Positions 1-64,000 of a DNA stretch of 64,000 nt are shown piece after piece. A program made the translations under genes and the position numbers. The stretch lies in the NCBI GenBank assembly GCA_963965975.1, contig OZ014418.1:2988775-3052774 (forward strand), given 5' to 3'. Origin of the DNA: Xestospongia bergquistia (Eukaryota; Porifera; Demospongiae; Haplosclerida; Petrosiidae). A model generated the notes under the pieces. That model made no database searches. It saw nothing but the letters and a program-made list of their open reading frames with translations, and was not told the DNA's origin. The stretch's first letter is position 1. Every line of letters begins with the position of its first letter.

Positions 1-620
1 TAAATCACTTGCAACATGTAGCCATGGCAACAGTGGATGCTCAGATGGTATTAATATTTAATCTTTGAAAAATTTTAATCTTTGAGGGATCCCTCTAACA
101 CTGCATTGATAATATTAACAAATTCAGTTGCTTCTTGGTGAAGAACAGTGTCCTACTGAGTCAATTCCTGCTATGGAGTTTGAGATAAGCATCCACAGTA
201 ACTGATTCTTTTACCTGATATACGAAATGGTCAATTTGAGTCTTATTAGCTTCATTCTGAATGTTTAAGTTCTTGGAGGAAGTTCATCCAAGATTTTGTG
301 GTTGTAAAGTGGATTAATAGGCTTGTGATCAGTCTCCATCTAAAAATTCATGCCGATTAAGTGCTTGCTAAATCATTGACATACCCACATAACTACTAGT
401 CCCTCCTCAATCTGTGTGTACCATTCTGTATTGGTAAGTGATCTTGATACATAGGTGACAGGCCTGAAATCACCATCCAGTTCTCTCTGTCTCAGAATAG
501 CACTTATCCTGTAAATCTGCTGATACAATAGTTGGTCAATTATGTTCATAGAGGGCTAAAACTGGTTTAGAGTTGAGACATTGTTTCAACTTTCAAAATG
601 ACCTTCACTGTTTCCTCTGT
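1..620 (-). pseudogene. Ty3/gypsy retrotransposon RNase H remnant (cut by the window edge)
   Basis: Read on the reverse strand this stretch gives, through several stops and frame changes, the RNase H pattern of a Ty3/gypsy polyprotein: an 'IVSAD' start, 'DFRPVTYVSRSLTN', a 'METDHKP' block and a downstream 'LDELPPRT' block. RNase H would degrade the RNA strand during reverse transcription. No long open frame is left, so it is dead. The rest of the element lies outside the window. Other families carry RNase H, but the METDHKP block and the order match gypsy elements. Confidence 0.6.
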
Positions 621-639
621 GAAGGTCTAACTTATTTTA

Positions 640-1140
640 TTATGTGTTAATGATATTTACTCTGTCAAGATTTTGTTAATTAGTGTAATTATAACCTAAT
701 TTGTGCTAATAACCAGCTCGTTGAGTTTTTCTTTTGTATATTTGACTGGGTTTTGGTTCATTTTGTTGCTACTATTGTTACTTGTCTTAGCATAGTCTTT
801 TGTTGTTTCTTACCTTTTAAGAGTGTCTTATAATCTGTATCAGATATAGTTGACTTTGTTCCCTTTCTAAAAGAAAGTCTTTTGACTAAACTTACTCAGT
901 CCATTATATTTGGTGTCAAGCAGTGGCATCGTCGATCATATAACTTGACCACATCGTAAGTGCATGTTATGAACGGGAAAGCATTATAGAAGGATGGCCA
1001 TGGAGCTAGAAGAGACTCTAAAGTTGGTAGCATATGCGAGATGCTGAAGTTTCTAATGGAAGAGAGACCGAAGCGGAACGAAGAGATTGCTATAGAACGA
1101 TGTTGTAGGGATGACAAGCTAGCAGAGGAACGTTGAAACC
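640..1140 (+). other. Possible 5' LTR and leader of the forward gypsy remnant
   Basis: No gene. T-rich DNA leads up to TTGGTGTCAAGCAGTGG at 910-926, which looks like the tRNA primer binding site seen just after a 5' LTR (TGGTGTCAGAAGTGG type). It sits about 215 bases upstream of the first Gag codons. The LTR boundaries are not defined and no matching 3' LTR was found. Confidence 0.3.
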
Positions 1141-1900
1141 ATGTTTAGTATGCTGGCGAAAATTAAAGAAGAATCCAGTAGGAAGCGGGACTCAGCTGCT
1201 ACAAGCAGTAGTTATTTTGAAAAACATGAAGAGACGAAGATGACGAGTCTAACCGAGAAGGATGATTTAGAGGCTTATCTCACAACTTTCGAACAAATGG
1301 TGGAAGGATATGAAATTGGAAAAGAGAAATGGGATTACAAATTAGCACCCCAATTAATAGGAAAGGCTCAGTAGGCATATGCAACCTGAAAAGCTAGGGG
1401 CTATGAGGAGCTTAAGTCAGTGGTGTAGAGGAAATACTATATCAACGAGGAGACATATTGTCAGAGATTCGGGACATCTAAAAGACAAGAAGGCAAGTCA
1501 TTTCACAAGTTAGCAATACATATAATGGATTTTTCAAAGAAGTGGATGAGGGATTGCAATACCATCGAGAATATATGTGAAGCAGTTGTTATAGAGCAAT
1601 TTATCAATACTCTGCCTGAGAATATACGCGTCTAGATTAAGGAGAGAAAACATACCACAATTTTAGAGGCTGGGCAGTTAGCGGATGACTATCTTCAAGC
1701 CTGAGTTACTAGCAGAGATACCATTGTCAAGCCTCATGCCAAGGGCCTATTGTCCAAGAATCCTGTACCTGCAAGCAGTAGTAAGCACTGTTTCAATTGT
1801 GATCGAATGGATCATTTAGAAAAGGACTGTTCAAAGAAACCAGTAAGATCTGATCCAGCAAGACAAGGTCAAGGTCCAGCAAATGTGTTCCCTGTCATTG
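1141..1900 (+). pseudogene. Ty3/gypsy Gag remnant with CCHC zinc knuckle
   Basis: The first 77 codons are open (charged, capsid-like), then an in-frame stop at 1372 is followed by more of the same protein: a SCAN/gag-like block including 'KSFHKLAIHIMDFSKKW' and 'IKERKHTTILEAGQLADDY', with further stops. At 1789-1830 lies a zinc knuckle, C-F-N-C-D-R-M-D-H-L-E-K-D-C, spacing CX2CX4HX4C, the RNA-binding motif of retroelement nucleocapsids. Gag would coat the element RNA in a particle. With three or more stops it is not functional. Protease and RT follow in the expected order. Confidence 0.75.
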
Positions 1901-1929
1901 AGAAACCTCAGATCATTTTGTAGTGGAAT

Positions 1930-2383
1930 AGTTGAAGGCCAGCAGGTTGATGATATATTGTTGGATACACGATACTCCAGAACCCTTGTACAACTATGAT
2001 TGATACCATCAACAAAATATCTGCCTGAATGCATGAGTATTTGATGTGCACATGAGGATCTTCTGACATATCAGCTAGCATTAGTTGGCATGGAGATCAA
2101 CGGAGTTAAGTTCACAATGGAAGTGGCAGTTGCTGGTAAACTACCAAGGTCATTACTATTAGGCACAGATGCTCCTATATTGTGGTCTCTATTCAGCCAA
2201 CCACATACCAAGCCATCTAATTCAGAGCAGCTGGGAGTATTTGCAGTCACAGGGGTTCAAGCTAGAAAGGAAATAGAGGAAGTGCAGCTTCAACTTCCAA
2301 AGGAAGTGGAATCTGGAGTGCAGCCTCATCAGTTAAGTGAACTCAGCGACAATATTCAATATAGACAAAGTGGATATGTATGA
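1930..2383 (+). pseudogene. Ty3/gypsy aspartic protease remnant
   Basis: Just after the zinc knuckle, 'VDDILLDTRYSRTLV' occupies the position of the retropepsin active site, normally LDTG followed by a similar S-R-T-L-V; here the essential glycine of DTG is arginine. A stretch from 2090 to 2380 continues with 'LPRSLLLGTDAP', the conserved block near the end of these proteases. Stops interrupt the frame. The family cleaves the polyprotein; this copy could not. Confidence 0.65.
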
Positions 2384-2449
2384 CAAAAAGAAACCAAAGA
2401 AAATATTTCATATTAATATGCTCTGGAAATGGAACACACCTATGACTTA

Positions 2450-3100
2450 TAATTGTTATAGTGAAGAGTTTAAAGACAATGGAGAGGATGTTATGGTGTG
2501 GACAGATGCTGTTACATCATATTATTTCCCTCCAAAGATAGATGAAAATCTCACCACTGAACAGAGACAGGAGTTAGATGCACTGTTGAATGAGTTCTCT
2601 GAAGCTCTTGATGATGTAACAGGACAAACAGATATTACTATTCATCATATTGATACAGACAATTCACCACCGATTCTCCAATCTCCATACAGAATTCCTC
2701 ATCCTTATAAAGAAACAGATAAAAAGGAATTAGACCTAATATTTATCTACTGGAATTATAGAGCCAGCAAAATGAGAGGCCATCACCCACAGTCTTAGTG
2801 ACAAAGAAAGATGGGAGTTTGCATGTTTGTGTTGATTATCGTAAACTTAACAGCTGTACCTGAGCTGATGCTTACTCTATGCCTTGAATAGATGATCTTA
2901 TTGATCAAATGAGCTAGGCAAAATACATCTCATCTTTGGACTTATCAAGAGGTTATTGGCAAGTTCCTCTTGTTGAAGCAGACAGACATAAAACATTATT
3001 CATTATCTCATGTGGAATGTATCAATTTTGAGTAATGCTTTTCAGTCTCTGTGGAGCTCCTGCTACTTTCCAATGAATAATGGACAATGTACAAGATATA
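2450..3100 (+). pseudogene. Ty3/gypsy reverse transcriptase remnant (N-terminal half)
   Basis: An open stretch to 2798 carries the linker before RT ('NLTTEQRQELDALLNEF', 'QSPYRIPHPYKE'). From about 2795 the RT fingers/palm follow with stops: 'VTKKDGSLHVCVDYRKLNS', 'YISSLDLSRGYWQVPL', then 'FSLCGAPATFQ'. The match stops at about 3100, before the catalytic YXDD block, where sequence of opposite orientation begins. It is a truncated, dead copy. Confidence 0.8.
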
Positions 3101-5000
3101 TGAATTTCCTGCTTTGCTTTCTGGTAGTGGTCCTAGAATATCAACACCAACAATTTGCATTGGATAACTAGTTTTATTGCCTGCAATGGAGCATAATTTT
3201 TCTTAGGAGCAGATTTCAAGATTTACAGGTCTTACACCAATTATGGATGTCTTGTTGCATGCCAGGTCAGTAAAACCTTTCCTTAAGTTTGTGTAATGAC
3301 TTCTCTTCTCCTAAATGACCTTCGAGTGCTCCTGCATGTATTTCTTCTAGGACCTCTTCCCTAAGAGTATGTGAAACCACTAACTGTAACCAGGTACATT
3401 TACTATGTGTATCTTCATATCTTCTAAGAACACCATCTTCCACCAGCAATCTACTCCATAGTTGTAATAAACGTTGTCCTTCTGGTCCTTCTTGTCTAAC
3501 ATCATCAGATCTTGGTTTCTCATACTTTTCAAGTGACTGTAGAATCAAACTAATTGGACCATCACCAAGCTGCATCTGACGTAAATTTTGTGATGATTTT
3601 TCTGTAATACCATGACAGTATTTTCTTTCTGTATGTCTACAACTTGTGACGATGAGTCAGCATGGCTTTCTCTTCCACACTGTGTACATGACCCTCTAGA
3701 CAGTGCATCAATATTTTGGTGTTTTCGTCTAGACCCATGAGAGATTATAAAATCATACTCCTGTAATCTTTCCATCCACCGAGCCAACTGACCTTCTGAC
3801 TCTTTAAAGTTCTGTAGCCATGTTAAGGATCCATGGTCAGTACAAAGCCAAAACTTTCTTCCCAGGAGATATGGTCTGAAATGTCGAGTAAAAACACTAC
3901 AGCTAACAACTCCTTTCTTATCACACAATAGCAACGTTCAGGTCTGGTCAGCACACGACTAGCTAGAGTAAGTGATAACTCATTCACTTCCATCCTCCTG
4001 TAGCTGTGATAATACTGCACCAATCTCAATATCACTGCCATCTGTATCCAGAATAAATGTTAGTGAAAAATCTGGAAACAGTAAAATTGGGGTAGTAACA
4101 AGTCTTTGTCGAAGCTCTTCCAAAGCTCTTTGAAAATCATCCATCAATTCAAATTTTGCTGTCTTCTCTGTGAGACGATGTAGAGGTTTACTTATGCTAG
4201 CAAAGTCCTTCACAAACCTTCCATAATAATTTGAGGAGGGTTATGGCCATTGTGCCACCTTTTCTGTCTTCTCTGGATCTGTCTGTACTCCTTCGGCAGA
4301 TACTATATGACCCAGAAACTTGACTTGCTCCAAACATTGATCATGCTCCTCTTTCAAACTTTCATAAACAAGAATATCATCAATCATAGAAATCACTCCA
4401 GGTAGACTTGCAAGACTCTCAGGTATACACTTTGGAAATATTCTGGTGCTGAGGAAATACAAAAGGAAAGTCTATTAAAGCAAAGTATTCTATATTGGGT
4501 AATAAAATTTGTTAAAAAATGATTCATTGGCTAGTGTAATCTGCCAGAACCTGAATTAGCATCCAATTTGGAGAATAGTTTTCCATTTGTCAACAACTCC
4601 TTCCACCAAAGGTAGGATATGCCTCCTCACATTATTTGCATGTTCATTGTAGTAAGATCACATATATTATGTATCTCATGACTAGATTTTGGTATGACAA
4701 TCATTTCTGAGCACCATCTGTTCAGTTTAACAACTCTACAGATTACTCTTGTTCTTTCCATTAGATCAATTTCTTCTTTGATTTTAGAGAACAATGGGAG
4801 TGGTACGAGGTGTTGTCAATGAAGATGGAGTTGGGTTATCAATTAAATTAATTGTTAATCTCCTGTGATTGTACCAATGCCTCTAAAAGATATGTGGATG
4901 AGGGTTGTAATTAGATTCCATCTTCTGGAATTACTGTTATGTCTGTTCCTGTATCAAGTTTTAAACAATATCATCACATGGACATTTTTAAAAGTAAGTT
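3095..5000 (-). mobile_element. Ty3/gypsy remnant: protease, RT, RNase H, integrase start
   Basis: On the reverse strand, from high to low coordinates: an intact-looking protease site 'LDTGTDITVIPED' (4930-4970); RT from about 4870 with 'WCSEMIVIPKSSHEI', 'FSKLDANSG', 'ISSAPEYF' and the catalytic-region block 'SMIDDILVY' (4360-4400), then 'VKFLGHIVSAEGVQTDPEK'; RNase H (4213-3545) with 'LDTDGSDIEIGAVLSQL' and a terminal 'NIDALSRG'; the integrase zinc-binding region (3575-3267, 'HAGALEGHLGEEKSLHKL'); and the first integrase core block 'VDILGPLPES' near 3110. Frameshifts break it about every 200 bases. It abuts the forward remnant at about 3100. Confidence 0.85.
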
Positions 5001-5129
5001 GCATAAATCACTTAGGGGACAAGAAGTTAAACAGGGTAATAATAATCATATGTATACACAAAGAATTCGGAGTAAACACAAGACACATCAAACAATAATA
5101 CAGTATTTCCTCCCACCTTAAGATTAAAA

Positions 5130-5600
5130 TTATTGGTCAGGATGTTTACGAATTCTAGTAGATCTTTTGGTCCTGGAATTGGTGCTGATACTGAACTAGA
5201 GTCCACAGTAACTCTCTAACTCTAGGAAAACCAAGATGTCTACCTATGTAACTGATCTATGCATCTTCTAATTTCAATCCATTCTTCAATTTCAAAATGT
5301 AGGTTACTGGACCTAATCTGTTATAAACAGTTCCCCCTATCATTTAGGACCACTTCTATAATTCCTAACAAAGACAGTGTCATCTTCTCTGACCTCTCTG
5401 AATAGACATGAGCTTCTTACTGTTTCTACATTTTAGACTTTACCTTTCCCCCATTTTAGACTCTACCTTTTCCTGGAGATCTGGGTGCAACAAATGCAAA
5501 CGAGATTTTAGTTTTCTACCAAAAAGTAATTCTGCAAGAACTTGGTTGTAGAAGATTGATAAGTCACTCTGTAATTGAATAAAACCCTAGACAATTTACA
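5130..5600 (-). pseudogene. Ty3/gypsy integrase C-terminal remnant
   Basis: Reverse-strand translation gives, with frame changes, 'GRKLKSRLHLLHPDLQEKV', a short gap, then 'VRNYRSGPKW', 'TVYNRLGPVTYILKL' and 'GLKLEDAQI'. This is the C-terminal (GPY/F-like) integrase region that follows the catalytic core in gypsy elements. It lies upstream of the protease of the previous remnant, so it should belong to a different, adjacent insertion. Confidence 0.6.
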
Positions 5601-5661
5601 CTCTAAAGATCCTGTAAAGTTCGCAACTCAATAACAACAACTGTTTTTAAAACGAAATGTA

Positions 5662-5663
<2 letters not shown>

Positions 5664-5713
<50 letters not shown>
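5664..5713. repeat. (AT)n microsatellite
   Basis: About 25 uninterrupted AT dinucleotides between two gypsy remnants. Confidence 0.95.
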
Positions 5714-5714
<1 letters not shown>

Positions 5715-5759
5715 TAATCAAAATAATGAATATTATAATTCAAGTCCATAGTGAAAAGT

Positions 5760-7830
5760 CCAAAGGATACTACATCTCCCCCCAGTTCTGGTAGACACTG
5801 TTCAACTAGACTACATATCAGTCAGGTGGTTTTCACTGTCTCTAACTTCTCTTAGTTGAGATGTATCACCAGAAGTGTTAAACTGAGTAATGGGTGGTGT
5901 CTTATCTACACTTGAGTGCTCATCTTGACTTGGAAGTCTGTTTAAGTCACGTCTATTTCTTCTGACAACTCCTGTTGAGGTTTGAACTTGGTATGATCTT
6001 GGTCATTGTTCATTTTCCACTTCTCCAGAAACTCCTTGATCAGATATCCATACTTCATCTCCAGGTTCTAAAATATGTTGTTCGGATGTCTTACATCTTT
6101 TATGATAATTTTCTTTCTGTTTAATTTTCATCTCTTTATCTTTCATCCTGAGCTTTTTACTGTTTGGCAATTTAGGTTGAAGCTGTTTTAGTGGGATGGG
6201 TATGGTGGTTCTCAATGCTCTTCCCATTAATAACTCAGCTGGACTATAGCCTAATTTCAGGGGAGTAGAACGATAAGCAAGTAAGGTTAAATATGGACCA
6301 TTAGATTGTTTAAGTAGTCCTTTCACAGTTTGAACAGCTCTTTCAGATTCTCCATTTGCTTGTGGAAAAGGTGGGCTACTGGTAATATGGTTGAATTTGT
6401 AGTCTCTTGCAAACTGGGCAAACTCAGATAATGAATATTGTGGTTCGTTATCAGAGACCACTATCTAGGGGATTCCATGTCTAATGAATATGGATTTAAG
6501 GTGATTAATAACTCCTCTGGAGGTAGTTGAAGGTAGTTTCGCTATTTCAATAAATCTGGAATAGTAATCCACCACAAGTAAATATGATACTTGTTTCCAT
6601 TCAAACAGATCGGTCCTAACTTTTTGCCATGGTGTATCTGGTAGTTCTGAAGGGAATAATGGGTCAAATTGTGGTCCTTGAAACTGACAAAATACTCTAC
6701 ACTTCTTGATATATTCTTCTATATCTATATTGATTCCAGGACATCAAACTGAGCAGCAAGCTCTTTCCTTACATTTGTGTATTCCCTGATGACTTGAGTG
6801 TAGTTGTGACAGCACTTCCTGCTGAAGGTCTTTTGGGATCACTATTCTGTTACTTCTCATCATCAGTCCACTATGAATTGATAAATCTCCAAATCTCATA
6901 CACTTCTTCTTTCTCCTCCCTTGCTGAATTTCCTTTTTCATTTCTGAAGTGTTGGATCTTTCTCGTTATTTCATGATCAGGAGACAAAATCTTTGTATTC
7001 TTATAGTTAACTCTTCCAAGTTTTTCGTTGACACCAAAGGAACTAACAATTTGTGATCTGTTTCTAGTAAAAACTTGGACCCCAGAAGGTATAGATTGAG
7101 CCTTTCACAGGCCCAAGTCATTGCTAGTGCCTCTTTTTCTATTTGGACGTATCTCTGTTCACACTCAGTCATAGCTCTTGATACATATGCAATCAGTCTC
7201 AAACTTCTATCTAGTTGTTTCTGACATAACACAGCACCTAGTCCATATGCAGAGGCATCAGCAGACATTATCATTTGTCTATTTGGTTCAAATAATGCCA
7301 AGCATTTTTCTGTACATAATGATTCTTTCAATTCCAGGAATGCCTTCTCTTGGTTTGGACCCCAATACCACTGCTTCTTATTTGAGAGCAGGTCTCGAAT
7401 TGGCTTAGTTTGTTCTGCTAAATGAGGTGAAAACTTGTTTAACTGGTTCAACATCCCTAGGAAACATCTCATTTCTGATACATTGGTGGGTCTTGGAACA
7501 TTTTAAATTGCTTTTGTTTTTTCAGGATCAGGTGATACTCCCTTTTCATTTACAATATGGCCAAGAAAGGAAATCTCTGTAGCATAGAATTGGTATTTCT
7601 CTTTATTGAGTGTCACTCCTTCTCTCTTGAATTTCCCTAAAACCGTGACAAGTCGTTTGTGATGTTCTTTCTCAGTTTTCCCATATATCAACAGATCATC
7701 AATCAGTCCAACTACACCATCGGATTCACTTAAACTTTCCAATATCTTCTTTTAAAAAGGTCGGGTGCTGAGGAAATAACAAATGGTAGACGATTAAACT
7801 TGTAAGGTGACAATCTTACATGAAACAATT
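5760..7830 (-). mobile_element. Ty3/gypsy remnant: RT, RNase H and near-complete integrase
   Basis: The best-preserved retroelement here. From high to low coordinates: RT 'YKFNRLPFVISSAPDLF' (7780-7830) and 'GLIDDLLIYGKTEKEHHKRL' (7742-7503) ending in a 'FLGHIVNEKGVSPDPEK' block; RNase H open over 168 codons (7472-6966) with 'SADASAYGLGAVL' and 'FLLETDHKLLVPL'; the integrase HHCC zinc region (6941-6720: paired histidines in 'LHSSHQGIHKC', cysteines in 'CRVFC'); the integrase core with 'VRTDLFEW', 'VVSDNEPQYS' and the last acidic residue in 'ANGESERAVQTVKGLL', so a D,D-E set is visible; then a 152-codon open stretch to 6003 with the C-terminal domain ('LEPGDEVWISDQGVSGEV'). One stop precedes 'VVSDN' and there are breaks at the domain joints, so it is probably inactive. 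No LTRs were identified. Confidence 0.88.
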
Positions 7831-7885
7831 CCTATTAAAAAATTAAATAACTTAGCACTCAAATTGGTTACTTTTACCTTCAACA

Positions 7886-9706
7886 TTAATTTAGTCTCAA
7901 GTATCCTTCAAGTAAATCATGCATTATGTCTGGAATTAATGCACCAGTAGCTACTTTAAAAATAAGTAAGACTATCCAAAATAGACTATCGATTAATACC
8001 ATATAGGACTGAATAATGCTTATACATGTCATCCCTGGTTTGCTCTTTAATTCTAGTACACAGTTGAATGTGTTTTTCGGCATTCCTTAAATGAGTAGAT
8101 GATTCCCAAAACTGCAAAATTATAAAAATATTTACTACATTATAAATTGGTTACCTTAGATTGAATATCAGTATCAGTACAAAGACAGTGGTGACACTTT
8201 CTAAAACCAGTATGACCTTGTTTAAATCCACCTAGTTCTTGACTAGCTGGATTACTAGCTGATAAAACAATAATGGTGCCCTTAAAATTGTAATCTTGTC
8301 CTCTTTGATATTCATAAACCCTACATAATGAATAAATACATAAACTTACAGATTATAGCAATCAATAAGGATATTAATAACATACTGATTCAAGTAATTT
8401 AATATTATTAATAAATGGTTCCAAAATCTTATCCATTCCATGTTGCTGTATAATAGATGATTTAGTTAAAGCAATAAGTTGAATTGAATTGACTCTTGAG
8501 CAATAATTTGGATTTAGATTTCCTAGCATAAAGTAAAAAGCCCTTACATGTTACTTCAACAGCTAAAAGCACATGCAAATATATACATACCAACATTGTG
8601 AATCCCAGAGGGTTGCAAAGCTCTAGGTCATCATAATAAAAAATTATTTGAAGACCTGAAGGACCTGAAGGATCTGAAGAGAAAAGAGGATGCTGTTTAA
8701 ATATTGAACCATCACAGTAATCTGAAAGAAAATCAGTTGACGATTGATATCACCTATACAATAGATTAATAAATATTATGATGAATAAGTCTTACCTCTT
8801 TAAGAACAGAATCACTTTGAAGTAGTTTTCAAGAGTTAATAATAATGGAACATAAAACATTTCATCTTTCTTCAATACAGTTCTTCTTTTTCTGCCTGAA
8901 ATTTTTTGAATGTGCCTACAATTTAACACAATTCTATGTGGTTCCTGAAATTAAACTAAATTACTTGCTTACTACAAGGTGAAAATTTTGTTTTGTAGTA
9001 TTGTATCTGTTGATGAAAGGCACCAAAACCAGTAAATGGAGTTAATATCATGTAACAAGAGTATTGGCAAAATTTTCTATATCAGAATTTTCACTCACAA
9101 ACTGTTTCATATCTTCACAAACACTTTTAGTAATCATAATGACAAGTTCGGTTACATCTTCAATTATTCTTGTCATAGCTGTACGAATAGAGTATCTACT
9201 TTCACGAGTTTTAAGAATCCACTGGGCACCATAATTTTCATGTCAAAACTTTCTGTCCCATGACAATCAAATATTTCTTGTTCCTGTGGCTTTGGCTCAA
9301 GAATCTGATTGCTGTCGATGAAGTTGATTGTTGATGAGTCTGAAGGTGATGATTGTTGAAGCAGCACCCTACTCCGCTTCACAGAGCACAATTGATGGTT
9401 CTGGTAGGTACGACAATTTCTAAATGTTCGAAGGAACTCACACTAGATTTTGAAGTTAGAGTCAAGCGAATGAACTAATATCACAGGCTTGTACAGTAAT
9501 TGCTGTGAAGGAGCGAAGAATAAACAGAAAGGGCAAGGCAAGCCCTCCATTTCATATTTCAGTACAAAAGTCACATGGCTATCACGTGATCTTATGGCAC
9601 TTGGTTTGGAGGATTTGGAATCAGCTACTGTGGAAGAAATTTTTGAGCATTTATTAATATCTATTCCTGGAAATGACGAAGCATAATTGAAAATTACAAG
9701 AGGCAT
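7886..9706 (-). pseudogene. Uncharacterised repetitive family (PDIMHDLLEG type), N-terminal and middle exons
   Basis: Reverse-strand exon-like pieces share one recognisable protein family known to me only as long, multi-copy, uncharacterised invertebrate proteins, probably transposon-derived. 9391-9060 reads 'MIMVPSGFLKL'-type sequence then 'RIIEDVTELVIMITKSV'; 8330-8160 reads 'FKGTIIVLSASNPASQELGG' and 'GFRKCHHCLC' up to a GT donor; 8113-7886 reads 'FWESSTHLRNAEKHIQ', 'YGINR', then after a frame change 'GALIPDIMHDLLEG'. Stops and a frameshift lie inside the last exon. Introns of about 50 bases with GT-AG edges separate the pieces. The C-terminal half of the same family occurs at 19.5-20.3 kb. 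Function unknown. Confidence 0.55.
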
Positions 9707-9879
9707 AACGGCTCAGTGTTTATTTAATTAACGGATGAGTACCTTCGCGAACTTGCACCGTTACTGGGTGACACGCTCAAATCAAAAGAGCTGTTTCTCA
9801 TTGCTATAAATGGATCCTGTTTATAGTTCTCCTCAGCCTACTAAGTGTGAGGTAATGTAACTAGTCCAACTTATGTTTA

Positions 9880-9970
9880 GGGTCATGTAGATGGAACGGC
9901 ACCTCGAGAAGGCATGGTCGTTAGGTTTGGGGTTTAAATGATCAAGGTGCCATTTCATCTACATGATCCC
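9880..9970. repeat. Imperfect inverted repeat, about 25-base arms
   Basis: The left arm at 9880-9904 (GGGTCATGTAGATGGAACGG plus CACCT) is nearly the reverse complement of 9946-9970 (AGGTGCCATTTCATCTACAT plus GATCCC), with a loop of about 40 bases. It could be a folded-back terminal repeat of a small element or a palindromic relic. Confidence 0.75.
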
Positions 9971-10422
9971 AGGTTTAGCCCATACCAATGAATGATGTTT
10001 AGGCTCAATATTGGCTCATTGTGGTCACAGTACTGACTAACCTGACTTTGTATATTAATTAACTTCACTGAAATAAAACATTTTTTACACTTATACTTAT
10101 CACCAACTGTAGTTATTTCAAAAAGTACAAACTCTAGTGCTGTTTCAAGCAACACTCCAGTAGGAGGATGTCAACAAAGTTTAATTCCTAAAGTTTTACA
10201 TTCATGAAAACATGCTCATTCACCACCTCCAATTGTTTCCTCTGACAGAGCATCAGATTGGTTAGTATATAATCTTTATTGTTTTTGTTGTAATAATAGT
10301 TCATCTATAGTTCATTGGATAAGCAAATTAATCATACCAACATGGTTTTCTAAGTCAACAATGAAGTGTATAGATGTTGGAATTTTGTCAAGTCATGCTG
10401 GAGATGAAGTCATAAACTCATT

Positions 10423-10545
10423 CTCAACATGTATTATGCTATTTACAACAAGCCTTACTCCTGAAGAATGAAAATCTGTAAAAGACTCAACATGTATTAT
10501 GCTATTTACAACAAGCCTTACTCCTGAAGAATGAAAATCTGTAAA
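10423..10545 (+). repeat. 63-base direct tandem duplication
   Basis: The unit starting CTCAACATGTATTATGCTAT occurs at 10423-10485 and again, virtually unchanged, from 10486. It lies just upstream of a short open stretch and looks recent. Confidence 0.95.
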
Positions 10546-11900
10546 CAGTACTTGAAGGGAGTGCATGTTGCTGAAGTGTTTGAAAGGTTTCTATGGATGA
10601 AAGAACCTTCCTTCGTAAGTTAACTTATTTAATGTATTATGAATAATTGTGTTATTAATAGATAATAAAAAGAGTTTAGTTTAATCACTAACAAAGATCC
10701 TTCAGAGTTTCAGTCTCTTATAAAGACATTGAAGACAGAGTTCTCAAATATCCTGAAATCAAGGAGAAAAGTTAAATTACTACTTAAGCAATACAATTCT
10801 AGTGATTGTAATAACACACCAGGTATGACAGTTCATCAATTTTCACATAAGTTCAATTATCATTTGTAGACGGCAAAACAACTTACATTCTTTTAATAAT
10901 ACAAGGATTGTTCTCACAAAGAGGTCAAACCTCAAATACCGTTTGAGGTAAATTACATATTAAGTATTTACTGTAGTTATCTTCATGACATGATGATGTC
11001 ATTGACAAAGAGACCACTCATGATACCTTATCCATGTGGCTTTTGTATCGTACTATGTATTTGACATCAAGTATCCAATGAACATGAAAAATTTATTAGT
11101 GTTCATGGAACAGCTAGTGAAACCAACAATGTCGGTAACCATGGCAGCCAATGTTGTTATTGATTCGATCATGAAAATGTAATCATTTGTTGTTGATTTG
11201 TCATTTGTCATTGAATAATTTGATTATTGCCATCGGGCTTATGTAACCTTATGGATGTTGCATTGACACCAGTTTGCATGTTGTTTTAACAGTTTTAACA
11301 CTATGCAAATGTCAACAGGTCATTGACACCACATTTTGGTGTTAATGTAACACCATTGTTTTAACAGTGCAATGGTATCTTTTTGAAAACTTCAACCATT
11401 TTGTACTTCTTCAAGATCAAAGGATCTAAGTTGTCCACAAACTACTGCCATACAGCCACAAAATTGCTCCAATGAACAACACATCTCGTCTTCAGAACAA
11501 GATGTTCAAGCTCCTCTTGACTTACAAAGTGAAGAATCAACATCAGGTAAATGAACTAAATCAATAATAATGTATTTGTGCTATTCTAGTTTCCCCTCCA
11601 AGAGAGGGACTGAGAATCTGTGGTAATTATTGTGTTGCTGGTGATAATTGTAGATCCTGTCAAAAGAGCCTCATCATTACTGGGCATTTCAACTTCTAAT
11701 ATTCCTGATAATGGTCTTTTCAGAACCACCACACCCATTCTTTACAACGGTTCTTTTCAGAGCCCTAACAATTTTTTGAATCATGTGACATACTCAATAC
11801 GGAGTAACATTAGAAAAATAGGTAAAAATTATTTTTCAATAAAATCATTTTTACAAACAAAGCGTCTTCATCCTCGTGTATCTTGGGAACGGAAGGCGTG
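10546..11900 (+). other. Unassigned exon-like pieces
   Basis: Three short open stretches end in good GT donors: about 10546-10616 ('YLKGVHVAEVFERFLWMK'), about 10690-10822 ('EFQSLIKTLKTEFSNILKSR', lysine-rich), and about 11420-11547 followed by 11590-11820 ('GISTSNIPDNGLFRTTTPIL'). I do not recognise the protein and the phases do not join cleanly, so this may be a decayed gene or a transposon part. The surrounding DNA (9.97-12.73 kb) holds nothing else I can name. Confidence 0.25.
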
Positions 11901-12729
11901 ATTCCAAAAGGACAAAAAACATTTTGTAACCAAAAACATGCTTAACCATGTCGTGTGATTATCTCAAAATCTTCAAATTGCGCATTAGGTACCATTTTCA
12001 TATTTAAGGTCACAATGGATTTACTATGAATTACTTTGTGATAATACCAAGTTGACCTAGCAATAGATTCTCTGTTAAGGTAATGAGTCTCAGTAAACTT
12101 ATCACTGTAAAACATCATTAAAAGTAATAAGACAATTTAATTGATTATTTAATTATTGTCTTTTGATAATCACTTTATTTAACTGAATTAATAAAATACC
12201 GCTCCATTCTAAGCCAAACTCCTTACACAAGACAATAACATCTCTATAATTCCAGAAGGAGTCATAATAGATTGGACTCCACTCTCCCTCTACACAGCAT
12301 TCTACTGAATTGATACCTTAGAGCATTACTGATACACAAAGGCAAGGGTGAAGATGATGGTGATAGTGGTGAAATATTTGTAGTTGAAAAAAGTGAAATT
12401 GTAGAAGTGTTTGTTGAAGCAATTGAATTGCACTAGTAGTTAAAATTCTTGTGGAAGGAGTAAGTGTAGATGATATGGAGCTACTAGTGACAGGATAACA
12501 ATCAATATCAACGAAATCATACAATAGTTCTGACAAATTTGATCACACCAGCATACATAGTTATAACAGATTTGTGATAGTGAAGACACACAACATCTAG
12601 AGTATATTTCTGCTAGTGGACATTTCTTTCTGTATTCTCAATAGAACTGATTTGATTTCATGTAGTTAGATAAAAGAGGTATACACTGACATTGGATCCA
12701 TGTTAAATTAATGAAGTGCACTAAAGAGC

Positions 12730-13287
12730 TTAACCTCGCTGCGGTCTTTCCTCCTCAAGTGACGTATCTTACGTGATGCGAAAGATGCTTATTGATGACT
12801 CAGCATTTCTCTTCAACTTTTCCTTTTGGTGGGTACGTTGCACTCTATGTGACAAAAGGTCCAATACTTTCCAACTTTTTAGTAAAAGTTAGTCATTCCC
12901 CAATGACAGCTATGGTGATAGTATTTTTAGTTCACGCTCACAAGATAACTGGCAAAAGTTAGTAAAACTGTCATAACTTTACAAAGAAGTATTTTGGCCA
13001 AAATTCTCACTTTAAAAAGTTGGAAAATGTCATGAGCTGTATGCAGGAGGTTTTTTATTGAATTCTCGAGTCTTCACTGAAAGCTGTACTTTTTTTCAAA
13101 GGTTTTTCAGACTTTTAAAGCATTTTGTTCGTTTGACGCTCCTTTTGGTTGTATTCTTAAGAAGTACAGAAGTTTTGCTAACATCCATTATAATTTGATG
13201 GCTACCAGTGCCGTATTTGCCCAGTTAAAGCAGTTCAAACCCGTTTGCCCGTAACCATAGCTATGGGCCCACTCACAGCGAGGTTAA
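12730..13287. mobile_element. Non-autonomous inverted-repeat element with TTAA flanks (MITE-like)
   Basis: The left end reads TTAA-CCTCGCTG at 12730-12741 and the right end CAGCGAGG-TTAA at 13276-13287. The inverted termini CCTCGCTG/CAGCGAGG are flanked on both sides by TTAA, the target duplication typical of piggyBac-type insertion. There is no coding capacity in its 550 bases. Sequence from about 13120 to the right end recurs at 59580-59801 with the same terminus and TTAA. Assignment to piggyBac is an inference from TTAA only; the superfamily's usual terminal CCC is absent. Confidence 0.65.
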
Positions 13288-13781
13288 AAATTTAAAACTT
13301 TGTTTCAATTGTTTGACGTTCCTTTTGCTGTTGAAGTTAGCAGCATGTTCCTCAGGTACTAAAAAACCACGCCTTATTAAATATTTGTGATTTCAGTATT
13401 TTTTTGATTGGGTGGAGCTCCAGTTTTACAATGTGTAGGACAGAACGTTCCATCCGTTTTAGTTAGTATTTTATAAATGATTCATATTTTATTAAAAACA
13501 GAATTTTTAGCATAAAATTGTCAGTATAAATAATAATCAAGAAACTAGCACTGCAGTCACTGGCCTCCAGGAAAGTTTGTCTATAATTCTTTACACTAGA
13601 TTGTTTTGCATACAAATCTAAACAAAGTTATTATAAGCATTTACATGAATTTTATTAGTGAGTTAAAAATGGTAGTTTAATGACAAGCTTCACATTCTTA
13701 TGTGCAAAAATAAAATCATAATGGCTTATCATATACAAGGTGACAACATCATTCAATGTGACTTCTTAATATACATCATTA

Positions 13782-14050
13782 CAGCAATAAGAGGAAATGT
13801 ACTAAAAAATGAACAAATGGCCTTATTGCTGGGTGAAAAAGACACGCCCACATCAAAACAACTGATGATATATAGTATTTCTACTAACTTGACACACTTT
13901 AATATCATATTGTTGTTCACATTCAAAGTTTCAATAGCCAGCAATAAGAAGAAATGTACTAAAAAATGAACAAATAGCCTTATTGCTGGGTGGGACAGAC
14001 ACACCTACATCAAAACTTACGATAACTTGACACTGTTTAATATCACTGAG
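13782..14050 (+). repeat. Direct repeat pair, each unit bounded by a small inverted repeat
   Basis: Two units about 157 bases apart each begin CAGCAATAAG and contain the reverse complement CTTATTGCTG 30 bases later (13782-13791/13822-13831 and 13939-13948/13979-13988). The flanks following each unit (ACATCAAAAC, then AACTTGACAC and TTTAATATCA) are also repeated. Nothing coding is recognised. Confidence 0.8.
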
Positions 14051-15073
14051 TAACAATATATGTCCTTTCTGCAAGGAGGTCTGTTATAGTCATGATCACT
14101 GTGTTGTTTATATTAACAATTAGATATATGTTGGAGAAGAGTACACAAAAATACTATTAATTTCAGAAGTTGGACAGAAAGAAGACTACATATAAGAATT
14201 GTGGTGAAAGAAAATATCTTGCTACTCAGATGAAACATCCCATCATTTGTGGACAAAAATGCCATAATAAAGCCTACAGATACATACCTTCCAAAAAACA
14301 TCTAATGACTGTTAGCACATTTGTTGTGCTAACAGTTGCTTCATTACCTGATGTACAGATAATAGGCATTTCTCGAAACACACATTCAAGTAAAAAATCA
14401 AACAAGCCATTGCTGCTACAAGAGTAAGATACAAGCAATGTAATCCATCCGATATTATATCTGATAGGTCAATTACAATTGAAAATGCTACCAGACATGA
14501 TTACACCTCAAGAACTTGCAGATTAGCTGTTAGTACTGATTACAATGAAAGTTTCCTTTTAATCCTGTTACTGTGTAGGTTCATGATGGACATCCAACAT
14601 CTGTAGATACAGGTCACTGTAAGTTATTATACAGCTATAAGATACCTACATTAAAACAAACACAATAGACACTACATTAGTGAAAACACCAGGTGGAGAA
14701 TGGATTGAATATGATAACAATAACGTAATTACTAACTACAATTACAACAGAAATATAGATTACATTTCAGTGAGTAAAGATAATGAAAATAATGCATCAT
14801 TATGATTGCCTCTTAGAGAAATGCTATATGCAAGTCCAATGAGTCTGAGGTTAGCATGTAATTATTGCATATCACATAATACATATTGTAATTCATTTTG
14901 CTAACTAAATTCATATAGACTGTATTAAAAGTGATTGATTGTCCACCAATTTTAACATGGAGAGAGTCAGTCAGTTTTAAAAATGTGCATACTTTACTGT
15001 TATAATATTTCTATCAGAGTCCACTTGTTGTTAATGAAGACAAGGAAATAGTAAGTGCATTGCTAGTAAAGAA

Positions 15074-15116
<43 letters not shown>

Positions 15117-16477
15117 AATAAAGGACTGGAAAGAGATTAAGGCACCATACAACATCTTACAGCCAGGAGTGTGGCTATCTGCAGAAGTAAACAGTATTAT
15201 ATACGTATATATATATATATAATCAGTATATTTATATAATAGTATATACTTGTGTAGGGGATATAAATGCAAGTTATTAGTACACAAGATAATGTAGGAT
15301 ACACATTATAAATAATAGTAAACAGTGAGATGAAAAATTAATGTTAGATATTAATATATCAACAGACCAATATGTCAGCTAGCATTATATAAAGGATACA
15401 AGTGGTTAATAATATATTAGGGTACTAAATGATTCAAGGAGTTAATAATATGTCAGAATTATACAGCAGATACAATGAGGTAATACATTAGGATTATACA
15501 GCAAACAAAATGCAGTTAATATATTAAAATTATAAGAAAGACAAGAAAGGGTTAATACATGTACATCAAGCAGAAAAGGGAGAGAATACACATATGTTAA
15601 CACTTGTAATAAAGCCTATCATTCTTCAAATCCACAAGACTGGTCATGACAAGCTGATCAGTGTTGAACTATTAATTGAATTTGCAAGTTATGAACAGCT
15701 ATTGATGTCCAGTGTTAGATGTAGATACATCTACTATAAAAGATTCAAAAAACAGTCAGTAATATAATATAGTATAACAAGTATTATCACATCATTATTT
15801 CAAGCAGTTAAAGAACACCAATTCAAAAAAATGAAATCAATAAGTACAGATTCATACAAATTTGAATTTCAAATGATGACAGATGAATATTAAGTAAAAA
15901 CTTCATGTCAAATAAATACCCTCAGATGTTCGTTTAGCATCAGATGAAATGTAGATGCCTAGCAAAACTCCAAAACACAAGATAAACTTTGATGAAATTA
16001 AATATGAATGACAAATAAAACAAAGATACCAGGTAGATGTGCCTTTGTGCCAAGTAGCAATAATAACTGAGATGCCTGATAGTAGAGAGTTTTTTATACC
16101 AAATAGATAAAAGGCAAAAAGAACAACAAATATTAGAAGCCAGATTGAAATACTGATACAAGAAAAAGGAACTTACATATGATATAAATAAACAGTGGTA
16201 ACAGGATACACCAGTTGGCCTATCAAGGATAGCAATAATTATTGCATCATCCTAAATAATTGCAGTGGTTGCAAAATTATGTGTATTCATCAATTAGTCT
16301 TTTAAATGTTATCAGTAATATAATTTTTACATTCTCCATTTGCTTTATTATATTTGGTATAATGCAATGCCATCCCTACTATTTTGTTTGTATTGGACGG
16401 CTATCTATGATAACATTTATTTTCTGAATGTTTTATCTACTTGTAATAGTTGCCACGCCCATTTTTGATCTGTTTTT
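14051..16477. other. No recognisable gene; AT microsatellites
   Basis: AT-rich DNA without a protein I can identify. Open stretches around 14170-14427 and 15940-16161 have no family resemblance. An (AT)n run lies at 15078-15114 and a shorter TA run at 15203-15222. Confidence 0.5.
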
Positions 16478-17401
16478 ATGGCTCTTGTCGTTATCATTAT
16501 GACTTTGTCTAATGCTTTGGGTTAGTGTTTCTATTTAGAACTAATTTTATTTCTACATCTACTCTACAGCAAGTGCGATCAAAATAATCACGTCACCAAT
16601 GGATCAGCATTTGTTAGAAGGTTCTTGTGCGTTTTTCCCATGTACTTCTGATGGAAAAAATATACCATTGTGGCGAATCAATGGAGATCTATATGGCAGT
16701 CAGTTTCTACCTAATGGGTTCTCATTTAATGCAACTGGATTGATCATTGATCATGTCCTTCTATCACAAAACAGAACAACAATTCAATGTATCTTTTCAG
16801 CAGACATAATGAGTGATGTTGTAGTGTTGACTGTTTATAGTAAGTAGTGAAGAGATGAAGTCTAGTATATTTCATTTCTTGTTTGAACATTTTAGGCAAA
16901 CATGGACTATCTACTTCCAATGTGTTGTCTCCAATGTCTACTTTGAAAATAACTCATGAACCAGCTACGTACATTGCAACATTGAGCAGCAATGTTATCA
17001 TAGATCAAACTGGATTGCCTTCAAAGTTTTATCCTGCAGCTGATTCTGATAATAACAGATGGACTATCATAGGTATATGTTGATGTTTTCTTGCACATAT
17101 ATATCTTCCACACAGAGACATTTATTGCCTTTTCCATCTTTTTGGTAATAATTTTGATTGGCATGACATTAGCTGTCTGGGCCCATAGCCATTCTGTAGT
17201 GGCACTAATAAAAAGTGAGATGTCCATACTTATAATGCGTTTGCTTTGTTATATGCATGATATTCATCTGCAGCCTTATGTCCTCATAATCTCCTCAGTC
17301 CTCTTTTGCTGATAAACGAAATATTTTTGCCTCACCGGCAATCTCAGGCTCTCCTTCAAGGAAGGAATCAAGATGAAATAACAATATATACCTCATTGTG
17401 A
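16478..17401 (+). CDS. Single-Ig-domain type I membrane receptor, complete 5-exon model
   Basis: Exons 16478-16520, 16570-16839, 16896-17072, 17116-17214 and 17274-17401 join in continuous phase 1 with GT-AG introns of 43-59 bases, giving 238 residues and ending at TGA 17399-17401. The first exon is a hydrophobic signal peptide ('MALVVIIMTLSNAL'). Residues about 15-104 form an Ig-like domain with cysteines in 'GSCAFFPC' and 'TTIQC' and a 'PLWRINGD' strand (tryptophan present). A Ser/Thr-rich stalk of about 60 residues follows, then one membrane segment ('FIAFSIFLVIILIGMTLAVW') and a 42-residue cytoplasmic tail ending 'DEITIYTSL', which carries a YxxL motif. Each domain sits on its own phase-1 exon, as in classic Ig receptors. 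Ligand and partners are unknown. The exon 4-5 junction is the least certain: an unspliced form would end instead at TGA 17310-17312. Confidence 0.75.
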
Positions 17402-18440
17402 AACACAAACACGATTTTTTTCTACTTCTCTTATTCATGTATATGTTTATGTTAGTGTATGCATATTTAATTTATTGCTGCTCTTTGCTGAAGCATGCAC
17501 ATGGAAGGTTTAGCAAAGGTCACAGTAGAACAGCAAACACTTACGAAAAAAGGGAACCATGCATATACACCAGCCACCAATGATCTTGCCTTGTAATGCA
17601 TACTGTCTGCTACATGTGAAGATTAACATTAATTTACACTAGCAATATTAGTTTGTAACTAATTTCTGTTGTGCATTTAGTTATGATAATATATATTTAA
17701 AAAGAGCAGAGGTAAGAGATAGATATACTTTGATATGAAGACAGAATTGCTATTTCCTTCACAAAATTTATTCATAAACTTTGTCTACATGAAATTTCTC
17801 ATAACATTCCTATTCCTTTAATTTTCCAAATATAACTATGGAGCATAAACAGAATAGTAACAATTTTCATAGTAAAGCAAGTATTATTTATTGCCATGAT
17901 TTTCTCTCTCCCTATGCTTTAACTGTCTTGCTGTGTTAACATGATCTGCATCTTCAATGTGAATAAAATGCATCAATCCTTGAAAAAGGTTACTTTTTAT
18001 AGCAATACGTTAAAAGCAATAACTGCTCTTACATGTAAATACATCTCTCTTCCTTTAATTAATTGAATTGATTAGTAGCATGCTAGATAATTTGAACATC
18101 AATGTTGAAAAACCTCACATGATCCTCAACTTGATGAAAAGTAACAGGTAGAGACTAATAATAAAAAAGTATTAGCACCTGTTCCTGTAGAAGAATTATG
18201 TGTTATAATATTTATCTCATGTTCTCACTAGTACTAAAAACATAAATTGTTATTTGCAATGATCTAACTTCTAAAGTACTGATACATAACAGCTAAGTCA
18301 TATAGGTTAATCAATAATATACAGATATTCATAGAAAAATATATTCATGTGTTATGTCCGGTTTGGGGTAGAAGTTAGCTAATCTCACAATTTAATGATC
18401 ATAGTACATGTAATGAATTTAATTTATCGTCAGAGCGTTG
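17402..18440. other. Intergenic, nothing recognised
   Basis: AT-rich sequence with no protein family, RNA or repeat I can support. Confidence 0.5.
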
Positions 18441-18489
18441 TCAACACATGGATGTCTCTGAAATATGTGTATTCTGTACTATTAATCTT

Positions 18490-18780
18490 TATTTTCTTCT
18501 ACACAGCTCTAATGGGATAACTTCTGAGATGTATGGGCTTCCAAAAATTCATAAACCTGATGTAATTGTATCATTTTACTCCTTACCTACTTACCAACTA
18601 TCAAAATATTTATGCCATCTACTTTTGCCATTGGTTGGTATTACTCCCAAGAAGTTCTAGTGATTTGTCCATCTTTGTCAACACACAGCGTTTAAGAATA
18701 GTGATTCTAGTTGTTTTTTGGTCAACATCAGTTTTGGCTGTTTTGGTGTCAACTGTTTCTAGCATCTCCTACTAAAATTT
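18490..18780 (+). pseudogene. Penelope-like element RT fragment, forward half
   Basis: Forward frames read 'MYGLPKIHKPD' and, with frame changes, 'SLPTYQLSKYLCHLLLPLVG' and a 'NSSDFVHL'-like block. GLPKIHKP followed by PTYQLSKYL is the characteristic opening of Penelope-like reverse transcriptases. Several indels make it dead. It stops at about 18780, where the next RT blocks appear inverted. Confidence 0.7.
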
Positions 18781-18829
18781 ATCGGATATCCATTCTTCAG
18801 TAGAGCCTGGAAGATAAGGGATTCTTACT

Positions 18830-19430
18830 CTACTCAATGTACACGAGAGGACAAATGTGTTGAGGCCCTAGTGAATAGAGAGTGACCAACAAGTTGTTTG
18901 TGAGAAGAAGGGTGGTGAGATAAAACTGAAGATACTGGTCAGTGTGGATTTGTTTGCAATTGACTGAGGTGGATAGAGAGAGACCCATCACTATCTCTTG
19001 TGATGAGGATGTCAAAAAAGGGCAGAAAACCATTGCTATCCATTTCCACCATAATTGGATCAATGGTTCAATGGAGTTCAGATTTTGATGGAAACTCTCA
19101 ACCATCGAAGGTAGTAAGCCATCTACATACTTTTTCAATAAGATAGGAGGGGGTGAAAAGAAGATCAAGGTCCTTTGTTCTATTATTTCCACCACCATAT
19201 CTGCAACTGTCACAGAGACTGGGGAGCTCATAACAATTCCAAAGATTAGTTAGTAATATTGCCCTCTAAATGAAAATAAGTAGCTTTTAGACAGAACTGA
19301 AGGAGCTGTTTGATGTTATCAACAGATAGAGCAGTTCTGTCCTCTAGGGTGTTATCTTCTTGTAAAACTTCAGACCTATCGTTAGTTTTGTGAAGAGAGA
19401 AACTGTAATGGTTAACAACAATAATTGTAT
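18830..19430 (-). pseudogene. Penelope-like element RT fragment, reverse half
   Basis: The reverse strand carries the later RT blocks in order: a 'QLLQFCLKATYFHLEG' block (about 19300), 'SSPVSVTVADMVVE' (about 19200), 'KKYVDG' in place of the catalytic YVDD, 'HQNLNSIEPLIQ', 'FCPFLTSSSQEIV' and 'HTDQYLQF'. The 133 codons from 19231 to 18830 are open, but the second catalytic aspartate is replaced. Together with the forward half it represents one element family in opposed orientation. Confidence 0.7.
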
Positions 19431-19559
19431 GTTATATTATCATTATAGGGAATTTACCTGAGTGGAATATCATGGCCAGTAAAGGGTACTATTTCAATTT
19501 CTTCTGTTAACAACTTAGGTAGCCAGGAACTGGTAGCTTCAAAATGGGTGGTATGATTC

Positions 19560-20350
19560 ACTTACCCCGGTTAATGTTAGAGTAAGTACATGACCTTTGC
19601 TATAATCAGTGTATCTTGTGTATAACTAGATATGGACCTATGGTTCGTCATTGGACTATGAGATATGAGGGTAAACATTCATACTTTAAACATCTGGCAA
19701 CAGTCATGGGTACCTTCACCAATGTCTGTTATTCTCTTGCACTTCGTCACCAACTTTATCAGTGCTATTTGAATCTTAACAAAAATGAACTTCCAGCTGA
19801 AAAATTAGAAGCTGGCCCAGGCTACAAAAATTATAAATAATTATAATAAATAATTATTAAACATTGTTTTATCTTTATCTTAGGCATATCTGTTACACTG
19901 CCAGACAATAATTTTGTTAACAGTGACAATGATATTGATTGAAGTCAAGCGTATGCCAAGTATGTTACTTGTCATTGTATAATCTTGTTTTATGCACACA
20001 TTAGAGTCAACTGGGTAGTTGATGGAGGAATAGAATTTGAAAGTGGAGCATGTGTAGTTCTTAAAGTTGATACAGAAGGAAAAATAACATTTGTTCAAAT
20101 AATTAGTGTATATCTTGTTCATTATGTAGTATTACTGGATGTGAAGGTCCTTTAAAGTGCTTGACTTTGATCATCATTTTCATGCTTTTTGTATTACTTG
20201 ATACCCCAGTCAGAACCTCTTTATATGGGCTTCCAAGTTACATGATTCAAATGTATATCCACTCTATTTACAACCATTGACTCGTATTAGTTACAGTGTG
20301 ACTACCAATAAGTGTATTGTTCTTAAGTATTCAACACCTTATTAAAAATT
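19560..20350 (+). pseudogene. C-terminal half of the PDIMHDLLEG-type family
   Basis: An open stretch from 19616 to 19840 reads 'YGPMVRHWTMRYEGKHSYF' then 'GTFTNVCYSLALRHQLYQCY', the conserved C-terminal block of the same uncharacterised family whose N-terminal part lies at 7.9-9.7 kb. Further exon-like pieces follow ('ISVTLPDNNFVN', 'SGACVVLKVDTEGKI', 'PLTRISYSVTTNKCIV') with introns and stops between them. Probably an independent decayed insertion, in the opposite orientation to the other piece. Function unknown. Confidence 0.5.
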
Positions 20351-20429
20351 TTAAGTTTCATTCATGTGAACTGAAGTCAGTGTCATGGCAATCAATGACA
20401 ACACCAACCGTGACACTAAATTGTGTCCT

Positions 20430-20935
20430 GATGACACCTCCTTTTTAACATTGTTGATGGACACCAGGACAAACATGTGGAACATAAAGTATATGACATT
20501 GTTCCATCCAGTATTGTAGAATTATCTGCCACACCAGGGAAATGTCTAGATATCAGGCAGTTCCAAAACAAACTGAGTGATCAAGAAGGGTTAAATCAAT
20601 GGATGAAAAAAAGATTATTTATGTCTCCAGACTTTTCTGGGACAGACTGCATTAAAGATTACTACTTGGAGAAAATGAGGCAGTTGTTAACTAAATGCAA
20701 GAACGTTGGAGCTAAAGTAAAATAGATATGAATGCCTTCAGTTACTAATTACTAACTAGTGTTTTAAAGGTGGAATCATCACCTTCTTAGTATATCTTTG
20801 GTCTATGTATGGATTGTTTTAAGGAAATCACTTACAATTGTTAGTGATTGCAGTTATTCTGGAAAATTGTTCTGCGAATGTATTGAGATGTTTGTTAGCC
20901 TTGGCATATCATCCCGTGGTCATCCAAATTAAGGC
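20430..20935 (+). pseudogene. Decayed caspase-like domain (paralogue of the 48 kb domain)
   Basis: The 20477-20725 stretch reads 'SDQEGLNQWMKK' and 'IKDYYLEKMRQLLTKC', matching the penultimate exon of the large gene at 48108-48479 ('SDQEGSNQWMTK', 'SKDYYLEEIRSFFTKC'). After a frame change, 20770-20935 matches its last exon, keeping 'SDCSYSGK' and 'GISSRGH'. The segment that should hold the GHG histidine is missing and stops intervene. No upstream CARD-like exons were found next to it. Confidence 0.75.
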
Positions 20936-22179
20936 AACTTAAAATTTACTGCTTTTTTGAAGAAAATCAAGAGGCCAATTATTGATATATGCAACAGAGG
21001 GAGGTGAGTTTTACAAGGAAAAATATGTTGCTTTTTCATCTCAAATAAAATATTTAGCTGTAGTCAAAAGCCTTATGGAGTTAACTTCATAATAACTCAT
21101 TGCCACCACAAAAGTGACATGCCATTTGATATCGCTTGAAGAAGGGACTGAGGATCTAAAGACAGCTTTTGATGTAAGTCTCCACTTAAATGTATAACTA
21201 TAAGTATGAATATCAAGATAACACGTTTAAACTGCTTGCCATTGTAGATTAGATTATTTAAGGATCACACTGTGCTCTCTGGAAATGTCAAGATATTTTA
21301 TTCTATGATGAAACTGGAAAGGTTTAATGAAGAATAGTGGCATCCTAATTAATAAATTGATGGGAAATGGACATATCACAGACATATAAGGTGTGCCGGG
21401 TACATTTAACATACTTTCCTAAAGTTGTAAATAATAATGCAGAACACACATGCTTAAGAGATATTCATATGGTGATAATATGCTGAATAAATAAATTCAT
21501 TGCATATAGTATGGATGTCAAATTAACAGCAAAGGATATAACAAGATGTGAATACCAGACAACATCTCACCCCAAACTGTGCAATAACATAATTGTGAAT
21601 ATATTTGTCTATGACAAATATGGATATTAAAGTCATTTCTAGCACTCTTGTTTTGTTTTTATGAGCAACAAGTATTTTCACACATTAATTTAACATTGTC
21701 ATTACTAATTAATGATCATGCTCATATATATTTGGAGATAAAGTAAAAAAAGTGAGAAATCTTGTGCTAATTTCATCTGTCAACTGTCAGACATATGCTT
21801 CTCTAATTACCAATTACGCATTAAATGCACGCATACTGTGTTATTTCAACAGAAACTGACACAGTTGATAAGAGCAGCTGTGAATATTTAAGTATAATGT
21901 ATAGAAAATTGGGTGTTCTAATTACTAGATTGTTTCAGTAGTTTGAGGTATCGCTATATATCTCCACTTTTTCATTTAAATTGATTTTTATCATACTTGT
22001 ATAATATACACACAACACTAATCCAAGTAAGTTAGCAATAGCAATAAGAATCCAAAAAACAAAAACAAGGATATAACTAAGTACAATAAACAAAGATAAG
22101 AAATTTTTAAAGCATAAGAAAATAACTAATAAAATCAGGACTACTTTAAATAACATTAATTACTTATTTATAATTATCA

Positions 22180-23647
22180 TTATTGAAAGACTACTTTTTG
22201 TTCATCATAATTGTTTGACCAGTGTGCTGCTCCCTTCTTTGATTAATTAAAGAAAGGTAACATAAAGATTACTAAGTCATACCTTAGGCTCATTTGACAC
22301 ATGGCTTTTACAAATCTTATAGTAATGGAAAAAACACATCAACATGTGATAATTACAACCATAACGTAATGTTAAAACTTACATGATATATAATTATGGC
22401 GATACAAATTATAATACATGGAACAAGTATAACAAGTATTACAATTATAGCTGCAATTACAATTCCTGCGATTTCTGCAGCAGTCAGAGTATTCTCTTTA
22501 TTTGACAATTGGCAAATTATAAAGAATGTAAGAACAATTACTTATAATTAAATATACACACTTGGCCAATCAGTTGAACTGGGATAAGCTATGGAAGAAG
22601 AAGACAATGAAAATGAAGGTGATGAGATCACAGTTTGCATAGGTGTAGTTGAAGAAATTATATGTAGTTTAGTGGTGCTGAATCCACTAGTATTTGTCTC
22701 CATATAATTAAATGTGCTAGTAGATTCTGTGATATAATATATATGAGTAATGAAACGACTTTGAATTCATAAATACCAATGTTATTAAAGTTTTCTAAGG
22801 TATTACTGCAGTTACTAGGAACAGAGTCCCAGGGGTATATGACTACATAAATATACATGTGTCATATTTAATAAGAAATTGCACATACCTTCTTCCTCTT
22901 CATAGAGAACAAACAAATTCTTTATACCAAAATAATATAAACGACCAATATCAAAATCTTCTCCACATCTTTCCTGTATTATAAGCCAGTCAACAGAAGA
23001 GCTTTTTAATGTATTATAAAAATGAGTATTATTTACAAAGCGCACATCACCATTGCCTGCAGATTCTAAAAAGTACGTTAGATTGTCTGGCAGATTATAA
23101 TTTATAAATTGAAGAGTATTATTTGAGGTTGTTGTAATGAATTCCTTGATAGATGTAGGGCATGTCAACTTTTGTAAGAGTTTATCTCCATAAGTAATAT
23201 GATTTATCTCTGTCGAGGCTGTAACTGAATAATAATACACAAAGAAGGTGATATAAATGTAGGTATGTGGCTACGAACTCACTAGGGTTTGAGTAGTTGA
23301 TGGCAACCAAATTCTGAGGTTTTCGTTCACCTCTTCTATAAGCACATTCCCAATCCTGGCATATCTGTAACTCGTATACAGCAATTGAATCAAATTGACT
23401 TGTATTTTGACCATACAATAGCAAATTAATGCAATTTGCAGAAATATTAACGTACATTGGTTTCTTTACTCCTTCATAATCCGAAATTTTCAAACGATAA
23501 TTGTCTAGATATGGAAGTTTAGATTGATTTATATCCCACTGCAAATATAGTGACTTGTCAAAACGTAATAAAGTAATAGGAGGTCCCTTTAGTTCATTTG
23601 AATAGAGTAAAAGATCCTCACCTGGATGTGAAAAACACGTCATCACT

Positions 23648-23688
<41 letters not shown>

Positions 23689-24058
23689 TATATATGCTGA
23701 TTATATCCTTACCATATACATTCAATATTGCTATGTTGCTTCTCGGAAAGAAGTTGTTTTCTATTAAAGCAGCTACTTGACATTGATATTTGGTACCATT
23801 GAAGCTGGTCTCAGTAGTAACAACAAGTCCAGTTCCATTTATAGCATGACCAGGCAGTGATCCAGTGTAATAAGTATCATTGACAAGCCAAATAGGAATC
23901 AGTTGAGGATTATATATATATACACATTGGAATACTACTTCCGTCCCTGCACTCACATTTCTATCCTCAGGTTTTGGGTCGAAAATCTGTTGTGGTCTAC
24001 CGAGGTGCCAAAAAAAGCAAAAAGCAATCAAACGAAGAAGGATAGCAATATGCAACAT
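22180..24058 (-). CDS. Ig/FN3-like type I membrane receptor, complete 7-exon model
   Basis: Reverse-strand exons 24058-23713, 23621-23283, 23224-22889, 22726-22562, 22495-22383, 22315-22283 and 22236-22180 join in frame with GT-AG introns (phases 1,1,1,1,0,0), encoding 462 residues. The start ATG at 24058 begins a signal peptide ('MLHIAILLRLIAFCFF'). Residues about 30-115 form an Ig-like domain (cysteines in 'FQCVY' and 'KYQCQV', tryptophan in 'PIWLVND'). Residues 116-228 look FN3-like ('GPPITLLRF', 'LYLQWDINQS', 'YRLKISDY'). Residues 229-340 form a second extracellular module of unknown type, with many NxT/S sites. A Ser/Thr-rich stalk (341-395) precedes the membrane helix ('IAGIVIAAIIVILVILVPCI'). 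The 30-residue tail contains one tyrosine ('NNYDEQKVV'). Ligand unknown; the architecture suggests a cell-surface recognition or adhesion receptor. The splice model is by eye but phase-consistent throughout. Confidence 0.8.
23650..23684. repeat. (AT)n microsatellite in intron 1 of the Ig/FN3-like receptor
   Basis: About 17 AT repeats between exons 1 and 2. It creates spurious open frames rich in Y and I on both strands. Confidence 0.9.
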
Positions 24059-24279
24059 ATCGCTAGAATGCCACGCCCGTAGTTTGGTCAACGCCCAATT
24101 ACATGAGGAACATCATACTGCTCACTCATTGCGATAATCATGTTAACCCTTTACATACGAGAAACGGTTAAAACGACATTTGACTAAATGCACGTCATAT
24201 GGAAAAGTTTTTGTATATAGAAAAAGATTACCTTATCTTTCGATAGAAGTCTTATAGGTAGCAAACTCAAATTTTATCC

Positions 24280-24600
24280 TTGACATTTGTAAGGGATAGT
24301 AATAACAGACATAGAGCCAACAAATGCTAGTAGAGAAGCCAAGCATTTATTACTAAAAAAATATGGTCTCGTTGGTGACAACATGTTCAGTTGCACTTCT
24401 AGCATGACCAGATAGTGTAATCCAGCATTATACGTACCATCGACAAGCCAAATCAGTTGAGGATACACACATCAAGATACTACTACTGTTCCTACATTCA
24501 CATTGACCTTCTCAGGTCTAGGATGGGAAATTTGTTGTGACTCCAAGGTGTCAAAGGAAATAAGACTCAATAGAACCAGAAGCCGAGGACGGATGCACAT
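24280..24600 (-). pseudogene. Decayed tandem copy of the receptor's first exon
   Basis: About 220 bases upstream of the Ig/FN3-like receptor start, the reverse strand repeats its exon 1 in degraded form: a signal-peptide-like start ('MCIRPRLLVLLSLISF'), 'SQQISHPRPEKVNVNVGT' against 'PQQIFDPKPEDRNVSAGT' in the live gene, then 'YPQLIWLVDGTYNAG' against 'NPQLIPIWLVNDTYYTG'. A stop and frame changes break the Ig fold. No later exons of the copy are seen, so only the 5' part was duplicated or survived. Confidence 0.8.
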
Positions 24601-24679
24601 GATATTGTGCTCAGTTTGAATTGGATTACTGAGAGCAATGATGGACTCAGAATTAACAAGTCTAGGAAACATTTGCTTT

Positions 24680-26530
24680 GCGAATGCAACTCTTAAGACA
24701 ATCCTTCATATTCCTCTAATACTAGAGTATATGAATAAATATGAAAATCCAGTAAGAATTGTTATCATCAACAATATCTCAATGAGATAAATGCATTATG
24801 CTATGTATGTTGTATAAAAAGATTGAAGAATATCTGCATCCAGGAAAATGCGCATGATTTCTTACTCACGATCCAGTTGTTCTTCAAATCAAAGAGAAAT
24901 ATTTAAAGTCAATATTTGCTTTGATATAGTAAGAACACATACATACATAAAATGTTTATTTAACATAATACAGTTGAATGCATAAATTGTGCATTGTCCA
25001 GATCTTCTAAATGTAACCAATCAATTCTACAAGTAGCTGTGCTGGTATAACATAATTAATTATTTAATATTAATTTTTTGATAATGCAGTGCGCATATCA
25101 TGCAGGAAGCTAACATAGAAAATCCAATCAAAAATTCATTCCATAGTAATGTTACCTGAAAAAGAGGGCTATGATTTCTGAGGTGATTAATGGATTTTTA
25201 ACTATATATAATTATTTCTATTATCAACAATGAGACAAACAAACTCAAACAACAGTAAAACAAGATCTGTATTCATTGTCATCAATTTTGATACTTCAAT
25301 TATGAAGGTATACTCTTCTTATTGTTTGACAATAAATATTTGAAGAACAAACTACATATATAGACTGTTTTGAACAAATGGCCAAACATAAAAATGTACA
25401 TCACTAATACCTTTTCTGAAGAATTACATCTTTGTAATGAACAGGAGCTTAAGGGAAAATTACAAGTTATTGTAACACATGAAATTTAGGGAGATACAGT
25501 TATGTTCAACCTGGTGGCAATGATATACAGACCACATATGACTATCTTTTACACAAGGTTATTATGTTCCCTACATTTTTAAAAAAAATGATGGCTCAAG
25601 ATGTATGACTCCTTGGTAGGCAATACAAGTGATGATAACAAAATACAATTACTTCAAGTTATACTACATGGATCTTATGAGATCGTGTAAAAGCAGGCCT
25701 ATACACAAATATACCAATATATGGTGAGGGATTTCGAGTTAATAGTGCCTAAGTAACAGAAAGAATCAAATACTACTGACACATTACTTTGAACACCTTA
25801 AGAAAAAAGACCGGAACAATATCTCCAAAGTGATTTATGTCTGACGACTTTGATGGGTTCTATAATGTATGGATATCTGTATTCAACAGACATCCACAAA
25901 TCAACCATGTTAATGCCATGTGGATCATGCCTGGAGAGGTGACTTGAAATTTATCAGTGACAAAGAGTAAAAGTGTAAAAACTACCACACACTCCACACA
26001 TTTCTTGATGAAGAGGATGATGAGTCTTTGAACTAATTTTCAATGAGTTTAGAACACGTACTGACAATAATGAGAGTACACATTGTTTCGCTAAGTAATT
26101 CAAGTAAGAGTACAGTCAATACAAACATCAGTGGACTACATGTTAAAGAAAAACCGCTGGTATCAGAACCAAATGTATGTTAAAGTATTCCATCACACAC
26201 TAAAGTATTTGTATATGAAAGGCAAAATGAAGGAATGCAATGGTGGTATGCACAAGTATAAATGTACATGTCTCGACTCCTGAATCATGTTCTAGTAGAA
26301 CTGTCATATATTGCGAAGAAGTCACCCAATGTTTGGAAAGAAGATATATTCTGTGAAGTCTTAGGAGAATATACTAAACAGCTGCTATAAAAAAAGAGAA
26401 ACAGAGAGATATGGATCATTAATATACCTTATTACATCAATGTACAGATGAAGATATCCTGCAATAAATAAGAAGGAACATAAGAACAGCATTAAGTCTT
26501 GTTAAGTCAATAACAGAAGTACCATCTAGA
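24680..26530. other. Intergenic, nothing recognised
   Basis: AT-rich DNA. Forward frames at 25380-25950 have a mildly protein-like composition interrupted by stops, but I recognise no family. Confidence 0.4.
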
Positions 26531-26536
26531 CAGAAT

Positions 26537-26706
26537 TTAAGATGAATCAGCAATCAAAGCACTATCTCCATAGAAAAATACTCTTCTCAGGTTGAAAACA
26601 TTTAGAACAACATTACCAAAAATTGCTAAAATGATCACTCCAAATAAACAGAAGCTAAAACAGTTACTTCTATCAAAACTCCAATCACTCAATTTACCTA
26701 AGTCAG
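26537..26706 (-). CDS. Possible terminal exon of a membrane protein
   Basis: After a plausible acceptor (ACCTATAG) the reverse strand gives 56 codons to a TAA: a short extracellular part, one membrane segment ('FSFCLFGVIILAIFGNVVL') and a short tail ending 'ALIADSS'. This resembles the last exon of a single-pass receptor, but no convincing upstream exons were found between 26.9 and 27.5 kb. It may be a remnant. Confidence 0.25.
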
Positions 26707-27559
26707 CTATAGGTAAGTACTGACATGTATAGTTTATTTTCAATAAACACTGTATACACATATATTTTAGATATGATAATGAGAATATAACTTTAATATG
26801 AAAAGTTGTTGCATGTGTAATTATGTGCAAAAATTTGAGATTAATAGTTGATACTACAGTAGTGACATGAATAATGAATTTGTTACTATACTATGTATAA
26901 TTCTTGTGCCATAGAAATTCTTGTTATGACTGTCAATCAAAGAAGTATCAAAACTTTTACATAAAATGGACAACTGATTACAACAAAAAACCTTTTAACA
27001 TCATTACCAGATGAATCATTGACAAGACTATTTGTAATGTGAAGCATTATGTCACTGATCATGTCTGGTATGAATTAATACAGAGAGGTATACCAAATAT
27101 ACAATGTAAAGAATTGCTTACTTGTTTTTTCATTTAATAAATGAAAAGAAATGTGACTGGGCCTGTAAATTATGCAACAATCTTTGTACAATAATGAATA
27201 AGTTATAATTTGACTTACATAAAGAGTGGTATCACTGGTACATTTATCAAGCAAAAGAATATATAAATTAAATATATTGTGTCTTTCAATAATCTTTGAT
27301 CCAAGATACAATTACAATAATTTCACTTACTTTCAATAGGACCCGTGTCAATATCCTCCCAATTCTGGATGGTATTGTAACACTTCCTTCACATCTAAGT
27401 CAAGACAAAACACTTCATAACTCTAACACAATCTATGCTCAATATAACAATTCCTTCATTAACAGACTGTCATACTTTGAATATTATTTCATTATTCCAT
27501 TACCATAGTATAAAGCAAATAGACCTTGTGCAGATGACATCTGGTCAGTGGGTGGGGAT

Positions 27560-27905
27560 TACGAGCATCCATTTTGAGTCTCAAGATGGGTAAGTGCTGC
27601 TGCTATGCTCCAATCGATTTTATAAAGGCTGTGGGCTTCATTTCTATCTTTTTGCAGCTGATATTGAAAGGACCAATCTCTGGGTTGCAGCTATAAATAG
27701 GAAAAACCGGCAGCCCACAAAATAGACCTGGGTATGTAGCTGTCATTTTGTTGGTGGACGCAAGAGTGATGACCCAACATCTCCTGCCTACATACCCTCC
27801 TTGTTTGACCATATAAAGAGTCCTGCTAAGAGGAAAGCTGAATGTCAGTTGGCAAGATATGAGCATACAAATGTGTCTAAAAGAAGACATTTACTAGCAC
27901 AGCAT
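27560..27905 (+). pseudogene. THAP-type zinc finger remnant
   Basis: A forward frame reads 'CGLHFYLFAADIERTNLWVA', then after one stop 'TWVCSCHFVGGRKSDDPTSP' and 'AYIPSLFDHIKS', followed by a basic stretch ('KRKAECQLARYEHTNVSKRR'). The tryptophan, the C-x-x-H and the following proline-rich tail are THAP hallmarks (a DNA-binding C2CH finger used by transposases and domesticated proteins). The N-terminal cysteines lie in another frame near 27590 ('CCYAP'). It is broken by a stop and a frameshift. Confidence 0.65.
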
Positions 27906-28259
27906 GAAGAGGAAGCTGCCAGCTTGTCATCATTAAGCACTGCCATTATTAGCAGACTCTTCTAAGCTGTAATAGTAGCTTGACAATGATATTTTGCTTA
28001 GCCATGACAGCTGATACTCAAAACCTTACACGTACACGAGTAGACTCATACCCAGGCTTTCGCAATCGAGTTACTTTCACACTCAATATGGCTATGTAGA
28101 AACAGTTGCTAAGTTTGCCATGATGTACCGTAACGTAACCACACAAGGTCTATACATAGTAGACGATTCTGAACGTTCATGCGATCGAACAGAATAATCA
28201 AATATTCTTATAAATATTAAGTGTTCATTCCTGTGATTAGCTGCTAGTCACAGAAACAA

Positions 28260-28845
28260 CACTTACACAATGTTTGCCCAGAATGAGAAAAGCACCTAGA
28301 ATGTTTGAAACAAGAGTTGGAGAACCATATTACCAAGCAACAGTTGAAGAGCATTATCGCAGGCACTACTTTGAGATAATAGATCTTGCCATAACTAGCA
28401 TAAATCACGATTTGATCAACCAGGATATGCTATATAGAGGACAATGGAGAGCCTTGTTTTAAAATCAGTACTGGGAGAATCGAGTACAGAAGAGATGCAG
28501 GCAGTAACATCTTTTTTGGCAAGGAGGACATTTCAGCATCAACACTAGGACTTCAGCTTCAAACTTTAGCAACTCAATTTTGGAAAGACAAGCAACTAAC
28601 ACTACATGATGTGGTGAAGTATATGCAAACAATTTCATCTACTCTGATTACATTCTATTCTCAAGTGATAAACCTCCTTACTGGTTAACCCTGAAATCAA
28701 CGCTCTGAGTGAGCGCTCGTTCTCAGCAATGAGAGAATCAAACTTACTTGCGATCAACCATGCCACAATCTCGCCTCGATGCAGTTATGGCTCTTCATGT
28801 ACATAAGGACAAAACAGAAAAGCTTAACCTTTTTATTCTATAATT
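28260..28845 (+). pseudogene. hAT-type transposase remnant
   Basis: 28274-28462 reads 'RKAPRMFETRVGEPYYQATV', then 'EEHYRRHYFEIIDLAI', a block found before the catalytic region of hAT-related (ZMYM1-like) proteins. About 28690-28842 reads 'INALSERSFSAMR', 'TYLRSTMPQSRLDAVMALH' and 'VHKDKTEKLNL', the C-terminal hAT dimerisation motif, across a frameshift. The middle is deleted or scrambled. It may form one element with the THAP finger 400 bases upstream, since THAP-plus-hAT proteins exist (the THAP12 type), but contiguity is not shown. Confidence 0.7.
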
Positions 28846-29159
28846 ATATTCATGGTCAATTATTCATTTCACACTCTGTAGTGATTATTATTACTAGTCA
28901 TAGCAAATTCTTACAATCACACTTAGAAAGCTACACCTCAATTTTTTTGTAAATACAATAATGACATTGTGACTATAGCAAAGCGCTTGGTAACATTGAC
29001 TTCTTTGGGACTAGACTAGTTGCTGTTACTCCTTAGAATCTCCTTATCTTATTGTTGTCATACATGATATTCGTGGAGGTCCATCTAACTGTTACAATGC
29101 ATCTGACCTGTTCTATATCTTTATTTCTTCTCCAAGCACCAGGCTAATTTTAGTCTGTT

Positions 29160-29690
29160 TAAAGATCCTGAGTTTTTGACACTGTTTCAAGCAATATTTC
29201 TAAGTCAGAAGAATTAGAGGAGGAAAATTTAATTCATTTAAATATCACGGATACTTTACTCCAGTGTTTAAAAACAAATTTTGAAATTGGTGAGCAAAGA
29301 AAGATTCTCTGCATGGGTCTTGTCTAATGGTACTTTCTATCCACAATTAGCTAGAGTATCTGCTGCACTGAGAAGGATTACCCAATGTGCTGAATATATT
29401 GCAGGCACATTTAACGAGTCTCCAAAGCAGGATGACAATAATAGCTTTACTATCACACATCACAGTTTACAATGTTAACTTGATGTCTACACTCATTTCA
29501 CATCTCCAATTCGACAATCTTTTAAATTAAAAAAGAACCAAAATGGCACATTGTTTTAGCTTCATTGGATAATAATCACAACAACCTGCTTTGCGATCCT
29601 TAAATGAATAACTTCACAAACAACCCAATACCAAAAGAAGAGACAAGTGTCATATATTGTTTGTATAGAAGCTAGTGTATCCAGTTATTT
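29160..29690 (+). pseudogene. RNB exoribonuclease C-terminal remnant (HELZ2-like)
   Basis: 29281-29478 reads 'LVSKERFSAWVLSNGTFYPQ', 'LARVSAALRRITQCAEYIAG' and 'TFNESPK', then 'ITHHSLQC', a frame change, and 'DVYTHFTSPIR', the conserved end of RNB-family (RNase II/Dis3-like) catalytic domains. The same sequence from 29426 on recurs at 58146, where it follows more of an SF1 helicase/RNB gene. Stops and frameshifts make it non-functional. Confidence 0.6.
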
Positions 29691-30100
29691 TCAGGCACCT
29701 GATACTTAACTCAAACTATAATTCAGTCACTGCATATAGGTCTTCCTAATGCTACAATGTATTGAGAGCCTCTGATGATCACTGAATTCAGTTTGTATGA
29801 GATAGCATGATTTAGCTTCATTTGGACAGGCAATTGAGCCATCCCTACAAAAGTGGTGCTACATTGGTCTAAATATATGACAATTATCTCTTGTGACTAA
29901 TCTATTGTAATGAGCATTAAATGTAGCAATAATAGTGATATTTTCTTTTCAAATGTACAAAGAGAAGGAGTTACTCTCATTGTTAGAAGAACAACTAGAG
30001 ATGATATAAAGAGAATATAAAGTCGCTAACTTTACAACTAAGAGAGATACTATTAGCATTGTTATATCTAAATTGCTTATAGAATCCAAAGTGGCATGTG
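29426..30100 (+). repeat. Segmental duplicate of 58146-58830
   Basis: Nearly co-linear at high identity with 58146-58830, including TTGGATAATAATCACAACAA and GAAGCTAGTGTATCCAGTTA. Its right part (from about 29720) also matches 45645-46000. It ends with a coiled-coil exon copy ('KEKELL'-type, here degraded) of the large gene at 37.5-49 kb. Confidence 0.9.
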
Positions 30101-30395
30101 TCCTCTTCTTTATACCACAATAGGAGGGAAGTTCATACCAGGAGACCAATATGGCAACATCTATCACAGTTCTCTTTAAAACCTATCAATAAGTGAACTA
30201 TTCTAAATAACTAATATTAAAACAACATTTGTTAAGATAATAATTGTGTTTAGTTTAGAATATTGTTTTCAACATACTTTGTCTTCTTCTTTTGCCATAT
30301 CTAATAAACTGTCTTTATAACTAGTTCAGTTCAATGTATACTACATTACCAACTAATCGTCATAATAATTATGCCCTTAATATCAATCTCACATC

Positions 30396-31471
30396 AGTAG
30401 CTCATCTCCTGATAACAAATATGTTGGTCATGTGGTATATGAAGATAAACATTATGATAGTGAATGGTTAATGAGATTTATTGTTTCTAAACACCTCAAT
30501 GTATTACTAGAGGTAAGTAACACATCAATTCAATATAAACATTCAGAACTTTTTCCATAAAGTTCATAAAAACCCTCTACCATTTAATATTGAAAAATAT
30601 CCACTTGTCCTTCATGTTTCAAGATAACAGTGCCTGTGTTGAACTAAATCTTAATGAAGAACAAATTAAGCTATCCTTTTAACGTATAGTTTTCATCCTC
30701 ATTTAAATCCTGCACAGGTTTAATATGTACATGTTTCAATATTTTTATTATTGTAATGTGAAATTATTATAGATATATAAAATTGAAGTTGATATGTTTG
30801 GTGTTCAAACTCCTCCATATTTTCCCACTCTACTTATCACATTATCAGTAGATGACAGTCCAACTACTGTTATAGAAGGATATAGTATAGTGTTCTTTTA
30901 AAAGAGTAGAACCAAAAAGCAAAAAGATATGTATCATCCATATTTTAAAAACACTGGTAAGCATTATTAAGAAGCATTCATTATGATCAATTTGTATGAT
31001 GCAACTTAAATCTATGAATCCTTTCATTTGTTGTAGGTGGAAATTGCATTATTACGTCTCCTCGTCAAGCTGAAGGAGGTAATTTAATTATTCTTAGTTC
31101 ATTCTACAATAATTGTAATCCATTTATTTCATAAAATAGGTATTACTTCTCCACCTCAAAATGACATCAAAATCAAAAACATTTTTCATATTCACTTTGC
31201 TGAGTTATCTCATCTTGTATCTGTCTCCACTAACAGACAGTCATTAGCCCCAGAACTATATAGTACTTACTTTATAACAGAGTCTCGTTATTATGAGGTT
31301 GTTAATACCAGCAATAAAACAGATATCGAGGATGGTTTGTCTCTGATGAGAGCACTGAAGTCTACTATTCACAGTCAGCCACTGTTATTTGAAAAACTTA
31401 TTGCAGTCCTTGAGAGTGTCGAAGTGTTTGTACATTTAGCTGAAAAATTAAGACACAATTACTTACAATAA
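30396..31471 (+). pseudogene. Death-fold (CARD-like) gene fragment
   Basis: Exon-like pieces: about 30396-30511 ('NKYVGHVVYEDKHYDSEWLM', ending in a GTAAGT donor), about 30620-30680 ('NSACVELNLNEEQIKLSF'), about 30772-30900 ('IYKIEVDMFGVQTPPYFPTL'), about 31038-31078 and 31141-31471. The last ends with a helical region ('LSLMRALKSTIHSQPLLFEK', 'LIAVLESVEVFVHLAEKLRH') typical of CARD-like death-fold modules in sponge proteins. A frameshift near 30620 and a premature stop at 30899 break it. It may be a remnant of a separate death-fold gene or an unrecognised real one with other exons. Confidence 0.45.
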
Positions 31472-31479
31472 CAGTTCAG

Positions 31480-33880
31480 TTGAAACATTTATGAGCTTTT
31501 ATTTATTACTTAATCCTTTTTATAGTTGATTACTTGATTATTGTTGATAATAATGGTTTTATACTAAAAACAATTAGTGTATGAACTACTCCAATCATTA
31601 ACAGTATGTACACAAAAAATGAATACAAAGCTGTGTTAGCAATATATAGGTTATATCTGATCTAGTAGATCTACATAAATGAGATATTTAAATGAACTAG
31701 TAGAATATGGGTAACCAAAGTGCCAAGTGCAGGGATTTGAAGAAAAACTAATTTAAAAAATCATGATTCCATATTAGGACTTGAGATAAAGTGATAGAGA
31801 CTTATCTAACTAAAAAAGAAATTCCAAATGCTAACTTGATTGAAATAATAAGTTAAGATAGAGTTAAAATGAAAGAGTTTATTTTTATTTGAAAAGAGGG
31901 AAGGCCAGTGCAATAGGGAATTTGGAACCCTCAAGAAATGGCATCCTCGAAATAAAATCTCTTAGGGTATTGGTATGTTTAAAGCTGAAGCACTAAACCT
32001 AAAACTCTAAACTCTAAACCCAAAACTGAGATAGCATAAGAGAATTGATATTTTAGAGTTTTCGGAATAATCTGTCAAAATAATAATGTAATATTTGTCA
32101 ACCTGAAAATAGAAATATAATTACATGAATATTTTAATACCTGAATCACTTCATAAAATCGTAGAGATAACTGTTGATAAGAAATAATTTGAGCAGACAA
32201 CGTAGCTATCTTCACATAATACTAGTGTATCAATAGAATGATTATACAGACACAACTAATTAGACTTTACAGAAATAAGTGAAAAAGAATAGAGACAAGA
32301 GCATCAATAAACAACAACGGCAACAACAATACACGTGCTAAGTCACACATTATATACACAGTCAAAGTTCTAGCAAGTTCCAGATAGTAGCATGTGCTCA
32401 CACCTAATAACAATAATTATAAAGAGAGCATACAGGAAGTACAATTAGATAAAACTGTCTTATCTTCAACAATAGCTGATCAACTATAGCATGTCAAAAA
32501 TGTAATCCATGAATAAATTTAAAACATTGTTAACTTTTGATTATTTTTTAAAGTCATGTATACTAATAAAGCAATAACAAGAAAGTTCTGGGAAGCTAGA
32601 ATTATTCCATGATTCATGAGTTCTAGATAACAAAAAAATTCAATGCATCACAGCTAGGCCTACAGTGTCAGTCATACCACTTATAGAATATATGGCAAAC
32701 CTACTACCATAGATCGATCTTGTATTAATTTTGTAGCTAATCGATCTTTATTCATCACATGTGATACAGTTGCATCTGTATCTAACTCTAACAACAGGGT
32801 CTTTATCTGACCTTATATTGGAAGAAGCCGAACTATTAATTTATACAAAGGCAAGACGTATTTGGAGATATGTTGTATTTTATGCTAAGTATTTAGTAAG
32901 TTAGCATGCAGTGGCCACATAGCAGTTACAAACAAACTACAATAATAACAATGGTGAGGGTTCTGCACTTCAATGCTCTTCATTGTTTATTTTAACTGGT
33001 TATTAATTATAATTAATTGATATTACTATTTTTTTAAGAAGACCTTGTTTATAAAACCTTATATATAAGAAGACTTTCTATATATAATAGGATAGATATA
33101 TGATTGTGTTCCACAAATTTAAAAATTCTTGTAAATCTCTGACAATTCTAGGTAAAAACATAATGTAAGCAATACTGGTGCAGTTCATTTTCAACATAAT
33201 GTAATTCCACCTCTTCCAGATAATGAAACAGATCATAATACACATTGGTGCAACAAGCAAATACATCTACCCATAACCTTTCAATCAAGTGACCAGTTAT
33301 AAAACTTCCTCTAGTTCAACCTTGACATTAGCATACCAACTAAAATGTTTTCACCACTATGGTCACAACATAATTGGCAAGGTAATGCCATACCCACTGC
33401 CTGCTTTGACAAAACAATCTAGAAATGTCCTGAATAAGTTATTTGTAGCTGTAAGATTGGTTATTAACCAACTATTCCCCTATGAGTAACAAAATTTCAA
33501 AGGCTAGATTAATGACAATGTAATAACTATATAGGTTTTACCTGATCAATTTATAAGTGCTATCTACTTGCCACAATGAATTTGGAGCTGGAACAGAATA
33601 CTTTCTTCTTTGAACTGATGTACCCCACCTCAATGCAACACTCAATGGATTGACTCTGTTGATAGCTGTTCTGATTCTATGGCACTGTACCCATATAGCT
33701 TGAGTTTCTAGTCAAACCAATATAGAATTTCATCCTATCATTCTATTTTGTTATGTGTATGCTGATACTCTGTGATCTAAAGCAGTGTCAGTCTGTCTGA
33801 TATACTTGAATATCTACTCTAAATGACCTAAATATACTATATTAACATAACACAGCACAATCATGTTTAACCTCATTCTC
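31480..33880. other. Intergenic, with a short 7-base telomere-like run
   Basis: No gene recognised. At 31993-32027 five heptamers occur in a row (CTAAACC, TAAAACT, CTAAACT, CTAAACC, CAAAACT), resembling degenerate CCCTAAA-type repeats; this may be chance in AT-rich DNA. An open stretch at 33289-33486 has no family resemblance. Confidence 0.4.
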
Positions 33881-33884
33881 AGGT

Positions 33885-35281
33885 TTTAAGCAAACAGTAG
33901 CAATCCCTTTGTAGAGATGGCTATGTTTATATTATCACAAACAAACATAGCAATGAATGCAGTACAGCTGTTCCTAGTACCACCTTATTAACAATTAACT
34001 AGTATTGCATTGTACATCTGATTACGTATTAGAGACAATCCTATTGCTTTCCCTTACTTACTATATACTATCTATCATAAGGTCAATCTATCATTGTCTG
34101 TTATATATGTTTTGTCAAATACTACTACATCAATGACACTATGTAAAGTTTTACCAGGTTGCTGAGATTTTTTTGGCATGGAATAACTTGATGAGATAAG
34201 TAAAGACACTCCCTAGCTGATGCTGCTCTGAAAAAATATTGCATCTACTGAATTTTATGCCATAAATTTTAGTTCACGGAAGGTTTAATTGTTTAATTTT
34301 ATTCTATTTTCCTTCATTCCTGTGAACAAATCAAATCAGTAATGGGTGAAGTTTTGACTAAATAAGGTAACAACTGCATTGATATATGAATACTTTTACT
34401 AATTCATATCATTGTATTCCCAACTATAAGTACTAAAATAAGAGAAAAATACATCAGTAATGGTTGGATTTTAAACCAAATTAGGTTACAACGGTGATGG
34501 TATAAAAATTAAAAATACTTATTCATAACATTTTACACTCACAGTGAATACAAGTGTCAGTATAAATAAGTTATAGGAAATGGTCATTTATATCATGTAT
34601 AGTTGTGAACGTAAAATCAAGAACCACTTGCACATGCTATATTTTTGGATTATTTAGTTACATTATATACACTCAAGTTAACTGATAAATGTAATGGTTT
34701 TATATTACCAAGCATTAAATTTAAACATTCTCATATAAAGTATATGGTCAATCTATACATGGTCATATCCAATAAAAAGAGAATAGCAGTAGCCAACTAT
34801 AAGATATTAATGAATGATTGAATGTAGTTCAACCATCAGGAATACAATCACATTGTAAATATAGTTTCTCAGCCACTCAGTTCTGACTAAAGTAAGTCAC
34901 AATATTGTGTAATCACTATGCTGATGTCCTTCATTATGGCTATATTGTATTTGATAACATCATATGGCAATGAATATAATAATAATAACTATTATATTTC
35001 ATGTTGTTTCCTTACATTTCCTGCAAAGATATAACACACTTCAAACGATAAATGAATGACATGTAATAAATGTAACAGAACTAATAACTACTCAACCCTC
35101 AAGTCAACAACATGGCAGAGTCAGTTTATGTGAACATAATTAATTAACTTAATTGCCATTTGTACAGCATTAGTCATAGCTGATGAAAGTGAATATAGTG
35201 ATTTGTTGATAATGCAAGGAAAGTGTAGTTCTCTTGTGGAAAAAATTCAACAAAGAGTTGAATCAGATGGTATTGAATTTA
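33885..35281 (+). repeat. Segmental duplicate of 39190-41230
   Basis: Co-linear with 39190-41230, starting near AGCAATCC...GTAGAGATGGCTATG and running through the repeat region, the linker exon (35030-35105 versus 40963-41055) and the first 115 bases of the next exon (35168 on versus 41113 on). The 33.9 kb copy is shorter mainly because it has two rather than five units of the 102-base repeat. The linker exon here has an in-frame TGA. Similarity stops abruptly near 35281. Confidence 0.9.
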
Positions 35282-37030
35282 GATCCCTTTTCTTATTTAT
35301 AAATGGTAATGTCATTTTAGATATAGCTAATTTGAAAGATGTCATTGAAGGTTTGAAGCAAAGTCACTTCCTAAGCTATCACTGGTCTCCTCTTAGTCTT
35401 TTACAACCTACTCTATCAACTATTAAAGCAAATCATAGGGACGATGTTGAGAGTTGTCTTCAGGAGTGTTTAACTCTGTGGTTGAGGAAAGCTAACAAGG
35501 TGACTGAGAGTGGAGGTCCTACATGGGACTCATTAGCTAGTGCTCTTAACAAGATTGAAGAGAATTTCACTGCTGAAAAGATTAAAAAAATTAGTGAGGA
35601 ATTGGAATTTGTATTTCATATTATGCATCTTTAAATTTTTACAACAGAAAAGTCATTTACCCCTTCCTGTCAAATGCTGCAACAACATACTGACAGAATC
35701 TCACCTCTCATTCTTCCTGTGGAGATTGTTCAGATGTTATATGAAGAGAAAGTGATCTCTAAGGAGACAATAGATGAAGTCAATAGCTTAGGAGTTGTAC
35801 TAGGAGAAGGTCCATTGATTGCACTATGTACTGCAGTGTCTAAAGACCCTAATGTTTTAAAAGTGTTCACAAGTATCTTGTTGAAATCTGAAGAAACATG
35901 CAGAACAGATTGCTAAAGATATACTCAAGGAATATGGTAATATGTTTATATAATATTATTTCCATTATCATTTTTATAGAGAAAAAATTTCCTCCCAAGT
36001 TAATCTTCAGTGTACTTATCCATATGATTTTGATCAGATGGAAGTGACCTTTGGAAATCTTATGATGAAAATGTCACCTCTCATTAAAGCTTGGCACTCC
36101 TTCACTAGAAGATCTCAAAATATATCTTTCAACATGTTTTCAGGACCTAAGACTGCAACTGGCTACAGCTGAATCATTTAATGATGTGATGAATCTTGTA
36201 CATTATAAATGTACTATTATTAATGTCTGCTGTTTGGAGGCTAATATCAACCACTACAATATCACAGCAACTAAACAACACATTGAAGAATTCAAGACAG
36301 CTGTTGATACATTTGTGAGAAGATCAAAACTGACATATGCCTTAAACAAAACTTCAAGATAGCTTTATTGTCTCATCATCTCACTTGTGAGACTATTGAG
36401 TTTGTGCTGGAGTGGGAGACTGACAAATACACACTTAGAGATATCAAAGATTTGCTATCAAAAGCATTTGGAGACATGCATGGCTAAGTCTGTACAAGTT
36501 AGAGCAGTTAATGATGGCAACTCCATCATTGTTACCTGCTATGCTCCTCTAAGTTTGATGGACTCTTACTAACAGTAGCAGAGAGGAATCCTAAGCTACT
36601 AGAGAGAATGGAGTAATGAAATTAACATTTGGCTATCACACCATTTATGATAAATGTCAGAGAGATGAAGTATGAGATGAGTAATATTAGACACCAGTTA
36701 CTGTATATAGGAGATTAAAACTGTTGTAGATGAGAACACAAAGGAGTTAAGAAGTCAACTGGAACTACAACAAACCATTAGTAGAAAAGTGATAATGGAA
36801 AAAGAGTCTATGATCAGAGAACATGAAAGTAACACTAATATAATATATTATTATTTGTACATGTACATGTATTATAATAGAGACATATCATTGATGTTAT
36901 AATATATGGTCACTGTTATAACTATTATATTTAATAGATAATGTATAGTGACTAGTTTTGTATTTATAGAAAATAGACAAATAAAAGAAAAGGAAGTACA
37001 AAAAAATGCAAATGTCGTCTTGGCTAGTCT
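35030..37030 (+). pseudogene. Broken paralogue with Death and CARD-like domains
   Basis: The 5' part is the duplicated linker and start of the unnamed domain (35168-35281). At 35281 this is fused to other sequence, and an exon from about 35324 encodes a Death domain: 'LKDVIEGLKQSHFLSYHW', 'LSTIKANHRDDVESCLQECL' and 'TLWLRKANKVTESGGPTWDS'. Next comes a CARD-like exon (35649 on; 'EKVISKETIDEVNSLGVVLG', 'LIALCTAVSKDPNVLKVF') with a frameshift near 35890. At 35990-36660 lies a divergent copy of the unnamed domain seen twice in the large gene ('NFKIALLSHHLTCETIEFVL', 'SIIVTCYAPLSLMDS'), with stops and shifts. Coiled-coil exons follow at about 36720-36836 and 36970-37030. There is no caspase-like exon. 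Not a functional gene. Confidence 0.75.
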
Positions 37031-37530
37031 TAAGATTAATGTGATATATTGATCAAGAGTAATTAATTTGTGTGATTCTTACAAGGGTACATACCTTATA
37101 ATATTAATGTAGTCTCATTTATGTAATACTCTTAACTATTAATGTTTGTAAATATTTTGCTTAATGCATGCTAACTTTTTGATGCTCAAATTACTTAAAA
37201 CAAGGTCCATTGGGTGAAATCTGCTCCATTTCCATCAGATCATGATCAATGATCAATTTCTACTTGACTTCAATATATAGTAGAGGAGAGAGTTTCTCAC
37301 TAGTACTGTCGACTATGATAATATGATCTGGTGTCAAAACTACTGTAATGAAAAGTTGTTTAGTTCAGTTGTGCCTCAAGATGATGACCAATCCTAAATG
37401 CAGCGTCATGTACTTACGATATATTATAATCATAATCATTAATTTTGATATACCCTTTTATAAAAGCTATGCGTTATACCGCCACTAAGGGCGTGTCTCT
37501 GAAAACAAAAAGGGTGGATTAGCTGTAGCA

Positions 37531-40500
37531 ATGGCTACTAGTAAATCCGACAGTTTTAAACCTCCTACTAAAGAATATAAATTGTTACAGAAGTACTTTG
37601 GAATTTTGCTCCATACAATTACTGATCCAGTCACGTTAGCTGCAGACTTATACGCTGCTGACCTCATCTCCGAATCGACTCGAATGAAAGCAACTACTGA
37701 GAGCAATAATCGTAGTATCAGAAATTATTATCTACTAGATGAATTATTGATTGCAGTAGCTAACGATTGCACTAAATTTGTAAACATTATTTCTGTGTTG
37801 AAATCTTATCGCCCATTACTTAGTGCTATTGCTGAGGAAATGAAGACTGAATGTGGTAAGAAAATGACTATACTATAGTAAAATAACTATTGATCATCTT
37901 TCAATTGTATAAGACTAATTCAATAATTTACTCACTCCCACAGAGTCATCAGTAACAGATAATATTCATCAACAAAGTCTAAAGAGTAAGTTTAAAAATA
38001 CAACAGTAACAATAAAAATAATCATAATCATTTTAGATATTTTCACATGTACAGTTGGTGAAAGTGCATATAATGATTTGACTGTAATGCAAATAAAATT
38101 AGGTGCTCTAATTTTAACAATTAAAAAAGACATCAAGTCAGCTGGCATTGAATTTGATGACCTCAAGGACTTACTTATCCTATCTTATCCATTTGAAGAG
38201 GAGATTCAAACAGCAGAAAACTTTTCAGATATTTTTGTTGCTGTTCGTAAACAATGCTCACCAATTAATATAGACGTCCTTGTGCAAATTGTCAGTCATT
38301 TCAAACTTGCTGGTGCTCAAATGGCCATTCAAGAATATGAAATTGAAAAACAGAAGTATTGTAGGGAGTTATTGAGTGCTTCGTTTGCTCAAGAGGTAAA
38401 AAAGGAAGTTGAACTAATGGGTCGTAATCCTACACCAGACTGTACCATTGCTCTGAAATTAAAGTGGGCTAGAGCAAAACCTACAACAGTGAAAGAATTT
38501 GAGATAGTAATCAAAAATCTGTTCCTCGAGTACTCTCAATATATTCACATTTGTGATGTAGCTGAAGGTTGTATCTTTATTACTATGTGTGCCCCTAAAT
38601 CACTAGTAGAAGCAATATTGAAAAAAACAAAGACAAGGCTACCATATCTCCTTAATGTTGGACTAATCATGCTAAAGATTGGACATGAAGTTATCCTTGA
38701 TAAGAGTGAGAAAGAGGTATAATTATAATGAATTCTTAATAGCTACATACTAACATATCTATACCAACTCAGATGTATAGTGTAACTACATATCTACCTA
38801 TATGTACATTAATATCCAGTGAATATACTATTGTACTTTATTTATGTCACTATATTTTAGGAAAACTATGAACCTAATTTAGAAATTACTGATACTCCTG
38901 GTATTAGTGGTCTCACTCAATCTGTTTCAGTAGATGAGAGTATTAAGAACAGTGCAGAGAGAGAGGTAAGACTATTGGATTAATTTCTATAAAATAATAT
39001 AAAGAATTGTTACTATGTTAAGATAATAGATACAGAAGTGTATCAAATCATCTCAACTATATCTCAGACAGGTTAGTAATGCTATGCAGGCATACAACTC
39101 ATATGGAAATCAACAAAAGTTTATGTTATGTGACAATATTCAATAATACCAATAGCATAGATCAACTTTGTGAATTACTAGTAAACTTTGATTAGCAAAG
39201 CAGCCAATAGCAATCCTTATGTAGAGATGGCTATGTTCTGTTAATAAGATCATGAACAAACATAGCAATGAATGCAGTAGCGTTGTTCCTAATACCATAC
39301 TAGCAATTAACTAGTATTGCATTGTCATCACATACTAGAGACAATCCTACAGCTTTCCCTTACTTCCTATTTGCTATCTATCGTAAGGTCAATCTATCAC
39401 CCAGAACTACACTTTTGTCCTATATCATTAATGGTAAAAGTGTTGGTCCATATCATATACAATGAAGTATGGACCTGTGCTATACGTGCTAGATAGTTTC
39501 CTAGTATTTTAAATAATTGTCATACAAACTGTTCCCATGTAGCAAATTCAAAGTATGAATACGATATATAGCAACTGTAAATTTCATTGAATGGAATGTG
39601 CCTGTGATGGGTGACGAAAATAGGTCACAACAGTAGCATCATAGCCGTATGTTATTATTCAATATATCATTGAATAGACCAAAGATAAAGGAGAGAAAAT
39701 TGGAATTGAAACAGGAGTGAATCACACATATATTACTATGGCATGTGCTCAGATTTTAATCTGACTTTAAACATTTGTCTTTTATATACGTTTTGTCAAA
39801 TACTAGTACATCATTGATGCTGTGTAAAGTTTTTACCAGGTTGCTGGGATTTTTAGAGACATTCCCTAGTTTATGCTGATCTGAAAATTATTGGATCAAC
39901 TGAAATTTATGCCATAAATTTTAGCTCAAGGTTTAATTGTTTAATTTTATTTCCAATCTCTCTCTCCCCTCATTCCTATGAATAAAGCAAATAAGTAATA
40001 GGTGGAGTTTTGACTAAATAAGGTAACAACTGTGATGATATATGAAAACAATACTAATTCATATGACTGTATTGCCAACTATGAATACTAACATAAGTAA
40101 TGGGTGGAGTTTTGACTAAATAAGGTAACAACTGTGATGATATATGAATACAATACTAATTCATATGACTGTATTGCCAACTATGAATACTAACATCAGT
40201 AATAGGTGGAGTTTTGAGTAAATAAGGTAACAACTGTGATGATATATGAATACAATACTAATTCATATGACTGTATTGCCAACTATGAATACTAACATCA
40301 GTAATGGGTGGAGTTTTGACTAAATAAGGTAACAACTGTGATGATATATGAATACAATACTAATTCATATGACTGTATTGCCAACTATGAATACTAACAT
40401 CAGTAATGGGTGGAGTTTTGACCAAATTAGGTCATAACAGTGATGGTATAAAAATACTTATTCATAACATTTTACACTCACTGTGAATACAGGTGTTGGT

Positions 40501-43500
40501 ATAAATAACTTATAGGAAATGATCATTTATATAAAATCATTTAAAATAAAATCAAGAGCTACTTTATATTTTTGTACTATTTAGTCACATTATATATGCT
40601 CAAGTTAACTGATAAATGTAATAGTTTTATATTACCAAGTATTAAAATTAAACATTCTCATATGAAGTATATGGTCAATCTAAACATGGTCATATCCAAT
40701 TAAAGAGGATAGCAGTAGCCCAACTATAAGATGATTGAATATATTTCGACCATTACTCAAGATTCATGCAGGAATATAGTCACATTGCAATGCAAATATA
40801 ATTTCTAAACAACTCAGTTATGACTAAAGTAAATCACAATATTGTGTAATCACTATGTTGATGTCCTCTGTTATATCTATTGTTTATTTTTGATATCATA
40901 TGCCAATGAATATTAATAGTAATACTATTATACTTCATGCTGTTTCCTTGCATTTCCTGCAGAGATATCAACACTTCAAACTATAAATGAACAACATGTA
41001 ATAAATGTAACAGAACCAATAACTACTCAACTCTCAAGTCAACAACATGAACATAGTGAGTCTAAACAAATATCAATAATTCACTTACCTAACTTAATTG
41101 CCATTTGTACAGCATTAGTCATAGCTGATGAAAGTGAATATAGTGATTTGTTGATAATGCAAGGAAAGTTAAGTTCTCTTGTGGAAAAAATTCAACAAAG
41201 AGTTGAATCAGCTGATATTGAATTTGATGATCTCAAAAACTTACTTATGCAGTTTTATCATTATAAAACAAGGATTCAAAGAGCAAGCAGCTTCAAAAGT
41301 GTTTTCAATATAGTTCGTAAGCTTTGTTCACCAGTTAACATAGAGGTTCTATTCCTTATTGCTGATCACTTCAAACAATTTGATATTTTAAAAGCTATTC
41401 AAGAATATGAAAATGATGAACAGAACTATTGTAAAAAGCTGCTTAGCAGTACATTTGCCCAAGAGCTCAAGAAGGAAACTGAGCTATTGGATCGTAATCC
41501 TACACCTGAGTGTACAATTACTCTTAAATTAAATTGGCCTTCAAGTGATATTTTAACAGTTAAAGAATTTGAAAAAGTCATCAAAAACCTGTTCTCTGAC
41601 TACTCCAGGTACATTCACATTTGTGAAGTAGGAGAAGGTTGCATTGTTATTATGTGTGCTCCTAAACCGCTAATGGGAGCATTAGTGAAAATGGCAAAGA
41701 CAAGACTACCATATCTCCTTGACATTGGAGTGATTTTTTTACAGATTGGAGATGAGATTATCCTTAATAAAAGAGAGAAAGAGGTAAAGACATCAAAAAA
41801 TCATGTTGAACATATCATTATTACATAGTAATTATCTATTATTATTTGTATCACTGTAATTCTTTTACAGACAACATCCAATGAAGCATACAGACAGAAT
41901 TCAGTCATTACTGATGCTCCTGGAAATAATATTCTCATCTCAAAACTAGGTTCATCTGATCAAGGACTTGAGGAAATCCAAACAATGCATAGCCAAGAAG
42001 AGGTCACACCATGTATCAGTAAGCATTTACATAGTAATACTATATTATTGAATGTTACTTACTTTATAGGTTCACAACAACAAAATCAATTGGAGAAGGA
42101 TGTCTCTGATAAACAGACAATTGATGAGGCAAGAGACAAAAGTTATTAAGTGTTTTGTTGATATGTCTACAATCTACAGGAAGTTAAAACTCTTGAAGAA
42201 GAAGTTATGGAGTTGAGACATCAAATAGAAATACATGTACAAGAAATCATCAGTAAACAGCAGAGTATGGAACTTGAGTCAATTGTAAAACAAAGTGAAG
42301 GTATTTGTATAAATTGTGTGTTTTAGAACATGAAATGGAGTATGTAGCAATTGAAGAGTATATTAACTTAAAACACTATTCCACTCTGTATCTTTAAAAT
42401 TTATCGGGTTAGCTCTTATATTTTTACATGTAGAAAGATTCACAGTTTCAGCTTAAAATAATAATTAGTTGCTAGAAGACAATCTGATTGTTATCAATAT
42501 AAGCAACAATGTAGTTGATGAATGTAAACCTGCAGATGGTCATGGTTTGTCAGAGGTTGACTGTACAGGAACATTGCCCAAATTCCTGTTTTTATTCACC
42601 TAAGCAACTCCAGCAGCTTTAGTTGCTAAACCATAAAGGACTATCTTAATTTTGGTAGCACTAAAGAGATGAGATAGTTTTAAATTTTCTTAAGTGAAGT
42701 ATTGATTATTGTTATGTTACTATAATATGTTCATAATTATCTTTTAATAGCTACTAAGAAGTTGTTATCAATGACATCAAAACAACAACAAGAGATGGAG
42801 GAAATACTTAGATTGTTAACTTTACAACTAAGTAAGAGGGAAAGAGAAATCATAAAACAGAGCTTGAAAGGTAGCATTTGTTATTAGAAATTTAGAACAG
42901 TTATAAATTCTCACTGACAACAGATCTAGCGTTTTTGTTAAAAACTACAGAACCAGACTCATCTGATCAAGGATTTAAGGAGACCCAAACCATATCTAGC
43001 CAAGAAGGAGAGCCAACATCAACTATCAGTTTACATCCAGGTATTATAAAAGCAATATAAAACTTCATTCCTACTTTTAGTAGACTAAAAATAGGAATAT
43101 AGTGTTATTAACAACATTACATTCAAATATTTGTGTATCCCCTATTTAAGATAACACTCTATTTATTCACCATACACAATAACAACAGATTTTTCTTATT
43201 CTATCCCTAACGAAGCTGACTCAAACTTTACTGATTCTTTTGAGATATTAAAAATGAAGAGGGTTGAGAACCGTACAGAGAGAGAGGTAACAACATTGAT
43301 GGATTAATTTATGTAAGATAATATGAAGTATCATTTTTGTGTTTAGGTAATACATTCACAAGTGTATCAAGACCATCATCATCCAGTAGATTGCTCTTCT
43401 ATCGTCTCAGATAGTTCTCAGACAAGTTAGTAATGACATTTGAACTAAAACTATAATTATTGTCTAGTAATATATATTAGAGTACAGTCAATGTATTTGT

Positions 43501-46500
43501 TACTCACTTTATAGCTCCACAACAAGAAAGTCAACAGTCTGAACTAGAGAAGAATGTCACTGATAAACAAAGAAGTGATGAGGTAAAGACAACTTTTTGT
43601 TATCACCTTGGCACAAAAAGCTTGTAATACGTAATAGTTTTGGACTTCTTTGTTTACTATTTTTATTCTATGGTTGTAAATGAGAATTGAAAGCAATAAA
43701 ATAGAATTAAGCCTAATACTTATATATTTATTGCACATGGCAATCAATTGTGAGTGTAGAGGTGATGGCTATCATTGATCTGTTGTATGCTTAAAAGTGC
43801 ATGATTGTGACATCAGCATCTTACAAACAAATACAGGATGATTTTTTGCAATAATAAACTTGTTTAGTAATGTGGTTTAATCTACAGGAAATTAGAGCTC
43901 TTGTAGTTGAGATTGAAAAGTTAAGACATCAACTGACTAAACAACAAATCATTAGTAGAGAGAAGACTATGGCAATAGATTCTATTGAAGGTATTTTTAT
44001 ACATTGTCTTTTTGAATTCACTGTATTAAATCTGCCTGTTCTTAATGAATTACTTTGATTATACATAGTAACTAGTCATATTACCATCTTTAGAAAAGAC
44101 ACAAATAAAGGAGAGAGATGTTCAAAATTTGACATCACTTTTGGAAAGAAAGGAAGGTACGTGCATAATGACAATTATTACAAAATATCCTTCAAATTGA
44201 TGTGATATGGTGTTGGTTTAGTATGAAAAAACAAGGATGTATATTTCATTTTGACACTTTAGAAGCAGATTTAGTAATTCCATATCAAAGCCTATAAATC
44301 TGGTATAGTTTTGCTGAGTGTAACTGTATTATATACTTTTCCTCAACATTCCATGTTAGCTAATTCTAAATTTTTTTTTGATAAAAGACAGTTAACAAGT
44401 GTTGGCAGATGTGCAGTCTGTCGCTAAGTTTTGACTGATAGTTTTAATTAAACTGACTAGAAGTAAAAAGGACCACAACTGAAAGAACAAAACACATAGA
44501 TATATCTTATAAGGAGAACAAAAAAGGTCAAAACTCTAATAAAAACTCATTAACAACTAACTTAGTTACATATACAGTAATCAACACACACATGCGCAAC
44601 TGCCTAATTACATAAATGTAGATTTTTAACAATGCTCCAACTTAATTTTGGAGGTTGTATTCCATTCCCATAGTTGACTGCAGTGTCACAAACTTTCTTC
44701 TCACTAGCAGCTTCATCTGTAGATCAGCAATCATTTCACTTGTTGGACAATATTATAGATTAATTGTTCATTCCCTCACAGCTTCACGAATATAGTGAAA
44801 CGGATCTCAATGTGTTTTGTGGTGGCTGACTTTTGGCTTCTTTCCACAAATGGCATCATATTTTCCTTGATGGCTTTTGTTGGTGTTCAGTTTCTGACAT
44901 GTGCTGCTGTGGCAACTGCTTCAGCCCAATACTTGTCTGATAATCCAGCATGAGCAATCATTGATCTAGCTAACTTCATTGGTGTTCAATATGTTCTTTC
45001 TGCCACTCCATTTTGTTCTGGTGTATGAGGTACAGTCAACTCATGACGTATCCCTTTTGACTTCAGGTATTGCAGTTTGAACTATACAGCTTGTCGATTG
45101 ACCACTTTTCATCCACTGTCTCAGACATTCTCTAGAAATGGTACGAATCAGTAAATCCAGAGGTTTTTGGTTAGTTTCGCAACAGCACAGTCCTATGTGT
45201 GTTCACTTCCTGCAGGGGTAGTAAAGTTTCTGTTCTCAATACAACAGATCTACTTGGAGACTGGGCTCATAACCTTTTGGTAGATGTGCAGTCTATCATT
45301 CAACAACTCAAAAGTCAAAACTCTAATAAAAACTCATTAACACCTAACATAATTACATATACAGTAATCAACACATACAGATGCACTTATTACACAACTG
45401 CCTAATTATATAATCATAATTATAAGAAAGAAGCAGTGTGTGTACTTTATATAGGAATGATACCATTGCCATCACTGTCAAACCTGATACTCCCTATATA
45501 GATACGCTATCTTTGTGAAACAGCTGCTGATGTTTTTAAATTTTAACTGAGTGGTTTAGCATACGTGTTTCTAAGTAGAATGTGTAGAAGAAAGCAATTT
45601 AGAACATGGAAATTTTTACATTGACTCTTACACGACTTAAATCAAATTATAATTCAGTCACTAAATATAGATGTTCCTAATACTACAATGTATTGAGAGC
45701 CTCTGATCACCAAATGCAGCTTGTATGAGATACTATGTATTAGCATATTTTGCTAAGACATTTGAATAGGCAATCTGAGCTATCACTACATAAGTGGTGC
45801 TACAACTTGCCTAAACATATGGCAATTATCTCTTGTCAGTCATTTGTCTATTCGACTGAACATAATGATGTTTCCTTTTTAGTTAAAGAGAAGGAGTTAC
45901 TGTCTATGTTAGAAGAGCAACGACAAATGATACTAAGTCTTCAGGAAAATATAAAAACACTAACATTACAACTAAGTAAGAGAGATACAATTAATATGTT
46001 ATATGTAAATTACATTCAATCATTATGCATTCCATATAAAAATCATACAATATATTTAATAATACAGTAATAATAATTCAGATAGTATTTACTTCAACTG
46101 TTGAAAAATTTCAAATTAACAAAAAGTTAATTTGATTATGAATTTAGTTGCTAACAGCTTCTCTTATTCTGTTGCTAAACTTAGACATTACTGACACTCC
46201 TGATGATATTGGTATTCCTCAAAATATATCTGCAGATGAGAGTGTTGGCAAGAGAGAGGTAAGACTATTGGATTAATTATATAAGATAATATAGTGTCAT
46301 TTCTGTGTTAAGGTAATATCTATAGAATTATATCAAGGCCAACCTCTTCCAATAAACAACTCTTCTATCATCTCAACTACCATTCAAACAGGTTAGTAAT
46401 GATGTTAATACTATTGTTAAAATTATTATATCACTAGCATTCTTGTGAAATAGTTGGTAAGAATTTAATTATTAGTTATTACTGAACATGTGAGCCTTAG

Positions 46501-48996
46501 TGGAGACCAAATAAGGAGAAAATAACAATTAATTTTCTTCAGTCACCTTTTTCAAAGACTTAATAAAAGCCTTTTATTAAAAAATGAAAACAATAGTGAA
46601 GAAGTTGTATATCTAAACATGTACATATCTGACTCAGTTTGCAGCATAGATTTTTATACAGATAACTTGAAAATTTGACTATTGCTAACTTGACATGACT
46701 TACCTAGTTATCAAATCAATTACTTTTAATTGTAAATAGTATATTATTTTTTTTCAAATAAACAAATGTAATTAATGGACACATACACCGTCTATACATA
46801 ATAGCCCAGATATATTGATAAGAACTATGTAACTATATTATCTTTATATTATTGCCATTGAACAAGAGTATAATTATAAATGAATGTCTTAACATTATGT
46901 TAATAATTACCATTCGTTTTAGTGCAGTCAGTACACATCTTTCTTGCTAATATCAAAAACTGGAAATTTAAAGTCACATATAACAATAGGATAAGATGCA
47001 ATCATACAAGCACTTATATATTAACTTTAAATTTTATGATTACTAAGAGCCTGAGTGAAATTATATAGATATTGCGTACAATCAACGTTCTGCCACACAA
47101 GATCTATACTATTAGAATTATGATTTCTATTTATCAAGAATAAAGTTTTTTTCTTTATTGTATTGTAATACTAATGTCTTCCCCCTAAACTTCAAACATC
47201 AAGTATATGCAACAAAGAGATAGACTTCCCATAAGTACCAGACAAACAGCCACTTCTAATTTTGGTGTCGGTTTTGAAACTCATATCCAAGACTAATTAA
47301 ATTCATTGGTTGTCATGTGTATCAGATTTTGGAGAACTGTATGTCTTGTCATTGGCAGTCCTACTAATAAAATGTTTTCCCGTTTTAGTAGACAGTATAA
47401 AGTTAAGTTCCCTTTAACATTTTACTTATTGTATACAGTAATAGAATGAATGAATGAGTGCAAGTAGAGACACAAGCATGAGTGTTGTGAAATGACACTC
47501 ATGCACTCCTGATATAACATATGACTAAAAATAATGTAGGACTGACTAGGACAAGTTTGCTTTACTATATGTAATGATAGTTATATGATGTGTTACCTGT
47601 GCTATCTATTTTATTTATCAGTACTGTTTGCATCATCACACACCTACTTTTGCTATTTTAAAAGTAATCTTTATTAGACTAGTATGTTCCCGCTGTTCAG
47701 CAATAATTTTTAAAGCTTAAAGTGTTATATTGATATTGTGTTGTTCTGTATTATATCGGATACAAGTTTGATAATACCTCACAGCAGATAGTGATAGCTT
47801 AAATCCGTTCATTAAAATTACAATATATAACATTACTATTTAAAAAATATATATAGGTTAGACAATAATTTCTACAGGAAATAGAAGAAAATAGCAAAGC
47901 CTGAGTTCTGTGTTTACTGTAGAAACATCCAACACCTTATCTCACTAGTTTTGAACCACAAAACTAACCTAAGGAAACTATGTTTATAAACATCAGCTCT
48001 CTGTCAGTAAATTTATATTTTATGTTTCTCAAGTAAATTTATATTTTATGTTTCTCATTAATGTCAAAGGAAATTATTCATAAATTATTGTCTAATTACT
48101 GTTAAAGTTGCTAAACAGCAACAGGTGACCATAGGATTAAAACAAAAATGTATATTATTGAATTTAAAATCACAAGAGTATACTTTAACCTATCTAGAAA
48201 ATCATCAGTTCACTAAATATGATCTCTTGATAATTGGTTCATTTGGAGAAGTGTCTGCTTCTCAAACCGTTCAAGTTGCACACAAACTTATACCCAGTGA
48301 TCAAGAAGGATCTAACCAATGGATGACAAAGGAGATTGACAATATAATGAAATTGCATGAAAAAAGTCCACATTGTGATCATATATTTCCTTGTTTTGAT
48401 CTTCCAGGAACTGAAATCTCCAAAGATTACTATCTTGAAGAGATAAGGAGCTTTTTTACTAAATGTACACAAAACTCAGGTAAGAGGGACACATATATAT
48501 TATATAGATTATACATGTTAATTATTTAGCTATTATCTGTTACACTGGTCATGGAGAAATGAATACTGGTAACTGGTGTTTCAAAGATGGAGTCATCACC
48601 TTCCAAGATATCTTTGGTCTTTATATGGATTACTTCAGAGGAAAACACCTCTCATTAGAGTCTGATTGCAGCTATTCTGGTAATTGGATCAAAGATTGTG
48701 TCAAAACTCTTGATGACCTTGGTATCCCATCTTGTGGACATTACACAAGAGAACAAAGAATATCACTTATATTATTTAGTTCCTGTGGTGATAATGAAGA
48801 AGCTACTGCACAGTGTTACATTAACGAGGCTCTAGAAATTGATGAAATAAGTAAACTTATTTTAGTGTCCTATAATAAGAAACTCTCATCAGGACAAACT
48901 ACAAAAATGGGTGACTTTAGAAAACTTCGTTGTGGCAAGAAAACTAGAGAGAAATGCCAAATTAACACTGCAAGTACCTGGAGAAGGAACTTATAA
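37531..48996 (+). CDS. CARD-like / unnamed domain x2 / coiled coil / caspase-like protein, 22-exon model
   Basis: Exons: 37531-37855, 37944-37985, 38037-38716, 38861-38965, 39023-39071, 40963-41055, 41113-41783, 41871-42018, 42070-42128, 42180-42300, 42751-42870, 42924-43040, 43189-43286, 43347-43425, 43515-43582, 43888-43990, 44094-44156, 45883-45975, 46185-46258, 46313-46391, 48108-48479, 48530-48996. All phases agree; total 4026 bases, 1341 residues. Residues 1-108 are a CARD-like death-fold helical domain ('LLQKYFGILLHTITDPVTLA', 'LLDELLIAVANDCTKFVNII'). Residues about 123-349 and 432-655 are two copies of an unnamed domain ('CSPVNIEVL', 'RNPTPECTITLKL', 'YIHICEVGEGCIVIMCAPKP', 'TRLPYLLDIGV'). 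Residues 656-1062 are short repeated linkers and coiled coils. Residues 1063-1341 are caspase-like, with a candidate catalytic His1194 in 'CYTGHGE' and Cys1233 in 'SDCSYSG'. This suggests a cytosolic oligomerising sensor or adaptor with a protease output. Exon 3 could instead start at 38055; the intron after 42128 uses GC. Function inferred; activity unproven. Confidence 0.75.
39994..40505 (+). repeat. 102-base minisatellite, five units, inside intron 5
   Basis: Units begin AGTAAT(A/G)GGTGGAGTTTTGA at 39994, 40096, 40198, 40300 and 40402, so the period is 102 bases. The last unit diverges (CCAAATTAGGTCATAACAG). The duplicated region at 34.3-34.5 kb has only two units, so the array expanded here or contracted there. 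Confidence 0.95.
44400..45415 (-). mobile_element. Internally deleted Ty1/copia element with LTR-like flanks
   Basis: The reverse strand carries integrase core sequence (about 45090-44880: 'IRHELTVPHTPEQNGVAER', 'ARSMIAHAGLSDKYWAEAVA') that jumps directly into the very end of copia RNase H (about 44840-44650: 'TKHIEIRF', 'YCPTSEMIADL', 'RRKFVTLQSTMG', in broken frames). A direct repeat flanks it: AAAACTCTAATAAAAACTCA and surroundings at about 44402-44614 and 45279-45414, in the positions expected of LTRs. The element sits in the intron between the exons ending at 44156 and starting at 45883 of the large gene, in antisense orientation. Confidence 0.7.
45645..46700 (+). repeat. Segmental duplicate of 58427-59372 (source or copy)
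   Basis: Carries the coiled-coil exon at 45883 and linker exons at 46185 and 46313 of the large gene, and matches 58427-59372 co-linearly, including TACAATGTATTGAGAGCCTC and the intron sequence after 46400. The left 400 bases also match 29720-30100. The other two copies have damaged exons, so this one is probably ancestral. Confidence 0.85.
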
Positions 48997-50530
48997 TGCA
49001 GTACTGAACACATGGATATTTAAATTAAGTACCTCAATCTTTTTAACACTTTTAAGGGAACAATAATTAATAATATTATAAATAATTGTGTAATCTTACT
49101 CATACAAAAACTGAATCTACTGAAATCTCAAGTTTAATGTTAATTGTATGCCTTTTGAGGATCATAATTATTGTATTGATAATTAGCCATTGGAACAGAA
49201 TTTAAAAATTAAAAAGGTTTTAATTAGTTTATGCATCCTTGACAACCATAATCCAATTAGTAGCTGTTTCTAATAACAAAACATTTGAGTAACAATAAAA
49301 TCAATTGCATCTGTATTACTAAATAGGTACTTTTACTAAAACCAGATCATATGTGAATCTAGTCAATGATATATATTCTAAGAGACATTGATAACAGGCT
49401 TAGTTCTCTAACCTTTTCCAAAGGGGCATGATACTTTCAATACGGATTACTATATCTCAAACACATAATAAAATAATCATATGATATTAACACATAACAG
49501 TTGCAATGATATGTACAATAAAAGATTGGCAAACAATCATCTTACAAAGTACCAGCTCTTGCTTTTACTAATGCTCCAATTAGCAGTTAGAGGCACATAT
49601 AACCTTCAGCCACTCACTTTTCAAAGATGAATATATTAATAATAATCAATAATTTTTTGGATTACTATCTCAAACTCTTTCGCTGTTAAAAGTATGGCTC
49701 TAGATAATTTTAGGTTGAGGACAATAGTGGACTCTTATATAGGTTTGCTTAATTTCCATAAAGTCAATGCAGTTGATTGGACTCTCTGGATGATTTAAAG
49801 ATTTGTACTGGAGTATTTAACCCCAATAGCACCATAATTGCAACACGGATAATTATTTTAAAGTTAGTACAGATCTGCAGCTATTGTGACTAGAGTGGTA
49901 ATTACTTAAGTACTTGTGTAACACTTTATATTCCTTAGTAGAAGCTATAAAGGTGTCAGTGTTACTAGTATTCATTGTTGTAGTCTCTCTTTGAAGATCC
50001 ATCCTAGCAGTTTGTATTTACACCAATTTGTTGACATAAACATTCAGCAGATGTGTAATACCCTATATGGAATAATATGAATATCACTATATCATAATAA
50101 TTATAATGCAAATTATGTGAATAATAAATATATGCTATATTTATGTGAAGCATATAAAAAAGTAAACAACAGATTTTAAAACAAAAAAGACTTTAGTATC
50201 TAAGTGATAGTGTGGACTTTACAACTGGTTTAATTTATCACTTTACTGAAAATATTTTACATTACATATTGTACATTGCACTTCCTACAACTACATGACC
50301 AATCTACATTTATAATTTAGTTTAAGATATACAGATTGGATCATAGAATTAGTAATTTTTTTTCAAAACAAAATAGTACAATCATTGTTAACAATACAAA
50401 AAAAAACAAATTGTTCAGCTAGGAACTAGAGTAAAAGACAATAGAAAGAGGATATCATATTCATCAGTGAAAATGATAAATACCCAAAGCAAGTACACTG
50501 ATAGAACATATCAATTACATAGCTGTTATC
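48997..50530. other. 3' flank of the large gene, nothing else recognised
   Basis: AT-rich DNA after the stop codon. No protein family or repeat was identified. Confidence 0.4.
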
Positions 50531-50534
50531 TAGT

Positions 50535-51549
50535 ACACTGTTTATGAACAGATGAACACTGATAACTGGTGTTTTAAACAGTTTCTCATCACCTTTTGAT
50601 ATCTTTGGTCTATATATGGATTAGACAAATACAACTCACAATACAAGTTATATTCTGGTAACTGGATCAAAGATTATGTCAAAACTTAGATGATTTTGGT
50701 ATCTCATCATGTGGACATGACACAAGAGACATGTAATGAGACTTAAAGAATCCTGTTCCTACAATAAAGTAACATAATAGCAACAGGAATGTGTTACATT
50801 ATAGAGGCTAATGACGTTTGATTAAACAAACAAAAATATTGTCATTGACCACATATAAAACGCTATCATCTGGGCAAAATACAAAATATGGTGGTTTTGA
50901 TAGACTTCACTGTGGCAATACATCCACTGAGACCTGTGGAATAGACTCTACATGTACCTGTGAGAATCATTATATTCAGAATGGGCAATCACGTTAATAT
51001 GTACCTTATGGTATACAGATAATCATAGAATGTCAGTATAGGGTGAACGAATGTGAACTTTCATGAATGGCAGATCCTGATCTCAATTACATATTTGTGA
51101 AGGTTGTGAAAGAATGACAAAGAGAATGGCAAATAGACCTGGTATTATGAGCAATGATACTTTCAGAAAATATAGTACATGCACATGCACAAATTGGACT
51201 TAAAGGTTTAAGCAACCTTTATTTCTAATGTTATGATAACAGCTACATTAGATCTGTCAGTTGGTACAAAGTAATCGTTAATATGTTCCTTAAAGGTCAT
51301 CATAGAATGATTATATACAGTGAACAAAAATGTCCTACTGAAGGATGGGTCTTGATCTCAATTGCATATCTGAGAAGGTGGCGAAAGAGTAATGGTCGAA
51401 ACATAACCATGGCTACTAGTAGCATTAACTCAATGATGATAGTTTTGTACCTTCTATCAAAGAGTATCTGTGATAAGCCTAACTGCAACTACATACACTC
51501 ATCGAGCTTCTGTAACCACATTTATAGTTTTAGGTGTGGCTTATTTTGA
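50535..51549 (+). pseudogene. Decayed caspase-like 3' end, with a duplicated C-terminal extension
   Basis: 50540-50960 matches the last exon of the large gene in broken frames: 'NTDNWCFKQ' against 'NTGNWCFKD', 'YSGNWIKD' retained, 'SGQ'-like remnants retained. The catalytic positions are lost: the GHG region reads 'CYTVYEQ' and the SDC preceding YSG is gone. Downstream, 51265-51400 reads 'SWYKVIVNMFLKGHHRMII' then 'YSEQKCPTEGWVLISIAYLR', and a more damaged version of the same stretch lies at 50985-51125, so this extension is present twice. A related C-terminal extension is absent from the intact gene at 48996. Confidence 0.65.
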
Positions 51550-52231
51550 CCACATCTCATATTTTAATTAATGCTCTAGATCAGTCCAGAATACCTTAGG
51601 CCTTGGGATGGATGGGACTGGAAATAAGAGTACTAATTATTTGCTTGTGACTTCCTTAGCCTTCTCTCTGGACACACTCACTTTTGTCCTTTGCTCTAGG
51701 GAATATCAGTATGTAGTACTTTAATTACAAACATATACTGCTAAATAAATGACTGTCAAATGTCACTGTGCTAGATCTCTGTTATACTCTACTGTATACA
51801 TTGTGTATTTTACTGTTTTACATTATTATGTATTCTATAGTATACACATGAAATACATGCTATGTATTATATATGTATTGGAACAGTTTACATACTATTG
51901 TATTCTTAAAGTATTTTCCATGTTATACACTTGTGTATTCATACTGTATAATGGTAGTAAAATACTTGTATATCATATGTATAGCCCCCCTAGTGAAATA
52001 CTCACCACTGTATATTCTATTGTATAACTTGACTTTTTAGAATTATTTTTGTAAATTATTGTATCATTATTTCACATGAAAAGACAATTGGACTCAAAAA
52101 TAAATGAAAACAGAATATTCTATAAATAAGTGATAACAGATACATAAATGAAAATTTGTACAGATAAGTGATAATATGGATACTAAATGATAATATGTGT
52201 AATATTGTGATGATGTTTGTCACATACTGAA

Positions 52232-53366
52232 TTAGAATATCATCCATGGTTTGATCTTTGCAGGGAAATCTGACTTCACTGATGTGCCAATTACCCTTTT
52301 CTTCCTAGCAAATCTTGAGTTTGTAGCCCTTTCATCTAATCTATCCATGAGTTCGTTAAAAACCTGTGACCTCAATTCAGGTTGTCTTCGTTTCATGGAT
52401 CCATCTTCAACAGCTTCCTCATCAGACGATCCATCTTCAACAGCTTCCTCATCAGACATCATTGATGTTGTTACATCAGCCCAAAGGTGTTCTTCATCTT
52501 TTGTAACTTGTTTTGAACGTCTGTCCCAAAGCTATAATACATCATTACAAACACTACAAAACCATTAATACATCATACTCTTTGCTGTCTTGATCTACGT
52601 AGTCGTTTTTCTCTTTCATGATCTTTTGGTTGTCTTAGTAAAGAGTGCCTGTATATGCTTAGAATTCCTGGTTATACAATAATAACAATTAAAATATCAC
52701 AATGAAGTCCAAATTACCCTTAACTTGAGCTACAGTATAGCCATGTCATTCTAGTTCCTTTGCACAAGCAACAACAACATGTTTGTTATGTACACTATCA
52801 ATTCTATGAAAGTTAATTAAATTGCAATTATTACATACATGTAGCATACCCTTCATGGAGATTCAATTTCTTTTCAGCTGGCAAAGTATTATGTACTGTA
52901 CGCAGCAAACTCTAAACAACAAACATATTAACACACTGCTTGCATGAAATTAATATATGTATTAATGTAAAATAATTACTTGTAATTCAACTGGAAACCT
53001 GCGTTTTCTATCTTTCTTAACACTCTCTGTGGAAGACTCTGCAAAAGAACTTGATGGTGAAAAAAAACTTGTTTGAACACTATTCAAATATTTCTCCTCA
53101 AGAGAATTAACTCGATCAGTCAGGTTAGATAAAAGAGATGATGATTCATCAAATTTTGATGAAACAGACGACTGCATAGACGATATTAAATCTACCAAAT
53201 TAGTTGGTATAGAATTTGCAATAGGCAAAATTTCCCCTGGTCCCCATTCATTGAGTGGTTCCTCATCAGTGTGTGCTCTTTGTGGTCGTTGTAGCAGTCT
53301 TGACCCATAAAATGATTGTTCTGTCATTGGCCTTTCAAACAAGCTTCTTTTACATGATGTTCTATC
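52232..53366 (-). CDS. Accessory gene of the CACTA-like element (multi-exon, unknown function)
   Basis: Reverse-strand exons of about 53366-52980, 52914-52852, 52807-52721, 52672-52583 and 52533-52232. The first is acidic to polar with a short coiled coil ('LLSNLTDRVNSLEEKY') ending in a basic 'KKDRKRRFPVELQ'. Then come 'LLRTVHNTLPAEKKLNLHEG', 'HNKHVVVACAKELE' (followed by a stop), a basic exon ('HERKEKRLRRSRQQRV') and a last exon with a tandem 'DEEAVEDGSS' repeat and a basic 'RFARKKRVIG' tail. The order recalls uncharacterised proteins that accompany transposons in cnidarians and sponges. A DNA-binding accessory role is an inference from position and charge. The in-frame stop suggests decay. 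The first exon and start codon are not resolved. Confidence 0.5.
52400..52458. repeat. 30-base tandem duplication inside the last exon of the accessory gene
   Basis: GATCCATCTTCAACAGCTTC followed by CTCATCAGAC occurs twice in a row, encoding a repeated D-E-E-A-V-E-D-G-S segment on the reverse strand. It keeps the frame. Confidence 0.95.
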
Positions 53367-53760
53367 CTACATAAAAAAGGGACTAATGGCATACATTAGT
53401 AGCTAGTTTACTAGTCCATAATTGGGTGAAAATCACTGAGTTAATTGTGACTAAGACAAGGACTACAATCACAGGCCACCGCTGGTAAGCCCAGCACTTA
53501 CCAAGTTACTCTACTTCTACATGTACCTGAGTTCTTCTCCCATAAATGTTCTTGTGAGAGAGAGCCACGGTATGAGATCTAGAGCTACCCACAGCAGCCA
53601 TTGATCATGAGAACTTTAAGATCACAGACCGCCAATTTGCTAGATGGGAGTGGCATATAGGACGGACTTTGCATTGATTGTCAATCAAAGTACTGTAAGT
53701 ATCCGATCTTTAAATCTTGCTGTTTTACCTTTTTATGTAGGTCTAACATTATAATCATTA

Positions 53761-55230
53761 TGTCATCACACTCAAAAAAACGTCAAAGGAAGATATGTTT
53801 AAAATGTGGTAAAAGTCTATCCTATTCAGCTTATTTGAGACATCAGAGTTTTACTTGTGTGCAATACCAAGACACTTAAGTCACCTTCTCTTGATGCATT
53901 GGAATTTTTTGAACAATACACAAGTGATGAATGCAGAAGCTGACCATGATGTCAGTGCCGGCATGATGGACTATCATCCACCAAGAAACGATTCTAGTGC
54001 TACAGATGGTGTTGATTGTGTACAAACGGAGAACATCACAGTAACTGATGTTACTACTGATGATTCAGAGTCATCAGTTTGTGATACTAATGATTTAGAT
54101 CTAGATGATCTTACTAGTGATGATGAGGAAGTTCTTCTCATAACAAGTGATGATCATATCAACCACTTTGAACAACTAGAAGAAATTAGGTCACTATCAA
54201 ATGACACTATGATGGATAGTAGTAATACATGTAGTTGACAGTGAAATGTCCAAAATTGCTTGATTTATTTGTCAATTTTTTACCTTACTTAGGCTGTGTT
54301 ATCATGTTTCAGATCAAGCTCTAAATTTTTTGCTTTCATTTTTTCGTACCATCCTTACTTGCATTACCTACTTTTTTTCAGATGAAGATGTGAAACGTAT
54401 AATTAGGAAGCTTATTGATACAATACCCAAAAATGTTTACTTTCTTCAGAAAGCATTCTCTAAAGACAAGGCTCACGTACTGAAAAAGTACATTGTGCCC
54501 TGATTGTCATTCCATTTATCCTCTTTCTGATTATTCATTAAAGTCATTAAAAGAATCTCCTTCTTGCACCTATAGAAAGAAACACAAAACTGTTTAGGAA
54601 AGTTAAGGTTGGCAGTAACTACAAGCTCATGCCTAAAAGAATATATGTTTACATTCCCATTAAAATGAGTCTTTTAAGACTTGTAAGTAGAGAAAACTTT
54701 TTAAAGAAATGTGAAATGTGGAGATAAGGAGGAGAAAAACTATCAAGGTTCCTTGTTAGCTACATGTACTGCTGCTCCAGGTATCATAGTTATCAGTTGT
54801 GTATGGACCAAATGAAAACTTAGATCATGTTCACATTCGTTGTGAGTGTTTTCATCAAATGGACATTTTTGGTGAACGTTTTATTTCATATAAATCAAGA
54901 AGCATGGCATCTTCCATTGTTTGCGCATATTGGGCAGGTTTTGTTGGGAGTCTTTGTGAACAAAGAAATGTGCTAAGGGTAGGTGTAGTCCAATACTTCA
55001 TAAAACATTCAGTGTCTTTGGTTAATAAAGAATTGAATAAAAAGAGTTTATGTGATCATATCTTTGCTCATGTACACTGGTTTAATCAACATCCTCGAGA
55101 TTCCTGGTTTGTAAATCCTGTTCTTGTTGTGTCTCCTGATTTCCAATCATGTGCAGGTGTACTATTATGACAGACAAAATCCTTTTTGAATAGGGGCAAG
55201 ATAGCATTAATATCATTATTCCTACTGGTA
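53761..55230 (+). pseudogene. CACTA-like transposase-gene remnant (ends kept, centre lost)
   Basis: It starts at ATG 53761 with a basic region and a zinc-finger-like 'RKICLKCGKSLSYSAYLRHQ', frameshifts, then has an acidic open stretch (53855-54235, rich in D and E). After a break, 54380-54480 reads 'IPKNVYFLQKAFSKDKAH', and 54600-54740 reads 'VKVGSNYKL'-like and 'FLKKCEMWR' blocks. Finally, 54799-55170 (123 codons open) has 'HIRCECFHQMDIFGERFISY' and 'HIFAHVHWFNQHPRDSWFVN'. These blocks appear in order in animal CACTA-associated proteins as I recall them; the catalytic middle is missing between about 54740 and 54800. Not functional. Confidence 0.6.
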
Positions 55231-55794
55231 GAAAAATTCATGTAGCTCAAAGACATTTTACAATATGTGTAGATCTCCATCTAGACTTGCTGAGTTTTTG
55301 TACATAATAATTATAATCAATGTAATAATATTAATTTATTATCAGTATGAATAAATGAAAAGTATACATTCACTGTATAACTAATGTATTCAATAATTAG
55401 TATTCACATAGGATATACTTAAGCAATACGCATTTGTATAACATTGAGTATACTCACTTTTCATATTCTATGTGTAAAACATTAATATACAAATATATGT
55501 ATAACACAGTTCTAGCACAGTGTGTACCACTCTCAAATTATATACTGCAAATGATTCAACTTTATAACATTATGTAAAGTATAAGCAAATTTACATGCTC
55601 AGTGTAGAGATAGATGAGTGTCTTGAGGCAACAACCATCAACATAAAGATCTTTAAACTTGAAAGAAGGAACAAAAATATGAAATAGTACCTGCAAATGG
55701 AAAGATGAAGAAGAATCTTGAGATCTTATAGTCCAATGAAGTTATATAAAGAAACTAAAGTACTAAGCAATAATGTGTCATAAAAGCATCAGTT

Positions 55795-58400
55795 TTGGGT
55801 TACAAAATGGTTACAGCATCGAGAACGCTTTGGAGCTTGCCATCATTTGTAGAAGCTTCTCTACTTCTAAAGGAGTCATTGAAATATATTATTGAATGGC
55901 CGATATTAGAGTGGGAAGGTAAAGACCCACAAAAAGTTTGCATAATGGCAGCAACAGCCAATCAGGTAAAAACATAGACCAGTCATGTGACTTATTTAGT
56001 TTAAATCTTACAGAAATATCATTTCATTAAGGAACTTTAGAATACAAGGAATTAGCAGAAATAGAAGTACTAACAGCTTATAAATTCAAGGCAGCTCACA
56101 ATCAAATTTAAATTTGAAAAAAAAATATAAATAATTATATGTAAATAGTACAACAATCTTCTTACTTTTAGATCGAGAATTTGAGGCAGTAATTTTAAGT
56201 ACAGTTGAGCCTACGTCAGGGGAAGGAAAGTCTAAAAATCCTACCAAGAATCCATGTAGTCAATATGTCTTTAATACTGCTTTAACACGTGCTAAGTCAC
56301 TTGTAGTATGTGCTGGTAATCCATTCCTCTTAATGAAGATAGAGAAACACATGAACAATGAGTGTTCCTGTTGGATGGATTACATTAGGCGATGTGTGGT
56401 ATCTAAAACATTTCATGTAGCTACCAAGGTATCAGGTACGAAAACTGTTCAAGAGTCATTGCAATGTCACCAAACGGCAATCTTTCCAACCAGTGATATG
56501 AAGGACGATACTGGTAACTTTAAAGACAGCAATTTAAAGTCTTACCAACAAGCAATTCAAAAGATGCCCAAAAACAAAGACTGCAAGCTCAAAATTGCAG
56601 AGGAACAAAGTGACAGCAGGTGGAATAATGTCAAAATTGATGGCAGAGTTGACCAAAGTTTGGATGATGATAACGACATTGGAGATATTGAACATTATAC
56701 AAAAAGCAAAAGTGGTCACTTGTGAATTGTCAATTATAAATGAGAATCAAGCCAAAGCTTTTCCTATTAATGCAACAAAGTATTATAATCCAATAGTAAT
56801 TAATAGTTATAATCACAGGAGGCGTGCATTTAAATTGGGATACATGTGTTTGATAAAAGAGGAACATAGAATAGTTATTTTTATAAAAGAAGCAAGACAT
56901 CCTACTGAGTATGTTTGTAGAGCCAACCAATATAATATTATCAATTTTTTTATCCTGTCAATAAATCTGTCCCAGCTATTGTCAACTTGCCAAAATTTCG
57001 CAAAAGCTAGTGAGATATCAAGATCAAGATATGCATGTTGATTACATTACTGTTTACTCAGAGTCATCTCTGAAGTTTCTACATGAAAATGATGATCAGC
57101 TTCCACAAATTAAAGAATTCATCCCTTTTGATCAGGCACAAAACCTCTTGTTTGTTATTGAAGTTCTTGGCTGGGCACCAAAGTAGAGGAAACCAGTAGG
57201 AGCTGTAGTAGAAGCATTGCCTCGTACAACTAACCTCTTTTTACTGAAAGGCTTTTGACTATTGTTCACAATATTGAGTCAAACAATATCACTGACATAG
57301 AGATAACATTGGAGGAACCAAACAGAGATTATGCAGTTCCACATTATGTTCAAGCATTTTCAATTGATCCTCCAGATTTATTAACCTTTATGATATTATT
57401 AGTTTAGTTCCCATTGGACCTTTCCAACCACTACAAGATGAAGGCATGCACAAATTAGCTATAATAATTACTAATGTTGCTAAATACATCCCCAAAGATC
57501 ACGATCTTGATAAATTATAAAGAGGAACTTCAGTTTATGGTGGATGGAAAATCAAGCATATGTTACCACTTAAATTAACAAATCAAATCTTTAGTTTTAA
57601 TTATAATACAAAAATATAATTCGTGATGTATTAACAGTAACACCCACTGTATATAGTAGTGAAAGAAGGAGAGATATTAGAAGTATTGTGTAATGATCCT
57701 GAGAAAGCCCAAGTGACATCTCAAGCTCAATTAACATATGAAGCACAGGATATGTTAGATAGAAAAGCAATTAAAGATGAAGAATCACATAAGCAAGTGA
57801 GCGAGTTTGATGCAAAAAATGGAGACAAGTACATGGCTAACACTCTCAAGTTACTGTTTAAAATCGTGATGCATTTGCGAGAAAAGCGTCTAAAGGAGGC
57901 AGCATTCAGTATTTTGTCAGACCAAAATGAAAAAGATGACAGCTGCTGGCAGTCCCATCTACTTATTTCAAAATTAATGATTCGGGCTAATTCAATTATA
58001 GCAAGTTATTTGTACCAAAATCTTACACAAAAGGTACTACTGCTTACACAAGTTCCATTCCAAATAGACAATCTAGCTAAATTTAGAGGTATCTTTTACC
58101 AAACACTCTGCTATTCACTAAAACTATAAATATATTGTAAGTCAGAAGATGACAATAATAGCTTTATTGTTGCACATCACAGTTTACAACTTGATGCCTA
58201 CACTCACTTCACATCTTCAATTCAACAATATTTTTAAATCAAAAAAAAAAAAACCAAAATGGCACATTGTTTTAGCTTCGTTGGATAATAATCACAACAA
58301 CCTGCTTTGTGATCCTCAAATGAATAACTTCACAAACAACTCAATACCAAAAGAAGAGACAAGTGGCATATATTGTTTGTATAGAAGCTAGTGTATCCAG
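55795..58400 (+). pseudogene. Decayed HELZ2-like SF1 helicase plus RNB exoribonuclease
   Basis: About 56170-56420 reads 'FEAVILSTVEPTSGEGKSK' and 'YVFNTALTRAKSLVVCAGNP', helicase motifs V/VI of the UPF1/MOV10/HELZ2 group. After a linker, about 56980-57500 carries 'YSESSLKFLHENDDQLPQIK', 'RKPVGAVVEALPRTTN', 'SIDPPD', 'VAKYIPKDHDLDKL' and 'GTSVYGGWKIKHMLPL', the RNB fold order. 57690-58010 holds the next block ('LTYEAQDMLDRKAIKDEESH', 'WQSHLLISKLMIRANS'), and 58150-58220 the end 'HHSLQLDAYTHFTSSI'. Stops and frameshifts are frequent, and about 80 codons present in the 29.2 kb copy are deleted near 58140. In vertebrates HELZ2 is a nuclear coactivator induced by interferon. This copy cannot be functional. 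Confidence 0.7.
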
Positions 58401-59372
58401 TTATCTCCAGGCACCTGATACTTAACTCAAACTATAATTCAGTCACTGCATATAGGTTTTCCTAATGCTACAATGTATTGAGAGCCTCTGATAACTGAAT
58501 TCAGTTTGTATGAGATAGCATGATTTAGCTTCATTTGGACAGGCAATTGAGCCATCCCTACAAAAGTGGTGCTACATCGGTCTAAATATATCTATGGACT
58601 ATTATCTCTTGTTACTAATCTATTGTAATGAGCATTAAATTTAGCAATAATAGTGATATTTTCTTTTTAAATGTACATAGAGAAGGAGTTACTCTGTTAG
58701 AAGAACAACTAGAGATGATATAAAGACATCAAGAGAATATAAAGTCGCTAACTTTACAACTACTATTAGCATTGTTATATCTAAATTGCTTATACAATCC
58801 ATATTAAAACCAAACAATGTATGTAATTATAGTGAGTATTCAGTAATTATTAACTTCCAACTATTAAAAAAATTCAATTTAACATAAAGTATTTTGTCTG
58901 TGAATATGGTTGCTAACAGCTTCTCTTTTTGTATGGCTAAACTTACTGACACTCCTGATGATATTGGTATTCCTAACTATATCTCTGCAGATAAGAGCTA
59001 GTGTTGAGAAGAGAGAGGTAAGACTAATGAAATAACTTTTGCAGGATAATATAAAGTGTCATTCTATGTATCATAGCCAACCTACTCTAGTAGATAACTC
59101 TTCTATCATCTCAACTATCTCTCAGACAATCAGTAAGGATATTAATACTATTGTTATATTTACTATATCACTTGCATTCTTGTGAAATAGTTGCTCAGAA
59201 AACATCGTAAACTTTTTAAATCAGCTTTTGCAATATACTGGTAAAGTCTTTATCAAGCATTGACAACAATAGTAAAAAAAGTCGTATAGGTAAACATCCA
59301 TATATCTCACTCTGTTTGCAGTATACATTGCTATACAAACAACATGGAAATTTGACCATTGCTAAGTTGATA
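58146..59372 (+). repeat. Segmental duplicate joining the RNB end to the large gene's linker exons
   Basis: 58146-58830 matches 29426-30100, and 58427-59372 matches 45645-46700. Inside are damaged copies of the coiled-coil exon (about 58678, 'VTLLEEQLEM'), the linker exon (about 58945, 'LTDTPDDIGIP' followed by a stop after 'SADKS') and the next linker ('DNSSIISTISQT', about 59090). It is a composite of two source regions. Confidence 0.88.
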
Positions 59373-59579
59373 CTACATATGCAAAATCTATGCATTTATT
59401 AACCTGATAATTTTGAAGACAAATAATTAAGTGTGTAATTCTTAATAGACAAGGTAAACAATTATTTATATATATAATATATTCTTATATCTCAAACTTT
59501 GTGTAAATGTTTACAGTACTACATTCTATTAATAAAACTATTTTTCAGTACTTTACAACTATTCTACAATAATACTTTT

Positions 59580-59801
59580 AAAGTTTTTTGTTCGTTTGAT
59601 GCTCCTTTTAATTTGGCAGTATTCTTAAGAAGTACAGAAGTTTTGCTGCCGTCCACTATAGTTTGGTGGCTACCAGTGCTGTGTTCCTGAGTTGAAGCAG
59701 TTCAAAGCCATTTGCCCGGGTAACAGACACACAGACACACACACACACACACTGGCAGACTATAGTAACCCTCGCTATGCACCCTCGCACAGCGAGGTTA
59801 A
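59580..59801. mobile_element. Second, 5'-truncated copy of the TTAA-flanked element
   Basis: It matches 13120-13287 (GTATTCTTAAGAAGTACAGA, GTGGCTACCAGTGCTG) and ends in the same CAGCGAGG-TTAA at 59790-59801. A (CA)n run at 59727-59751 has expanded inside it. The left terminus is not present. Confidence 0.75.
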
Positions 59802-60236
59802 TAATGAGTACATGTACATGATTGTTCTGACTCATAGAGAAATTAGAGGAACTAATGAATTACATAGATTTATTAATCTGACAATTTTAAAGACAATATT
59901 TGATAATATACAACTCATAACAGACAAAGCAAATAGTATTATAGTTATGAAAATATTTTATATCTTAAGCTTTGAATATGTATGGTTTCATTATACAATA
60001 ATTCCATTATTAAAACTACTCATCAATATTTATATAAATGGTTTGTATTTCTTGTGAACTTTGCTTATGTAGAGTGAATTAAAGTGCAATTATGAAATCA
60101 TTCAAACATACTACAAAACCAAAAGTATGTTAATTAATATAAGGTGGAGCTTTAAAGTAATAATCTTCTCGTGAGCATCTCTACATAACTATCATTAGAA
60201 CTTTAAGCGATCTACAACTATCTTTTGCTAATAAAG
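59802..60236. promoter_or_regulatory. Upstream region of the Frizzled-like gene, no motif resolved
   Basis: AT-rich DNA that should contain the promoter of the receptor starting at 60237. No TATA box or initiator can be chosen with confidence in such AT-rich sequence. Confidence 0.25.
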
Positions 60237-63200
60237 ATGACGTGTGGCTGTAAAGAAAAAGGAAAGCTACGTGCAAGTTTTATCGAAATTTTTGTCCTGG
60301 CTATTGCACTAATTGTTGTGCTGGCTCTTTTTTCTCTACCTATTGTATTTTACTATATTTCTGTAAGTATCACTTTCCATATTAAACTATTAGTCTGTAC
60401 AGTAAAATTAACTAGAAGAAGGACTTTTGACTGTACTGAAAATACCTTAAGAGATGTCATGCAGGATAAATTAGTAAATGAATGATATTAAATGTGTTAC
60501 ATTATATTATATTGTACAGAAGAAATTTCAGTAAATTGAAGTGTTATTAAATATATTTTAATAATGTGTCATAAATGATAATGTAGCAAATGTTTTGATC
60601 CAATACAGTTAATTTCATACTGTTTTTATTACTAATGTACTATGGAATTGTCTGTTCATGTTATTATTATAACTATGACGATATAGTTTGCTTAAACAAA
60701 TATAATGCTGGGCTATTACTGTTAGTATGAAATTGATATATACAGTTTAATTTATTTTGTAGCAAACAAAATTCCTGTAAATCAATAAAACAAACAATTT
60801 TATACCTTTTTGTAGTGCACGTGCATAATTTACATGAGCTAATTTATGGGATGCATGCTGTCAATATTATAAATATAAAATCTTTTATGTCCTTTACAAA
60901 AGTCATGACACATTTATAAATAATATGAGACATTTATAAATGTCATAAGAGACTTTTATGTGCACATGAAAATTATTTCTAAATATTATAAGAGATGTAA
61001 TATAAACGGCAATGAATATATTTATAAATGTTATGAAAGGTTCATAGATATACCAGTTTATAAGCTATGGCATAGATGGTACAATATATCTAATTAGCAC
61101 ATTTTGCTCAATTATAGGGCTCATTAAATGATAACAGAATCAATGAAACTACTGGACCAATCGCTATCAATAACAAGACCAATTGTACTACATTGTCCAT
61201 GACCTGGAGTAGATTCAACACAACATCTCCATACTGTAATAACTATCCATATATGGGTACAATATGTAGGGACATTCTAACTACATGGAATTTGTGTACT
61301 GTTGGAGATGGAGATGTTTACATTAATGAGACAGAACATACCCAAAGAAAACGAGAAAATGATTTAGCATTGTTGGACAAAGTTTTAGGTTAGTAATAAT
61401 ATGTATTACATGATTTAGTCAATACATGTCTAGTATACCACAAAGATTGTCAAAACGTTGCTCTTCCTTTTCTCTGTCAATATTACTTTCCACTTTATGA
61501 CTGTCCTAGTGGAGACATATATACAGCATCAAGAGAAGACTGTATTGACATTAGTACTAGTATATGTGCTTCATTATGGAATCTGGCTATTAGTTATGGC
61601 TATGGTGATAGATTACCAGACTGTCAAGGACTGCCATCTTCTGAGGAGAGCATGAGTTTGTTTGTTTAATAATTACATGCATACAATATTATTATGCATG
61701 TCAGAGCTTCAAAATATTATAGTTTCATTGATAATAATTATTAATGCCTGATTGAATGACTATTGTGTCATTTTATATGAATGTTATTTCATTACAAAAT
61801 TATTAACTAGAATAGAAATTCATACATACTTTGTCTCATTACAATAGCATCCATTGACTTGTACACTGAATATCAGAATGACTCTTTACTAAACCAGTCT
61901 TCAAACTCTATCATTGAAAACATAACATGCAGAAGTGATTTTAGTAAAGTCAACAATGTATGTCAACCTCGATGTGATAGATTTGAACAAGGTACTCATA
62001 TTGGAGCTCAAATTATGATATACTCAGAAATAGTACCATCATGTATTGCTTTTTTACTTTGTATACTAATTATGACATTATCAATCAAGAATTATAAAAC
62101 AATGTGAGCTCATAAATATTACAAAAAAATTGTGAAAGTTAATAATCATTGTTTATAGGTTTGTTTATCCCTCTATCATCCTATTGTTTGAAACCATTGA
62201 TTGTACAGTAGTAGGTAAGAAAAATATAATGAGTTATTGTTAAGCGTCTTCTCACTTCTATAGCTAGTTTGTTTGTGATCATTTCCATTGACAGAAATAG
62301 TTTACTATGCAGTTCAACAAGTGTTCTTGACAGTATCAATCATCCAACACTATTTTGTACAATTTCAGGTTTGTTTCATATCACAAACAATAGTCACATA
62401 CATTTCTTATAGGTGCTGTATTTCATTATGTGCTGGTAAACTTTATACTCTGGTGGTTCTTCCATTTATGTATATTTTTTTATAAAGTTGTTTGTCCTTT
62501 TCATGCCAATAGGTTGGAAAAAAAAGGACAACACAAATACATTCTTACAACTATTATATTCTTGGGTATGTATACACATTGCAAAGTATGTAATTAATTA
62601 TCATACTATAGCATTGTTTGTACCATTACCAGCTGTCATAGTGTCTCTTTCAGTAGAAGAACATCATTATAAATTACATCGTTTCCCTCCATCTATATGT
62701 ACAAGTAGTAGAGCTATGTCATTTTATTCTATTATTGTCATTATTGATGTACTTGTTGCTATTGGAGTCTACCTTTTAATTGTTGTATTTTGGATTATTA
62801 AAAAGGTAATATATATAAACATGATATTGACTTGATTATAATTTGTTTAGAATTCTGTATTTTCATCAAACAAGAAGCAAAAACTGAGTACAGCTGAAAA
62901 GAAGATAATCATTGCTTTATGTTCATTTATACTTTTTGCTGTACTCATTTTAGTACAACATAGTCTTAGACTTGCAACTTTAGATACATTTATAGCTGCT
63001 CTGACTGATTACATCAACTGTGAGTCTTTTGGTCATATCCCTGGAAAATGCAATAGATCTGGTTTTGAACAGCACTACAATGAATATCTAGTTGCAATAT
63101 CAAATATTCTGATGGGACTTATCCCTTTATCTATTCTCAACTTTGTGCTCAAATGGAGGTCAGTTCAAAAGAAAGCGAAAATATTCTTGGAATGTATCAG

Positions 63201-63279
63201 GAAATCTACTAAGAGAATGGTATCAGCCACAAACCTTACAAGTATATCAAGTGATAAAGGAGCTGATACTGATCCATGA
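60237..63279 (+). CDS. Frizzled-like seven-helix receptor with a cysteine-rich domain, complete 9-exon model
   Basis: Exons 60237-60362, 61118-61388, 61419-61655, 61848-62103, 62159-62214, 62264-62368, 62413-62565, 62612-62805 and 62851-63279 join with matching phases: 1827 bases, 608 residues. ATG 60237 opens a short basic N-terminus and a hydrophobic signal or anchor (residues 15-40). Residues about 55-210 form a Frizzled-type CRD: 'YMGTICRDILTTWNLC', 'CQNVALPFLCQYYFPLYDC', 'SREDCIDISTSICASLW', 'LPDCQGLP'. Helix 1 lies in exon 4 ('VPSCIAFLLCILIMTLSI'), later helices in exons 5-9, including 'FILWWFFHLCIFFYKVV', 'VIIDVLVAIGVYLLIVVFW', 'IIIALCSFILFAVLILVQ' and 'AISNILMGLIPLSILNFVL'. Extracellular loops carry paired cysteines ('YINCES', 'GKCNRSG'). 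The family binds Wnt or lipid at the CRD. The tail lacks the KTxxxW motif that recruits Dishevelled, so signalling may differ. Exon 3 could start at 61432 instead. Confidence 0.85.
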
Positions 63280-63680
63280 TAGTAAGATATATCATTACAT
63301 GTATAAGTCAGATCATGTCATTTGACATTGCAAACACATTAATTATATAAGTGTTAGTATGTTACACATTGAATATCCTATTACATTTGTGGTATCTTTA
63401 GTATTTTATTAGTGCAGTCACTAATTGAATTTATTAACCATCAATCATAACCAAGTGTGTGGGAGGATTGTTTATATCATAACTATCACTCGTGCAAGAC
63501 AAGTACATTATAATAAGAGAATAGTTTAAGTATTGAAGAAACAATTTAATTGATTAAAACAACTATCATATAAGCGTACAAAGTCAACAGTAACCTTCAA
63601 ACATTTTTGTAGATTTGATAAATTTTTAACGTTCACAGTTACCATCACCACAAACTTTTCCACATGTACAGAGTTTGACT
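63280..63680. other. 3' flank of the Frizzled-like gene, nothing recognised
   Basis: AT-rich sequence without a recognisable gene. Confidence 0.4.
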
Positions 63681-63689
63681 ACAACTCTA

Positions 63690-64000
63690 ATTAAGAGACT
63701 GCGACAATTTCATTTTGTAGTTCTTTGCTGTCTGTACATCTGGAACAAAGTTGATCAACATGTCTACGGATGACAATGCCACTCTCAGTTTCTATGTGGT
63801 ATGACACTGGACATGTACTTTTGACTACTGTAATGGCAATCCATGCAGATCAACCTGAATAATTTTTTGTATAACATTTGTCTCCTACTGAAAAGGTATG
63901 AATATTTTGGTATGGTTGCTGAATTTTTTCTTGTTTCTGTTCAATGTTCTTTTGTATATTGGGATAAAGGAGATCAAAAACTGTTCATAATCTTCTACCC
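63690..64000 (-). pseudogene. Ty3/gypsy integrase C-terminal remnant (cut by the window edge)
   Basis: The reverse strand reads 'GRRLTVFDLLYPN', 'VGDKCYTKNYSG' followed by a stop, 'AITVVKSTCPVSYHIE' and 'TESGIVIRRHVDQLCSRC', the integrase C-terminal domain of gypsy elements. The rest of the element would lie beyond 64000. Confidence 0.7.

Follow-up and report, generated by a model that had tools for sequence, protein, structure and literature searches.

A sponge gene model joining a CARD, two DED-TRADD-N units and a probable pseudo-caspase end

Gene model and exon order

The window, a 64,000-nucleotide stretch of contig OZ014418.1 of the sponge Xestospongia bergquistia, contains on its plus strand, between positions 37531 and 48996, a gene rebuilt from 22 exons, which join in phase and without stops into a protein of 1322 residues. 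Twenty of the 21 introns have GT-AG ends, the sole GC-AG intron being that behind exon 9. Exon 18 has three alternative 3′ ends, at 45936, 45975 and 46026 (GC donor), all of which keep the frame and give proteins of 1309, 1322 and 1339 residues, respectively. The 22 exons without phase error claimed in the first-pass annotation were thus recovered, but not its length of about 1341 residues, since the present model has 1322 and an ambiguous exon 18 end.

A paralog located approximately 320 kb away (L048) retains the exon order and most of the splice edges, with exons 6–8 absent. Homologs of exons 1, 3, 4, 5, 9–18 and 20–22 lie there within one 9.2-kb run, for which a same-order reading is possible. 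Paralogs with such an exon order support the exon joins of the model. The features identified in the window, all on the plus strand, are listed below.

20450..20900, plus strand: broken relic of a caspase-like domain (frames read; weak match, E 0.07)
37531..37855, plus strand: exon 1, predicted CARD
37944..37985, plus strand: exon 2, short linker (GT-AG, phase 1-1; short, no L048 match)
38055..38716, plus strand: exon 3, first DED-like plus TRADD-N-like unit (AF2 secondary structure, DED and ferredoxin-like matches, paralogs)
38861..38965, plus strand: exon 4, linker module TDTPG...REV (counterparts in L046 and L048)
39023..39071, plus strand: exon 5, linker module EVYQ...SQT (counterparts in L046, L047 and L048)
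40963..41055, plus strand: exon 6, short linker, in the position of exon 2 ahead of the second unit (GT-AG, phase 1-1; no L048 match)
41125..41783, plus strand: exon 7, second DED-like plus TRADD-N-like unit (59% identity to exon 3)
41871..42018, plus strand: exon 8, linker (GT-AG, in frame; no L048 match)
42070-42128 and 42180-42300, plus strand: exons 9–10, coiled-coil module (L048 counterparts with identical splice edges; heptad score)
42751-42870 and 42951-43040, plus strand: exons 11–12, linker modules (both in L048, order kept)
43189-43286 and 43347-43425, plus strand: exons 13–14, linker modules, round two (L048 counterparts)
43515-43582, 43888-43990 and 44094-44156, plus strand: exons 15–17, coiled-coil modules (best L048 matches 74–86% identical, order and splice edges alike)
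45883..45975, plus strand: exon 18, coiled-coil module with ambiguous 3′ end (L048 counterpart)
46185-46258 and 46313-46391, plus strand: exons 19–20, linker modules, round three (exon 19 with a counterpart in L046 but none in L048; exon 20 with counterparts in L046, L047 and L048)
48108..48479, plus strand: exon 21, opening part of the caspase-like domain (60–70% identity to three paralogs, conserved donor)
48530..48996, plus strand: exon 22, caspase-like domain to the stop (His codon 48550, Cys 48667, slot Ser 48670)
50400..51100, plus strand: relic of a caspase-like domain with several stops (place C8:3039299-3039589)

For exon 14, more than one similar module was matched within L048.

The repeated coiled-coil linkers noted previously were examined with a home-made heptad score, compared with 1000 shuffles of each stretch itself. 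The pattern was upheld for exons 9–10 (score attained by 9 of the 1000 shuffles) and weakly for exons 15–18 (48/1000), but neither for exon 11, which showed no excess (201/1000), nor for the whole protein, whose score of 11.4 falls under the 95% shuffle level of 11.5.

The model may be divided differently, with exons 1–5 forming a short CARD-DED-TRADD-N gene and exons 6–22 a second one. Intron 5 is 1.9 kb long and contains a 102-bp tandem array, and in the trees exon 3 clusters with L037/L039, exon 7 is not its neighbor, and exon 22 clusters with L008, although no fork is starred; these differing groupings seem to reflect separate histories of the parts. However, L048 carries exon homologs from both halves in its single 9.2-kb run, and the splice phases are compatible. 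Moreover, exon 6 is an open frame without a Met ahead of exon 7, so that a second gene would require an extra first exon. The division into two genes is therefore unlikely.

CARD and DED-TRADD-N units

The product of exon 1 is predicted to fold into a six-helix CARD. In a fold comparison, the top 16 among the 50 rows listed were CARDs or CARD-bearing entries, in agreement with the CARD-like N-terminus originally proposed. The Pfam CARD profile matched neither exon 1 nor five of its relatives, and none of its 32 matches was located on the family places (judged by eye).

The unit of about 220 residues encoded by exons 3 and 7 is present in two copies that are 59% identical to each other. These copies had been recognized in the first-pass annotation, but as an unassigned domain, whereas the present analysis points to a DED-like bundle followed by a TRADD-N-like fold. 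AF2 secondary structure places six helices at residues 2–104, directly ahead of the TRADD-N-like part, for which a beta-alpha-beta-beta-alpha-beta order is predicted with low confidence (strands 130–136, 162–168, 171–176 and 200–207; helices 144–154 and 180–198). The EGC motif of the unit (EGC, AGS or GNS in relatives) falls at the predicted b2-b3 turn, which is where the account of TRADD-N in PMC8195603 locates the conserved small-residue-Ser/Cys motif. In a VIA-align comparison, ranks 1–2 were DEDs of FADD/caspase-8/cFLIP (residues 1–97), and residues 126–215 matched ferredoxin-like and ACT folds; the absence of TRADD itself among the 50 matches listed excludes nothing.

Profile searches gave weak signals. 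Pfam NCOA6_TRADD-N matched 4 of 26 members (best 14.7 bits, under the cut-off of 22.5) and neither window copy, and three of eight rescanned divergent members matched it with residues 130–200 on profile positions 16–83. Pfam DED matched exon 7 only (residues 22–97, E 0.02, 15.5 bits against a cut-off of 35.9). Pfam searches with the N-terminal family gave nothing further, a genome scan with Pfam TRADD-N found nothing (its control was likewise silent), and PDB-sequence profile searches with all three domains yielded nothing useful. A 220-residue unit without relatives is ruled out by the DED-like and TRADD-N-like predictions and by the family matches.

Exon 3 shares 49–75% identity and identical splice edges with three paralogs. 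Exon 7 as a simple internal duplicate of exon 3 is not favored, the two exons not being paired in the tree; the fork parting them has a support of 88/93, below the star of the tool.

Caspase-like C-terminal domain

The caspase-like family comprises 34 places in the genome, 29 of which are readable. It is hardly visible to Pfam: none of the 99 genome matches of PF00656 (C14) overlaps the 34 places (judged by eye), and among ten members only two reached E ≤1 (best 0.11). Nevertheless, the domain aligns without gaps to the type I metacaspases yeast Mca1 and T. brucei MCA2 at the His strand and the nucleophile elbow. C14 peptidases carry the catalytic His in an HG motif of strand 3 and the nucleophilic Cys in strand 4. 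For the His strand, the mean score of the 29 copies was attained by 0 (MCA2) and 3 (Mca1) of 20,000 random segments; the corresponding counts were 0 and 1 for the elbow, and 0 and 5 for the elbow of the window copy alone. These matches bear out the C-terminal caspase-like domain of the first-pass annotation.

The letters reported for its catalytic pair are present, with CYTGHGE (His codon 48550) and SDCSYSG both found in exon 22, but a catalytic role of the Cys was not confirmed. It lies (codon 48667) one residue ahead of the nucleophile slot marked by the PDB chains 4f6o (FDSCHSG), 4f6p (FDSAHSG) and MCA2 (FDC(A/G)HSG), and the slot holds Ser (codon 48670). In the ungapped alignment to Mca1 and MCA2, D-C-S-Y is invariant and the slot residue is Ser in all 29 readable copies. 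The His is kept in 20 of them (19 YTGHGE, 1 YNGHGE) and replaced by Asn in nine. The anticipated protease output with a Cys nucleophile is not supported by these residues. Judged from the alignments, the domain is probably a metacaspase-like caspase fold that has lost its Cys nucleophile, and with Ser in the key Cys slot the protein probably serves immune cell death as a switch or as a decoy, not as a cutting enzyme.

An active Cys protease would require the SDCSYSG Cys to be the nucleophile, shifted by a one-residue insertion relative to metacaspases and partnered by the His of YTGHGE. The invariance of this Cys (29/29), the His of the window copy and the purifying selection on the family are consistent with such an enzyme. 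However, with Cys on the slot the mean scores against the two metacaspases fall to −10.4 and −6.0, compared to 30.7 and 24.5 with Ser on the slot, the D and SG are both displaced, and His is absent from nine of the 29 copies, which makes Cys catalysis distinctly unlikely. An active Ser hydrolase, in which the slot Ser and the His would work as a dyad within the caspase fold, would fit the invariant Ser and the 20 retained His residues, but is highly improbable given the nine Asn copies and the presumed inactivity of slot-Ser bacterial orthocaspases in the account of PMC6426788.

PADLOC and NCBIfam gave only weak matches for the family (among them SIR2 in two of ten members, with a best E of 0.0018, and caspase_w_EACC1 in three of the ten, with a best E of 0.011). 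No relative was found in prokaryote, viral and plasmid collections, and a plasmid search with another of the caspases of this genome yielded nothing useful. Separately, Pfam MAPB1_N matched five of ten members (best E 0.006), one of them with 12.7 bits, under the cut-off of 27.

The gene could also be a decaying, non-functional copy in a birth-and-death cluster. Broken relics of the domain lie at about 20.5 and 50.5 kb, the exon-22 branch of the tree is long, and the C-terminal ~80 residues are missing. Against this, all 22 exons are open and in phase, L008 has the same shortened end, and dN/dS is below 1 (0.16–0.68) in 44 of 44 rows, in which several loci were entered under two names. Decay is thus improbable.

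Relation to known systems and proposed role

Nine loci show the order CARD, DED-TRADD-N, caspase-like domain, and 483 DED-TRADD-N candidates were counted in the genome at first look, 150 of which were scored. One locus on C11 combines a related CARD and DED-TRADD-N front with a DED and with a caspase domain of the canonical type.

The layout had been put forward as a new death-effector architecture. In the published account of Amphimedon queenslandica (PMC8195603), a lineage-specific expansion of 357 NCOA6-clade TRADD-N proteins is described, in which death-like domains precede TRADD-N and the C-termini are variable, caspases included. Since equivalent fronts with variable ends are published, the architecture is not new; the sponge protein shares with them the domain order, the variable C-terminus and the very large expansion. 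Unlike the Amphimedon proteins as described there, it has two DED-TRADD-N units behind the CARD, three rounds of coiled-coil linkers and a caspase-like end that is unrecognized by Pfam and carries Ser in the slot.

The MCA2 chains likewise have a Cys immediately preceding the nucleophile slot. Type I metacaspases differ from the sponge domain, which has a slot Ser, no Pfam C14 match and death-fold adaptors ahead of it. Bacterial pseudo-orthocaspases, as presented in PMC6426788, also show Cys to Ser in the slot and are presumed inactive, but there the His is mostly replaced by Tyr, in contrast to Asn (9/29) in the sponge family. The CARD-coiled-coil/BCL10/MALT1 complex (PMC5978004) also combines CARD, coiled coil and a caspase-like output; its parts, however, are divided among three proteins, and its paracaspase has known proteolytic activity.

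The sponge protein may be compared with c-FLIP in having a DED-bearing front ahead of a probably dead caspase fold. c-FLIP, which consists of a DED front and a caspase-fold domain without nucleophile, descends from true caspases and pairs with caspase-8, activating or blocking it. The sponge protein differs in its metacaspase-like end and in a front that adds CARD, TRADD-N and coiled coils.

The reading that we favor, and consider reasonably likely, is that of a large, probably cytosolic death-fold scaffold with a CARD, two DED-TRADD-N units, coiled-coil linkers and a pseudo-caspase end, belonging to an expanded branch and having a putative c-FLIP-like role. The self-assembling layout suggested at first is supported in this scaffold architecture. 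An upstream CARD protein would seed assembly, the DED and TRADD-N units may bring in further partners, and the coiled coils would dimerise the chain. By analogy with c-FLIP and caspase-8, the pseudo-caspase might then partner an active caspase and serve as on-switch or block, the canonical-caspase locus on C11 being a candidate source of that partner.

A canonical caspase behind a like front at one locus would mean a single receptor front with live and dead outputs. On this basis, we tentatively propose that a tandemly expanded, Pfam-invisible sponge branch of the caspase fold, with Ser in the slot and His coming and going, together with the CARD-DED-TRADD-N front forms an activator/decoy system or, in a bolder version, a Ser-His protease.

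If correct, these readings would mean that caspase counts based on Pfam C14 overlook about 30 loci in this genome, and that catalytic calls resting only on a visible His and Cys can be mistaken. An early-branching animal would then regulate death signals with caspase folds that are dead or re-armed and arranged in arrays, in parallel to c-FLIP, yet derived from metacaspase-like stock.

Gene model and neighbouring features

The window occupies C8:2988775–3052774 in a 146-Mb genome of 21 contigs. The very large DED-TRADD-N family of this genome is consistent with the sponge origin assumed in the first-pass annotation. Reconstruction of the gene at 37531–48996 from splice motifs yielded 22 exons without internal stops; one intron is of the GC-AG type and all others are GT-AG. 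The in-phase 22-exon frame proposed in the first-pass annotation was thus retained, but not its length of about 1341 residues: the model encodes 1322, and exon 18 has three alternative ends, each of which keeps the frame.

Features identified elsewhere in the window and in introns of the gene
31088–31471, + strand: upstream open frame resembling a CARD exon by eye; no Pfam match
35140–35634, + strand: frame nearly copying the start of exon 7 over its first ~45 residues, then a match to the Pfam Death domain below cut-off (E 0.00075; 20 bits, cut-off 22.6)
31088–35634, + strand: upstream neighbour region containing both frames
39994–40457: 102-bp tandem repeat (4.5 copies) inside intron 5
44640–45100, − strand: stop-ridden stretch resembling Ty1/copia integrase by eye, inside intron 17
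3545–3937 and 6003–7502, − strand: fragments of retroelements, with RNase H-like matches and one weak match to an integrase
56135–58129, + strand: HELZ2-like downstream gene with an RNB domain and a helicase-like stretch
57641–58129, + strand: its RNB domain (Pfam E 2.3e-12)
56135–56725, + strand: its helicase-like stretch, seen by eye; no Pfam match

Judged from its sequence, the upstream neighbour (31088–35634) appears to reflect exon shuffling among death-fold genes.

Nucleophile position of the caspase-like domain

The caspase-like domain was compared, without gaps, with metacaspases of known structure (Mca1 and MCA2). Wild-type MCA2 carries the motif DCCHSG. The nucleophile position was fixed by the PDB chains of Mca1 (FDSCHSG, 4f6o; FDSAHSG, 4f6p) and MCA2 (FDC[A/G]HSG). 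When D is aligned with D and SG with SG, this position falls on Ser (means of 24.5 and 30.7), whereas the register placing the Cys of SDCSYSG there gives means of only −6.0 and −10.4. Of 20,000 random segments, 0 (MCA2) and 3 (Mca1) were as good as the His strand, 0 and 1 as good as the nucleophile elbow, and 0 and 5 as good as the elbow of the window copy alone; as the compared segments were picked by their motifs, these counts are biased, and more weight falls on the difference in score between the two registers. The p10-like motif matched weakly.

Thirty-four matches to the caspase-like domain were found genome-wide; in 28 the frame stays open over 162–392 residues, and by-eye comparison placed none of the 99 Pfam C14 matches of the genome scan on these 34 places. 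Thirty loci reduce to 29 places, as a single broken copy accounts for two of the loci; Ser occupies the nucleophile position in 29/29, and His is replaced by Asn in nine. Given this and the matching register, the Cys of SDCSYSG, earlier regarded as catalytic, probably does not hold that role. The proposed proximity to metacaspases was upheld by the matches of His strand and elbow, while profiles of canonical and bacterial caspases align only weakly, anchored on the His strand.

In an alignment of 10 family rows, seven Cys and one CGH motif are invariant, and may form a metal site. A stretch of ~80 extra residues (TWEDR...SGWG..PP) ends exon B in almost every other intact copy (L003–L027) but is absent from the 37531–48996 gene and locus L008. 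This piece occurs without the caspase-like part at C6:7798962–7802028, and seems to be a separate small domain.

Recurrence of the parts and their history

Exon-by-exon comparison was performed with three loci of the same chromosome (L046, L047 and L048). At L048, ~320 kb from the gene, homologs of exons 1, 3, 4, 5, 9–18 and 20–22 lie inside 9.2 kb and are readable in the same exon order; most share the AG and GT positions of the gene's exons (a few edges are shifted or not found). Exons 2, 6, 8 and 19 had no match there at the threshold used; exons 3 and 7 both match one single unit, and like modules (exons 14 and 20; 9 and 15; 16) each match more than one place. On this comparison, a CARD, DED-TRADD-N, linkers and caspase-like end occur together elsewhere in the genome.

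A chain test used copied coordinates from 31/34 CARD-search, 43/150 DED-TRADD-N, 28/34 caspase-like and 10/99 Pfam C14 rows, joining neighbours ≤9 kb apart by coordinates alone. Nine loci, on C8, C1 and C14, carry a CARD, then DED-TRADD-N, then a caspase-like part on a single strand; the 37531–48996 gene is among them and is the only one of the nine with two DED-TRADD-N units.

In trees, exon 3 groups with L037/L039, exon 7 falls outside that group and exon 22 groups with L008; support for each of these placements is below the level that the tool stars. Since these exons are placed differently, the gene looks like a mosaic. dN/dS against paralogs was 0.16–0.68 in 44/44 rows (several loci were entered under two names).

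Predicted working and possible outputs

The layout, first put forward as a new architecture, is of an already known kind. Novelty may lie in the caspase-like branch with Ser at the nucleophile position, in how large it is and in a possible exchange with canonical caspases; among the papers listed by searches of the open-access PMC literature, none was recognised as a description of it.

On C3, two copies are preceded by a weak match to Pfam CARD: a caspase-like one (match at C3:828654, E 0.06) and a DED-TRADD-N one (C3:1830867, E 0.15). PF00656 matches cluster at C11:6283511–6473670, where inspection by eye of several translated members (e.g. L090, L092, L093) showed neither of the usual motifs, SHG and QACRG; this set is probably a second, canonical-type group of pseudo-caspases.

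In the proposed working, the CARD would be nucleated from above, the DED and TRADD-N units would recruit, the coiled coils would dimerise, and the caspase-fold end would act without a Cys nucleophile. Such a layout would be compatible with a regulator pairing with live caspases. A related front of CARD and DED-TRADD-N on C11 precedes a DED and then a canonical caspase domain; the parts of this C11 gene were linked by their strand and spacing. Since this front carries a canonical caspase, fronts of a single kind may be combined in this genome with either live or dead outputs.
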